NCBI GenBank assembly: GCA_947482555.1
Contig: CANKKB010000002.1
Span: 1-46,085 of the forward strand
Source: Burkholderiaceae bacterium
Lineage (GTDB): Bacteria > Pseudomonadota > Gammaproteobacteria > Burkholderiales > Burkholderiaceae
Direction: 5' to 3'
Length of the DNA: 46,085 nt
This document shows, in pieces, positions 1-46,085 of the stretch; position 1 is the stretch's first letter; each line of letters opens with the position of its first letter. Under the pieces are notes generated by a model. It saw nothing but the letters and a program-made list of their open reading frames with translations. It was not told the origin of the DNA and searched no databases. Made by a program: the position numbers and the translations under genes.

Positions 1-858
1 CAAGAATTATTTGAATTGGCCCGCGATGAAAATGAAGATGAAACCTTAATTGCGCTTGAGCAGGATATTAAAGCCTACGGCACGATCATCGCCGATCTTG
101 AATTTCGGCGGATGTTTCATAATGAAATGGATCCGTGCAGCTGCTTTATTGATATTCAAGCTGGTGCAGGTGGTACGGAAGCCTGCGATTGGGCCAGTAT
201 GCTCTACCGTCAATACTTAAAATATTGCGAACGCAAAGGCTATAAAACCGAAATTTTAGAAGAATCCGATGGTGATGTCGCTGGCATTAAAAGTGCGACC
301 ATTAAAGTCGATGGCGAATATGCGTATGGGCACTTACGTTCTGAAACTGGCGTGCATCGTTTAGTACGCAAGTCCCCTTTTGATTCATCAAATGGTCGCC
401 ACACCTCTTTCGCGAGTATTTATGTGTATCCCGAAATTGATGATTCGATTGAAATTGATATCAACCCCGCAGATATTCGTACCGATACCTATCGGGCTTC
501 GGGGGCAGGTGGACAGCACATTAATAAAACCGATTCTGCTGTGCGCTTAACGCACATGCCAACCGGGATCGTGGTGCAATGCCAAAATGACCGCAGCCAA
601 CACCGCAACCGAGCTGAGGCCATGAGCATGCTCAAATCCAGACTTTACGAACATGAAATGCAAAAACGCCGGGTCGAGCAAGATAAACTAGAGGCTACCA
701 AAACCGATGTGGGCTGGGGTCATCAAATACGCTCTTATGTACTAGACCAAAGCCGCATTAAAGACCTACGTACCAATGTTGAAATTTCCAATACACAAAA
801 GGTATTGGATGGAGACCTCGATGCCTTTATTGAAGCTAGCCTTAAGCAAGGCGTCTAA
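1..858 (+). CDS. prfB: Peptide chain release factor 2 (5' end cut by window)
   Basis: Release factor 2 recognises UGA and UAA stop codons in the ribosomal A site and triggers peptide hydrolysis. The open frame runs back to base 1 (QELFEL precedes the TTG that the ORF track took as start), so this is the C-terminal portion. By comparison with the usual ~365 residues, about 80 residues, including the place where the programmed frameshift would lie, are upstream of the window. The tripeptide SPF (about track residue 120) is the RF2-type stop-codon reader, and GGQ (about residue 165, in [16 protein letters not shown]) is the catalytic loop. It is followed after 18 bases by lysS, the order also seen in E. 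coli and many proteobacteria. The identification is secure; only the 5' end is unknown. Confidence 0.97.
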
Positions 859-876
859 CTTAATTACTCTGCTCTT

Positions 877-2436
877 ATGAACGATAAAGCCCCAAATATT
901 AGCTCTGCCCCAGCTGCTCCTGAAGCGGTAGATGAAAATCACATCATTGCCGAACGCCGGGATAAATTAAGTAAGCTACGCGAATCTGGCGTTGCCTTTC
1001 CCAATGATTTTGTACCAACCCATTTATCTGTTGACCTACATCAACATTACGATGCTCTAAGTAAAGATGATTTAGCTGCTAAAGCAATACATGTCAAAGT
1101 CGCTGGCCGCATGGTGTTAAAGCGCGTCATGGGTAAAGCGAGTTTTGCGACGATTCAAGATCGTAGCGGACAAATTCAGTTTTATATTACCGATGATCAT
1201 GTTGGAGCAGATAAGCACAATGCTTTTAAACACTGGGATTTAGGCGACTTTATCGCCGCTGAAGGCATTCTCTTTAAAACCAATAAAGGTGAGCTTTCAG
1301 TTGAGTGTAAAAATTTACGGCTCCTCACCAAATCATTGCGCCCCCTACCCGATAAATTTCATGGGCTTGCAGATCAAGAATTAAAATACCGTCAGCGTTA
1401 TGTCGACTTAATTGTGACCCCTGAAAGTCGAAATACGTTTTTAGCGCGTAGCAAAGTCATTGCTTCAATTCGCCAGCAGATGATTGATGCCAGTTTTATG
1501 GAAGTAGAAACTCCCATGCTGCACTCTATTCCTGGTGGCGCCACGGCAAAACCATTTATTACGCATCACAATGCGCTTGATATGCAAATGTTTTTACGCA
1601 TTGCGCCAGAGCTCTACCTAAAGCGCTTAGTCGTCGGTGGCTTTGAACGGGTCTTCGAAATTAATCGTAACTTTCGTAATGAAGGGGTAAGTCCGCGTCA
1701 TAACCCCGAATTTACGATGATGGAATTCTACGCAGCGTATACCGATTATCTGTGGCTCATGGATTTTACTGAAAACCTGATTCGATCTGCCGCGATCCAC
1801 GCACAGGGTACTGCCGTACTGAGCCACCAAGGCCGGGAACTCGATTTAAGTAAGCCTTTTCAACGCCTCAGTATTACTGCAGCGATCTTAAAATATGCGC
1901 CCTTATCAAATAAAAATTATGCTGCTAATCAGCTAGAAGATGCTGATTTTATTCGCGCTGAAATCAAAAAAGGTGGTATCGATCCAAATGGCCCTGCTCT
2001 AAAAAATGCTGGCATTGGCGGCTTGCAATTAGCCTTATTTGAACTCGTAGCAGAAGAGCATCTCTGGGAGCCAACCTATATCATCGACTATCCAATTGAA
2101 GTAAGTCCACTCGCCAGAGAATCAGATACGCGCCCAGGCATTACCGAACGCTTTGAGTTATTTATTACTGGCCGTGAAATTGCTAATGGCTTCTCAGAGC
2201 TAAATGATGCCGAAGATCAGGCTGAGCGTTTTCGTAAACAAGTCGCAGAAAAAGAAGCTGGCAATGAAGAGGCCATGTATTTTGACCATGACTTCATTCG
2301 CGCCCTCGAATATGGGATGCCCCCTACCGGTGGTTGCGGTATTGGTATCGATCGCCTAGTTATGCTGCTGACCGATTCGCCCAATATTCGCGACGTGATC
2401 CTCTTTCCCCACTTACGGCGGGAAGAAGAAAATTAA
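877..2436 (+). CDS. lysS: Lysyl-tRNA synthetase, class II
   Basis: This enzyme charges tRNA-Lys with lysine in the cytoplasm. At 519 residues it has the usual class II length. It carries an N-terminal OB-fold anticodon-binding domain (roughly residues 70-170, around [16 protein letters not shown]). The class II catalytic core shows motif 1 around [13 protein letters not shown], motif 2 as [14 protein letters not shown] and motif 3 as [11 protein letters not shown] near the C-terminus. It lies 18 bases after prfB and is probably co-transcribed. No strong Shine-Dalgarno sequence precedes the ATG. The gene converges on cysK with only about 37 bases between stops, where I see no clear terminator. 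The N-terminal ~25 residues (rich in A, P, E) are an ordinary variable extension. Confidence 0.98.
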
Positions 2437-2473
2437 CTGCTTCTAAAGCTGAATCTTTATTCAAAAATCAACA

Positions 2474-3451
2474 TTAAGCGGCAGCTAAACCTTTTTCATC
2501 GAATACGCCCTCAAATAAAGCCGAGCTTAAATAACGCTCAGCTGTATCGGGCAATACCACCACAATCGTTTTACCCGCATATTCTGGTAACTTTGCTAAG
2601 CGTACAGCTGCAGCCGCCGCAGCTCCACAGGAGATGCCCACCAAAATGCCCTCTTCTTTGGCGATGCGGCGCGCCATGGCAATGGCCTCTTCATTAGTCA
2701 CTTGTTCTACTCGATCAACCAGCGATAAATCTAAATTTTCAGGAATAAAGCCCGCACCAATACCTTGAATTTTATGGGGTCCAGGTTTTATTTCCTCACC
2801 ATTGAGTTTCTGGGTAATGACGGGGCTTGCAGTTGGCTCAACTGCTACTGTCTCAATTGCTTTGCCTTGGGTTTTTTTAATGTAGCGACTAACACCGGTT
2901 AACGTGCCGCCTGTACCAACGCCTGAGACAAAAACATCAATCTTGCCATCGGTATCAGTCCAAATTTCTGGGCCAGTCGTTGCCTCATGAATTGCGGGAT
3001 TGGATGGATTACTAAATTGCTGCAATAAAACATATGTATTGGGATCAGAGGCCACAATTTCGTTTGCTTTCGCAATTGCGCCATTCATCCCTTTAGCACC
3101 TTCAGTTAATACCAATTTGGCGCCCAGAGCAGTTAATAGTTTTCTGCGCTCAACACTCATCGTCTCGGGCATGGTTAAGGTCAGTGGAATACCGCGTGCA
3201 GCTGCAACAAACGCTAAGGCAATGCCGGTATTGCCACTGGTAGGCTCAACCAATTCCTTACCAGGCCCTAAGATACCGCGCTTCTCAGCGTCATTGATCA
3301 TGGCCACACCAATGCGGCACTTCACTGAATAGGCTGGATTACGGCCTTCAATTTTGGCCAGTACTGTCGCCTTAGCGCCGTCAGTAACGCGATTTAAGCG
3401 TACTAAGGGAGTGCCGCCAATGGTTAGTGAATTATCTGCAAAATAGGTCAT
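2474..3451 (-). CDS. cysK: Cysteine synthase A (O-acetylserine sulfhydrylase)
   Basis: This PLP enzyme makes L-cysteine from O-acetylserine and sulfide, the last step of assimilatory sulfur metabolism. At 325 residues it has the CysK length. The Schiff-base lysine is K44 in YSVKCRIG, where most CysK proteins read SVKDRIG or SVKCRIG. The TSGNTG loop at about residues 71-76 binds substrate, and [10 protein letters not shown] binds the PLP phosphate. It is a single gene facing lysS. The 127 bases upstream (3452-3578) separate it from dsbB and presumably hold its promoter, but I could not pick out a convincing -35/-10 pair. CysM is the alternative, but the [11 protein letters not shown] segment fits CysK better. 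Confidence 0.93.
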
Positions 3452-3578
3452 CGAAAATCCTTAAGATTCTAAAAACAAGAGGAATAATGATTGTATTCAA
3501 ATTAATTCCTTAAAAATACATTAGGCTAAGATGAAGTTGCTATTAGCTAAGCACTAAAAGTTAGAAGTAAACCTAGGC

Positions 3579-4055
3579 TTATTTCTTTTTGAACAGGGTG
3601 ACTAAAAGTACGCTAGTTAAAATTACAAACCAAATTAAAGACCAAACTGGTACTGCTAACCCAAAGATCAAGGGTAATTGGGCTGTGCAGAAGCCATCGG
3701 CCTTAAATAGCCAAGGTAGGCCATTGACGATCTGAAATTGATTAATCCAGACTTCAAGCGGATCAATTCCACAGGACACCTCAGGATGAGACAAAATCCA
3801 CACATGCCGACTTGCAACACCTAGACCAAAAAGGCTTGATATCAAGGCAAGGGCCTGAAACCAACGCGCAAAATAAGCAAAGCTAGCGGCCATAAAGCAC
3901 ATAATTGCGATGCCCAAGAAACCAACCCGCTGCAAAATACACAAGGGACATGGTGCGTAGAAAACACCCTGATAACCCACTTGCTGCAAAAAGATTGCCA
4001 CAATGATCAGCAAAAAACAGATGATGGAAATATAAAGATAGTGATTAGGCTTCAT
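3579..4055 (-). CDS. dsbB: Disulfide bond formation protein B (DsbB family)
   Basis: DsbB is the inner-membrane enzyme that reoxidises periplasmic DsbA and passes electrons to quinone. The 158-residue product has four hydrophobic segments and both diagnostic cysteine pairs. The first is C36-x-x-C39 in APCPLCILQRVGF after the first membrane helix. The second is C95 (SCGIDPLE) with C123 (GFCTAQ) in the second periplasmic loop. It ends in a short lysine-rich tail (FKKK). DsbA is not in the window. The gene lies downstream of the YihU-like dehydrogenase on the same strand but 78 bases away and with no functional link, so it is probably its own unit. Confidence 0.93.
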   Translation of the reverse strand: MKPNHYLYISIICFLLIIVAIFLQQVGYQGVFYAPCPLCILQRVGFLGIAIMCFMAASFAYFARWFQALALISSLFGLGVASRHVWILSHPEVSCGIDPLEVWINQFQIVNGLPWLFKADGFCTAQLPLIFGLAVPVWSLIWFVILTSVLLVTLFKKK

Positions 4056-4133
4056 AGTGAGATATTAAAGCAAACCAGAAAGCAAACCATTAGATCATTC
4101 CTCAAAATGGTGCTAATTTATTGAAATACCCCA

Positions 4134-5036
4134 TTATTTCGATGGAGTTGGGGTATTGCAGATGTCTTCCAATAGCAGCAGCATCGCAGTACAGTCTTGC
4201 TGTGCTCTGCCCCACGGCTTTGCCAAGGAAAATAGTTCGCGAGAAACACCGCCTAAAAAGAGTGGCACCCCTTCAGACTTCGCAAGTTCAATTGCCAAAC
4301 TAATATCTTTTAAACCCAGCGATAAAGGAAAGTCAGGAGTAATGTCACCAGCCAAAACCTTTTTCGGAAAATTAACATTAATTTGCCCCCTACCAGCAAC
4401 CGTATTTTGCAATACCTTCACTGTCGTATCACGATCGAGGCCCAACTTGCCAGCAAACATGAGTGTTTCAGCAGTAAGTACCATACTCACCATACTCATA
4501 TAGTTATTAATCAGCTTTAATTTAATCGCATTACCTACTGGGCCGATATGCATAATATCTTTGCCAAAATTTTCTAATAAGGGCTTAACCTCATTTAGAA
4601 TTGCTTCATCTGCGCCAACCAAAACCAATAAGTCGCCTTTTTCAGCATCTGTGGGAGTGCGTCCCATTGGCGCGTCAATGGCTCTTAATCCCAGCGCTTT
4701 AAGACGTTCGACAGTTTTCATAAAACGGGTCGCATTACCCGTACTCATTTCGATTAAAAGCGCATTCTTTGGCATGCTTGCCGCTGCTCCATTTGTACCA
4801 AATAGCGCCTCATCAATAAAATCAGAGTCGGGTAGCATCGTAAATACATAACCCACGTTCTGCGCAGCATCGGCAGGAGAATTGGCAACCCGGCAATTTG
4901 TATAGGACTTAAATTCAGCGAATGCCTGAGGATTAATGTCGTAAACCGCTATTTCATGGCCAGCCTGAGCAAGTCGCAAAGCCATTGGACGCCCCATCAC
5001 TCCTAGGCCAATAAAGGCGATTTTTTTAATTTCCAT
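4134..5036 (-). CDS. YihU-like NAD(P)-dependent beta-hydroxyacid dehydrogenase
   Basis: This 300-residue member of the 3-hydroxyisobutyrate/tartronate-semialdehyde reductase superfamily has the Rossmann motif GLGVMG at residues 10-15 and the catalytic lysine K174 in IKLKLINNYMS. Where HIBADH and GarR read DAPVSGG, this protein reads DAPMGRTPTDA. That segment, together with KLINNYMS and AGRGQ...FPKKVLAGD, closely resembles E. coli YihU, the sulfolactaldehyde reductase (recalled from memory, not searched). A sulfonated or other anionic C3/C4 semialdehyde is therefore a plausible substrate. It is the last gene of the aconitase X-Bug unit, 72 bases after the Bug gene, so it may act on the product of the dehydratase. 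The subfamily is fairly secure; the substrate is inference. Confidence 0.8.
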   Translation of the reverse strand: MEIKKIAFIGLGVMGRPMALRLAQAGHEIAVYDINPQAFAEFKSYTNCRVANSPADAAQNVGYVFTMLPDSDFIDEALFGTNGAAASMPKNALLIEMSTGNATRFMKTVERLKALGLRAIDAPMGRTPTDAEKGDLLVLVGADEAILNEVKPLLENFGKDIMHIGPVGNAIKLKLINNYMSMVSMVLTAETLMFAGKLGLDRDTTVKVLQNTVAGRGQINVNFPKKVLAGDITPDFPLSLGLKDISLAIELAKSEGVPLFLGGVSRELFSLAKPWGRAQQDCTAMLLLLEDICNTPTPSK

Positions 5037-5108
5037 TACAGCCTCAAAGTTAATTACAAATCTTAAACTTCATTCGCACGCATGGTTTGTCATGAAGGTA
5101 TTGCTTCA

Positions 5109-6086
5109 TTAGTCGGGCTTAGCCCCAGAATCCTTAATTAATTTGCTATATTTTTGAGATTCAGCATTCACAAATAATGCAAACTCTTTTGGCATTAATG
5201 GTGCAGGAATAGCGCCTTGCGCTGACAAGAGTTCATAAAAAATTTTCTCTGCGGCAATTACACCGATATCAGTAGCGATCTTATCGACAATCTGACTATT
5301 CGTTCCCCTGGGCACAAAAATGCCTTGCCAATTTTCAATATTAAAACCTGGAAAGCCTGATTCTGAAATAGTCGGCACTTGTGGCAACAAAGGTGATCGC
5401 TTGAGGGTCGTGACCGCTAAAGGCCGTAATTTTCCAGCAACAATATGGGGCAATGCTGGTGGAATACCGGCAAAAAATAAATCGACTTGACCGCCTAATA
5501 AATCCGTAATTGCTGGAGCCCCACCTTTATAGGGAATATGCGTCATTGATACGCCGGCCATTAATTGAAAAAGTTCTCCAGCTAGATGTTGTGGCCCGCC
5601 ACTTCCAGAAGAGGCGTAATTGACTTTACTGCCTTGGGTTTTAATCATTTGCAATAATTCAGGCATATTTTTAACTGCTGACTTGCTATTGACCACCAAG
5701 ACTAAAGGTGAGGATGCAACGCGCGCGACCGGAATAAAATCTCGACTGGGATCAAACGGCATCTGAGCGTATAAATAGGGGTTGATGGTGATTTCAGCAG
5801 GCGAAGCTAAGAGCAAGGTATAGCCATCCGCTGGGGCCTTAGCGACTAAGTCTGCGCCAATATTCCCACCTGCTCCAGGCTTGTTTTCTACCAGCACTTG
5901 TTGCTTCCATAGTTGCCCAAGCCTTACCGCAAGGGCTCTACCAACAACATCAGTTGCCCCGCCAGGCGGAAAGGGGACAATAATCTTAACGGGCTTATCT
6001 GGATAATAAGATTGAGCAAGAGCTACAGTTCCATAGCTTATAACTAAAAACAGAAGTGGTAATAAAAATTTGAATTTAATCCGCAT
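5109..6086 (-). CDS. Bug-family periplasmic solute-binding receptor
   Basis: This 325-residue extracytoplasmic receptor belongs to the Bug/TctC family, which binds carboxylates or related small anions for tripartite tricarboxylate transporters. An N-terminal signal peptide ends near VALAQ, followed by the family opening YYPDKPVKIIVPFPPGGATDVVGR and later PGAGGNIGAD and MTHIPYKGGAPAITDLLGG. No TctA/TctB membrane subunits are encoded nearby, which is common for Bug proteins. It sits between the aconitase X small subunit and the YihU-like dehydrogenase on the same strand, suggesting that it captures the substrate of that pathway. A terminator-like hairpin lies in the gap upstream (about 6112-6139). 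The ligand is unknown. Confidence 0.9.
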   Translation of the reverse strand: MRIKFKFLLPLLFLVISYGTVALAQSYYPDKPVKIIVPFPPGGATDVVGRALAVRLGQLWKQQVLVENKPGAGGNIGADLVAKAPADGYTLLLASPAEITINPYLYAQMPFDPSRDFIPVARVASSPLVLVVNSKSAVKNMPELLQMIKTQGSKVNYASSGSGGPQHLAGELFQLMAGVSMTHIPYKGGAPAITDLLGGQVDLFFAGIPPALPHIVAGKLRPLAVTTLKRSPLLPQVPTISESGFPGFNIENWQGIFVPRGTNSQIVDKIATDIGVIAAEKIFYELLSAQGAIPAPLMPKEFALFVNAESQKYSKLIKDSGAKPD

Positions 6087-6111
6087 ATTATTTTTACACT
6101 TCTTTAATTAT

Positions 6112-6139
6112 TAAAAAATGTCAGGCTATTAAGCATGAC
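6112..6139 (-). terminator. Possible intrinsic terminator or attenuator between acnX small subunit and Bug gene
   Basis: Read on the minus strand, GTCA-T-GCT, a TAAT loop and AGC-C-TGAC form an imperfect stem (4 + 3 bp with one mismatch) followed directly by TTTTTTAA. It lies in the 58-base gap after the acnX small subunit stop. It could lower readthrough into the receptor gene. The stem is short, so this is tentative. Confidence 0.3.
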
Positions 6140-6144
6140 TTCAC

Positions 6145-6564
6145 TTAATTAACTACCCCACCAATCACTTCAACCATTTTTTTGCTGGGATCAACCCGTA
6201 AAATTTGTCCGCTCTGTAAGGCCTGAGTAATATCTTCAGTAAAGCCACTCAGCATACTGATATCGCCCTGCGCTGCGCCCTGCACTAAGATTGGATTTAC
6301 AGAATTAAAAATAATGGCCAATGGGGCAATATTGCGTGACTTCATTTCGTACAACATCCAAGCGCTTGCAACTCCGCCCTTAGCAGTATCAAGGACTAAA
6401 ATTTTATCCTTATACGACTGGCCAAATAGCTTATGACTGGGTCTAGAGAAAGTACCGTTAACGCGGTCTAAATCGTAGCGCGCTGAAAAACCATCGCTCG
6501 CACTTAAACATTCGCCCTCAACAAGATTGCCTAAACCGTGTTTTGCATAATAAATTGTGCTCAT
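6145..6564 (-). CDS. Aconitase X small (swivel, DUF126-type) subunit
   Basis: This 139-residue protein matches the swivelling-domain subunit of two-subunit aconitase X hydro-lyases: LGNLVEGECLSASDGFSARYDLD at the start and DKILVLDTAKGGVASAWMLYEMKSRNIAPLAIIF in the centre. It overlaps the large-subunit gene by 4 bases, implying translational coupling and equal synthesis. Characterised aconitase X enzymes dehydrate cis-3-hydroxy-L-proline (bacteria) or mevalonate-5-phosphate (archaea). Neither neighbouring gene shows a proline pathway, so the substrate stays open. It acts in the cytoplasm in complex with the large subunit. Confidence 0.88.
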   Translation of the reverse strand: MSTIYYAKHGLGNLVEGECLSASDGFSARYDLDRVNGTFSRPSHKLFGQSYKDKILVLDTAKGGVASAWMLYEMKSRNIAPLAIIFNSVNPILVQGAAQGDISMLSGFTEDITQALQSGQILRVDPSKKMVEVIGGVVN

Positions 6565-7793
6565 GATAATTTTCCTGTCTCAGCTGCTCTTACACACTCT
6601 TCCATTGAAGCCAACATCGGAATATAGCCATACCCACCTAATATATTGACCATTTTTGCGCTATTGGTGGCAAGGCGCTTCCAGCCATTGGCTGTAGCAA
6701 TTTCTCTGGCATACGATTGATAAAAGCACATCCCAGAAAAAACCGTACCACCTGCATCTTCAATGGTTTTAGTAAGCCCCATACGGTCTGAATCCGCTTT
6801 TACCTGCGGACTCGTTACTGCAAGTAAGGGAATTTTAAATTGCTTGCCTTCACATAAATCTGCTACTGAACGCATTTCAATTAAGCTTAATTGTGGCGCT
6901 GAAAAAACTACTACATCAACTTCATCAGTTACTCGATAAGAGCTTTGCAAAGCCATCACGTCTGAATAAGCAATCTTACTGGGTGATAGTTGATTAATTC
7001 CCAAATCTTGCGGTCTAAGCGCTTCAGGGGTAATTTCAGCAATATGAAATAGTGCCGTAGAACCAAAGCTGGCCATCGCGGCACCAAAATGCTTGAGGCT
7101 GTCTGAAGTGGGCACCGAACTCACTCCTTCCAAAATGGGTACAGCCCAGTAATTACCTGTTTGCTTACCAATATAAGCGCCTAAAGCGCCCCATTCGTTT
7201 AGAGAGTTTGGCATCCAGTCAACCGAAAATCGTTGTGATGGCCGACGATAGGAATTAAGGTGATAACCATAACGCGGCGTTCTTCCCGTTAATCCCGCCG
7301 ATAATGCCGATGGCCCACCCTCAAAATTTGAGCGCGCACCACAAATTGAATTTGAATAGATGACTACGCCGGTATCACCAAAAGCCACATGCTCGCCATA
7401 AATCGGCGCCATGATGGTTTGGTAATTAATGCAGGTATCTGTCATCGATACGCCCATCTTGACAAAGGCGGCGATAGCACGCCGCTCAAGATCGAGCATT
7501 TTCTCGGTTTGGCCTAATTGCTTGGCTTTAGTAAAGTCTGTACCACGTGGGTCAGTAATCGTCGGAATGCTAACTACCCGATCTTTAGAAGTGTTTTTTG
7601 CCAAACCCTCAAGCCAAACTACACCAGCCTCACCAAGACTTTCTGTGTCGGCCATAATGTGTGCCTGCGCTACCTCAACAAAATCTTCAGCCTCAAAAAA
7701 ATCGCCGACTTTAATTTGATGCTGTATCGCCATTTGCTTTACTGGCCCAAATTCACCAGCTAGCATCGCTTGTTCTTTTTGGTTTAATTTCAT
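6561..7793 (-). CDS. Aconitase X catalytic (large, DUF521-type) subunit
   Basis: This is the 410-residue catalytic subunit of an aconitase X dehydratase. Three cysteines placed like cluster ligands are visible: C121 (TDTCINYQ), C151 (NSICGARSNFEGG) and C356 (SGMCFYQS). The family stretch YGEHVAFGDTGVVIYSNSICGARSN and the GRTPRYGYHL segment are clear. It is first in an apparent four-gene unit: large subunit, small subunit, Bug receptor, YihU-like dehydrogenase. The 162 bases upstream contain a perfect 9+4+9 palindrome that may be an operator. The likely chemistry is dehydration of a hydroxy acid to a 2-oxo or enamine product, which the later dehydrogenase could reduce. The exact substrate is not deducible. 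Confidence 0.9.
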   Translation of the reverse strand: MKLNQKEQAMLAGEFGPVKQMAIQHQIKVGDFFEAEDFVEVAQAHIMADTESLGEAGVVWLEGLAKNTSKDRVVSIPTITDPRGTDFTKAKQLGQTEKMLDLERRAIAAFVKMGVSMTDTCINYQTIMAPIYGEHVAFGDTGVVIYSNSICGARSNFEGGPSALSAGLTGRTPRYGYHLNSYRRPSQRFSVDWMPNSLNEWGALGAYIGKQTGNYWAVPILEGVSSVPTSDSLKHFGAAMASFGSTALFHIAEITPEALRPQDLGINQLSPSKIAYSDVMALQSSYRVTDEVDVVVFSAPQLSLIEMRSVADLCEGKQFKIPLLAVTSPQVKADSDRMGLTKTIEDAGGTVFSGMCFYQSYAREIATANGWKRLATNSAKMVNILGGYGYIPMLASMEECVRAAETGKLS

Positions 7794-7864
7794 TATTGTT
7801 ATGGCCTTAAAAGAATAAATACAAACAAGTAATAGCGCTTTAAACCTAAAAAGGTGGATACCCC

Positions 7865-7886
7865 TAATTTATAACAGTATAAATTA
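7865..7886 (-). promoter_or_regulatory. Candidate operator upstream of aconitase X unit (palindrome)
   Basis: TAATTTATA, spacer ACAG, TATAAATTA is a perfect inverted repeat with 9-base arms, about 72-93 bases before the aconitase X ATG. Outside it CCCC (7861-7864) and GGGG (7895-7898) also mirror each other. Its size and symmetry fit a dimeric regulator site overlapping a promoter (TATACT or TATAAA elements lie inside). No regulator gene is adjacent. It could also form an RNA hairpin, but it has no T-run as a terminator for the aquaporin gene. Confidence 0.45.
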
Positions 7887-7955
7887 ATCTCTCAGGGGAT
7901 CGTAGCTATTTACCAAAGCCAAGGCTTAGCAAAAAATCGAATGAAATCAAAGGGA

Positions 7956-8588
7956 TTAACGCTTCAAGAATAGCGCTAGTAGAACGACTGCCACGATTTG
8001 AGCAGCAATAAAGCCTAAGGTATCGGCTGGAGCGATTCCGACCAAGGTATTGGTTAGGCTTCTTGCTACTGTTACGGCGGGATTTGCAAAGAAAGTGGAT
8101 GAAGTAAACCAATAACCCGCTGTCACTGTTAGAGCTACTAACATGGGTATGCGGTCCTTAGCACTTCTATCGCCAAGATAAATTACGCTGAGTAAAACTA
8201 GGGTTGAAAAAAATTCACTAGCCCACATACCCATACTGGTTCTAACTTTGCTTGATTCTTGCAAAATGGGTAAGCTAAAGATGAAGTGGGTAAGCCAAAT
8301 ACCGGCAATAGCGCCAGTAAATTGGCAAACCCAATAAGCAAGCATTTTGCTTTTATCGATATGACCTAATTTCCAGAACATTAAACTCACAACAGGGTTA
8401 AAGTGCGCTCCTGATATTGGCCCAAGCAAGGTAATCAAGACATATAAACCAGCACCTGTGGCAATGCTATTACCTAGTAAGGCCACAGCATCATTACCAC
8501 CACCCAAGGTTTCACCCATAATTCCAGAGCCCGCAATAATGGCTAATAGCAAAGCTGTGCCTATAAATTCACTCAGATAACTTCTCAT
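7956..8588 (-). CDS. aqpS: Aquaporin (AqpS-like) of the arsenic operon
   Basis: This 210-residue MIP-family channel has six predicted membrane segments and both half-helix signatures, present as NPV (residues 64-66, GAHFNPVVSLM) and NPA (residues 169-171, FANPAVTVARSLT). It overlaps arsC by 4 bases and closes the arsR-arsI-arsC cluster. In Sinorhizobium meliloti an aquaporin (AqpS) in the ars operon takes the place of ArsB and lets arsenite formed by ArsC flow out. The same role is likely here because no arsB or acr3 is present in the window. The altered first NPA box is seen in other members. Solute choice (As(III), methylarsenite, glycerol, water) is inferred from context. Confidence 0.85.
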   Translation of the reverse strand: MRSYLSEFIGTALLLAIIAGSGIMGETLGGGNDAVALLGNSIATGAGLYVLITLLGPISGAHFNPVVSLMFWKLGHIDKSKMLAYWVCQFTGAIAGIWLTHFIFSLPILQESSKVRTSMGMWASEFFSTLVLLSVIYLGDRSAKDRIPMLVALTVTAGYWFTSSTFFANPAVTVARSLTNTLVGIAPADTLGFIAAQIVAVVLLALFLKR

Positions 8589-9064
8589 GCTTTTGTGTGA
8601 ATTTCTCTAAGACTCATGGAATCTAATTTTTCCAAAGGTAAGGCGGCCAAGATATCTAGGCGTTTTTTTAAGCCATTCTTCACGTCGTTAAACACTTTAC
8701 GCTTTTCCAAATCTGTGCCCTGTATTTGTGATGGATCAGGAAAGCCCCAATGCGCAGTAGCTGGTTGCCCTGGCCAGAATGGACAAACTTCACCAGCAGC
8801 GTTATCACAAACAGTAATAACAAAATCCATCTTGGGGGCATCAGGCCCACCAAAAACATCCCAGCTTTTTGATTTCAACAAGGTTCGATCCATTCCCAAT
8901 TCTTCAGCAATGTCTGCAGCGATTGGGTTTACGCTGGTACCAGGTGTAGAGCCCGCAGAAAAACCCTTAAATTTTCCGCTTGGATGGGTAGAGGATAAGG
9001 CTTCACCAAGTACAGAGCGGGCTGAATTATGGGTGCATAAAAAAAGGATGTTGTATTGCTTCAT
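8585..9064 (-). CDS. arsC: Arsenate reductase, LMW-phosphatase type
   Basis: This 159-residue cytoplasmic enzyme reduces arsenate to arsenite. The phosphatase-like P-loop is C10-THNSAR near the N-terminus (FLCTHNSARS). Further redox cysteines are C86 (ITVCDNAA) and C94 (EVCPFWPG), and the acid loop reads WGFPDPS. The three-cysteine layout matches the thioredoxin-coupled family rather than the glutaredoxin-linked E. coli plasmid type. It lies 18 bases after arsI and overlaps the aquaporin start by 4 bases, so the operon is tightly coupled. A 156-residue open frame on the opposite strand is a shadow of this gene. Confidence 0.93.
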   Translation of the reverse strand: MKQYNILFLCTHNSARSVLGEALSSTHPSGKFKGFSAGSTPGTSVNPIAADIAEELGMDRTLLKSKSWDVFGGPDAPKMDFVITVCDNAAGEVCPFWPGQPATAHWGFPDPSQIQGTDLEKRKVFNDVKNGLKKRLDILAALPLEKLDSMSLREIHTKA

Positions 9065-9082
9065 TTCCGGTTCCCTTAAAAA

Positions 9083-9550
9083 TTAGCAGCAAGATTTTTT
9101 AGCAATGGCAGAAACAGCCACAGTTGCAATTGGCGCCGGTACGCAGCAAGCATCATCGCTGGCTGCTGCATTATTAAAAACAGGTATTGAGTCCAAGGTA
9201 TGAAAGGTTTCCCAAGGTATGCCAGCCGGGTCATTAACCCAATACTTATCGGATTGGGCATAACAACACGCAGTACCCATTTCCTCGATTACTTCACCCT
9301 GCACCTGATCCAAACGAGTTTTCATTTCGCCTAATTCAGCATCATTTTCTACCTGGATGCCTAAATGGTTAATTCCAATAGGTGCACCTCGAGCAGAAAT
9401 TGCGAAATTTACTTTTGGGTCTTCTAATTGCCATTTAGCATAATCACTCTTTATTACGGTAGGCTCAGAGCCGAACATTTTTGAATAAAAAGGAATGCTG
9501 GATTGAATATCGGAGACCCCTATATGAACATGCATACGCTTCATCTGCAA
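9083..9550 (-). CDS. arsI: ArsI/CadI-family organoarsenical C-As lyase
   Basis: This 155-residue VOC-fold protein resembles ArsI, a non-haem iron dioxygenase that splits the carbon-arsenic bond of trivalent organoarsenicals such as methylarsenite. Features seen are the N-terminal HVHIGVSDIQSSIPFYSKMF, a likely metal histidine at INHLGIQV (about H62), the vicinal cysteine pair C95-C96 (TACCYAQSDKYW) that binds As(III), and E at PWETFHT (about 114). The C-terminal tail adds more cysteine pairs (DACC, KKSCC). It overlaps arsR by 10 bases; a start two codons later (MKRMHVH) is also possible. CadI-like cadmium-induced proteins are the alternative, but the operon argues for arsenic. Confidence 0.88.
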   Translation of the reverse strand: MQMKRMHVHIGVSDIQSSIPFYSKMFGSEPTVIKSDYAKWQLEDPKVNFAISARGAPIGINHLGIQVENDAELGEMKTRLDQVQGEVIEEMGTACCYAQSDKYWVNDPAGIPWETFHTLDSIPVFNNAAASDDACCVPAPIATVAVSAIAKKSCC

Positions 9551-9867
9551 CTCACTTTCTTTTTCTTTTTCGTTTCACATAATTTTCCGCCACAACAATT
9601 TTCTAGCAAAAAAGCACTAAGTGAATTAACTAAGTCGGCATTGGGTCTATAAATCAGATTGCGACTTTGACGCTCAACTAATAGCAATTTAGCATTTACT
9701 AACTCTTTGAGGTGAAAGCTCAAGGTGGCATTGGGAATGCCTAACTTCTCAATAATTTGCGTGGGCGTTAAGCCAATATCGCCTTTTTGCACAATTAGGC
9801 GAAAGACATTCAGTCGACTTTCTTGACCTAAGGCGACAAATGCTTCGATAGCTTCGCTATTTTTCAT
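9541..9867 (-). CDS. arsR: ArsR-family arsenite-responsive repressor
   Basis: This 108-residue winged-helix repressor of the SmtB/ArsR family has a recognition helix around LGIPNATLSFHLKELVNAKLL. The protein lacks the classic CVCDL site in the DNA-binding helix. It carries C91, C92 and C97 near the C-terminus (ENCCGGKLC), the arrangement described for Acidithiobacillus ferrooxidans-type ArsR. It is first in the operon arsR-arsI-arsC-aqpS and probably autoregulates through the palindrome directly before its ATG. The lysine-rich tail (KKKKK) ahead of the last residues is unusual but short. Confidence 0.93.
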   Translation of the reverse strand: MKNSEAIEAFVALGQESRLNVFRLIVQKGDIGLTPTQIIEKLGIPNATLSFHLKELVNAKLLLVERQSRNLIYRPNADLVNSLSAFLLENCCGGKLCETKKKKKVSCR

Positions 9868-9887
9868 ATTTCCATAATAATGGAAAT
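9868..9887 (-). promoter_or_regulatory. Candidate ArsR operator overlapping the arsR ribosome-binding region
   Basis: ATTTCCAT-AATA-ATGGAAAT is a perfect inverted repeat with 8-base arms that abuts the arsR start codon. On the coding strand the right arm supplies ATGGAAAT just before ATG, so the dyad overlaps the likely GGAA ribosome-binding site. A bound repressor dimer would block initiation there. Upstream, TTGTCA occurs twice (in TTGTCATGA and TTGTCATAA), but I could not settle a -35/-10 pair. Confidence 0.5.
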
Positions 9888-9932
9888 TTATGACAAACTG
9901 ATTACAAGCTCATGACAAGCCCTGTTTCTAGC

Positions 9933-10910
9933 TTATTCTGGCTTAATACCGGAATCTTTAATCGTTTTAGCCCATTTCAGCGCTTCATTCTTTTGGAAAG
10001 TACCAAAAGCTTCAGGAGTCATTGGCTTAAATTTAGCGCCCTCAGTTTCTAAACGCTTTTGTACTGCAGGCTGTTGCATGATTTTGATAATCTCTGCATT
10101 AAGCTTATTAATAATGGGTTTTGGCGTACCTGCTGGAGCAAAAATGCCAATCCAGTTGCTGACATCAAACCCCGGTAAGGTTTCAGCCACTGTTGGCACA
10201 TCGGGGAGTGAACTGGCTCTGCTACTACCGATCACTGCTAAAGCCTTTAATTTATCGGTCTTAACATAAGGCAAGACTGTGGGCATCGTTGCAAACATAA
10301 CTTGGGTTTGCCCGCCAATTAAATCAGTGATAGCAGGTGCATTACCTTTGTATGGAATATGCGTCATATCCACTTTTGCTAAGGACTTAAATAATTCGCC
10401 AGCTAAATGGCTTGTTGTTCCCATACCGCCAGAGCCATAAGAAACTTGGCCTGGACGCACTTTAACATAAGCAATTAATTCATTGACATTTTTTACGGGA
10501 ATTGCGGGGTTAACAACCACTAAGCCTTCAGCATCTAAAACATAAGCAACTGGCTCAAAATCTTTTAGCGGGTCATAGGGCATATTTTTCATGAGGTATG
10601 GGTTTACCGCATGACTACCAATATTACCCATGACCAAGGTATATCCATCGGCTGGGGCTTTTGCCACAAAGTCTGCACCAATATTGCCGCCACCACCGGT
10701 TTTATTTTCAACCACCACCGGTTGACCCAAGGACTCACTCAATCCCTGGCCCACTACACGCGAAAAAGTATCGGCAATTCCCCCGGTGGCAAATGGCGAA
10801 ATAATCTTAATGGGCTTATTGGGGTAAGGCTGACTTTGCGCACTTACCGCACTTACATTAGCGATGAAAGCGATAAAAACAATAAAAATACGGGCAAATA
10901 AAGATTTCAT
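9933..10910 (-). CDS. Bug-family periplasmic solute-binding receptor
   Basis: This Bug/TctC-family receptor has a signal peptide (MKSLFARIFIVFIAFIANVSAVSAQ) and the family motifs YPNKPIKIISPFATGGIADTFSR, GGGGNIGADFVAKAPADGYTLVMG and MTHIPYKGNAPAITDLIGGQ. The ORF track starts 7 codons upstream, abutting the preceding stop. I prefer the ATG at 10910 because it opens directly on the signal peptide and is preceded by AAAGGG. It is the last gene of the ten-gene operon that begins at 18966 and the second Bug gene in it. The two receptors may serve related carboxylates or sulfonates. Ligand unknown; no TctA/TctB nearby. Confidence 0.9.
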   Translation of the reverse strand: MKSLFARIFIVFIAFIANVSAVSAQSQPYPNKPIKIISPFATGGIADTFSRVVGQGLSESLGQPVVVENKTGGGGNIGADFVAKAPADGYTLVMGNIGSHAVNPYLMKNMPYDPLKDFEPVAYVLDAEGLVVVNPAIPVKNVNELIAYVKVRPGQVSYGSGGMGTTSHLAGELFKSLAKVDMTHIPYKGNAPAITDLIGGQTQVMFATMPTVLPYVKTDKLKALAVIGSSRASSLPDVPTVAETLPGFDVSNWIGIFAPAGTPKPIINKLNAEIIKIMQQPAVQKRLETEGAKFKPMTPEAFGTFQKNEALKWAKTIKDSGIKPE

Positions 10911-10931
10911 GATTGTTAACCCTTTAATCAA

Positions 10932-12062
10932 TTAATTTAACGATTCTGCAAATAACATCTCAAAATCTTTTTTATTCAATGGACGTGGATTCGAGGCGCT
11001 TGAATGGTCTTTTAAGGCGCCCTCCACCATTGCAGGAATTATCTCTGGAGTAACTCCCATGGCGCTTAACGATACAGGTAGATTCAGTTTTTGATTTAAA
11101 TTCTCAATAAATCGATCAAGTGAAATGCCATTTGGCACTCCCATGGCTGCTTTTAAATCGGCAATCTTTTCAGCACAATAGGATTGATTAAAGCGCAGCA
11201 CGGCGGGGAGGATTACCGCATTTAAGGTGCCATGATGAAGTACAGGAGACTTTAGCCCCCCTAATGGGTGCGACATCGAATGCACTGCACCAAGCCCTTT
11301 TTGAAAGGTTAAGCCACCCTGCAGCGAAGCCATCATCATGTTCCATCTCGCATCGCGATTAGAGCCATCTTTAAATGCGACCTCGATCCACGCTGCAGCG
11401 CGTTTAGCCCCGTCAATTGCAATTGCGTCCGCCGGCGGGTTAACACGGGGAGATAGATAAGTTTCAATGCAGTGAGTCAAGGCATCCATCCCCGTTGCCG
11501 CAGTAAGACTTGGAGGTAAGTCAAGTGTTAAGTCAGGATCACAGAGTGCTATTTTTGGAATGAGATGGGGACTAATAAAACCCAATTTACGACCGTCTCG
11601 AAGAGAAATTAAAGCTGCCCGCCCTACTTCGCTACCGGTGCCGGCAGTCGTAGGCACAGCAATCACCGGCACAACTTTAGAGCTGATCTTTTCAAGACCG
11701 CCCAAAATTACTGCATATTGCTCAATGGGTCCTGGGTGGGTAGCCAATAGGGCCACACCCTTTGCGAGATCAATTGATGAGCCACCACCAATGGCAATGA
11801 TCCCATCGCATTTTTCTGTTAAATAAACGTGGACGGCATCCTCTACCGCCTCTTCGGTCGGATTTTGTGGGGTATTAGCAAATAAAACTGGATTAAATTG
11901 GCTAAGCAATTTTTGAATATCGCCCACGATTGCAGTTTTACTGAGAAAGGGATCGGTGACTAGCAGCGGTTTACTAATTCCCAAACTGCTTAGTAAGCTT
12001 GCAAGCGTCTTAATCGCTCCATAATCGAATTCGATGCGAGTTAAGTAATGAATCGTTGCCAT
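10932..12062 (-). CDS. Iron-containing (type III) alcohol dehydrogenase
   Basis: This 376-residue group III dehydrogenase interconverts a hydroxyl and an aldehyde or ketone with NAD(P). Seen are the nucleotide-binding GGGSSIDLAKG (about residue 92), the AVPTTAGTGSEVGRAALI signature, and metal-binding histidines in GMDALTHCIETYLS, GAVHSMSHPLGGL and LHHGTLNA. The lysine-hydroxamate region PHLIPKIALCDPDLT is typical. It follows the CitE-like gene by 2 bases and is followed immediately by a Bug gene. With the RraA and CitE-like lyases in the same operon it could oxidise the starting hydroxy acid or remove an aldehyde released by aldol cleavage. The substrate cannot be read from the sequence. Confidence 0.9.
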   Translation of the reverse strand: MATIHYLTRIEFDYGAIKTLASLLSSLGISKPLLVTDPFLSKTAIVGDIQKLLSQFNPVLFANTPQNPTEEAVEDAVHVYLTEKCDGIIAIGGGSSIDLAKGVALLATHPGPIEQYAVILGGLEKISSKVVPVIAVPTTAGTGSEVGRAALISLRDGRKLGFISPHLIPKIALCDPDLTLDLPPSLTAATGMDALTHCIETYLSPRVNPPADAIAIDGAKRAAAWIEVAFKDGSNRDARWNMMMASLQGGLTFQKGLGAVHSMSHPLGGLKSPVLHHGTLNAVILPAVLRFNQSYCAEKIADLKAAMGVPNGISLDRFIENLNQKLNLPVSLSAMGVTPEIIPAMVEGALKDHSSASNPRPLNKKDFEMLFAESLN

Positions 12063-12064
12063 AA

Positions 12065-12907
12065 CTAAAAAAGTTGCCTTAGTTTTTTGATCATTGGCAA
12101 CTCAATTAATTTACCCTCGTAAACAATGGGCCGACTAGGATCTAATGCATACATCGCCAGTATTTTTTCCGCCCGCTCGATCTCTTCTGCACTTGGAGAA
12201 AATGCTTTCTTAATCGTGCTCACTTGACTACCATGCTTAGTAACCATCCCCATCATGCCCAAAGCTTTAGATCTCAAGCAATAGTTAAATAGCTTTTCTT
12301 GGTCTGCAGTTGCATCAACAAAAGGTGCAGGAGAATCAAAGACTAAAATACCCCCCAAAGCAGCTGCATGAACCACTTTAGAGCGGCTATATAACAATGG
12401 CTCCCAATCCATCTCGCAACCAATTGCTGTTGACAGATCAAATCCACCGAAATACAGTCCTTTTAACTTTGGATGTGCGCCAGCAATCAGTGAGGCATGC
12501 TCTAGGCCCTTTGCTGTTTCAATGATTCCAAATAAATTCATTGGAGAATTTTTTTCTTCCAAAAAATGACCTACTTGAATTAACTCTTCTACTGTTTCAA
12601 GTTTGGGAATTAATAAGGTAGAAATAAAGGCTGGTTGATTGACTAGCATTGCTAAGTCACTTTGCCCGTCTTCTGAATCCAGTGAATTAATTCTAACGAT
12701 ATATTGCGCAGACCTTGTCGGTTTATACGTTTTTAAAAATTGTTTGAGGGCTAAGCGACCCTCCTGTTTTCGGTCTAATGGCACCGAATCTTCTAGATCG
12801 ATACAAACAATATCAGCAGCACATTCAGCTTCATTATTTAATTCACTCAGGCGCAAACCACCCCAAAATAAAGAAGCGCAATGATTTTTCTTTAAATTAT
12901 CGGGCAT
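12065..12907 (-). CDS. CitE/HpcH-HpaI-type aldolase/lyase
   Basis: This 280-residue TIM-barrel protein of the CitE (citrate lyase beta-like)/HpcH family is expected to carry out Mg-dependent Claisen or aldol C-C cleavage on a CoA ester or oxo acid. Typical segments are ADIVCIDLEDSVPLDRK near residue 35, a catalytic-type RINSL near residue 90, the strand LLIPKLETVEEL, GIIETAKGLEHA and FGGFDLSTAIGCE. It lies 7 bases after the RraA-type gene and 2 bases before the Fe-ADH, in a strongly coupled operon. Stand-alone CitE-like proteins include malyl-CoA and citramalyl-CoA lyases. Which applies here is unknown, and no CitF or CitD partner is present. Confidence 0.8.
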   Translation of the reverse strand: MPDNLKKNHCASLFWGGLRLSELNNEAECAADIVCIDLEDSVPLDRKQEGRLALKQFLKTYKPTRSAQYIVRINSLDSEDGQSDLAMLVNQPAFISTLLIPKLETVEELIQVGHFLEEKNSPMNLFGIIETAKGLEHASLIAGAHPKLKGLYFGGFDLSTAIGCEMDWEPLLYSRSKVVHAAALGGILVFDSPAPFVDATADQEKLFNYCLRSKALGMMGMVTKHGSQVSTIKKAFSPSAEEIERAEKILAMYALDPSRPIVYEGKLIELPMIKKLRQLF

Positions 12908-12914
12908 TGCAGGC

Positions 12915-13583
12915 TTATTTTTTCAACATATTGTCGTAATTGACGTTTAGATGTGCCTCTACCGGATCGGCACCCGCGCGAATTTCAGCAATGACACGAT
13001 CTTCGGTAGCCTTCACTTTTTGGGCAAAAGCGAGCACTTCTACGATATGCTCCATCGGCACAACCACGGTACCATTTTCATCTGCCAAAATAAAGTCACC
13101 AGGTCGCACAGGTACGCCAGCTAACATAACTGGTATGCCATAACCTGCACAAGAAGAACGCCCACGAACAGATTGTTGCGCAATACCTTTGGCATAAACA
13201 GGCATGCCATAAATTTTGTATTCATCCACATCACGTACTACGCCATCAGTGACGCAGCCAACTAAACCATTATGTTTGGCAGTTGCCCCCGCAACACCAC
13301 CAAAGGAATTGACAAAGGGATTTTCTGAAGCATCGACTACCAGAACTGAGCCCGCTCCACCAAGAACAATTGCCTTTAGCGTACCGATAACGGTTGACTC
13401 TTCTGCCTGCCCAAATGGGAGATACTTCAAAGTAGCCGCTGGACCAGCGATTTTGGCGCATGGGTATATTGGCAATATGCCTTGTGGGGCTCCATTAATA
13501 CCAAGCCGATCTAGAGCATCCGAAACATTGGACGCTGATACATTTAAATATTGACTGACGATTTTTGAATCTACTTTAGCCAC
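12915..13583 (-). CDS. RraA-family aldolase/decarboxylase (HMG/CHA aldolase-like)
   Basis: This 222-residue RraA-fold protein belongs to the group that includes 4-hydroxy-4-methyl-2-oxoglutarate/4-carboxy-4-hydroxy-2-oxoadipate aldolases and oxaloacetate decarboxylases. The conserved GGVAGATAKHNGLVGCVTDGVVRD is present, with R117-D118 in the position that binds substrate and metal in the aldolases. The C-terminal ADENGTVVVP is also typical. It is part of the ten-gene operon, 33 bases after a Bug gene and 7 bases before the CitE-like lyase. The regulator-of-RNase-E role is unlikely given the catabolic context. The product is probably pyruvate plus another acid, but this is inference. Confidence 0.82.
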   Translation of the reverse strand: MAKVDSKIVSQYLNVSASNVSDALDRLGINGAPQGILPIYPCAKIAGPAATLKYLPFGQAEESTVIGTLKAIVLGGAGSVLVVDASENPFVNSFGGVAGATAKHNGLVGCVTDGVVRDVDEYKIYGMPVYAKGIAQQSVRGRSSCAGYGIPVMLAGVPVRPGDFILADENGTVVVPMEHIVEVLAFAQKVKATEDRVIAEIRAGADPVEAHLNVNYDNMLKK

Positions 13584-13616
13584 TGAAGCCTCCCTTTAAA
13601 TAAGTAATTATTTTAA

Positions 13617-14615
13617 TCAATCCAACGTTGCACCCGAATCACGCACTGCCCGGGCCCACTTACTAAGTTCCTTCGCCTGAAAATCAGCAAAGGGCTCACT
13701 AAAATCCGTATTTGGTACAACACCTAGATTACCCAGCTTATCTTTATAGGCGGCTGAAGCAGCAATCTTCTCAGTATCGGCCTTGAGTAGGGCATAGACA
13801 TTTTTGGGTAATTTGGCTGGCGCAAATACGCCCCACCAAGCAATCGACTCAAACTGAGGATAGCCCTGCTCTGCTACCGTAGGAATAGTTGGCAGCACTG
13901 GTGAGCGGACTTTGCTGGTTACGGCCAAGGCGCGTAACTTACCAGAAACAATATGGGGTAAAACAGATTGAATTGGGTCAAAAACGAGATCAATTTGGCC
14001 GCCTAGTAAGTCAGTAACTGCTGGCGCACTGCCTTTGTAGGGAATATGTTTTAGGTTTGCCTTGGTAGTCGATTCGAATAATGCCGCTGTTAAGTGCCCT
14101 GGGGTGCCGTTACCAGCAGTACCAAACTGTAGAGACTCTGGGTTTTGCTTGGCTTGTTTAATTAATGCATCTAACGTTTTTATTGGGCTACTCGCATTAA
14201 CCGCAATCACAATTGGTGCGCTGGCAACTAATGCAATGGGCGTAAAGTCCTTCACCGCATCGTAAGATAGTTTTTTATATAAACTCGGATTAATCGCGTG
14301 GGTGCCAACTGTACCCATAAAAAGCGTATAGCCATCTGGCGCAGCACGGGCCACAAAATCTGCTCCAATCGTACCGCCAGCACCCCCTTTATTGTCGATA
14401 ATTACCTGCTGCTTAAGCTCATCTCCCAGTAACTGGGAAAGTGGTCTAGCAACAATATCGGTTGGTCCGCCCGGGGGAAATGGCACAATTAAGCGCAATG
14501 GTTTGTCAGGAAAATTCTGCGCAACTACTGGGCTAATGATACCGCTAAGTAGGCCAAGAATGGCAAAAAATAAGCCTGATTGATAGCGCCTAGAATAAAA
14601 ATGATTTTTACGCAT
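13617..14615 (-). CDS. Bug-family periplasmic solute-binding receptor
   Basis: This 332-residue Bug/TctC-family receptor has an N-terminal signal segment ending near SPVVAQ and motifs FPDKPLRLIVPFPPGGPTDIVAR, GGAGGTIGADFVARAAPDGYTLFMG and KHIPYKGSAPAVTDLLGGQ. The N-terminus MRKNHFYSRRYQSGLFFAIL is longer and more basic than in the other receptors here. Its start lies directly at the stop of the second TSUP gene (no gap), so it is translationally coupled. In this operon it sits between the transport genes and the aldolase/lyase genes. The ligand is unknown. Confidence 0.9.
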   Translation of the reverse strand: MRKNHFYSRRYQSGLFFAILGLLSGIISPVVAQNFPDKPLRLIVPFPPGGPTDIVARPLSQLLGDELKQQVIIDNKGGAGGTIGADFVARAAPDGYTLFMGTVGTHAINPSLYKKLSYDAVKDFTPIALVASAPIVIAVNASSPIKTLDALIKQAKQNPESLQFGTAGNGTPGHLTAALFESTTKANLKHIPYKGSAPAVTDLLGGQIDLVFDPIQSVLPHIVSGKLRALAVTSKVRSPVLPTIPTVAEQGYPQFESIAWWGVFAPAKLPKNVYALLKADTEKIAASAAYKDKLGNLGVVPNTDFSEPFADFQAKELSKWARAVRDSGATLD

Positions 14616-15359
14616 TTAGAACACCTCTCTAAATAATAAACCGCAGCCTGATAACACTAAGATCAAGCCATATATTAACTTTAATGTACTTAATTGAATA
14701 CCAATATGCGCTCTTGTTCCTGCCCAGACACCAATAGCCATAAAAGGAATTAAAAATAGGGCCAATAATGCAATGTCGGCCTTGAGAAGTAAGCCAGTAA
14801 TAATCATTAACGCTAAACGCAAAAATACCAATGAAAAAATAATGGCGGTCATGGTTGCTCTTAACCGAACGGCATCGTGAATACGCATTGCTAGATACGA
14901 GGCATAGATGGGACCGCCAGTGGCAAATAAAGCGGTAAAAATACCGCCACTCACCCCAAAGGGAATTGACCAAAACTGTGAAATTGTCTTATCTACTATG
15001 GAATTTCGGCCCACCAAAATTCGAATCCCATTCAAACCAGCAAAAATCCCCAAGGTAATTAGTAATGGGCTTTTAGGTGCGTCTAATAACAAAGTTACGC
15101 CAATAATGAGGCCCACTAAGGTAAAAGGAGCCAACCAATATAGCTCTTTAAAACTTGCTTGTTTAAATGATTTTTTTCCTTGATAAAAAGAGGCGCATAA
15201 ATCCAAAACCACAATTAGCGGCACTACGGTTTGCAAAGGATATAACTGAACTAACAATGGCACCGAGACAATTGACGAGCCAAAACCCGTAATACCAAAA
15301 ATAAAGTAGGCCAATAAAATAATGGCCGCAGCAGCAACTAGAGTTAAGGTCATTTCCAA
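14616..15359 (-). CDS. TSUP (TauE/SafE) membrane transporter
   Basis: This 247-residue integral membrane protein of the TSUP family has about seven or eight hydrophobic helices, the family start FGITGFGSSIVSVPLLVQLYPLQTVVPLIVV, and the half-repeat GVSGGIFTALFATGGPIYASYLAMR. TSUP members move sulfite, sulfoacetate, sulfolactate or related anions (TauE, SuyZ, SafE) across the inner membrane. It forms a tandem with the next TSUP gene upstream, separated by one base. Two single-repeat TSUP genes side by side may form a heteromer or handle two ions, for example substrate in and sulfite out. Direction is not deducible. Confidence 0.87.
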   Translation of the reverse strand: MEMTLTLVAAAAIILLAYFIFGITGFGSSIVSVPLLVQLYPLQTVVPLIVVLDLCASFYQGKKSFKQASFKELYWLAPFTLVGLIIGVTLLLDAPKSPLLITLGIFAGLNGIRILVGRNSIVDKTISQFWSIPFGVSGGIFTALFATGGPIYASYLAMRIHDAVRLRATMTAIIFSLVFLRLALMIITGLLLKADIALLALFLIPFMAIGVWAGTRAHIGIQLSTLKLIYGLILVLSGCGLLFREVF

Positions 15360-15360
15360 T

Positions 15361-16110
15361 TTATATTAATGCGCTTACTAATAAGTTAAAAATTGCATTA
15401 GCGGCCAACAGATAGAGGCAGATTTTTTTAATCTTCGATTTTGTAATTAGGTGTTCTTGATCAATGTGATGGGCTATATAAAAACCGAGCAAGAATGCAG
15501 GTAAGCCTACTAAGAGCAAAGGTAACCAAGTTAAATCGCTACTAATTATGCTAGCAGTAATAATAGCAAATAGCGCCATCCCAGAAGTCACTTGTGAAAG
15601 TAATGCGCGGGACCGAGAAAACTCTAGCGAGCTGGCATTTAAGTACAACGCAACGACTGGCCCACCAAAACCACATGAGCCCAATAAAAGGCCTGCACCA
15701 GAGCCAATAAGAGTATCTTTTAGATTCGATAAGGCAACTTGCACATGGGGCTGAAGTAAAAAGTAAAGAGCGAAACAAAGTACTGCAACGCTAGCCGCAA
15801 TTTTTAAAAATTGCACGGGAAATTGCATGCTAACTAGAATGCCAATCGGCAAGCAAATGGCAGAGCCTAATAGTAAGCGGTACATGCGGGGCCGATCCTC
15901 CTTGATAACTCGCCAATTTCGGGCTAACCAAACACCGCCAAGAAGTTCGATGAACATCACCACAGGAATAAGTACCGCTAATGGAAAGAAGCCCATTAGC
16001 AAAGGAGACATCACCATCGCACCCCCAAAACCACTTAAACGCCGAAATAATCCTCCTAAGGTAGCAGAAATTGCTAAAAGGGCGATTGCAAACCAATCAA
16101 ATGAATTCAA
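15361..16110 (-). CDS. TSUP (TauE/SafE) membrane transporter, tandem partner
   Basis: This second TSUP protein (249 residues) has FRRLSGFGGAMVMSPLLMGFFPLAVLIPVVMFIELLGGVWLAR at the N-terminus and LLGSCGFGGPVVALYLNASSLEFSRSRAL in the second half, typical of the sulfite exporter-like group. It overlaps the ABC ATPase gene by 4 bases upstream and is one base from the next TSUP gene. The two TSUP proteins differ clearly, so this is not a recent duplication. The context, with an NMT1/TauA-like ABC importer and Bug receptors, is consistent with organosulfonate or carboxylate traffic. Confidence 0.87.
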   Translation of the reverse strand: MNSFDWFAIALLAISATLGGLFRRLSGFGGAMVMSPLLMGFFPLAVLIPVVMFIELLGGVWLARNWRVIKEDRPRMYRLLLGSAICLPIGILVSMQFPVQFLKIAASVAVLCFALYFLLQPHVQVALSNLKDTLIGSGAGLLLGSCGFGGPVVALYLNASSLEFSRSRALLSQVTSGMALFAIITASIISSDLTWLPLLLVGLPAFLLGFYIAHHIDQEHLITKSKIKKICLYLLAANAIFNLLVSALI

Positions 16111-16895
16111 CTAACTTCACTTAAATCATGTTCATCAGAAATTAAGTCACGAATTTGCTTGCGTATTTCTAGATAGCTTGGAGTATCTTCAACCATCCGC
16201 CTGGGTTCTGGCACGCGAATCACTTTTTTAACTCGGCCGGGCCTACGCGTCATGACGATAATCACGTCCGATAAATTAATTGACTCTTCAATGCTATGCG
16301 TCACAAGTACTACGGTTTTACTTTCTTCAGCCAAGATGCGAATCATTTCTTTTTGCATCATTGCCCTATTCTGCGCATCTAAGGCTGCAAAAGGCTCATC
16401 CATCAGCAGCACCGTAGGATCAACCGCTAAGGCACGAGCGATCGATACCCGTTGACGCATCCCGCCAGACAACTGATGGGGGTAACTTTCAATAAAGGAA
16501 CTAAGGCCCACTAAGGCGGCAAAATGCTCGACATCTTTTTTTATCGTTGCGGAATCAATGCCCTTAATGCTGAGGCCAAAAGCAATATTGTCGCGTACAG
16601 TAAGCCAAGGAAACAAAGCATAGTCTTGAAATACCATCGAACGATCTGCGCCGGGCTCCTTTACTTCTTTACCTGCGCATTCGATTCGGCCAGCTGTAGG
16701 CACTTCAAAACCAGCAATTAAATTAAGGAGAGTCGTTTTACCGCATCCGCTATGACCCAAGATCGAGACGAACTCGTTTTTATTCACCTCCAATGAGACA
16801 TCCTCCAAAGCCTGAACAGCTTGGCCTTGACCATTTAGTGCGGGGTAAATTTTACTAAGGTGTTCTACTTTTAAAGCTGACATTAATTTAATCAC
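16107..16895 (-). CDS. ABC transporter ATPase (nitrate/sulfonate/taurine type)
   Basis: This 262-residue cytoplasmic ATPase of the SsuB/TauB/NrtD group carries Walker A GHSGCGKTT (residues 48-56), the signature LSGGMRQRVSIARAL, Walker B VLLMDEPFAALD and the H-loop VTHSIEES. The KKVIRVPEPRR segment near the C-terminus is typical of this group. It is third in the SBP-permease-ATPase order, 17 bases after the permease. A paralogous trio lies at 24524-27471. The start chosen is the track ATG; a second ATG five codons in (MSALKVEHLSKIY) is equally plausible. Confidence 0.93.
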   Translation of the reverse strand: MIKLMSALKVEHLSKIYPALNGQGQAVQALEDVSLEVNKNEFVSILGHSGCGKTTLLNLIAGFEVPTAGRIECAGKEVKEPGADRSMVFQDYALFPWLTVRDNIAFGLSIKGIDSATIKKDVEHFAALVGLSSFIESYPHQLSGGMRQRVSIARALAVDPTVLLMDEPFAALDAQNRAMMQKEMIRILAEESKTVVLVTHSIEESINLSDVIIVMTRRPGRVKKVIRVPEPRRMVEDTPSYLEIRKQIRDLISDEHDLSEVS

Positions 16896-16912
16896 TATCT
16901 ATCAAGAAAACA

Positions 16913-17686
16913 TTACGCATTCAAAGCCCGTGACCATGGCATAAACTTTTTAGCGGCATAACGGATGAGCCGATCAAGCGTCAAGCCAATGAGACCAATC
17001 GCCAACATGCCATCTAAAATATAGTCGGTACGTAACACTGTTCGCGCATCATTAATTAAAAAACCGAGCCCAGAGTTAGCGCCAACAAGCTCAGCGGCAA
17101 CCAAAGCCATCCAGCCTACTCCAAGGCCAATCCGTATACCAGTGATAATTTGCGGCAAAGCGGCGCGTAACACAACCCGCGTTATTACATTCCACCCACG
17201 TGCACCCAAACACCGAGCTGCGCGGATTAAATTAGGTTCAATATTTTTTACTGCATCAATCGTATTTAATAGAATCGGGAAGAAAATTCCTAAGAAAATA
17301 ATGAATTGGTTTTGTGTATTGCCAACGCCAAACCATAAAATACTTAATGGAATCCACGCAATCGGTGGAATGGGTCGCAAGATTTCAATAATGGGGTCAA
17401 CTTGTTCATTCACCCATTTAAAACATCCCATCACAATGCCCAGTGGAATTGCTACGCTGGCATAACAAAAAGCAATGAATTCACGCGCCAAGCTATCACG
17501 GATGTGCTTCCATAATTCACCTGAAAATCCTAATTCAATTGCGCCGTTTAATACTCCAGACGGCGGCGGTAAAAGTGTGGCCTGCGTTTTATCCAAAATA
17601 TACCGGCTGGCAAACTCCCAGCCAGCCAGTAATATCAAGAGCAGAATTAAACGCCGTAACTGCTTAACTGAATGAAAAAAAGGCAT
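16913..17686 (-). CDS. ABC transporter permease (nitrate/sulfonate/taurine type)
   Basis: This 257-residue inner-membrane permease of the SsuC/TauC group has about six helices and the cytoplasmic EAA loop around GARGWNVITRVVLRAALPQIITGIRIGLGVGW, which docks on the ATPase. The stretch IEILRPIPPIAWIPLSILWFG is characteristic of this family. It overlaps the stop of the substrate-binding protein by one base and precedes the ATPase by 17 bases. Strong similarity to the permease at 25312 (same IPPIAWIP, AAELVGANSGLGF and DYILDGMLAIG-like segments) shows that the two cassettes share ancestry. Confidence 0.93.
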   Translation of the reverse strand: MPFFHSVKQLRRLILLLILLAGWEFASRYILDKTQATLLPPPSGVLNGAIELGFSGELWKHIRDSLAREFIAFCYASVAIPLGIVMGCFKWVNEQVDPIIEILRPIPPIAWIPLSILWFGVGNTQNQFIIFLGIFFPILLNTIDAVKNIEPNLIRAARCLGARGWNVITRVVLRAALPQIITGIRIGLGVGWMALVAAELVGANSGLGFLINDARTVLRTDYILDGMLAIGLIGLTLDRLIRYAAKKFMPWSRALNA

Positions 17687-18966
17687 TATTTTTTGTATAC
17701 CTTGCCATCAAACGACCAGTCTTTAGTTAAATCGCCCTTTTCTGGAAATGGCTGAGGCTTAGTTGTATTAAGTGAAGTCATATAAGTTGGATATGGTGTT
17801 TTATCCATTGGCGTACTCCAATTAGCCGGCAAGAACGAGGGCTGCTTGGGAATACTCCAACCTAACTTAGAAAAGGTTTTATCCATAAAGCGGGTGTCTA
17901 CAGCACGCGCAAAATCGACTCCGGTGAGTTTATTTTGAATTCGCTTGCTTTCATAAAGCCAGTTATAAATTGGCTCATTGGCGCGACCCCAAAATAACGG
18001 AATAGGATAAATATAGGTTGGCTTGTATAACAGGTTATAAGCACTCACTTGTTGACGCAAAATTTCTGTGGAGTAATTCTTCAGATTAGGATCTTCTTGC
18101 ATTGCGGTTACTGCAGCATCCGGATTTTTGCGTATCCATAAAGTGGCTTCAGCAATGGCATCAGTAAAAGCCTGTACCACGTCTGGTGCGTTATCAATCA
18201 TTTCTTGACGCGCATAGAAGGTACCCTCGTAAATGTTGTAAGGGAAGCTATCGCTAACGATGCGGGCATTTTTACGCTCCTTCACCATAATCGTTGGCGT
18301 TGGATCCCATGGAACTACCGCGTCAATACCCTTAGGCATTGCCATTTGTTCGCCGGGTGGCATATTTTTCAAAATAATATCTTTACCCACTTCAAGGCCA
18401 TTGGCCTTAGCGGCTGCCTGAATATAAAATTCAGCCGAGGATCCCGTCACAATACCAATAGTTGCAGGCGGATTAGACCCTTTAAAATCTTTAATGGATT
18501 TAATTTTTGAATCGGTCGGCACCAACATGGCATGCAACAAATTCACATTAATAACAGCGATGGTTTTAACGGGAATATTTTTATCGACTAAAGTAGTAAA
18601 TGGAAAATTTCCGCCATTACCAAATTGAAAACGGCCTGAAATAATCACCTCATTAATCGCCGGACCCGAAGGGAAAGCTTGCCACTTAGCCTCTAACCCA
18701 CGCTTGGCTAACAAGCCTTTTTTATCCATTACTAAGTTAATCGTATTTTGACCTGACCAAGGCGGTTGAAAAGCTACCTGAATTGGCCACCAACCTTTTT
18801 CTTTAAGCCAGGCAATGGATTTAGGGGAAATTTTTTCATCTGCCCCTTCCGGCCAGCCATAATCAGTAAATTGGGTAGTTTGCGCGGCAGCTGGTAAAGC
18901 TAAACCGGCTACCATTGCAATGGCTAAAGCACTAAATACTCTGCGAGAAATCGTTAAAACTGTCAT
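17686..18966 (-). CDS. ABC substrate-binding protein, NMT1/TauA-like with long C-terminal extension
   Basis: This 426-residue periplasmic binding protein leads the ten-gene operon. Its signal peptide carries a twin-arginine-like SRRVFSALAI ending near PAAAQ. The core is NMT1/TauA-like (GLLAKRGLEAKW, INEVIISGRFQFGNGG, GIVTGSSAEFYIQAAAKANGLEVGKD). It is about 90 residues longer than ordinary TauA/SsuA proteins, with a C-terminal segment DTRFMDKTFSKLGWSIPKQPSFLPANW and a closing PEKGDLTKDWSFDGKVYKK. The same extension is in the paralogue at 26203. AGGAGA lies 6 bases before the ATG. A sigma70-like promoter is visible at 19007-19034. Ligand unknown; sulfonate is only a guess from family. Confidence 0.88.
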   Translation of the reverse strand: MTVLTISRRVFSALAIAMVAGLALPAAAQTTQFTDYGWPEGADEKISPKSIAWLKEKGWWPIQVAFQPPWSGQNTINLVMDKKGLLAKRGLEAKWQAFPSGPAINEVIISGRFQFGNGGNFPFTTLVDKNIPVKTIAVINVNLLHAMLVPTDSKIKSIKDFKGSNPPATIGIVTGSSAEFYIQAAAKANGLEVGKDIILKNMPPGEQMAMPKGIDAVVPWDPTPTIMVKERKNARIVSDSFPYNIYEGTFYARQEMIDNAPDVVQAFTDAIAEATLWIRKNPDAAVTAMQEDPNLKNYSTEILRQQVSAYNLLYKPTYIYPIPLFWGRANEPIYNWLYESKRIQNKLTGVDFARAVDTRFMDKTFSKLGWSIPKQPSFLPANWSTPMDKTPYPTYMTSLNTTKPQPFPEKGDLTKDWSFDGKVYKK

Positions 18967-19006
18967 AGCTATCTCCTGTCGTAATTTTTATAAAATGCTG
19001 CTTTTG

Positions 19007-19034
19007 ATAATAAAGTCAAACCTGATTCTATCAA
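19007..19034 (-). promoter_or_regulatory. Sigma70-like promoter of the ten-gene ABC/TSUP/aldolase operon
   Basis: Minus strand: TTGATA (-35, 19034-19029), a 16-base spacer, then TATTAT (-10, 19012-19007), each one base off consensus. The implied start near 19000 gives a leader of about 34 bases before the ATG at 18966, with a good AGGAGA Shine-Dalgarno site. Another -35-like TTGACT overlaps the spacer. Confidence 0.55.
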
Positions 19035-19120
19035 TTTTAGAGGCTATATCCCAATAACACGCCATCCGCTGAAACGCGATCCTAGTTTAACCGGCTGGAT
19101 AGTTAGCCCTATATTTTTAT

Positions 19121-20272
19121 CTAAGAATTATCATTTTTTAGAGCTCTAGCAATGACTAATCGCTGAATTTCACTAGTTCCCTCATAAATCTGGGTAATTC
19201 GAGCATCCCTATAAAATCGCTCTACAGGGTAATCCTGTAGATATCCATATCCTCCATAAATTTGAATTGCCTTAGAGCAAACAAATTCCGCCATTTCCGA
19301 AGCAAATAATTTAGCCTGAGAAGCCTCAGATAAGCAAACTTGACCAGCCTCTTTCATGCTGGCAGCTTTTAATACCAATAGTCGGGCAGCATTAATTTGC
19401 GTTTGCATATCAGCCAAATAATTGCCAATAGTTTGGAGCTCAATAATTGGAGCGCCAAATTGAATGCGCTCTTTAGAATATTTCAGGGCAGATTCAAATG
19501 CAGCACGCGCTATACCCAGCGCCTGTGCGGCAATTCCAATTCGTCCGCCCTCTAAATTTGCTAAAGCAATTGCAAGGCCTTTGCCACGTGGCCCTAGTAA
19601 ATTACCCTCTGGAATTATGCAGCCATCCAAAGAAATTGAACAAGTATCTGATCCTCTAATTCCCAGTTTATTTTCAATTCTATTCACAATGAATCCTGGT
19701 GATGCCGTAGGAACAAGAAAAGCTGAAATTCCTTTTTTTCCAAGCTCTGGGTCAGTAACAGCAAATACGATTGCTAACTTTGCACGCTTACCGTTACTTA
19801 CAAACTGCTTATGACCATTTAGCACCCAATGGCCATTCTTTAAAACTGCTTTAGTTTGCAAATGATGTGCCTCTGATCCTGCCTGAGGTTCCGTTAAACA
19901 AAAACAAGCAATTACTCTTCCCGTAGAAAGCTCAGTTAACCATTCTTGTTTTTGAGAAAAAGTACCAAACTGCATTAACGGCCCACAACCAACGGAATTA
20001 TGAATACTCATGATCCCGCCAACTGAACCATCCCCAAATGAAATTTCTTCAATTGCTAGGGCGTAAGAAATAAAATCTAAGTTTGCTCCACCCCACTCTT
20101 CTGGAACTAAGACACCCATTAAACCAAGTTTACCCATTTGCAATAATACTGACTCATCAACCCATCCCTCCTGATCCCAGCGAGCACTATGAGGAATTAA
20201 TTCATTACGAGAAAAATTTCGTGCCATATCTCGCACCATAATTTGCTCAAGGGAAAACTCTAAAAATCCCAA
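19121..20272 (-). CDS. Acyl-CoA dehydrogenase, short/branched-chain type
   Basis: This 383-residue FAD-dependent acyl-CoA dehydrogenase has [20 protein letters not shown] and the [18 protein letters not shown] region for flavin and substrate binding. Near the C-terminus [41 protein letters not shown] holds the catalytic-base glutamate in YEGTSE (short/medium-chain position). It is the last gene of the minus-strand run, 10 bases after the hydrolase-like crotonase. With that gene and the mmsB remnant it looks like a valine (isobutyryl-CoA) degradation module, where it would make methacrylyl-CoA. Another short acyl-CoA produced in the same operon is the alternative substrate. Confidence 0.9.
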
Positions 20273-20282
20273 AAAAATATCC

Positions 20283-21332
20283 TTAAAAAATCGACGGTAA
20301 AAGGGCTTTAAGGCGTGAACTTGTTAACTCATCTATTCGATACTTCCATTGCGGAGAATTATCCTTATCAATAATTAATGCCCTGATACCCTCAAGAAGG
20401 TCACCCACATCAATCCATCGCTCTACCAGGGCGATTTCCATCGCAAAACACTCTTGAAGAGATAGGCCTCTTCCCAAGTGAATGGTCTGTAAAGCGCCAA
20501 ACAAGGATAATGGTGAACGTTTACTCATTATATTAAGTGTATCTTCAGCCCATTTTTTATGACGAGCGTTCTTCATCATTTTGAGCGAATGAGCGATGTC
20601 CTGAATAGTCGGCAATGAAAAAATTGAGTCAATCAAAAGCCTTTGTTTTGAGAGTGCTGGTGAAATAGCATTTTTTCTTCCGCCAAGTTGGGTAAGTAAC
20701 TGGCTAATTGTCTTTTCACCAAATGTGTCAGAGGTTAGCAAACCCAGTTCTTGAAGAAAAATATTGAGTTGGTTTGCCGGCAGATACCAATCAGCTAACT
20801 TAGCATATAAGGCATCTTCTGCCTTAATAGTGACTCCTGTTACACCAAGATAGCTGCCAATAAAACCGGGGCAACGTGATAAGAAATAGCTTGCACCAAC
20901 ATCTGGAAAGTAACCGATGGATGTTTCAGGCATCGCAAGATTTGATCGCTCAGTCACAATCCTAAAATCTGCGCCCTGCACAATCCCCATTCCTCCTCCA
21001 ATGACATAGCCATCCATAATTGCAATATATGGCTTGGGGAATTGATACATATACTCATCAAGAAGGAATTCTTCTTTAAAAAAATTTATATGCTGATTGC
21101 AACCATTACTAATACTTTCATGCAGACTTAGAATATCACCTCCTGCGCAGAACGCTTTTTCACCGGCCCCCTTTATAACTACAGCGAAAATAGCATCATC
21201 TTGCTCCCATATTTCTAAAGCCTTATGCATGCTCCTAATCATATCTAAATTTAAGCTATTTAAAGCTTCAGGGCGATTAAGTGTAATTAGGCCAAGGTGG
21301 TTTTTTGTCTCAATAATTAAATCTTTAATCAT
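20283..21332 (-). CDS. 3-hydroxyisobutyryl-CoA hydrolase-like crotonase
   Basis: This is a crotonase-fold protein of about 349 residues from the ATG at 21332. The ORF track adds 15 hydrophobic codons (MAVLIFLQLLIYLKK), which are the out-of-frame tail of the mmsB remnant. The product then opens as [28 protein letters not shown], as the family does. Oxyanion-hole and catalytic segments are [11 protein letters not shown] and [23 protein letters not shown], and the length and C-terminal part fit 3-hydroxyisobutyryl-CoA hydrolase rather than a ~260-residue hydratase. It would release 3-hydroxyisobutyrate in valine breakdown. It overlaps the truncated mmsB by 8 bases and has no clear Shine-Dalgarno site, suggesting coupled translation. 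Confidence 0.87.
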
Positions 21333-21735
21333 TTTTTTTAAATAGATTAATAATTGCAGAAAAATCAAAACTGCCATTGATTAGCGCGCCTTTATCAATT
21401 GCTTTTTTAGAAACTTCACGCGAACTCATAGGGTCAATTGTGGAAGAATCAATCAATATCAATCCAGTTACATTCTGTGAAAAAATTCCACCTTCATCAA
21501 GATATACAGACTTAACTTCTTTGGAAGCTGGAAGCATGGTGATGATAATTTCAACCTTTGAGGAGATCAAAGAAAATAATGAAGTGGCAGTCGTCACATC
21601 GCCCCTATTAGCCTGAGCTAATTTTTTTATATTGGCCTCAACCACGTCATACACCACCAAATCATGTCCCGCTTTGACTAAATTACGTGCCATGGGTACG
21701 CCCATATTACCAAGCCCGATAAATCCAATTTTCAT
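21325..21735 (-). pseudogene. mmsB: Truncated 3-hydroxyisobutyrate dehydrogenase (mmsB remnant)
   Basis: This 136-residue frame begins as a normal 3-hydroxyisobutyrate dehydrogenase: MKIGFIGLGNMGVPMARNLVKAGH, then TMLPASKEVKSVYL and LIDSSTIDPMSSREVSKKAIDKGA. At about residue 118, where the family continues with DAPVSGG, it runs into unrelated residues ([15 protein letters not shown]) and stops at the start of the crotonase gene. The substrate loop, the catalytic lysine and the whole helical C-terminal domain, about 170 residues or 500 bases, are missing. This looks like a deletion joining the two genes. The product should be inactive. The complete paralogue at 4134-5036 is a YihU-like type and may not replace it. 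Confidence 0.8.
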
Positions 21736-21857
21736 AACATTCTTAACTTTTCAAGATGAACTAATAATTTATTGAAAATAATTTAATAAAATATCTTAGG
21801 CGCAAACTGATCAAGTATTTTTAACCTACAATCAAAACCAGCGATCCTCAGCAAGGG

Positions 21858-21888
21858 AAAATTACCGCATGCGAGAACTGCGGCAAAA
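21858..21888 (-). terminator. Probable weak intrinsic terminator after the MDR reductase gene
   Basis: On the minus strand TTGCCGCA, a 9-base loop GTTCTCGCA and TGCGGTAA form an 8-bp stem with one G-U pair, followed by TTTTCCC. It starts a few bases after the stop of the reductase at 21892. It would split the long run, leaving mmsB remnant, crotonase and acyl-CoA dehydrogenase as a unit that needs its own promoter in the AT-rich 21736-21855 stretch. Confidence 0.42.
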
Positions 21889-21891
21889 TAC

Positions 21892-22887
21892 TCATGTAAG
21901 CCTAACTAGTTGCTTACCCAGATTTGCTCCTTGAAGCATGCCAATAAAAGCCTCTGGAGCACTATCTAACCCATCTGCAATAGATTCATAATATTTTAAT
22001 TTTCCTGCAATGAGCAATTGAGATAGCTCACTAACTGCTTTATCCCAGTCTGCCATATGATCAAAAACAATAAAGCCCTGCAGCCTTACTCGATTAACTA
22101 AAATATTTCTGATATTTAAGTACCTATATGCCTCAATAGCACTAGACTGAGCTATTAATCCACACAGTGCAATGCGTGCAAATGGGTTAACTAAGCTTAA
22201 TACCTCATCAAATATTTGCGCGCCAACATTTTCAAAACAAACATCTATGCCATTTGGACAGGCTATTTTGAGATCTTCATGAAGATGATTTGCCTTGTAG
22301 TCAACACATGCATCAAAACCCAGCTCCTCAACTACGTGCAGACATTTTTTTACACCTCCTGCAATGCCAACAACACGACAACCAATCAGTTTTGCAATTT
22401 GACCAACAGTACTTCCAACCGCCCCCGCTGCTGCAGAGACGATTAAAGTTTCTCCAGGCTTAGGGAGACTTATTTTATTGACCCCAATCCAAGCTGTAAC
22501 CCCAGGCATTCCCAAAACCCCTAAATAAGCAGAAAGAGATATTTGAGAGTCAGGAATTTTACGTAATGCGTCGCCCTTCGAGGTCGCATAAAGTTGCCAC
22601 CCGAGCGTGCCTACGACTTTATCACCGACTTTAAAATCAGGGTGTAATGACTCAACTACTTCTCCTGCCGTTGCTCCAACCATTACTTCGCCAATTTCTA
22701 TAGGATTTACATAGGATTTTGCATTTGATATTCTGCCTCGCATATAGGGATCTAAAGAGAGCCAAAGATTGCGGACTAACACTTCCCCTGCGTTAGGGTT
22801 AGTGACTTTCGCTGCAAATAATTCGAAATCACTAGGCTTTGGAATTCCTACCGGCCTATTCTTTAAGAGAATTTGTAGATTTTTCAT
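21892..22887 (-). CDS. Zinc-independent MDR oxidoreductase (alkenal/quinone reductase-like)
   Basis: This 331-residue NADP-dependent member of the medium-chain dehydrogenase/reductase group resembles CurA, YncB and leukotriene B4 12-hydroxydehydrogenase types. It opens with NRPVGIPKPSDFEL and shows LWLSLDPYMRGRISNAKSY, LGVLGMPGVTAWIGV and the nucleotide-binding SAAAGAVGSTVGQIAKLIGCRVVGIAGG (about residue 150). No zinc-binding cysteine cluster is present. It would reduce an activated C=C or C=O bond. It follows the alpha/beta hydrolase by 26 bases, and a terminator-like hairpin follows it. Its role in the operon is unknown; removal of a reactive enal or enone intermediate is a guess. Confidence 0.87.
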   Translation of the reverse strand: MKNLQILLKNRPVGIPKPSDFELFAAKVTNPNAGEVLVRNLWLSLDPYMRGRISNAKSYVNPIEIGEVMVGATAGEVVESLHPDFKVGDKVVGTLGWQLYATSKGDALRKIPDSQISLSAYLGVLGMPGVTAWIGVNKISLPKPGETLIVSAAAGAVGSTVGQIAKLIGCRVVGIAGGVKKCLHVVEELGFDACVDYKANHLHEDLKIACPNGIDVCFENVGAQIFDEVLSLVNPFARIALCGLIAQSSAIEAYRYLNIRNILVNRVRLQGFIVFDHMADWDKAVSELSQLLIAGKLKYYESIADGLDSAPEAFIGMLQGANLGKQLVRLT

Positions 22888-22913
22888 TTTAGTTATAAAT
22901 TTTTTTAATAATA

Positions 22914-23810
22914 CTAGGTTAGTTTAAACGTCGAACTAAGCCATACTAAAGTTTCTGCCATTACGGAATCAAATGCTGGCCCCGAATAAACATCATAGTG
23001 ATCCTTGCCCTCTAAAATAATCAGCTTCTTAGGCTCAAGTGCAGCATCATATAAAGCCTGCATTTCGTAGGGCGGGGCTACCTGGTCATTAGAGCAAGAG
23101 ATTAAAAGTAATGGCCTAGGAGAAATTTTAGCTACAACCCACTCAGCTTTAAAAATAATGGTTTCATCCACAAACTCTAATGGAATTTCATCGCGATTTA
23201 CTCCGCCAGCTTTACGTGCTGCCTGAGACTTAGCTTGAGATGCGGCGTCAAGAAAAAGTATCCGGCCACGATCGACAAAACTTGATTTTCCAGTTCTTGC
23301 GCGCTGCAAACGATCGTCTCTAGCATCTTGCATTAGTTGCTGCCATTTATCAGCTGGCCAAACACTTTCCAACCAACGTTCCCCATCTCCAACCCCAACA
23401 ACACCAACTACTACTTTTACTCGCTGATCAATTGATGCAGTCCAAATGGCTGTTGAGCAACCAAAACTCCATCCAAATAGGCCAATACAAGACTGGTTAA
23501 TATTTGGCTCTGCACAAAGTATGGTTAATGCAGCCTGAACATCTGCTACACGACCATGGGGATCTAACCGGCGAACTGGTCCGTCACTTTCCCCCCAACC
23601 TTTGTAATCAAAGCATAAAACTGCATAACCTGCATTAACAAGAAATTTTGCTGCATCTGGGAGATATAGATGCTTCATGCCATTGTATCCATGGCACATA
23701 ACTACCCCTGGTCTCCCTTCCGGTGGTGGAGCATCGGTAGGTAAATATAAGTCGGCAGCTAAGCGAACCCCCTCACTAAAAAAATGTCGTGACTCACAAA
23801 CTAAACCCAT
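22914..23810 (-). CDS. Alpha/beta hydrolase
   Basis: This alpha/beta-hydrolase of about 298 residues has the nucleophile elbow GWSFG (in IGLFGWSFGCSTAIW), the acid in LLISCSNDQVAPP and the histidine in EGKDHYDVYSG, a complete Ser-Asp-His triad. The oxyanion strand is GVVMCHGYNGMKHLYL. The ORF track starts 20 codons earlier, inside the GST gene. I choose the ATG at 23810 because AAGGAG sits 7 bases upstream and the start is one base from the GST stop. It resembles dienelactone-hydrolase and S15-peptidase-like enzymes. The substrate (ester, lactone or C-C bond) is unknown. Confidence 0.85.
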   Translation of the reverse strand: MGLVCESRHFFSEGVRLAADLYLPTDAPPPEGRPGVVMCHGYNGMKHLYLPDAAKFLVNAGYAVLCFDYKGWGESDGPVRRLDPHGRVADVQAALTILCAEPNINQSCIGLFGWSFGCSTAIWTASIDQRVKVVVGVVGVGDGERWLESVWPADKWQQLMQDARDDRLQRARTGKSSFVDRGRILFLDAASQAKSQAARKAGGVNRDEIPLEFVDETIIFKAEWVVAKISPRPLLLISCSNDQVAPPYEMQALYDAALEPKKLIILEGKDHYDVYSGPAFDSVMAETLVWLSSTFKLT

Positions 23811-23811
23811 A

Positions 23812-24504
23812 TCAAATCTCCTTCGAATAAATAGTTGGGGAATTTCTTGCCAATCCGCCATATAAATCAAGTATTTTTTCTAACCAAATATAAATTGGAT
23901 CAGTGGGCTCAAAAAATTGGAGTGAAGAAACAAATCTTGCCATTAGCAAGGGGGATGCGGCAATAAAATCCTGATAGTCTGGAGCATTCCCACCTAAAAA
24001 TGGTTGTTCTTGCAAAATAAGTCGAATAGGCTGCAGAACCTCTTGCAACAATAAGATGCCTTGCTCCGCCGGAATTTTAATTAATTCAAGTGAATTACCA
24101 AATCGAGCCTCCCGCGATGTTCTAAAATAATCCCTATCCCCCGCATCAATGCAATTAAAAATATCTAAAATTACCATTTTTAGAATCAAGGGTTGTATTG
24201 AAAGTTGTGTATAGTAATTGAGTAATTTAGATTGACTGCCTAAAAGTAAGTTACTTTCAGATGGATAAAATTTATCTAGATAACAGGCAATGTCCCAGCT
24301 ATCAACAATTACTTTTTCATTGTCAACTAAAACTGGTAATAACTTTTGCCCCGAAAATGCAATTCTATTTTTTTCTACAAACCGAATAGGAATTGATTCA
24401 AATTTTAGACCTTTAAATGCTAAAGCCAGCTTTACTCGCCAGCAAAATGGACTAAACCGCACTTCAGAATTGGCTGCAGCTAAATCATAAATTTGAATAG
24501 TCAC
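23812..24504 (-). CDS. Glutathione S-transferase family protein (beta-etherase-like)
   Basis: This 230-residue protein has a thioredoxin-like N-terminal domain (IQIYDLAAANSEVRFSPFCWRVKLALAFKGL), the glutathione-contact LPVLVDNEKVIVDSWDIACYLDKFYP, and an all-helical C-terminal domain. The SPFCWR and FSGQKLLPVLVD signatures resemble the LigE-like beta-etherase branch of GSTs. It lies 19 bases after the ABC ATPase and one base before the hydrolase. GSTs in such operons often open ethers, isomerise maleyl-type intermediates or detoxify enals. None of these can be chosen from sequence. No glutathione synthesis genes are nearby. Confidence 0.83.
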   Translation of the reverse strand: MTIQIYDLAAANSEVRFSPFCWRVKLALAFKGLKFESIPIRFVEKNRIAFSGQKLLPVLVDNEKVIVDSWDIACYLDKFYPSESNLLLGSQSKLLNYYTQLSIQPLILKMVILDIFNCIDAGDRDYFRTSREARFGNSLELIKIPAEQGILLLQEVLQPIRLILQEQPFLGGNAPDYQDFIAASPLLMARFVSSLQFFEPTDPIYIWLEKILDLYGGLARNSPTIYSKEI

Positions 24505-24523
24505 TTTTGAAGCTAGCTTATAA

Positions 24524-25300
24524 CTAATTTTTTAATGAAGCGTTTAAGTTACCAGCGCTTTGTACATATTTTTGAATTTGTGCTTTTAATTCAACAAATC
24601 CCTGTTCCGTATTTACGCGTTTTCTATCTAGCGTATTAGAAATTTCATTATGTATGGTACCGGGTGATCCAGCCATAATAATAATCTTGTCGGCCATAGT
24701 TACAGCCTCATCAACACTATGGGTTACAAAAAGTACAGTTTTCCGTTCTTTTTCCCAAATATTTAATAATTCTTGCTGTAAATTTTCTCTAGTGTATGCA
24801 TCCAATGCACCAAAGGGTTCATCCATTAATAAAATATCTGGTTGCATTGCAAGTGCGCGAGCAATTGCTACTCGTTGTTTCATTCCTCCAGATAGTTCAG
24901 AAGGATAGCTATCAATAAATTTCTCAAGCCCGACAAGTGCTACATAATATTTTGCATGTTCATAGCGTTTTACTCGCCCCATGCCTTTCATCTCAAGTCC
25001 AAATGAAATATTATCCAAGACAGATAACCATGGAAAAAGTGCAAATTCTTGAAAAACCATGATCCTACTCGGACTTGGTCCATTAATTTTTTGACCATGT
25101 GCAATAACTTGACCGCTTGTAGGCTCTTCAAACCCGGCAATGATATTTAATAAAGTTGATTTTCCTCCGCCGCTAGGCCCCAAAATACAAACGAATTCGT
25201 TCTCATTAATAGTAAATGAGGTATTAGAAATTGCGTGAACTTTTTTTTTATTTTTTGTAATAAAAGTCTTACTAATATTATCAACAACTAGCGCATCCAT
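24524..25300 (-). CDS. ABC transporter ATPase (nitrate/sulfonate/taurine type), second cassette
   Basis: This 258-residue ATPase has Walker A GPSGGGKST, signature ELSGGMKQRVAIARAL, Walker B ILLMDEPFGALD and the H-loop VTHSVDEAV. It belongs to the SsuB/TauB group, and with the permease and binding protein upstream it forms SBP-permease-ATPase, the same order as at 16107-18966. It lies 11 bases after the permease. Third bases are richer in A/T than in the first cassette's ATPase (for example the run encoding NKKKVH), so the two cassettes diverged long ago or have different histories. Confidence 0.93.
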   Translation of the reverse strand: MDALVVDNISKTFITKNKKKVHAISNTSFTINENEFVCILGPSGGGKSTLLNIIAGFEEPTSGQVIAHGQKINGPSPSRIMVFQEFALFPWLSVLDNISFGLEMKGMGRVKRYEHAKYYVALVGLEKFIDSYPSELSGGMKQRVAIARALAMQPDILLMDEPFGALDAYTRENLQQELLNIWEKERKTVLFVTHSVDEAVTMADKIIIMAGSPGTIHNEISNTLDRKRVNTEQGFVELKAQIQKYVQSAGNLNASLKN

Positions 25301-25311
25301 CTATAAATCCT

Positions 25312-26142
25312 TTATTCGCTTGACCCGTGATACCAGGTTAAAAAGGGGCGTGCAGCCATTCTCAAAACAAAATCCATCGCGATCCCCATAATTCCAATCA
25401 TGATCATGCCCATAAAAATGATGTCAGTACGAAGAAAATTGCGCGCATCTTGAATCATGAAACCCAATCCAGATGTTGCAGCAACCAATTCAGCTGCAAC
25501 TAAAACCATCCAAGCCACCCCCAAACCTACTCTTAAGCCATTAAAAATAGCTGGCATTGCTGAACGCAGGACAACTTTATAAAGTAATTTAGACGGCGGT
25601 GCACCAAGGTTGCGAGCAGCACGAATTAAGATTGGATCAATTCCCTTTACCCCATGGATAGTACTAAGCAAAACAGGGAAAAAGGTACCAATAATTATGA
25701 TAAATAAATTTTGTGTAAGTCCAATACCAAACCAAAGAATACTAATTGGTATCCAAGCTATTGGTGGTATTGGCCTAAGTAATTCAATAATTTTTTCAAC
25801 ATAGCGATTAAAACGAGGCCACCAACCAATTGCAACTCCCAATGGAACTGCAGTTATCATCACAAAACCCCATGCCATCAAAACACGTTTTGAGCTAGCC
25901 AAAACGTGTTCTAACAACTCTCCGGATTGTGCAGTAGTAGCTGCCGCCAAGAGAACCTTGGATGGAGGGGATACTAAAATCGACAACTGAGGATTTAATT
26001 GAGGAACTAAGAATTGTGCAACTAGCTCCCATACACCAATTAGGATTAAAATAATAATTAATCCTGCATAGCGTCTCTCTAAATCATTCCAATTAAATCC
26101 CTGCTCAGATTTATCCTCCAGCTCCACGCCGCGCGCCTCCAC
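25312..26142 (-). CDS. ABC transporter permease (nitrate/sulfonate/taurine type), second cassette
   Basis: This 276-residue membrane permease has about six helices and the EAA loop GAPPSKLLYKVVLRSAMPAIFNGLRVGLGVAW. The IELLRPIPPIAWIPISILWFG and VAAELVAATSGLGFMIQDARNFLRTDIIFMGMI segments parallel the first-cassette permease. The N-terminus carries about 20 extra acidic and polar residues (MEARGVELEDKSEQGFNWND) before the first helix, so a later start is possible, although no other methionine lies there. It is 60 bases after the binding-protein gene and 11 before the ATPase. Direction of transport is import by family. Confidence 0.92.
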   Translation of the reverse strand: MEARGVELEDKSEQGFNWNDLERRYAGLIIILILIGVWELVAQFLVPQLNPQLSILVSPPSKVLLAAATTAQSGELLEHVLASSKRVLMAWGFVMITAVPLGVAIGWWPRFNRYVEKIIELLRPIPPIAWIPISILWFGIGLTQNLFIIIIGTFFPVLLSTIHGVKGIDPILIRAARNLGAPPSKLLYKVVLRSAMPAIFNGLRVGLGVAWMVLVAAELVAATSGLGFMIQDARNFLRTDIIFMGMIMIGIMGIAMDFVLRMAARPFLTWYHGSSE

Positions 26143-26202
26143 TATTATTTTGCTAGCTTAATTGAAATTATTCATTTGACTTAACTCTCAGATTTTGTTG
26201 GC

Positions 26203-27471
26203 TTAGGATGGCTTAAAATTACGTCCATTAAAGTACCATGGACTTATTAAATCACCTTTATCTGGAAATATTTGAGGCTCTGTCATATTATCTTCATTAG
26301 GATAGCTTGGATACGGCACTTGTCCTACCTTACCAGCCCAATTTGCGGGTATCCATGGCGGTCTCTGCGGCACCTTCCATCCCAGTTTTTGCATGGTCCG
26401 ATCAGCAAAGCGCGTATCAAAATATTCCTTGTACATCTCGGCGGTTACTAATGTTTTTAACCGACCTGATTTAGCTAGCCATGCTGAAACCCTTGAATTC
26501 TCTGTCGCCCAAAAATCTGTATAAGGATAAAACCAGGTAGGTTTGTAACTATTATTAACAAGACGTGTAAGCAAAGCAATTAATTCAGGCGTAAAACTTT
26601 TATACATTGGGTCTTTTTCGGTTATGGCATTTGCATCTTTTTCATCATAACGAGAATACAGAATTCCTTCTACATAAGCATCTACAAAAGCTTGGGCTAC
26701 ATCTGGGGCCTTATCAATAATTTCCTTAATCATCCAAACGTTACCTTGGTAGAAATTGTAAGGAAAAATAGTGTCAATTTCACGGGCATTTTTTCTAACT
26801 TTAGTTTGCGTCCAAGTATATGGAGCCCATTGAACAACTCCAGCCAATCCATCGGGCATCAACAGTAAGTCTGGTGGGGTTAAGCTTTTTAGAATAACGT
26901 CCTTGCCAACCTCAAGACCATTAGTCTTTAAGGCTTCTTGAAAATAAAATTCAGCAGACGATCCAGCTACGATTCCAAATGCAAGGGGTTTGTTTGGCGC
27001 CTGTTTAATATCAGCTAGCGACTTTAAGGGAGAATTTAGGGGCACCATAGTTGAATGCTTAAGCACAGGTGCCGCAATAGCCAAACACCTTACCTGAGCA
27101 TTATTGGCTATTAAACTTGTAAAGGGTAGATTCCCCTCTATCCCCCCCTGGATTCGGCCAGCTGCCGCTGCTTCATTAATGGCAGGTCCACTTAAAAAAG
27201 AAATGACCTCAACTTCTAAGCCGCGGGACTTAAAAAACCCTTTAGGACCTGCAACAGGGAGAGATGTAAACCCCGGTTGACTACCAATTTTAATAGGCCA
27301 CCAGCCCTTCTCTTTTAAAAAAGCAATCGAACTTGCAGAGACCATTTCATAAGGCTGTGGCATTCCCCATTCGGTAAACTTTTTTTGCTGCTGCGCTACA
27401 GCAAGCATTGGGTTAATAGTTAACCCTAAACCACCAACTCCAACTGCTGCAATAAAGTTGCGTCTTTTCAT
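26203..27471 (-). CDS. ABC substrate-binding protein, second cassette, long C-terminal form
   Basis: This 422-residue periplasmic binding protein is paralogous to the one at 17686. Shared segments include SIAFLKEKGWWPI, SGPAINE, VAGSSAEFYFQEALKTNGLEVGKDVILK, DTRFADRTMQKLGWKVPQRPPWIPANW and FPDKGDLISPWYFNGRNFK. The N-terminus MKRRNFIAAVGVGGLGL is a twin-arginine-type signal. It is about 90 residues longer than TauA/SsuA. GGAG lies 6-7 bases before the ATG. Its gene follows a BKACE enzyme, so it probably imports the compound degraded by that operon. Ligand unknown. Confidence 0.88.
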   Translation of the reverse strand: MKRRNFIAAVGVGGLGLTINPMLAVAQQQKKFTEWGMPQPYEMVSASSIAFLKEKGWWPIKIGSQPGFTSLPVAGPKGFFKSRGLEVEVISFLSGPAINEAAAAGRIQGGIEGNLPFTSLIANNAQVRCLAIAAPVLKHSTMVPLNSPLKSLADIKQAPNKPLAFGIVAGSSAEFYFQEALKTNGLEVGKDVILKSLTPPDLLLMPDGLAGVVQWAPYTWTQTKVRKNAREIDTIFPYNFYQGNVWMIKEIIDKAPDVAQAFVDAYVEGILYSRYDEKDANAITEKDPMYKSFTPELIALLTRLVNNSYKPTWFYPYTDFWATENSRVSAWLAKSGRLKTLVTAEMYKEYFDTRFADRTMQKLGWKVPQRPPWIPANWAGKVGQVPYPSYPNEDNMTEPQIFPDKGDLISPWYFNGRNFKPS

Positions 27472-27518
27472 TTTGTCTCCAATATTTTAATTTAGTTATG
27501 TTGTTTGGTTACTCCAAT

Positions 27519-28406
27519 TCAATACATTTCCATCATCTCGCGTGCTTCTTGAGGTGTAGCGATCTCTCTTCCCAGCTCACGCGCTATTCGCACTGCTCTC
27601 TCAACCATTTGGGCATTACTAACAGCTAATGTTCCAGGAGAGTAATAAACGTTATCTTCAAATCCAACTCGAATATTTCCACCCATTGCTAAAACCATCG
27701 TTGATAGTGGTACTTGATATTTTCCAATGCATACCACTTGCCATGTAGCGCCATCTGGGAGGTTATCAATCATAGCCATCAAATTTTGCGGTGAAGCGGG
27801 AATGCCGCCATCAATTCCCATTACTAAACTGAAGTGCATTGGCCCTGTTATTACTCCCAAATCTCTTAACTTGAGCATATTTGTAATGTGACTAATATCA
27901 TATACTTCTAACTCGTTATGAATTTTTCGCTCATTACATCCTTTGATAAAGATAGTATTCCACCATTTAGAATTGTCGAATAAAAACTCCGTATTTTTAT
28001 GTTGAAAATGAAATGTTCCTGCATTCACAGTCAACATATCTGGGCGTGGAACAAGATCTAATAATGCCATTCTCTGATCTTGCGTAAATCCTTCAGCTGG
28101 TCTATGTAGGCCATTAATATAGCGGACACCAATTCCATTTCCCACTTGTGTAATCATCCCCTTACAGCGAGAATTAATTCCACTAAGTACCTCTCCATAA
28201 ATTGCAGGATCTGCGGAAGTGAGTCCATTTTTATCTCGCACATGTAAATGCGCTATTGAGGCACCTGCATTAAATGAGTCGTGCATGGCTTGCACGATAT
28301 CCTGTGGTTGCTCTGGTAAAGCAGGATTAGACTCTCTTCCATGAAGACCGCCCGTTGTTGCAACAGTGATGATGACCTTTTTTAGATCGGTTAAATTTGG
28401 CTTCAT
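27519..28406 (-). CDS. BKACE-family beta-keto acid cleavage enzyme (first copy)
   Basis: This 295-residue TIM-barrel protein of the beta-keto acid cleavage enzyme family (formerly DUF849) uses Zn and acetyl-CoA to split a beta-keto acid into acetoacetate and a new acyl-CoA. Metal histidines are in AHLHVRDKNG, and the glutamate in RVGFEDNVYY completes the site. It differs from the second copy at 31475, with an insertion around FHFQHKNTEFLFDNSKWW and an added C-terminal stretch. It lies 32 bases after the carboxyltransferase and 47 before the ABC binding protein. Known members include 3-keto-5-aminohexanoate and dehydrocarnitine cleavage enzymes; the substrate here is open. Confidence 0.88.
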   Translation of the reverse strand: MKPNLTDLKKVIITVATTGGLHGRESNPALPEQPQDIVQAMHDSFNAGASIAHLHVRDKNGLTSADPAIYGEVLSGINSRCKGMITQVGNGIGVRYINGLHRPAEGFTQDQRMALLDLVPRPDMLTVNAGTFHFQHKNTEFLFDNSKWWNTIFIKGCNERKIHNELEVYDISHITNMLKLRDLGVITGPMHFSLVMGIDGGIPASPQNLMAMIDNLPDGATWQVVCIGKYQVPLSTMVLAMGGNIRVGFEDNVYYSPGTLAVSNAQMVERAVRIARELGREIATPQEAREMMEMY

Positions 28407-28438
28407 TGTGCCCCCTCTTTTTAGTTATTAAAAGAAAT

Positions 28439-29914
28439 TTAAACTGAAAAACTTAAATCTACATTTCCAAATCGGGATTTAACCCTTGAAAAATTCTTGC
28501 CCTGTATTAGATACTTCATTAGCTCGGAAAAGGGCTGCAACTGCTTACCCTGCTTGAGGGCTACTGAGGTACCATCTTGCAGACCTAAAGCTAAATTGGG
28601 GGGATAGAAGGCATGCAGGCAAAGCTGCTCGCGCGAAACTGACTTACCCCATTGCTTTCTTAAATCACTTAAAGCAGGTTTGATGAAATCACCTGGTCGC
28701 TGACTCGGGTCATACTCCACCCCAGCGCGTGCCATTACTTCTGCGCTTGCCTGACCTGCTAATTTTCCGTAATGCCCACGCAAGTAGAGCTTTACTTCAT
28801 CAGGAATTGTTTTATAGCGTTCACCCTGCATCACATTGAGAACGGCCTGAGTCACAATATACTGGGCAAAAGGGCTAACTAAAATGGGATAGCCCAAGTC
28901 TTTTCTCACTTGCGCAGTTTCTTCTAAAATTTCTTGTTCTCGATGGGCGATGCCAAGAGTTGCTAACTGCGCCCGTAGATTAGAGATCATGCCACCCGGT
29001 ATTTGGTGTTCATACAGTGCTGGGTCATATGCTAGCTTTTCACCCCGGGGCAAACTATCGCGAGTACAAATCCAATCGAAATAGTCATCCACCTCTTGCA
29101 AGGAAGATATATTCATCTTTGGTGCTCTACCGAGGCGCTCTGCACTAGCCAATACTTCAGTTACCGAAGGTAACGAGGCGCCATTGGCTAAGCAATTCGT
29201 GGCAACATAACCATAACTAAAGCCGGCTTTAATTGCTTCTTCATAAACTAAAGGGGCCAAACCCGACTGACAATGGGAATGTAATTTCAAGGGAATGTCC
29301 TTGGCTACAGCAACTAGCGCTGGAAATAAAGTAGCGCCACGCTCTGGGGTCAATAAGCCTGTAGGATCTTTAACAGAAATAAAATCGACTTTTAACTCAA
29401 CTAGTTCTTTGGCCCGCGCCACAAAATAAGCATCGTCATGGACTGGGCTTAATGCATAAGTGAGCATCGCATTAATCAGCATGCCATGTTTTTTACCTGA
29501 GGTAATCGAAGAAGTAATGTTGCGGTTATCGTTGAGCGCATCGTAGACTGTTAATACCTTAACGCCTGATTCTGCCAATAAAGCAATATTCAGATCGACT
29601 ACATCATCAGGAAACAATTCAAAGGTATAAATACTTTGTCCACGTGTCAAGGCATCGGTAGGTGTTTCTAGTTCGCGACTGAGAAATGCCATGCGTTTCC
29701 AGGGGTCTTCACGCAAGAAACGTACCATTACATCAAACACGGCACCTCCCAAAATATTGATATAGCCGTAACCTGCACGGTCGATATTATCTAGGGCCGG
29801 GTAAATTTGGGCTGTAGTCATGCGCGTTGACCATAGGCATTGATGCGCATCGCGCAGCGTTACATCAATCATTTGGAATGGTGCAAGTTGACTAAGTAGT
29901 TTTTTTGCCATCAC
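28439..29914 (-). CDS. Pyruvate carboxylase B / oxaloacetate decarboxylase alpha-like carboxyltransferase
   Basis: This 491-residue biotin-dependent carboxyltransferase has its metal site as DVTLRDAHQ (about residues 17-25), the likely carbamylated lysine K182 in SVKDPTGLLTP and H212-x-H214 in LHSHCQSG. The C-terminal PYC-associated helical domain is present (AELMARAGVEY-like region), but there is no biotinyl domain. That domain is provided by the 200-residue BCCP encoded just upstream with a 4-base overlap. No biotin carboxylase subunit and no membrane decarboxylase beta subunit lie in the window. It could carboxylate or decarboxylate an oxo acid, or transfer CO2 between acids. The pairing with a BKACE enzyme is unusual. 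Confidence 0.85.
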   Translation of the reverse strand: MMAKKLLSQLAPFQMIDVTLRDAHQCLWSTRMTTAQIYPALDNIDRAGYGYINILGGAVFDVMVRFLREDPWKRMAFLSRELETPTDALTRGQSIYTFELFPDDVVDLNIALLAESGVKVLTVYDALNDNRNITSSITSGKKHGMLINAMLTYALSPVHDDAYFVARAKELVELKVDFISVKDPTGLLTPERGATLFPALVAVAKDIPLKLHSHCQSGLAPLVYEEAIKAGFSYGYVATNCLANGASLPSVTEVLASAERLGRAPKMNISSLQEVDDYFDWICTRDSLPRGEKLAYDPALYEHQIPGGMISNLRAQLATLGIAHREQEILEETAQVRKDLGYPILVSPFAQYIVTQAVLNVMQGERYKTIPDEVKLYLRGHYGKLAGQASAEVMARAGVEYDPSQRPGDFIKPALSDLRKQWGKSVSREQLCLHAFYPPNLALGLQDGTSVALKQGKQLQPFSELMKYLIQGKNFSRVKSRFGNVDLSFSV

Positions 29915-30513
29915 AACTCGATTACCATTAAAACTTGACCTGCCTCAATCGTTTCGCCATCAGCTACAAAGATATCGATAATTTTTCCAGCGTGTTCAGC
30001 TGAAATCGTATTGAGTAGCTTCATCACTTCCACAATGCACACGGGAGTATCGGGGCTTACCTTTGAGCCAATCTCGACAAAAGGCGGTGAAGTAGGATTG
30101 GGTCGGCGGTAAAAAGTTCCCACCATTGGGCTCAAGACTTCGAAAAGACCAGCTTGACTCCTTGGCTTAATAGCTTCTACAGCCTTAATAGCTTCTACAG
30201 CTGTAGGGGCTGTCGTTTGGGTTGCTCCTCCTAGATTTGCGCTGGAGCTCACTTCAGGAGAGCGCTTATTTCCAACTTCGATTTCTATTTCAAATTCTGG
30301 TGTTTTATAAGAAAAAGTATTGAAATGACCAGCATCTTTAATGAGGCCAATGACTTCTTTCACTTGTTGCATTGAAATTGTGCCAACCTGCACAGTAGGC
30401 TGAGTTTGAGCAATAGATGAAGAACCGGGCTTAGGAATTATCTTTGAGCTTGGCTTAACCCTAGCTAGGGCTAGGAGTCCGTCCTTTGTAGCGGGCATCT
30501 TTTTACGAGTCAC
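29911..30513 (-). CDS. Biotin carboxyl carrier protein, AccB-like
   Basis: This 200-residue BCCP has an AccB-type N-terminal segment (VKEVIGLIKDAGHFNTFSYKTPEFEIEIE), a low-complexity linker, and a biotinyl domain with the thumb-like insertion TFYRRPNPTSPPFVEIG and the biotin lysine K165 in VEVMKLLNT. The linker contains a perfect 18-base tandem duplication (AVEAIK twice). The start is GTG at 30513; an ATG five codons in is also possible. It overlaps the carboxyltransferase by 4 bases, so it is a dedicated carrier rather than the housekeeping AccB. It faces the IclR gene across 112 bases. Confidence 0.87.
   Translation of the reverse strand: MTRKKMPATKDGLLALARVKPSSKIIPKPGSSSIAQTQPTVQVGTISMQQVKEVIGLIKDAGHFNTFSYKTPEFEIEIEVGNKRSPEVSSSANLGGATQTTAPTAVEAIKAVEAIKPRSQAGLFEVLSPMVGTFYRRPNPTSPPFVEIGSKVSPDTPVCIVEVMKLLNTISAEHAGKIIDIFVADGETIEAGQVLMVIEL
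30166..30201. repeat. Perfect 18-bp tandem duplication inside the BCCP linker
   Basis: The unit cttaatagcttctacagc occurs twice in direct succession. In the BCCP frame it encodes a doubled six-residue unit in AVEAIKAVEAIK. It is in frame and lies in the flexible linker, so it should be neutral and may vary in copy number between strains. Confidence 0.9.
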
Positions 30514-30522
30514 AGTTACAAT

Positions 30523-30548
30523 CCATTAATGAGTTCTTTATTTAATGG
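30523..30548. promoter_or_regulatory. Candidate regulatory dyad in the BCCP-iclR divergent intergenic region
   Basis: CCATTAA, 12 bases, TTAATGG is a perfect inverted repeat with 7-base arms in the 112-base region between the divergent BCCP and IclR genes. CATTAA recurs on the plus strand at about 30575 and 30611. The position suits control of both operons by the adjacent IclR protein. No clear -35/-10 pair could be assigned. Confidence 0.4.
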
Positions 30549-30580
30549 AATATAAAGTATCATCAGATGAAATGCATTAA

Positions 30581-30594
30581 GGGTAAATACCTAA
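30581..30594 (+). promoter_or_regulatory. GGGTAAATACCTAA motif, also found upstream of soxC
   Basis: This 14-base sequence in the BCCP-iclR intergenic region differs at one position from GGGTAAATACGTAA on the minus strand at 43195-43182, upstream of the soxC-like gene. A shared regulator is possible. The TF is unknown and two copies are weak support. Confidence 0.3.
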
Positions 30595-30625
30595 ATATGC
30601 CCCATAAAACCATTAATAGCTAAAA

Positions 30626-31444
30626 ATGAAGAAATTAATTGCTGTAACTTCAAAAAATTCAGCGGATCTTACTGCCCTCACCATCCTGGAGGGAAGTAAA
30701 TCCAGTATGGCAGAGAAAGTATTGCTCATCTTGGTGGTCATTGCCAACTCGGAATTTCCGCTCACACTTGAAAATATTTCTTCGAGCATTGGTTTAGCAA
30801 AGCCGACCGCTTTTCGTCTTTTAAATACCCTGGTAGCTCAAGGTTTTGTTGAGCGCGATCAGAATGGGCGTCGCTTCCAGCCGAGCGCCAAATTTCGTTT
30901 AATGGGTATTAATTTACTCTCTGGTGACTCAATTCGCTCCCAACGAGTTGCGGTCATGAAACGTCTAGTTGATACTATTGGTGAAACATGTAACTTTAAT
31001 ATTTTGGATGGTAATGAAGTTCTTTACTTAGATCGGATTGAAACCGCTGCACCTATACGTTTACATATTGACTCTGGCATGCGAGTTCCACTTCACTGCA
31101 CTGCAAGTGGTAAATTATTTCTTTCGTATATGAATGAAACACAAATAAAGCGAATTGTTGGCTTAGAGCCATTTGATTATTACACTCCTAAGACCATGAC
31201 TAGCTTTAGCGATTTAATGCCTGCAATAAAAAAAATCAGTGGGCAAGGTTATTCAATTGATGAATGTGAATACTTAGAAGGTTCCATTTGTGTTGCTGTA
31301 CCTGTTCGTGACCAAAAAAATAAAGTATATGCGGCACTTGTTGCCCATGGGCCAACACCCCGCTTTACCTTAAAACTCGCCGAGCAAGCAGTGGCGAATT
31401 TGCAAGCCGCAGCTGCGGAATTAGAAGATAGCCTCACCCAATAA
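30626..31444 (+). CDS. IclR-family transcriptional regulator
   Basis: This 272-residue regulator has an N-terminal winged helix-turn-helix (LTLENISSSIGLAKPTAFRLLNTLVAQGFVER, about residues 52-83) and a C-terminal IclR effector domain (LDRIETAAPIRLHIDSGMRVPLHCTASGKLFL, then SIDECEYLEGSICVAVPVRD). The start is uncertain: the first ATG gives an extra ~27 residues before MAEKVLLILVVIA. It is divergent from the BCCP operon and 30 bases ahead of BKACE copy 2, so it probably controls both. IclR proteins usually bind a pathway acid or intermediate. It is homologous to the IclR at 39438. Confidence 0.92.
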   Translation: MKKLIAVTSKNSADLTALTILEGSKSSMAEKVLLILVVIANSEFPLTLENISSSIGLAKPTAFRLLNTLVAQGFVERDQNGRRFQPSAKFRLMGINLLSGDSIRSQRVAVMKRLVDTIGETCNFNILDGNEVLYLDRIETAAPIRLHIDSGMRVPLHCTASGKLFLSYMNETQIKRIVGLEPFDYYTPKTMTSFSDLMPAIKKISGQGYSIDECEYLEGSICVAVPVRDQKNKVYAALVAHGPTPRFTLKLAEQAVANLQAAAAELEDSLTQ

Positions 31445-31474
31445 ACAATCTCAAGCCAATTTTTCGGAGCTTAC

Positions 31475-32311
31475 ATGAATCAACCTGTCATTATTACCGT
31501 TGCTATTACTGGTGCAGTACCGCGCAAAAAAGATTGCGCAGGTTTACCTGTTACGCCGCCAGAACAAATCGAAGAAACTCAGAAAGCGTATGAGGCCGGA
31601 GCATCTTTGGTGCATATTCATGTGCGCAATCCCGATGAAAGCCCCAGCTCTAACCCAGACCTATATGCAGCAGTACAAGAAGGCGTAAAAAAATATTGTC
31701 CCGAGATGATCGTTCAATTTTCTACTGGTGGCCGTGGTCGAGATCAAGCTGCGCGAGGAGCGATGCTCTTTCATCGACCCGATATGGCTTCCTTAGCAAC
31801 CGGCTCAACGAACTTTCCAGTAGGCATTTACGAAAATCCTACTGATTTTGTTGAAGGGCTAGCGAGCGAGATGTTGAAATATGAAATTAAACCGGAAATT
31901 GAAATATTTGATTTAGCGATGCTCTATAACGCCGCTAATTTAGTTAAAAAAGGATTACTTAACTCACCTCCCCATGTGCAATTTGTCATGGGTGTTCCTA
32001 ATGCAATGCCGGTACGGCGCTCTATTTTAGAATTTTTAATTAAAGAGCTAAAAGATGTGATGCCGACTGCCACCTGGACAGCGGCAGGTATTGGTAAACA
32101 CCAATTAACTGTTAATGAATGGGCGCTAGAGCTAGGTGGTCATGTACGTACAGGCTTAGAAGATAACCTACGCTACGATGAAACTCGAGTTGCGAAAGAC
32201 AATGCCGAACTTGTTTCGCGGGTAGCAAAAATGGCGCAGGCCATGGGACGCCCCGTAGCAAGCGGTAAGCAAGCGCGTGAAATATTAGGCTTAAGACCTA
32301 TCTCCGCATGA
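31475..32311 (+). CDS. BKACE-family beta-keto acid cleavage enzyme (second copy)
   Basis: This 278-residue BKACE protein has metal histidines in VHIHVRNPDE, the FSTGGRGRDQAARG phosphate/CoA region, and the glutamate in RTGLEDNLRY. CGGAG precedes the ATG by 6-7 bases. It overlaps the GMC oxidoreductase gene by 4 bases (ATGA), so the two are translationally coupled: an alcohol oxidase could create the beta-keto group that this enzyme then cleaves with acetyl-CoA to an acyl-CoA and acetoacetate. It is clearly different from the copy at 27519, suggesting two substrates or two steps. Confidence 0.9.
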   Translation: MNQPVIITVAITGAVPRKKDCAGLPVTPPEQIEETQKAYEAGASLVHIHVRNPDESPSSNPDLYAAVQEGVKKYCPEMIVQFSTGGRGRDQAARGAMLFHRPDMASLATGSTNFPVGIYENPTDFVEGLASEMLKYEIKPEIEIFDLAMLYNAANLVKKGLLNSPPHVQFVMGVPNAMPVRRSILEFLIKELKDVMPTATWTAAGIGKHQLTVNEWALELGGHVRTGLEDNLRYDETRVAKDNAELVSRVAKMAQAMGRPVASGKQAREILGLRPISA

Positions 32312-33933
32312 GCGAGGCCGCTTCCTTAACAAACCAACAGTTTGATTACATCATCATTGGTGCTGGATCTGCGGGTTGTGTTCTAGCGAATCGCCTCTCT
32401 GCTAATCCACAGAATCGCGTCTGCTTACTTGAAGCCGGACCAGAAGATAGCTTACCTTGGATTCATTTGCCGATTGGTTACGGCAAGACCATGTGGGATG
32501 CCAGGGTCAATTGGAAATTAAATACTGCGCCTGAACCGGGTATGAATAATCGGGAAATTTATTGGCCAAGAGGGAAATGCCTTGGTGGCTCGAGTTCAAT
32601 TAATGGCTTAATTTTTATTCGCGGGCAAAAGGAAGATTACGACCAATGGCGTGACTTGGGCAATGTTGGTTGGGGCTGGGACGACGTACTGCCCTACTTT
32701 AAAAAAGCGGAGGGAAATGATCGCTTAGGCGAACCACTGCACTCACAAGAAGGGCCACTGAAGGCTTCATCGATACCCAAAAAACATCCCTTGGTAGAAG
32801 CCTTTAAGTTAGCTGCTAATGCCCTAGGTGTTCCTACTACCGATGACTTCAACAATCTCACGCAAGAAGGTGTTGGTTACTACCAGCTATCAACCCATAA
32901 GGGATTGCGCTGTAGTACGGCTGTCGCTTATTTGCGTCCTGCTCGTAAGCGCTCGAATCTCACCGTGCTTACCAACAGCCAGGCCACACAGATTCTATTT
33001 ACAGATCGTAAAGCCAGTGGCGTAGAACTATTCCATAAAGGCAAAAAAACTACGCTACTAGCGAATAAAGAAGTCCTCTTATGCGCAGGCGCAATTCAAA
33101 GCCCACAACTCTTACAACTTTCTGGAATTGGTCCAGCTAAACTGCTGCAAGAATTTAATATTCCACTGATTCAAGATTTACCTGGCGTGGGTGAAAACCT
33201 GCAAGATCATTTGCAGTACCGTTTAATTTATGAGTTAAATCAACCCATCTCGACCAATGATCAGCTACGCTCTATTTTTGGTAAAGTGAAAATGGGCTTA
33301 GATTGGTTACTATTTCGTGGTGGGCCGTTGTCGATCGGTATCAACCAAGGCGGCTTATTTACCAAAGTCATGCCCACCTCAAGTAAACCTGATATTCAAT
33401 TTCATTTAGGTACGCTCTCTGCAGACATGGCTGGGGGCCAAGTTCACCCATTCTCTGGATTTACGATGTCGGTTTGTCAATTACGCCCTGAATCTCGTGG
33501 CTATGTCCGCATTCAATCGGCTGACCCACTCGTGCCACCACGCATTGTTGCCAACTATTTAGATACCCAATATGATCGCGATATTAGTATTGCTGCAATT
33601 AAATTTGCGCGTAGCATTACGCAAACGCAGCCACTCAGTAATTTAATTGCGCGTGAAGTGAAGCCCAACAATCCGAAAAGCAATGAAGAGATTTTGGCAT
33701 TTTGTCGCGAAACTGGCGCGACTATTTTTCATCCCTCTGGGACCTGCAAAATGGGTCCAGATGATGATTCGATGGCGGTAGTCGACGCCGATTTGCGTGT
33801 TCGCGGTGTTACTGGTTTACGTGTCATCGATTGTTCTGTCATGCCAAGGCTGGTATCGGGCAATACCAACTGGCCCGTAGTAATGATTGCTGAAAAAGCG
33901 GCTGATATAATTAATTATCAATTGCTAATTTAA
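32308..33933 (+). CDS. GMC-family FAD oxidoreductase (choline dehydrogenase-like)
   Basis: This 541-residue glucose-methanol-choline oxidoreductase has the FAD-binding YIIIGAGSAGCVLANRLS near residue 15, the GMC signature WPRGKCLGGSSSINGLIFIRGQKEDYDQW, and the C-terminal active-site histidine in IFHPSGTCKMGPDD plus NTNWPVVMIAEKAAD. It oxidises a primary or secondary alcohol and passes electrons to the respiratory chain or oxygen. Coupling to the BKACE gene suggests a 3-hydroxy acid as substrate. A choline-dehydrogenase-like GMC protein (IseJ) oxidises isethionate in Cupriavidus, to my recollection, so a hydroxysulfonate is an alternative. No betaine aldehyde dehydrogenase is nearby, so choline is less likely. 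Confidence 0.88.
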   Translation: MSEAASLTNQQFDYIIIGAGSAGCVLANRLSANPQNRVCLLEAGPEDSLPWIHLPIGYGKTMWDARVNWKLNTAPEPGMNNREIYWPRGKCLGGSSSINGLIFIRGQKEDYDQWRDLGNVGWGWDDVLPYFKKAEGNDRLGEPLHSQEGPLKASSIPKKHPLVEAFKLAANALGVPTTDDFNNLTQEGVGYYQLSTHKGLRCSTAVAYLRPARKRSNLTVLTNSQATQILFTDRKASGVELFHKGKKTTLLANKEVLLCAGAIQSPQLLQLSGIGPAKLLQEFNIPLIQDLPGVGENLQDHLQYRLIYELNQPISTNDQLRSIFGKVKMGLDWLLFRGGPLSIGINQGGLFTKVMPTSSKPDIQFHLGTLSADMAGGQVHPFSGFTMSVCQLRPESRGYVRIQSADPLVPPRIVANYLDTQYDRDISIAAIKFARSITQTQPLSNLIAREVKPNNPKSNEEILAFCRETGATIFHPSGTCKMGPDDDSMAVVDADLRVRGVTGLRVIDCSVMPRLVSGNTNWPVVMIAEKAADIINYQLLI

Positions 33934-33941
33934 AATTATAA

Positions 33942-35219
33942 ATGCCCCGGCTGCCTTTTTCTCACTGGTTACCAGAATACAAAACCCCCGGCACTATACG
34001 CGCTGATTTATTAGCCGGGCTTACTGGAGCAGTAGTCGTTTTGCCGCAAGGCATTGCTTTTGCGATGCTGGCCGGTATGCCACCGCAATACGGACTTTAT
34101 GCGGCGATGGTACCTTGCTTAATTGCTGCCCTATTTGGCTCAAGCCGCCTGATGGTTACGGGACCAGCAAACGCCATATCTTTGACAACGATGGCATTAA
34201 TTGCGCCTCTCGCAACTCCAGAATCAGCGGAATATGTTGGCTTAGTTCTCACCCTCAGTTTTCTAATTGGTCTGATTCAAATTACCTTAGGATTTAGTGG
34301 TGCTGGGAAGTGGGTCCAAAAAGTACCGCACTCAGTAATTGTTGGTTTTACTGTTGGGGCTGCTATTTTGATTATGAATAGCCAAATTGGCACGGTTACT
34401 GGTTTTGCGATTCCACGCGGTATTAGTCCGCATGAAACCGTACATGAACTGTATTTGGCCCTGATGCAAAATCCATGGCATCCGGAAGTAATGGGTTTAG
34501 TAATAGCTACAATTTTAATTATTATTGTCTGGCGCCCACTTAATCGCTGGTTTCCAGGAATGCTTGTAGCCGTTATTATTGGCAGTCTAATTGCGCTTTA
34601 TATCGAAAGTCTTTACCCTGAACTTACGCCCTTTAAGCGAGTGAGTAGCATTCCGGGGCCTATTCCCATCTTTTCCTTACCGCATCTTGACGTGAATACC
34701 TTGAACCAATTATTTGGTGCAACCTTAATCATGGCCCTATTGGCTTCCACCGAAGCGATGGCTATTGCCCGAGCGATGGCTATAAAAACAAAAGATACAT
34801 TTAATGCGAATCAAGAATTTATTGGTCAAGGTTTAGCCAATCTCGCGGGTTCATTTTTTTCAGCCTATCCATCAAGTGGCTCATTTAATCGCAGTGGTGT
34901 GAATTTATCTGCTGGCGCAAAAACGCCTTTATCAGCTGTTAGTGCGGCACTTTTTTTAGTGATTATTTTGACCTTTGTTGGCCCGCTCGCTAAATATCTA
35001 CCTTACCCCGTTATTGGAGCCCTATTATTAGTGGTTGCTTGGAATCTCATCGACCCTAAAGAGATTCGCAAAGAATTTCATCATGGGCCAAAGGAATGGG
35101 TGCCCATGATAATTACATTTATTGGAACTATTACGATTTCTTTGGAATGGGCGATTCTAGCGGGTATTTTTACCTCTATCCTTGCTCACCATTTATATAA
35201 AGCCAAAAAGTCGCTTTAA
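33942..35219 (+). CDS. SulP-family anion transporter without STAS domain
   Basis: This 425-residue membrane protein of the SLC26/SulP family has the N-terminal signature LLAGLTGAVVVLPQGIAFAMLAGMPPQYGLYAAMVPCLIAALFGSSRLMVTGPANAISL, about 10-12 helices and the AYPSSGSFNRSGVNLSAGAKTPLSAV motif. It ends right after the last helix (AILAGIFTSILAHHLYKAKKSL), so the cytoplasmic STAS domain (about 100-150 residues) of typical SulP proteins is absent. Substrates in the family are sulfate, bicarbonate or dicarboxylates. It is 8 bases after the GMC gene, probably in the same operon, and its stop overlaps the stop of the convergent acyl-CoA ligase. Confidence 0.88.
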   Translation: MPRLPFSHWLPEYKTPGTIRADLLAGLTGAVVVLPQGIAFAMLAGMPPQYGLYAAMVPCLIAALFGSSRLMVTGPANAISLTTMALIAPLATPESAEYVGLVLTLSFLIGLIQITLGFSGAGKWVQKVPHSVIVGFTVGAAILIMNSQIGTVTGFAIPRGISPHETVHELYLALMQNPWHPEVMGLVIATILIIIVWRPLNRWFPGMLVAVIIGSLIALYIESLYPELTPFKRVSSIPGPIPIFSLPHLDVNTLNQLFGATLIMALLASTEAMAIARAMAIKTKDTFNANQEFIGQGLANLAGSFFSAYPSSGSFNRSGVNLSAGAKTPLSAVSAALFLVIILTFVGPLAKYLPYPVIGALLLVVAWNLIDPKEIRKEFHHGPKEWVPMIITFIGTITISLEWAILAGIFTSILAHHLYKAKKSL

Positions 35220-36787
35220 GTAGAAGTGCTGACACCCGGAAGATCTGATAACTTTAAGCGCTGAATTTTTCCTGAAGCGCCGCGCGGTAATTCATCAACA
35301 AATAGAATAATCTTGGGCGTGCGCAGTTTACCTAATTGCTCCAAGCAAAAATTGCGTATCTCAATCTCGGTGCAACTAGTATCCGGCCTTAAGACGATGC
35401 ACGCCAAAATTTCTTGGCCATAGTTCGCATCCGGGATTCCCACTGCAGCCGCGTCGAGAACGGCAGGATGCTTTAATAAAGCTTCATCTATTTCGCGGGG
35501 GGCAATATTTTCACCGCCCTTAATAATCAATTCCTTCAAGCGGCCGGTAATGAAATAAAAACCATCATCATCACGCAAGCCTAAGTCGCCTGTTTTAAGC
35601 CAGCCATCACTGGCAAAAGCTTTGAGAGTTTCAGCTTCGCCATGGTAATACGCTTGCATTACATTTGCACCACGTAAGCAAACTTCCCCAATTTGGTTAT
35701 TAGCCAATTCAATTCCATCGGGATCGACTACTTTGGCCTCAACGCCACAAGGTAAGCCAGGGCTACCATAACGTCGCTCACCATCTTGCGGATTGCAAAA
35801 TACCATCGAGGCCGATTCAGTCATACCCATGCCTTCTATAACCGGAATACCAAAGAGATTTTCAAACTCATGATGGTGCTCAGGTGGTAATGGTGCAGAG
35901 GCCGAACGGCCAAAACGGATTTGCTTTAATTGCGCTGGCAAATTAGGGTCTACGCCATTTGCTTTGGCAGCATTAATTAAATAAGCAATGATGGTTGGCA
36001 CCATGTTAATCCATGTACACCTGTATTTGATGGCGACCTGCCACCAATTACTAACCGAAAAATGATGAGGGGCAACAATAGCGCCACCTGAAAAGAAGGG
36101 AGAAATTGTCGCAATCACTTGCCCATTAATGTGGTAAATCGGTAATGAACTTAAGACAGTATCTGCTGGAGTAAGCCTATGCCACTGACTTACGGTCTTA
36201 GCTGCATACAGTACATTTGCATGGCTGAGGAGTACGCCCTTAGGGGTGCCTGTTGTGCCAGAGGTATACATTAATAAAGCGGGATTATGAACCGTAAGTT
36301 TCGGTAAATTACCGGCTACAGAGTTCATAAATGGGCCCTGTGCCGCGTCGGGGTCAATCTCAACGAGTTTAAATTTAGGCTGAATTTTTTTTAAGGCATT
36401 AAATAAGTGAATTTTATTGTCAGGTGCATAAAATAATATTTCAATATCACTATGCTCAAATACCCAAGCCAGCTGATCAACTGGGGCTAATAAGTTCATT
36501 GGCACCACGACTCGACCTGTCGCCATCGTCGCCAGAAAAACACTCGCTGTTTGTCGACCGTTATGCATAAATAAACCCACATGCCCATGAGCACTCACCC
36601 CCTGCTCATCCAGCCAGGTAGAGAGATGTTGGGCCTCTTGGGCTAACTCACCATAGGTCACCACAGCCTCAGTTTCGGGTGCATATAAAAAGGGGTGCTC
36701 AGCTTGCTGTTGATGCCAGTACGTCATTACGTCGCCAATGGTCAAACATGAGCTTGGCGGTAAGGTTGAAGTCATTTGCTCTAACAT
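35216..36787 (-). CDS. AMP-forming acyl-CoA ligase (SauT-like context)
   Basis: This 523-residue adenylate-forming ligase activates a carboxylic acid as the acyl-AMP and then the CoA ester. Motifs are the P-loop LLMYTSGTTGTPKGVLLSH (about residue 175), GMTES, the hinge TGDLGLRDDDGFYFITGRLKELIIKGGENIAPREID, and the catalytic lysine in PRGASGKIQRL. It follows an acylating aldehyde dehydrogenase by 54 bases. Ligase plus acylating dehydrogenase is the SauT-SauS arrangement that turns sulfoacetate into sulfoacetaldehyde in Cupriavidus necator. Other small acids fit the chemistry equally. Its stop shares bases with the convergent SulP stop (TTAA), leaving no room for a terminator. Confidence 0.88.
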   Translation of the reverse strand: MLEQMTSTLPPSSCLTIGDVMTYWHQQQAEHPFLYAPETEAVVTYGELAQEAQHLSTWLDEQGVSAHGHVGLFMHNGRQTASVFLATMATGRVVVPMNLLAPVDQLAWVFEHSDIEILFYAPDNKIHLFNALKKIQPKFKLVEIDPDAAQGPFMNSVAGNLPKLTVHNPALLMYTSGTTGTPKGVLLSHANVLYAAKTVSQWHRLTPADTVLSSLPIYHINGQVIATISPFFSGGAIVAPHHFSVSNWWQVAIKYRCTWINMVPTIIAYLINAAKANGVDPNLPAQLKQIRFGRSASAPLPPEHHHEFENLFGIPVIEGMGMTESASMVFCNPQDGERRYGSPGLPCGVEAKVVDPDGIELANNQIGEVCLRGANVMQAYYHGEAETLKAFASDGWLKTGDLGLRDDDGFYFITGRLKELIIKGGENIAPREIDEALLKHPAVLDAAAVGIPDANYGQEILACIVLRPDTSCTEIEIRNFCLEQLGKLRTPKIILFVDELPRGASGKIQRLKLSDLPGVSTST

Positions 36788-36841
36788 AAAAATTGGGTCA
36801 AACCCGAATGATTAAACTGACTTAATTGATAAGGAAGTCAA

Positions 36842-38248
36842 TTACTGACGCGAAAATTGACTGAAATAATTTTCCAGTAAAACTTCCACTGTCGGCACAA
36901 TTTCAGGAATCGGACGAACGACACGGGAAATATTGAGGTAATGACGATAGTTCATATTATCCGAAAAATTATTACGCCCCCAAGTGCCGCACCCCATTGA
37001 TAAAGAAAAGGGTAGGCCATTATCAAAACTGCCACCGGTGGCGATCGCATGAGCTTGATTGACAATGACTCTAGCAACGGGCAATTCATTTGCTAACTCA
37101 GCAGCGCGTTGCTCCATGATTGGGCCCTGTAACTGGGTATGCAAGCCGACCGAATGGCCAGAGCCTTGATACGCATACACTTTGGTAATCAAAGCTTTAG
37201 CGTCTGCAAAATTGGCAACTTGCCAAACTGTTAATACGGGACTTAATTTTTCACCAGAAAATGGCGCATTTGCCCCAGATCCTTCTTCTTCTACCATTAA
37301 AAAGCGCGCGGTCTTCGCGAGCGGGTTTTTTAGCTCAGCTCGCTCAGCAATAAATGCTGCAGTCTGGGCGGTGAGTGTCGAGGTTAATTTACCATCATGA
37401 AACATCACTACTTGCAAACGTTGTTTATCATCTGCATCTAACAATACACCCCCTGCCTGCTCTAAAGCCTGAATAGCTTTAGCGTATACAGGGGCGCAAA
37501 TCACCACGCCGTTTTCACTCGAGCAGCTCGTGGCGTTATCAAATGTTTTTGACTGGGCAATTTGTTTGGCTGATTCAGTTAAGTCAGCTAATTCATCAAT
37601 GATGACTACGACATTGCCAGCACCAACGCCAAATGCAGGCGTTCCAGAAGCGTAAGCCGCCCGAATATTTGCCTGCGAACCTGTTGCTACAACTAAATCG
37701 GCCAAGCGCATTAACTCTTGCGTAGCATCTTTAGTGATGGGATTAGGTAAAACTTGCACTAAATCACGCGGTGCTTTAACTAAATCAAGCTGTTGATGCA
37801 CAAATTCTAATAAACGTGCGCAAGTAGTTTGTCCTTTTGGCGACGGCGCAACAATAATTGCATTTCGGCACTTTAAGGCATTGAGAATTTTATTAATTGG
37901 AGTGGCACCTGGGTTAGTCGAGGGCGTTATCGCCGCTACTACCCCTACGGGCCTGGCATATTCAGCCAACCCTGTAGCTGCGTTATCTGCAATCAATCCA
38001 ACCGTTTTTGCATGCTGAAGATCGCGCACTAAGCCTAAGGTTTTACGATAATTTTTCTTAAATTTATCCGCCACATTGCCCAGGCCCGTATCGTGCACTG
38101 CTAATTCAGCCAAGGCTTGATTACGCTTCGGCTCCAAAATAGCCCAGGCTACGGCCTCGACAACTAAATCAACTTCACTTTGAGTATATTTTTCAAAGGT
38201 TTGTTGTGCGGCTCGGGCGCGCGCAATTAAATTTTCTACTGGTGACAT
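36842..38248 (-). CDS. CoA-acylating aldehyde dehydrogenase (SauS-like)
   Basis: This 468-residue acylating aldehyde dehydrogenase of the EutE/AdhE-N/SauS group has the catalytic cysteine C242 in DNATSCSSENGVVI, a VVAAITPSTNPGATPINK cofactor region, and the C-terminal MGCGTWGRNNFSDNMNYRHYLNI motif, which recalls SauS annotations. With NAD(P)H it would reduce an acyl-CoA to the aldehyde, or the reverse. It overlaps the Bug gene stop by one base (TAATG) and precedes the ligase. With the ligase, a Bug receptor, an IclR regulator and a Pta-like enzyme it forms a likely sulfoacetate (or analogous acid) module. No microcompartment proteins are present. Confidence 0.87.
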   Translation of the reverse strand: MSPVENLIARARAAQQTFEKYTQSEVDLVVEAVAWAILEPKRNQALAELAVHDTGLGNVADKFKKNYRKTLGLVRDLQHAKTVGLIADNAATGLAEYARPVGVVAAITPSTNPGATPINKILNALKCRNAIIVAPSPKGQTTCARLLEFVHQQLDLVKAPRDLVQVLPNPITKDATQELMRLADLVVATGSQANIRAAYASGTPAFGVGAGNVVVIIDELADLTESAKQIAQSKTFDNATSCSSENGVVICAPVYAKAIQALEQAGGVLLDADDKQRLQVVMFHDGKLTSTLTAQTAAFIAERAELKNPLAKTARFLMVEEEGSGANAPFSGEKLSPVLTVWQVANFADAKALITKVYAYQGSGHSVGLHTQLQGPIMEQRAAELANELPVARVIVNQAHAIATGGSFDNGLPFSLSMGCGTWGRNNFSDNMNYRHYLNISRVVRPIPEIVPTVEVLLENYFSQFSRQ

Positions 38249-39231
38249 TATTCCGCCTTAATACTCGACTCTCTAGTTACCTTACTCCATTTAGCCAATT
38301 CAGCTTTTACGATCGCACCTAATTGAGCTGGCGTGCTGCCTACCGCCTCTGCGCCCTGGGCGATTAGTTTTTCCTTAGTACTGGGTTGTGCTAAGACCTT
38401 AACTACTGCGTTATATAGTGCATCAACAATTGCTTGAGGTGTGCCCACTGGGACGAACATGGCATACCAAGAATCCACTTCGAAATCTTTGAAACCAGAC
38501 TCTGCCATGGTTGGTACGTCCGGAAAAATTACTGAGCGCTTAGTAGTCGATACCGCTAAAGCGCGCAATTTGCCGGCCTTAATATATTGGGTTGCAGCGG
38601 GTATGGAAACCCATAACAAGGGTACTTGTCCTGCCATTACATCAGTAACCGCTGGGCCACCGCCGCGATAAGGGATATGCGTCATCTTCACATTCGCTGA
38701 TGTTGCCATCATGGCGCCAGCAAGATGCCCTGGTGAGCCATTACCAACGGAAGCAAACGCAATGGTGTCAGGTTTGAGGCGAGCTAACTCAATGGCTTCT
38801 TTAACCGTCTTTGCCGGAAAATCAGGATTGGCGACTAAAATTTGCGGCAGTGAAGCGACTAATGAAACAGGTAAAAAATCTTTTTCGGTATTAAAAGCAA
38901 GTTTGGGATAAATCGCCGGATTAATCGTATGTGAGGATAAAGTAAATAATACGGTGTAACCATCTGCTGGTGACTTAGCAACTGCGTCAGTGCCAATCGA
39001 ACCCCCTGCACCGCCACGATTATCAATAATAATCTGCTGACCCAAAGCTTGACTCATCGGCTCTTGCACAATCCGCGCAATGACATCTGTACCGCCACCA
39101 GGTGGATAAGGGACGACAAATTTAATGGGCTTATTCGGCCATGCCTGCGCCAAAGCGCCCGTGGAAAACATCAACCCGTAAGCAGAAAAAATTAAGGTGA
39201 CAAGCAGCTTTATAACAATGGATTTTGACAT
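38248..39231 (-). CDS. Bug-family periplasmic solute-binding receptor
   Basis: This Bug/TctC-family receptor of about 327 residues has a signal peptide ending near TGALAQ, then AWPNKPIKFVVPYPPGGGTDVIAR, RGGAGGSIGTDAVAKSPADGYTVLF and VKMTHIPYRGGGPAVTDVMAGQ. The ORF track adds 13 codons; I choose the ATG at 39231 (MSKSIVIKLL) because AAAGGA lies about 7 bases upstream and the signal peptide then starts cleanly. It is first in a three-gene unit with the acylating dehydrogenase and the acyl-CoA ligase and diverges from an IclR regulator. It presumably binds the acid that the ligase activates. Confidence 0.9.
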   Translation of the reverse strand: MSKSIVIKLLVTLIFSAYGLMFSTGALAQAWPNKPIKFVVPYPPGGGTDVIARIVQEPMSQALGQQIIIDNRGGAGGSIGTDAVAKSPADGYTVLFTLSSHTINPAIYPKLAFNTEKDFLPVSLVASLPQILVANPDFPAKTVKEAIELARLKPDTIAFASVGNGSPGHLAGAMMATSANVKMTHIPYRGGGPAVTDVMAGQVPLLWVSIPAATQYIKAGKLRALAVSTTKRSVIFPDVPTMAESGFKDFEVDSWYAMFVPVGTPQAIVDALYNAVVKVLAQPSTKEKLIAQGAEAVGSTPAQLGAIVKAELAKWSKVTRESSIKAE

Positions 39232-39330
39232 CTTGATTCCTTTATCTTCGTATACCCATTTTTTTATCATAGATTAGGTAGTTTTAGGTCCTACAGACCA
39301 ATGCCTATAGAATAACTAATCTTACTCAAT

Positions 39331-39345
39331 GGAACAAGTTGTTTC
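39331..39345. promoter_or_regulatory. Candidate IclR operator between Bug and iclR genes
   Basis: GGAACAA-G-TTGTTTC is an inverted repeat with 7-base arms (6 of 7 paired) in the 206-base divergent region. Size and placement fit an IclR-family dimer site. A second partial match, CGAAACGTTC, lies at about 39385-39393. No experimentally known site was compared. Confidence 0.4.
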
Positions 39346-39437
39346 GTATAAGTGCAAATACTAGTATTTTATTGATAAATTACCGAAACGTTCTATTAAA
39401 ATGAACAAATTCACCCATTTCATGAGATTACATAGGC

Positions 39438-40238
39438 ATGCTTGAATCAACCCTAACTGACTTGGTGGAAGGCATCAAAAAAGATCCCGCTAATGAAAAT
39501 TCATCGATGCTGAAAGGGGTGGTCATTCTAGAGGCTCTAGCCACCCTTTCTCAGCCGGCTACCTTGGCCCAACTGATGCAAATTACTGCCATGCCAAAAG
39601 CATCGCTGCACCGCACATTAGCGATCTTTGAAGAGGCTGGCTTAGTTTCTCGTGAACCTGGCGGCAAAACGTATGCCCCCGGCGAACGCCTCTCTAAATT
39701 AGCAATTGCCACGATTACGCACGATAGTGTTGCTGCCATTCGCCACAGCGTACTCAGAAAATTAGTTGCTGAGGTTGGGGAAACCTGCAACCTCGCAGTG
39801 TTGCGTAGAGGCGAGTTATTTTATTTAGACCGCGTTGAAGCGGATTGGCCACTGCGTTTGCATTTGCCACCGGGAACCGTGCTACCTCCACATTGCAGTG
39901 CAAGCGGAAAATTACTTCTGGCTTTTAAGGTTGCGGATGAGCGCCGTCAACTATTACAAAATTTACCGCTCTTGCCCTTTACCCATCGTACGATTACCGA
40001 CCGCAGGCTTTTGGAGTCTGAATTAGAGCGAATTGTGACTACCGGCTATGCTGTTGATAACGAAGAGTATGTGATCGGCGTATCTTGTGTTGCTGTACCG
40101 GTTTACGATAGTAACCAAGATGTTGTAGCTGCAATTGCGATTCATGCGGCCACTGCGAGGCTACCTCTGAATCAAGCAATGGAGTACATTCCGCAACTAC
40201 AAGAGGCAGCTCAACGCGTCTCACAAACACTGAGCTAA
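39438..40238 (+). CDS. IclR-family transcriptional regulator
   Basis: This 266-residue IclR protein has the winged helix at PATLAQLMQITAMPKASLHRTLAIFEEAGLVSR (about residues 39-71) and the effector domain LDRVEADWPLRLHLPPGTVLPPHCSASGKLLL, ending with SCVAVPVYDSNQDVVAAIAIHA. It is divergent from the Bug-dehydrogenase-ligase unit and overlaps the Pta-like gene by one base (TAATG). The layout regulator, ligase, acylating dehydrogenase matches the sauRST cluster of C. necator as I recall it. It probably responds to the imported acid or its CoA ester. Confidence 0.92.
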   Translation: MLESTLTDLVEGIKKDPANENSSMLKGVVILEALATLSQPATLAQLMQITAMPKASLHRTLAIFEEAGLVSREPGGKTYAPGERLSKLAIATITHDSVAAIRHSVLRKLVAEVGETCNLAVLRRGELFYLDRVEADWPLRLHLPPGTVLPPHCSASGKLLLAFKVADERRQLLQNLPLLPFTHRTITDRRLLESELERIVTTGYAVDNEEYVIGVSCVAVPVYDSNQDVVAAIAIHAATARLPLNQAMEYIPQLQEAAQRVSQTLS

Positions 40239-41152
40239 TGAGTCGCCCTACCTATCCGCGTTTGCAGCAACTCATTGCTTCTGCCAAAAGTCATTTATCG
40301 CTGGGCGTGGTTTATCCTTTAAGTCTGCCAGCCCTTGAAACGGTTGGCGAACTACTAACGCATCAATTATGTGTACCCACTTTACTTGGCCCCGCAGAGC
40401 GTATTACTCAAATGGCCAAAGAGGCTGGTTTAGATTTAACTCATGTTCGCTTAATCGATACCCCTGATGATCCAGTCGCAGCTGCAAAAATAGCAGTGCA
40501 AATGGTCAAGCAAGGTGAATTTGCTGCCTTGATGAAAGGCTCACAACATACTGAAGACTTAATGGGTCCCATCGTTGAGCGTGGCGGCTTACGCACCGAA
40601 CGCCGCACCAGCCATCTTTTTCTTTTTGAATTGGCTAGCTACCCTAAATTGTTGGGTATTAGCGATTGTGTCGTCAATATCGCACCGAATGCAGCGCAAA
40701 AGCAGCAAATCTTACTCAGTAGTCTTGAGGCGCTCGACCGTTTGGGAATTCATCAGGCCAAAGTTGCAATCATTGCAGCCACTGAAGTCGTCAACCCCGC
40801 CATGCCAGCAACCGTCGATGCAAAAACCATTGTTGATACGCATCAAATTGCGTCTATTTATCCTGGTGCAGTCATTGAAGGTCCACTTGGCTTTGATAAT
40901 GCGCTCTCCGCCCTTTCCGCCAAAACCAAAGGCATTCAATCAATCGTGGCTGGTGAACCCGATCTATTGTTGGTGCCGGATTTACAGGTGGGCAATATTT
41001 TATATAAAGCCCTAATTTATATGGCTGGGGCTGAATGCGCCGGCGTTATTCTAGGCGCACAAGTGCCCATTATTTTGACCTCACGTGCCGACTCTGTTTT
41101 TTCTCGAGTAGCATCAACTGCGCTGGCGCTCCGCTTAGCCGCACAGCCATAA
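40238..41152 (+). CDS. Phosphate acetyl/butyryltransferase (Pta/Ptb family)
   Basis: This 304-residue protein of the phosphate acyltransferase family interconverts acyl-CoA plus phosphate with acyl phosphate plus CoA. Family segments are LSLGVVYPLSLPALETVGEL, ALMKGSQHTEDLMGPIVERGGLRTERRTSHLFLFEL, VEGPLGFDNALS-like IEGPLGFDNALSALSA, and LLVPDLQVGNILYKALIYMAGAECAGVILGAQVPIILTSRADS. In sulfonate pathways a Pta turns the acetyl phosphate made by Xsc into acetyl-CoA, which fits this setting, although Xsc and acetate kinase are not in the window. It is coupled to the IclR gene and ends just before a strong bidirectional terminator. Confidence 0.88.
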   Translation: MSRPTYPRLQQLIASAKSHLSLGVVYPLSLPALETVGELLTHQLCVPTLLGPAERITQMAKEAGLDLTHVRLIDTPDDPVAAAKIAVQMVKQGEFAALMKGSQHTEDLMGPIVERGGLRTERRTSHLFLFELASYPKLLGISDCVVNIAPNAAQKQQILLSSLEALDRLGIHQAKVAIIAATEVVNPAMPATVDAKTIVDTHQIASIYPGAVIEGPLGFDNALSALSAKTKGIQSIVAGEPDLLLVPDLQVGNILYKALIYMAGAECAGVILGAQVPIILTSRADSVFSRVASTALALRLAAQP

Positions 41153-41178
41153 AAAAATCGCCCGGAGGCGATTTTTCT
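41151..41178. terminator. Strong bidirectional intrinsic terminator
   Basis: AAAAATCGCC-CGGA-GGCGATTTTT is a perfect 10-bp hairpin with a 4-base loop flanked by A-runs and T-runs on both sides. It sits between the convergent Pta-like gene (stop 41152) and the soxD-like gene (stop 41196) and should end transcription from both directions. Confidence 0.92.
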
Positions 41179-41195
41179 TTTTCCACGTCAAGACT

Positions 41196-41789
41196 TCATT
41201 GTTTGCAGTTTGTCATACAACGTACTGCATTGGTATCGGGCCGATCATCAACTATAAAACCATCACGATTAGGCATCTTTACTGCCGCGAGAGTTTTGCT
41301 ATTCATTTCATCCGTTTTACCTACTAAGCCATTTAAATTCAAAATATAAGCCGAAACTGCATAAACTTCGTCATTCGTTAAAGATTGGGGCTTATCCATT
41401 GGCATCGAACGGCGCACATAATCAAATAAGATTGGTGCATAAGGGTACATGCTTCCGGGAGTAAGCACCCGGGCATTGGTGGTAAACGACCCTATGCCGC
41501 CTACCATCGTGCCAAAAACCGGGCCGCCTTTCGCATCAGGTCCATGGCAATAAGCACACTTGGCTGCATACACTTTCTCGCCAGCTACAGCATTACCTTG
41601 TCCAGCAGGTAAACCTAGGCCGTCTTGGGTGCGAATGTCAATATTCCAAGCTTTCAGATCTTGCTCAGAAATTGGCTTGCCAAATGCAGCGCCAGAGGTA
41701 TTTTTAGGTGCCGTATTTTGCGAAGTAGTACAAGCCCCCAATAAAGTTAAGCCTGCTGCAATTATTATTATTTTTTTAACCAATGCCAT
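41196..41789 (-). CDS. soxD: SoxD-like monohaem cytochrome c, predicted lipoprotein
   Basis: This 197-residue c-type cytochrome resembles the N-terminal haem domain of SoxD, the electron-accepting partner of SoxC. There is one haem site, C78-AYC-H82, and a likely axial methionine in RRSMPMDKPQSLT. The LPAGQGNAVAGEKVYAAKCAYCHG and LFDYVRRSMPMDKPQSLTNDEVYAVSAYIL segments are typical of SoxD. A lipobox (LLGAC, C20) suggests anchoring in a membrane facing the periplasm. Classical SoxD is larger with two haems; this one has only one. It overlaps the soxC-like gene by 14 bases. SorB-like cytochromes of sulfite dehydrogenase are the alternative name. Confidence 0.83.
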   Translation of the reverse strand: MALVKKIIIIAAGLTLLGACTTSQNTAPKNTSGAAFGKPISEQDLKAWNIDIRTQDGLGLPAGQGNAVAGEKVYAAKCAYCHGPDAKGGPVFGTMVGGIGSFTTNARVLTPGSMYPYAPILFDYVRRSMPMDKPQSLTNDEVYAVSAYILNLNGLVGKTDEMNSKTLAAVKMPNRDGFIVDDRPDTNAVRCMTNCKQ

Positions 41790-43092
41790 TTGTCACCTCC
41801 CCATTTGCGCTGACATTCCATGGGAAAATGCCATTGTGATGTTGTACAAAGCCTGTAATAGCGCGTACCTTTTTAATATCGTCTACAGTTGGTTGCACAT
41901 ATCCGGTGCTATCTACTGCACGGCTTGCAATTACTGCGGGTCCACCTTGCCAATTCCAGTTGAAGTTAAACCGTGTCAAACATTTATTGAGTACAGGGCC
42001 TTCTAGCTTAGCTTGCTGCCAATTTTTTCCACCATCAACCGAAACATCAACAGCAGCAATCTTGCCATTACCAGACCAAGCAAACCCAGTAATTTCGTTA
42101 TATCCCGGCTTGATCTTCATGTTACCCGAAGGATTTGTAATAACTGATTTAGCTTCCATTTCAAAACTAAATTTACGCCATTTTCCATCAGGCATTGGGT
42201 CGCTATAACGAGCTGTTTCGCCACGGACATGCCAGGGTTCGGTGCCTGCTTTAATCCGCCGCAACCATTTAATGCTAACGTTACCTTCCCAACCAGGAAT
42301 AAACAAACGCAGGGGGAAGCCATTTTCACTTCTGAGCATTTCGCCATTCATCGCATAAGCCAACATTGCCTCATCTAAAATACGATCTAGAGGCAAACTA
42401 CGCAAATGGCCAGAAGCATCCGCTCCCTCAGCCACTATCCACGTGGCTTTTGGATCTATGCCAGCTTCATCGAGCACCCAAGAAAGTGGTACCCCTGTCC
42501 ACTGCGCACAAGAAAGCAAACCATGGGTTTGTTGCACCGTTTTCGATGCGGGCTTAAGCCAATCGGTTAAGCCATTTCCAGAGCACTCCATAAAATGAAA
42601 ACGCGTTACTGTGGGATAACGCATTAAATCTGACATCGTTAATACCAGGGGCTTACCAACCATTCCGTGTACCACTAATTTATGGGTATCCGGATTAATA
42701 TCAGGTACCCCATTATGATGGCGCTCAAAAAACAATCCATTTGGGGTCACGATACCTGGCGTTGATTGGATTGGCGTCATGCTCCAATCAGAGAATTGCT
42801 GTCTATTCACTAAGACATCAGAGCGGCGGCGAATCACATTCGCTTCATACTTTGATGGCATACCGTAAGCGGCAACCAAGGGCGCACCCATTACTTGATT
42901 TGAGGCAGGAATCGGCAAAGGATCTGCCATTGCTGCTGTGCTAGCTATTCCTAGGGTGCCTGCTCCACCAGCCAGGGCTACCGATTTACGCAGAAATGAC
43001 CGCCGTGAAAATTCCTTAGACAGCGAGGTTGAGGCTTGAATTTCATTTTGTGAAGCCGCCACTATGGCTTGCATCTTTTTCGATTCTTTCAA
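41776..43092 (-). CDS. soxC: SoxC-like molybdenum sulfite/sulfane dehydrogenase
   Basis: This 438-residue sulfite-oxidase-family protein has a twin-arginine signal (SRRSFLRK at about 29-36, ending AAMA), a Mo-pterin domain with the molybdenum-binding cysteine C170 in HFMECSGNG, and the C-terminal dimerisation domain (AWSGNGKIAAVDVSVDGGKNW). The FFERHHNGVPDINPDTHKL and PGWEGNVSIKWLRRIK segments are SoxC-like. I keep the TTG start because AGAGGAG lies 6 bases before it; the ATG six codons later has only a poor site. It is paired with a cytochrome but not with soxAXYZB in the window. It may oxidise sulfite released from sulfonates, like SorAB, or sulfane sulfur. Confidence 0.88.
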   Translation of the reverse strand: MKESKKMQAIVAASQNEIQASTSLSKEFSRRSFLRKSVALAGGAGTLGIASTAAMADPLPIPASNQVMGAPLVAAYGMPSKYEANVIRRRSDVLVNRQQFSDWSMTPIQSTPGIVTPNGLFFERHHNGVPDINPDTHKLVVHGMVGKPLVLTMSDLMRYPTVTRFHFMECSGNGLTDWLKPASKTVQQTHGLLSCAQWTGVPLSWVLDEAGIDPKATWIVAEGADASGHLRSLPLDRILDEAMLAYAMNGEMLRSENGFPLRLFIPGWEGNVSIKWLRRIKAGTEPWHVRGETARYSDPMPDGKWRKFSFEMEAKSVITNPSGNMKIKPGYNEITGFAWSGNGKIAAVDVSVDGGKNWQQAKLEGPVLNKCLTRFNFNWNWQGGPAVIASRAVDSTGYVQPTVDDIKKVRAITGFVQHHNGIFPWNVSANGEVTNGIG

Positions 43093-43098
43093 TCTACG

Positions 43099-43106
43099 CT
43101 CCTCTT
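43099..43106 (-). promoter_or_regulatory. Ribosome-binding site that favours the TTG start of soxC
   Basis: On the minus strand AAGAGGAG ends 6 bases before the TTG at 43092. The in-frame ATG at 43074 is preceded only by AAGAATCGAAAAAG. This decides the start and keeps the full twin-arginine leader either way. Confidence 0.6.
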
Positions 43107-43181
43107 TAATTTCATATAAATACGCATTTTTGTAATGATTAGCATAGCCTGTTTAAGCCTATTTATACATAGATAAATCCC

Positions 43182-43195
43182 TTACGTATTTACCC
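43182..43195 (-). promoter_or_regulatory. GGGTAAATACGTAA motif upstream of soxC
   Basis: About 90-103 bases before the soxC start the minus strand reads GGGGTAAATACGTAAGGGATTTATC, with TAGATA/TATCTA arms on either side. The 14-base core matches the motif at 30581 in 13 of 14 positions. The position fits an activator site. The rest of the 43093-43252 gap is AT-rich and I see no gene in it. Confidence 0.33.
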
Positions 43196-43252
43196 CTATC
43201 TATCAATTGATAAAGAAATGAGGAGATTAGCTGAAGGGCTTGTTTTAAGTCC

Positions 43253-44317
43253 TTACCGTAGGCAAGAAAAAGGCAATTTTTCTATATAAACAGGGCCTAA
43301 ATGGCTATTTGTAGAGCTTACTGCAAGAGCTGGTGCTTGACCCCCCACATCGCCATTTACCAGGGCAGCTTGGTCTATAAAGCCAAGGCCAATTTCATAT
43401 CCTAATTGAGGGGAAAAAGCCCGGCTCGTAACTTGAACTTGTGGCGCTATCTTAGGGGCTAAATTAGTCGCATTATTTTCACCTAGCGCACTAGGCGGAA
43501 AATGCACACCTACCAGCAATTCTTGTCTACCGTCTGACTCACTACCTCTGTCAGCTCCGAACAATTTCCCAAGCGATGCAAGCGTTCGCGGCTCAATTAA
43601 TTCATTGCAAAATAAAATAAAGCCCGCCTCAATACGTAGGGTATTGGCAGCAAGAAAACCGCATTCCAAGGCAGGAAAAAAGGCTGTTGTCAGTAATTGC
43701 TGCCACAAGACAATAGCTTCTGCGCGAGGCACCAACAACTCATAGCCTAGCTCGCCGGTATACCCTAGACGAGCAATCGTTAACGCGGGGTAATTTGGCG
43801 GCTGATTAAAAGAAAAATATTGTGGTAAATCAATAACCTTAAGCCCTAGAGCAGCCTCCAATAAAGCGCCACTATGTGGGCCTTGTACTGCTATTACTTG
43901 ATATTGCCCAGCAATATCTGCCAGATGCAGGTCGCGATAAGGTCTTGCTGCCTTAAGTAAAAAGGGCAAAATGGAATAGCCAGTGATTAAATAAAAATGG
44001 TCTGGACCCAAGCGCCACACAGTGGCGTCTAACCAAACGTCGCCATTCTCATTTAGCAACATGCTATAGGCAATTTTTCCAATTGCCAATTCCTCACAAT
44101 TTCGGTTTTGAATAAGCTTAAGTAATGTAATGGCATCACTGCCGATTAATTCAACCGTACTCATAAAGGAGAAATCAAATAGACCTGCTGATCTTCTCAC
44201 TGCCCAATACTCTTGCTCAAGGGATGAAAATTCAGCCGGTAAAAGAAGATTTTGGCTAAGTTCCAGTAATGGGATTTTTCGCATGGCGAAATAATCTGCT
44301 AGCGCTGGTGACTCCAT
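43253..44317 (-). CDS. GcvT-family aminomethyltransferase-like protein
   Basis: This 354-residue protein of the GcvT/DmdA/sarcosine-dehydrogenase-C folate-binding family has LEQEYWAVRRSAGLFDFSFMSTVELIGSDA at the start, AYSMLLNENGDVWLDATVWRL in the folate-site region with an aspartate, and IARLGYTGELGYELLVPR in the centre. Such proteins pass a one-carbon unit from an amine, sulfonium or ether to tetrahydrofolate. No gcvH or gcvP is nearby, so it is not the glycine cleavage T-protein. It lies 4 bases after a TSUP gene and downstream of a PanB-like gene. The methyl donor cannot be read from the sequence; a DMSP-demethylase-like or N-methyl substrate is possible. Confidence 0.8.
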   Translation of the reverse strand: MESPALADYFAMRKIPLLELSQNLLLPAEFSSLEQEYWAVRRSAGLFDFSFMSTVELIGSDAITLLKLIQNRNCEELAIGKIAYSMLLNENGDVWLDATVWRLGPDHFYLITGYSILPFLLKAARPYRDLHLADIAGQYQVIAVQGPHSGALLEAALGLKVIDLPQYFSFNQPPNYPALTIARLGYTGELGYELLVPRAEAIVLWQQLLTTAFFPALECGFLAANTLRIEAGFILFCNELIEPRTLASLGKLFGADRGSESDGRQELLVGVHFPPSALGENNATNLAPKIAPQVQVTSRAFSPQLGYEIGLGFIDQAALVNGDVGGQAPALAVSSTNSHLGPVYIEKLPFSCLR

Positions 44318-44321
44318 TTGG

Positions 44322-45086
44322 CTAAACCAAGGAATTAACTGTCATATAGACCCCAACCAGAATACATAGCCAGGCTGCGACTTTCTTTAAACGCTCAACC
44401 CGAACCTGATGAGCGATGATTACACCAATCCAGATGCCAATTAATTCAAACGGCAATATAAATGCGACGATTTTGAAATCAACTATGTTATTCATCACAT
44501 TAGCTAAGGAGCCCGACGCAGAAGCGATTACCTGTATAACCTGAGCAATACCGATGGTGAGTAGCGGACTAAATTTAAAGACTAGCATCAATGGCACTGA
44601 AAATAATGGGCCACCGGCTCCAGAAAGACCGGAACCAAAGCCCGCCAAAAGACCAATTAATATTAGTAAACCCGTTTTTTTACCGGTTAATTTCTGCGCT
44701 TTTGAATCGCTGTGCGTCGCCACAGAGATACGTGCTAATAAGGCCCAGACTCCCGCAGCAATAACCAATAAGCCAATTATGCTAATCAATAATTGATCAG
44801 CGGTTTTTGCATTCAGTTGTGCCCCGAGATAACTAGCGATTACCGCCCCTAAACAGACTGGTATAGACATGCGCCAAGCAATTGACCCACGCCGCTGAAA
44901 CAAATAAGTGCCCAAAGCGCCGGTAAAGATAAAGGTAATCAGGGCCGAAGCACTTGCCTGATGAATATCTAAGCCTGCAAAAGCAATCAAAGCCGGAATC
45001 AACAGCACTCCACCAACACCAACGGCGCCAATAAATGTCCCCGCCAATATTGCTGTAGCCGCCAATAAAAATAATCCCAGAACCAT
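44322..45086 (-). CDS. TSUP (TauE/SafE) membrane transporter
   Basis: This 254-residue TSUP protein with about eight helices carries the repeat signatures AGTFIGAVGVGGVLLIPALIAFAGLDIHQASASAL and GLLAGFGSGLSGAGGPLFSVPLMLVF. It belongs to a different branch from the two TSUP genes at 14.6-16.1 kb, judged by the GVGGVLLIPAL and GSGLSGAGGPLFSVPL boxes. It is 4 bases upstream of the GcvT-like gene. A strong hairpin sits 8 bases before its ATG, which itself abuts a run of six G on the coding strand. The cargo is probably a sulfur oxyanion or organic sulfonate by family. Confidence 0.86.
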   Translation of the reverse strand: MVLGLFLLAATAILAGTFIGAVGVGGVLLIPALIAFAGLDIHQASASALITFIFTGALGTYLFQRRGSIAWRMSIPVCLGAVIASYLGAQLNAKTADQLLISIIGLLVIAAGVWALLARISVATHSDSKAQKLTGKKTGLLILIGLLAGFGSGLSGAGGPLFSVPLMLVFKFSPLLTIGIAQVIQVIASASGSLANVMNNIVDFKIVAFILPFELIGIWIGVIIAHQVRVERLKKVAAWLCILVGVYMTVNSLV

Positions 45087-45094
45087 CCCCCCAA

Positions 45095-45126
45095 ATAAAT
45101 AGAGGGCCTTTAAGCCCTCTATTTAT
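45095..45126 (-). terminator. 13-bp hairpin between PanB-like and TSUP genes
   Basis: ATAAATAGAGGGC-CTTTAA-GCCCTCTATTTAT is a perfect 13-bp inverted repeat with a 6-base loop, 28 bases after the PanB-like stop and 8 bases before the TSUP start. On the minus strand it is followed by TTTGGGGGG, a poor T-run. It may be a partial terminator for panB-like, an attenuator, or an mRNA-stabilising structure controlling the TSUP-GcvT pair. Confidence 0.6.
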
Positions 45127-45154
45127 AGTATCTCAAAATTACTGAGTAAAACGC

Positions 45155-46021
45155 TTACCAGTTAACCATCTTTTTAAATTTGTCCAACTCTTCAGGACTC
45201 ATAAAGACAGTGTGCTCTTTACCAGGATATTGACGAGTTTTAACATCGTGCATGTATTCGGTATAGCCTTTTTCTAAAATAGGTACTAAATCACAGTAAA
45301 TTTTAGAATGGCGTGGCACGTGCTTTTCATATAAATGGAATAAATCAGAGCCAATAATATGTACGCCGTCTGAAGTACTTCCAGAACCCAAGCTAATTAC
45401 CGGCACATCTAAAGTTTCAGCCAAATACTGGCTTACTTCTGAAGTACAAACTTCCGTCATGATCGAGAAGCAGCCGGCGTCAATGAATGCCTGCGCATCT
45501 TCAACCAATTCTTTGGCGCGTTGCGCTGTTTTACCTTGAGCAACAAAACCGCCTAATTGAGGCATTCTCATTGGGCAAATACCGATATGACCCTGAACTG
45601 GAATACCAGCCTTAATAATGGCTTCAATATTGCGAGCATGATGGATATTGCCTTCACACTTCATCACTTCAGCGCCTGCTTTAGCAACGTATTGAGCGGC
45701 GTTATCAACTGCCTGCTGCTCTGAAAGATGGAAGCTCATATAGGGCATATCAACCATGCGTAAGCCATACTGAGAGCCACGCTTAACGGCTTGAGCCATA
45801 AACATAACCTCTTCAAATGAGACTGAGGTAGTCGATTCATGACCAAATAGCACCATTCCACCAGTATCGCTAACGCAAAGAATATCAATGCCTAAACGAT
45901 CAGCAATAATGGCATTCTCATAGTCATAAACTGCAAGCTGAACAATCGGCTCTTTATTTTTTTTCTTCGCATTCAACATCGGAATGGTCATTTTTTTTCT
46001 TTTTACTGGTGCATCAGACAT
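45155..46021 (-). CDS. PanB-like ketopantoate hydroxymethyltransferase paralogue
   Basis: This 288-residue TIM-barrel protein is similar to 3-methyl-2-oxobutanoate hydroxymethyltransferase, which adds a hydroxymethyl group from methylene-tetrahydrofolate to a 2-oxo acid. Metal and catalytic residues are kept: D52 (VSDTGG), D91 (DMPYMS), K121 and E123 (KCEGN), H145 (GHIGICP) and E190 (TEVCT). Several canonical boxes differ: SDTGGM for GDSLGM, and GSGSTSDGVHII for GAGPxCDGQ. The N-terminus has a basic extension (KRKKMTIPMLNAKKKNKEP). GAGGAG precedes the ATG by 8 bases. With the GcvT-like gene downstream it suggests folate C1 chemistry rather than pantothenate synthesis; no panC is adjacent. Confidence 0.8.
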   Translation of the reverse strand: MSDAPVKRKKMTIPMLNAKKKNKEPIVQLAVYDYENAIIADRLGIDILCVSDTGGMVLFGHESTTSVSFEEVMFMAQAVKRGSQYGLRMVDMPYMSFHLSEQQAVDNAAQYVAKAGAEVMKCEGNIHHARNIEAIIKAGIPVQGHIGICPMRMPQLGGFVAQGKTAQRAKELVEDAQAFIDAGCFSIMTEVCTSEVSQYLAETLDVPVISLGSGSTSDGVHIIGSDLFHLYEKHVPRHSKIYCDLVPILEKGYTEYMHDVKTRQYPGKEHTVFMSPEELDKFKKMVNW

Positions 46022-46085
46022 TTCTAAATCTCCTCGTTAACATAAACAACAAAAAATACTAAAAAATTAAGGCGCAATCGGCTCG

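Follow-up and report, generated by a model that had tools for sequence, protein, structure and literature searches.

A divergent PanB-like protein, a TSUP carrier and a GcvT-like protein encoded at the downstream end of a probable C1-sulfonate oxidation cluster in a Burkholderiaceae bacterium

Three adjacent genes of a Burkholderiaceae bacterium encode a divergent PanB-like protein (to be referred to as PanB2), a TSUP carrier and a stand-alone GcvT-like protein (GcvT2). They do not form a free-standing cassette, but very probably represent the downstream end of a larger cluster for the oxidation of a C1 sulfonate, of the methanesulfonate type. Within this cluster, PanB2 is our tentative candidate for the enzyme that loads the C1 unit onto THF. 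The preliminary description had noted a PanB-like, a TSUP and a GcvT-like gene in a row, and all three open reading frames are present in the window, the entire stretch of 46,085 nucleotides that was analyzed (Table 1). The contig of the window ends 64 bp upstream of panB2, and the remainder of the operon was therefore hidden from that description.

Table 1. The gene trio and the elements downstream of it in the window
Feature	Position	Strand	Product length and evidence
PanB2, divergent PanB-like protein, ketopantoate hydroxymethyltransferase superfamily	45155..46021	(-)	288 aa; PF02548, 262.7 bits (cut-off 28.7)
TSUP/TauE-SafE family carrier, probably a sulfite exporter	44322..45086	(-)	254 aa; PF01925, 123.6 bits (cut-off 32.6)
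GcvT2, stand-alone GcvT-like folate protein	43253..44317	(-)	354 aa; PF01571, 158.7 bits (cut-off 25.6)
SoxC-type molybdopterin sulfite dehydrogenase, TTG start	41776..43092	(-)	TIGR04555, 603.7 bits (cut-off 420)
Cytochrome c partner of the sulfite dehydrogenase (SoxD-like), overlapping the soxC end	41196..41789	(-)	PF00034, 39.3 bits
Intrinsic-terminator-like hairpin and T-run after the cytochrome c gene	41153..41176	(-)	AAAAATCGCCTCCGGGCGATTTTT, read from the sequence

The genes are arranged in the order PanB2, TSUP, GcvT2, with intergenic gaps of 68 and 4 bp. The TSUP protein passes the Pfam gathering score, and the soxC product passes the curated SoxC-type cut-off. The SoxD-like cytochrome c gene adjoins soxC in the relatives as well. 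No Rfam match was found in positions 40000-46085. Sulfoacetate genes (SauS and others, 35216-38248) are adjacent, but a functional link to them was considered and rejected, because they follow the trio in only a few Polynucleobacter-type loci and do not do so in the other relatives.

The rest of the operon is located on other contigs of the same genome. The end of the window shares 128 identical bases with contig C83, which carries a methanesulfonate-monooxygenase-type Rieske operon together with a sulfonate-type ABC importer (MsmA'-B-D-C-E-F-G-F-G). Contig C175 carries FdhA', Fhs and the start of MsmA. The Msm and Fhs proteins of these two contigs are 88-99% identical to those of the isolate Polynucleobacter sp. 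IMCC 30228, which has the entire run unbroken (loci L067 and L110). Upstream of the trio are genes for formate-THF ligase and formate dehydrogenase, downstream are those for the SoxC/SoxD-type sulfite dehydrogenase, and beside it are the genes for the Rieske alpha and beta subunits, ferredoxin and reductase and for the importer (C83/C175, L067). The preliminary description had proposed that a folate C1 cassette is linked here to an anion carrier, and this idea is borne out by formate-THF ligase, FolD and formate dehydrogenase among the neighbors.

The gene neighborhood itself is already known. In Candidatus Filomicrobium marinum Y and W (KM879220), strains that were grown on methanesulfonate, genes for LysR, TauE/SafE, GcvT, PanB, SoxC, SoxD, an ABC transporter, MsmEFGH and MsmABCD are listed in one 20.3 kb segment, and the TSUP counterpart is annotated as a sulfite exporter (PMC4433239, Table 1; 2015). 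As compared by the published gene list, the trio, SoxC/SoxD and the msm genes are together in that region as they are here. The gene order is different, however, and the betaproteobacterial clusters contain in addition genes for Fhs, FolD, formate dehydrogenase or a two-component/cNMP regulator. The earlier statement that no pathway is described for the trio thus needs qualification: the same genes had been listed beside msmABCD/msmEFGH, but PanB and GcvT have no worked-out role there.

Relatives of the cluster were found in beta-, alpha- and gammaproteobacteria. An MsmA homolog (E<=1e-60) is present in 30 of the 34 genomes with PanB2. Of 369 Gammaproteobacteria genomes, 3 encode PanB2; MsmA (E<=1e-90) is encoded in the same 3, with one 41% homolog in addition, and the association has a Fisher p of 4e-5 with the window genome left out. 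The TSUP gene is found in 32 and the GcvT2 gene in 28 of 35 loci, and FolD, Fhs or Fdh genes adjoin panB2 in many of them. In 12 of the 13 loci compared, no other protein of the cluster is as conserved as PanB2, the exception being L060, where MsmG is higher. The identities to L067 are 68-95% for PanB2, 51-86% for MsmA and 33-44% for GcvT2. In the complete genome G824, MsmA (80% identical), the importer, TSUP and SoxCD are all present, but PanB2 is missing and a 284-aa protein takes its place. PanB2 is therefore not essential to every such cluster. On plasmids, the only relatives of PanB2 are Enterococcus panB, with about 36% identity.

These genes suggest a scheme for C1-sulfonate oxidation, with PanB2 and optionally GcvT2 loading the C1 unit onto THF, and we lean toward this scheme as a whole. 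The MsmEFGH-like ABC importer would bring in the sulfonate. The Rieske monooxygenase MsmABCD would hydroxylate its methyl group to hydroxymethanesulfonate, that is, formaldehyde and sulfite. Canonical PanB transfers a hydroxymethyl group onto or off folate by means of a Mg site and a Glu base, and PanB2 would load the C1 unit onto THF with the same elements. GcvT2 may act as an additional, optional folate protein, by capturing or channeling formaldehyde. The C1 unit would then be oxidized to CO2 by FolD, formate-THF ligase (Fhs) and formate dehydrogenase. The TSUP carrier would export sulfite, which would be oxidized in the periplasm by the SoxC/SoxD-type dehydrogenase. A more specific reaction, to which we give only a small chance, makes PanB2 a hydroxymethanesulfonate:THF hydroxymethyltransferase. 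In this case HO-CH2-SO3-, the immediate product of the Rieske oxygenase, would occupy the Mg site, the place of ketopantoate in PanB, the conserved Glu residue would deprotonate the hydroxyl group, and sulfite would be expelled, comparable to the enolate in the reverse reaction of PanB, with the C1 unit passing directly to THF.

The conserved partners of the trio are an MsmA-type Rieske oxygenase, a sulfonate-type importer and a sulfite dehydrogenase, which makes a C1 sulfonate the most likely source of the C1 unit and sulfite the most likely anion. The same partners speak against a sulfonium or N-methyl compound as the substrate of a demethylation, which had been suggested earlier, and this candidate was rejected. 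There is one difference in the oxygenase, however. MsmA in the window cluster and in the other betaproteobacterial clusters has a short Rieske spacer (CXH-X17-CXXH), whereas the alpha/gamma-type clusters with PanB2 have an X26 spacer (CXH-X26-CXXH), as does MsmA of Filomicrobium. Only for X26-type MsmA has growth on methanesulfonate been demonstrated, so methanesulfonate as the substrate of the X17 enzyme is presumed. The X17 oxygenase could instead use a different C1 or methylated sulfur compound, with the cassette serving that substrate. We consider this somewhat unlikely, although the window genome also has a separate X26 MsmA homolog on contig C1, where the trio is missing. The PanB2 proteins of X17 and X26 clusters share 68-73% identity, and the importer and sulfite genes are common to both kinds of cluster, which suggests that the products, a C1 unit and sulfite, are probably the same.

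GcvT2 shares the full two-domain architecture of the T-protein and of the GcvT domains of sarcosine oxidase, dimethylglycine dehydrogenase (DMGDH), TMAO demethylase and DmdA. Its C-terminal domain has no Pfam match, but a profile search aligns the full length. The catalytic Asp97 and Glu193 (equivalent to D97 and E195 of E. coli) are invariant in 26 of 26 sequences. In contrast to those systems, GcvT2 is a stand-alone protein in a genome with no detected GcvP, and the equivalents of E. coli Tyr101 and Arg223, the latter a folate-contacting residue in E. coli GcvT, are replaced by Trp and by Ala, Ile or Val, respectively, in all 26. A function as the glycine-cleavage T-protein was rejected, since GcvT2 falls below both curated T-protein cut-offs (TIGR00528, 130 versus 235.85; PRK00389, 157.8 versus 300) and no gcvP was found in IMCC 30228; none was found in the 78% complete window genome either.

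It is conceivable, but not probable, that GcvT2 alone loads formaldehyde onto THF, as in sarcosine oxidase and DMGDH, and that PanB2 has another role in the pathway. The invariant catalytic residues are consistent with this, as are the AF2 model of GcvT2 (pLDDT 84), for which the best Foldseek matches are T-protein and sarcosine oxidase and also include DMGDH, and its position as the sole GcvT-family gene of IMCC 30228. On the other hand, the folate-contacting Arg is lost, GcvT2 evolves far faster than PanB2, and four loci (L060, L061, L064 and L129) retain PanB2 and the msm genes but have no GcvT2.

PanB2 has the fold of canonical PanB (E. coli 1m3u, TIGR00222/PRK00311), its Mg ligands, and the equivalents of Lys112, Glu114, His136 and Glu181. 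No variation was seen among 31 orthologs at the positions equivalent to E. coli D45, D84, K112, E114, H136 and E181. The identity to canonical PanB is only about 30%, however. Another 29 columns around the common motifs are fixed differently in these orthologs, and the pocket carries I202→L, I212→H, V214→I, Q142→M and H68→M (E. coli numbering). There is also a C-terminal extension of about 17 residues, and the gene context is msm rather than pan. In the tree, PanB2 forms its own clade on a long branch (SH-aLRT 100). Its score is below the NCBIfam cut-off of PRK00311 (242 versus 272) and barely above that of TIGR00222 (213.9 versus 207.55), compared to 370 and 335 for the canonical PanB of the window genome. 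The preliminary description, of a divergent PanB that has kept all its catalytic residues while its signature boxes changed, was therefore exact. The best Foldseek matches of PanB2 are PanB structures. The AF2 model is of moderate quality (pLDDT 74, active-site loops below 50), and the pocket differences are for this reason not based on it.

The retained Mg, Lys and Glu site is also what a 2-oxo-acid aldolase requires. PanB2 might thus assimilate C1 units, by joining methylene-THF or formaldehyde not to 2-oxoisovalerate but to a different 2-oxo acid (such as pyruvate, to give 4-hydroxy-2-oxobutanoate), with the sulfonate carbon going partly into biomass. PanB2 retains every residue that in PanB binds Mg or the 2-oxo acid or acts as the base, and has its own fixed residues in pocket columns, which is consistent with such an enzyme. 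We nonetheless regard this as rather unlikely. The conserved neighbors are dissimilatory (Fhs, FolD, formate dehydrogenase and sulfite dehydrogenase), and no aminotransferase, dehydrogenase or other gene for a 4-hydroxy-2-oxo acid recurs in the clusters.

The window genome has a canonical panB-folK on contig C173 and a third PanB on contig C179. The preliminary description had asked for a second, canonical panB as a check, and had named PanB2 being the sole panB of the genome as a finding that would count against its reading; PanB2 is not the sole panB. It is improbable that PanB2 is a second ketopantoate hydroxymethyltransferase sustaining coenzyme A synthesis when folate C1 pools shift during C1 growth, with GcvT2 and TSUP as bystanders, as its PanB fold and TIGR00222 score would allow, given the PRK00311 score, the separate clade, the canonical panB, the lack of panC/panE beside panB2 and its tie to msm genes across proteobacterial classes.

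Loading of the C1 unit onto THF by PanB2 is also consistent with the formaldehyde routes of its hosts. We know of no established dedicated enzyme that loads formaldehyde onto THF. The spontaneous condensation of formaldehyde with THF is too slow to support growth (PMC7073904). Fae (H4MPT) and glutathione-dependent formaldehyde oxidation would do the same job, the enzymatic capture of formaldehyde on a carrier, but the carrier in PanB2 clusters is probably THF. Fae is absent in 33 of the 34 PanB2 genomes, and glutathione-route genes are absent from several. At the cut-offs used, the other formaldehyde routes tested are absent from IMCC 30228, with no Fae, FghA, class-III ADH, GcvP or other GcvT-family gene found. 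The window genome has FrmA and FghA homologs, and a glutathione exit of formaldehyde is therefore possible there.

The dimethylsulfide cycle yields methanesulfonate in large amounts, and bacteria that degrade it face formaldehyde and sulfite simultaneously. The PanB2 clade is deeply conserved, accompanies the oxygenase in hosts that lack Fae and, in a number of them, the glutathione route as well, and is a concrete and testable candidate for THF loading. If the direct transfer from hydroxymethanesulfonate were true, a C1 unit at the formaldehyde level would enter THF enzymatically without free formaldehyde. PanB2 is prone to mis-annotation, as automatic pipelines would label it pantothenate biosynthesis, and its clade could be used as a marker for this catabolism.

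The preliminary description placed a PanB-like protein (PanB2), a TSUP carrier and a stand-alone GcvT-like protein (GcvT2) in a row, and this arrangement is borne out by the family matches (see the table). The gaps between the genes are 68 bp (PanB2-TSUP) and 4 bp (TSUP-GcvT2). Only 64 bp lie between the start of PanB2 and the end of the window, which thus cuts the operon.

Genes of the PanB2 cassette in the window
Feature	Position	Strand	Observation
PanB2, PanB-like	45155-46021	minus	family match far above chance
TSUP carrier	44322-45086	minus	family match far above chance
GcvT2, GcvT-like	43253-44317	minus	family match far above chance
SoxC-type sulfite dehydrogenase	41776-43092	minus	160 bp past GcvT2
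Cytochrome c	41196-41789	minus	next after SoxC-type gene; then a terminator-like hairpin

The window makes up all of contig C2 of a MAG that is 78% complete, and its end has an exact 128 bp overlap with another contig of this MAG, C83. This contig carries the remainder of a Rieske alpha gene, followed by the beta subunit, reductase, ferredoxin, a binding protein and two permease/ATPase pairs. The 5' part of the same alpha gene is on contig C175, together with a partial formate dehydrogenase (Fdh) and formate-THF ligase (Fhs). The order is unbroken on a single contig of Polynucleobacter sp. IMCC 30228 (L067, L110), as Fdh / Fhs-MsmA-B-D-C-E-F-G-F-G-PanB2-TSUP-GcvT2-SoxC-SoxD, and near-identical loci are found in close relatives named Polynucleobacter. 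Fhs scores 906 bits against the equivalog model. The top family for the ABC binding protein is SsuA (sulfonate binding), with a score under the curated cut-off.

The Rieske motif of MsmA, the oxygenase alpha subunit, is CXH-X26-CXXH in proven methanesulfonate degraders, and proteins with an X17 spacer are labelled MsmA in annotations without proof (PMC4433239). The spacer is X26 in the alpha/gamma-type PanB2 clusters. In those of betaproteobacteria it is X17, and this holds for IMCC 30228 and the window genome (C175 fragment) too. As PanB2 is 68-73% identical between the two cluster types, we infer that the substrate of the X17 oxygenase is methanesulfonate or another C1 sulfonate giving sulfite and a formaldehyde-level C1 unit. 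A second MsmA homologue in the window genome (L103, contig C1, 52000-71900) has an X26 spacer and lies near genes for a beta subunit, ferredoxin, NMT1-type ABC proteins, isochorismatase and alpha/beta hydrolases. The trio is absent there, so methanesulfonate may not be the only substrate of X26-type proteins.

In a maximum-likelihood tree, 31 PanB2 proteins are split from all canonical PanBs by one branch (SH-aLRT 100, length 4.1). The equivalents of E. coli D45, D84, K112, E114, H136 and E181, the catalytic and Mg-binding residues of PanB, are invariant in both groups. There are 29 alignment columns fixed differently, among them G44S, S46T, H68M, G116N, Q142M, G201S, I202L, Q211V, I212H, V214I and F229H. 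A fold search with a PanB2 model of moderate quality finds PanB structures. In 12 of the 13 loci compared, no other cluster protein, MsmA included, is as conserved as PanB2, and GcvT2 is far less so; this pattern is indicative of a core catalyst rather than a bystander. A third PanB of the window genome (L002 1465-3317, contig C179) has Cys and Gln at the equivalents of D84 and E114; branched-chain ABC ATPase genes precede it and a PanE-like reductase follows.

GcvT2 aligns over the whole two-domain length of T-proteins, TMAO demethylase, sarcosine oxidase and DmdA, and scores well under the T-protein cut-offs. The equivalents of the catalytic Asp (E. coli D97, the residue mutated in 3a8k) and of E195 are invariant among 26 sequences. 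In all 26, the R223 equivalent is a small aliphatic residue and the Y101 equivalent is Trp. TMAO demethylase is alike in its loss of these two folate contacts (PMC12560246). Searches of the IMCC 30228 genome gave no GcvT-family gene other than GcvT2 and no GcvP, so GcvT2 does not act in glycine cleavage in this organism.

A single scan covering 85,000 species genomes gave 31 PanB2 loci in beta-, alpha- and gammaproteobacteria, one of them in a MAG labelled Actinomycetota. TSUP is found in 32 and GcvT2 in 28 of 35 loci, a tally in which PanB2 is present by ascertainment and many loci are short contigs where gene absences say little. Msm-type transporter genes are found in most loci of sufficient length. 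Genes for FolD, Fhs or formate dehydrogenase are found in subsets of the loci, as are those for a cNMP-binding protein, a histidine kinase/NtrC pair or a LysR-type regulator. Of 34 PanB2 genomes, 30 contain a homologue of MsmA at E<=1e-60, and the remaining 4 are draft MAGs. An independent sample of 369 Gammaproteobacteria, drawn evenly, was also searched (PanB2 at E<=1e-60, MsmA at E<=1e-90). It has PanB2 in 3 genomes, the window's included, and MsmA in these 3, plus one 41% homologue (Fisher p = 4e-5, window genome left out). Among 399 genomes of the phylum, PanB2 is found in the window genome and G635, both with MsmA. PanB2 at E<=1e-60 was absent from all 21 further genomes sampled from the window's genus, so the island is accessory within this genus.

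A counter-example is the complete genome G824, with an 80% identical X17-type MsmA, the importer, TSUP, SoxCD and formate dehydrogenase, and no PanB2 at E<=1e-60. Between its importer and soxC (L128 6405-7259) lies an amidohydrolase-like protein of 284 residues with no match in an NCBIfam search, possibly a non-homologous replacement of PanB2.

Fae, the H4MPT formaldehyde-capture enzyme, is absent from 33 of the 34 PanB2 genomes. Neither S-formylglutathione hydrolase nor class-III ADH is found above cut-off in IMCC 30228, and both are present in the window's own genome; these two enzymes and Fae are the formaldehyde alternatives covered. All steps after methylene-THF are provided for by the genes that surround PanB2 (FolD, Fhs, formate dehydrogenase). 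For these reasons, a THF-loading enzyme is expected in these clusters. From gene content, linkage, conservation and co-occurrence, the following reaction steps can be proposed. MsmABCD would hydroxylate the methyl sulfonate, and PanB2 would put a hydroxymethyl or formaldehyde unit onto THF, with GcvT2 as a putative helper. The C1 unit would be oxidised by FolD/Fhs/Fdh, and sulfite would be handled by TSUP and SoxC/D. The main rival for PanB2 is an aldolase acting on a 2-oxo acid, with which the retained PanB site is also compatible. Within the proposed THF loading by PanB2, direct C1 transfer from hydroxymethanesulfonate, with sulfite as the leaving group, is rather unlikely.

Adjoining the cassette is a sulfoacetate-type module (35216-41152), found only in Polynucleobacter-type loci. 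It contains the acylating sulfoacetaldehyde dehydrogenase SauS (732.6 bits, cut-off 600), an acyl-CoA ligase, a TctC receptor, a divergent IclR regulator and a phosphotransacylase. Two more nitrate/sulfonate-type ABC importers, identified by eye (14616-18966 and 24524-27471), suggest that the contig encodes further sulfonate uptake; one of them has two TSUP-like carriers in tandem. Also by eye, two BKACE-like (DUF849-type) proteins flank an IclR regulator together with a split pair resembling a biotin-dependent carboxylase (27519-32311), and an aquaporin-like gene, an ArsC-type phosphatase-like protein and a VOC-type protein with a Cys-Cys end (7956-9550) form a set resembling arsenic or organoarsenical resistance.

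Henriques and De Marco (2015, Table 1) listed TauE, GcvT, PanB, SoxC, SoxD, msmEFGH and msmABCD as one neighbourhood, giving PanB the role of 'C1-moiety transfer' and GcvT that of 'methylotrophic metabolism' (PMC4433239). No paper joining methanesulfonate and panB was found in a literature search with most subscription journals outside its coverage. What is new, as far as shown here, is an isolate genome (IMCC 30228) without the tested formaldehyde alternatives, an optional GcvT2 with an altered folate site, and a PanB2 that forms a separate, unusually conserved clade tied, across proteobacterial classes, to oxygenases of the X26 and the X17 type alike.
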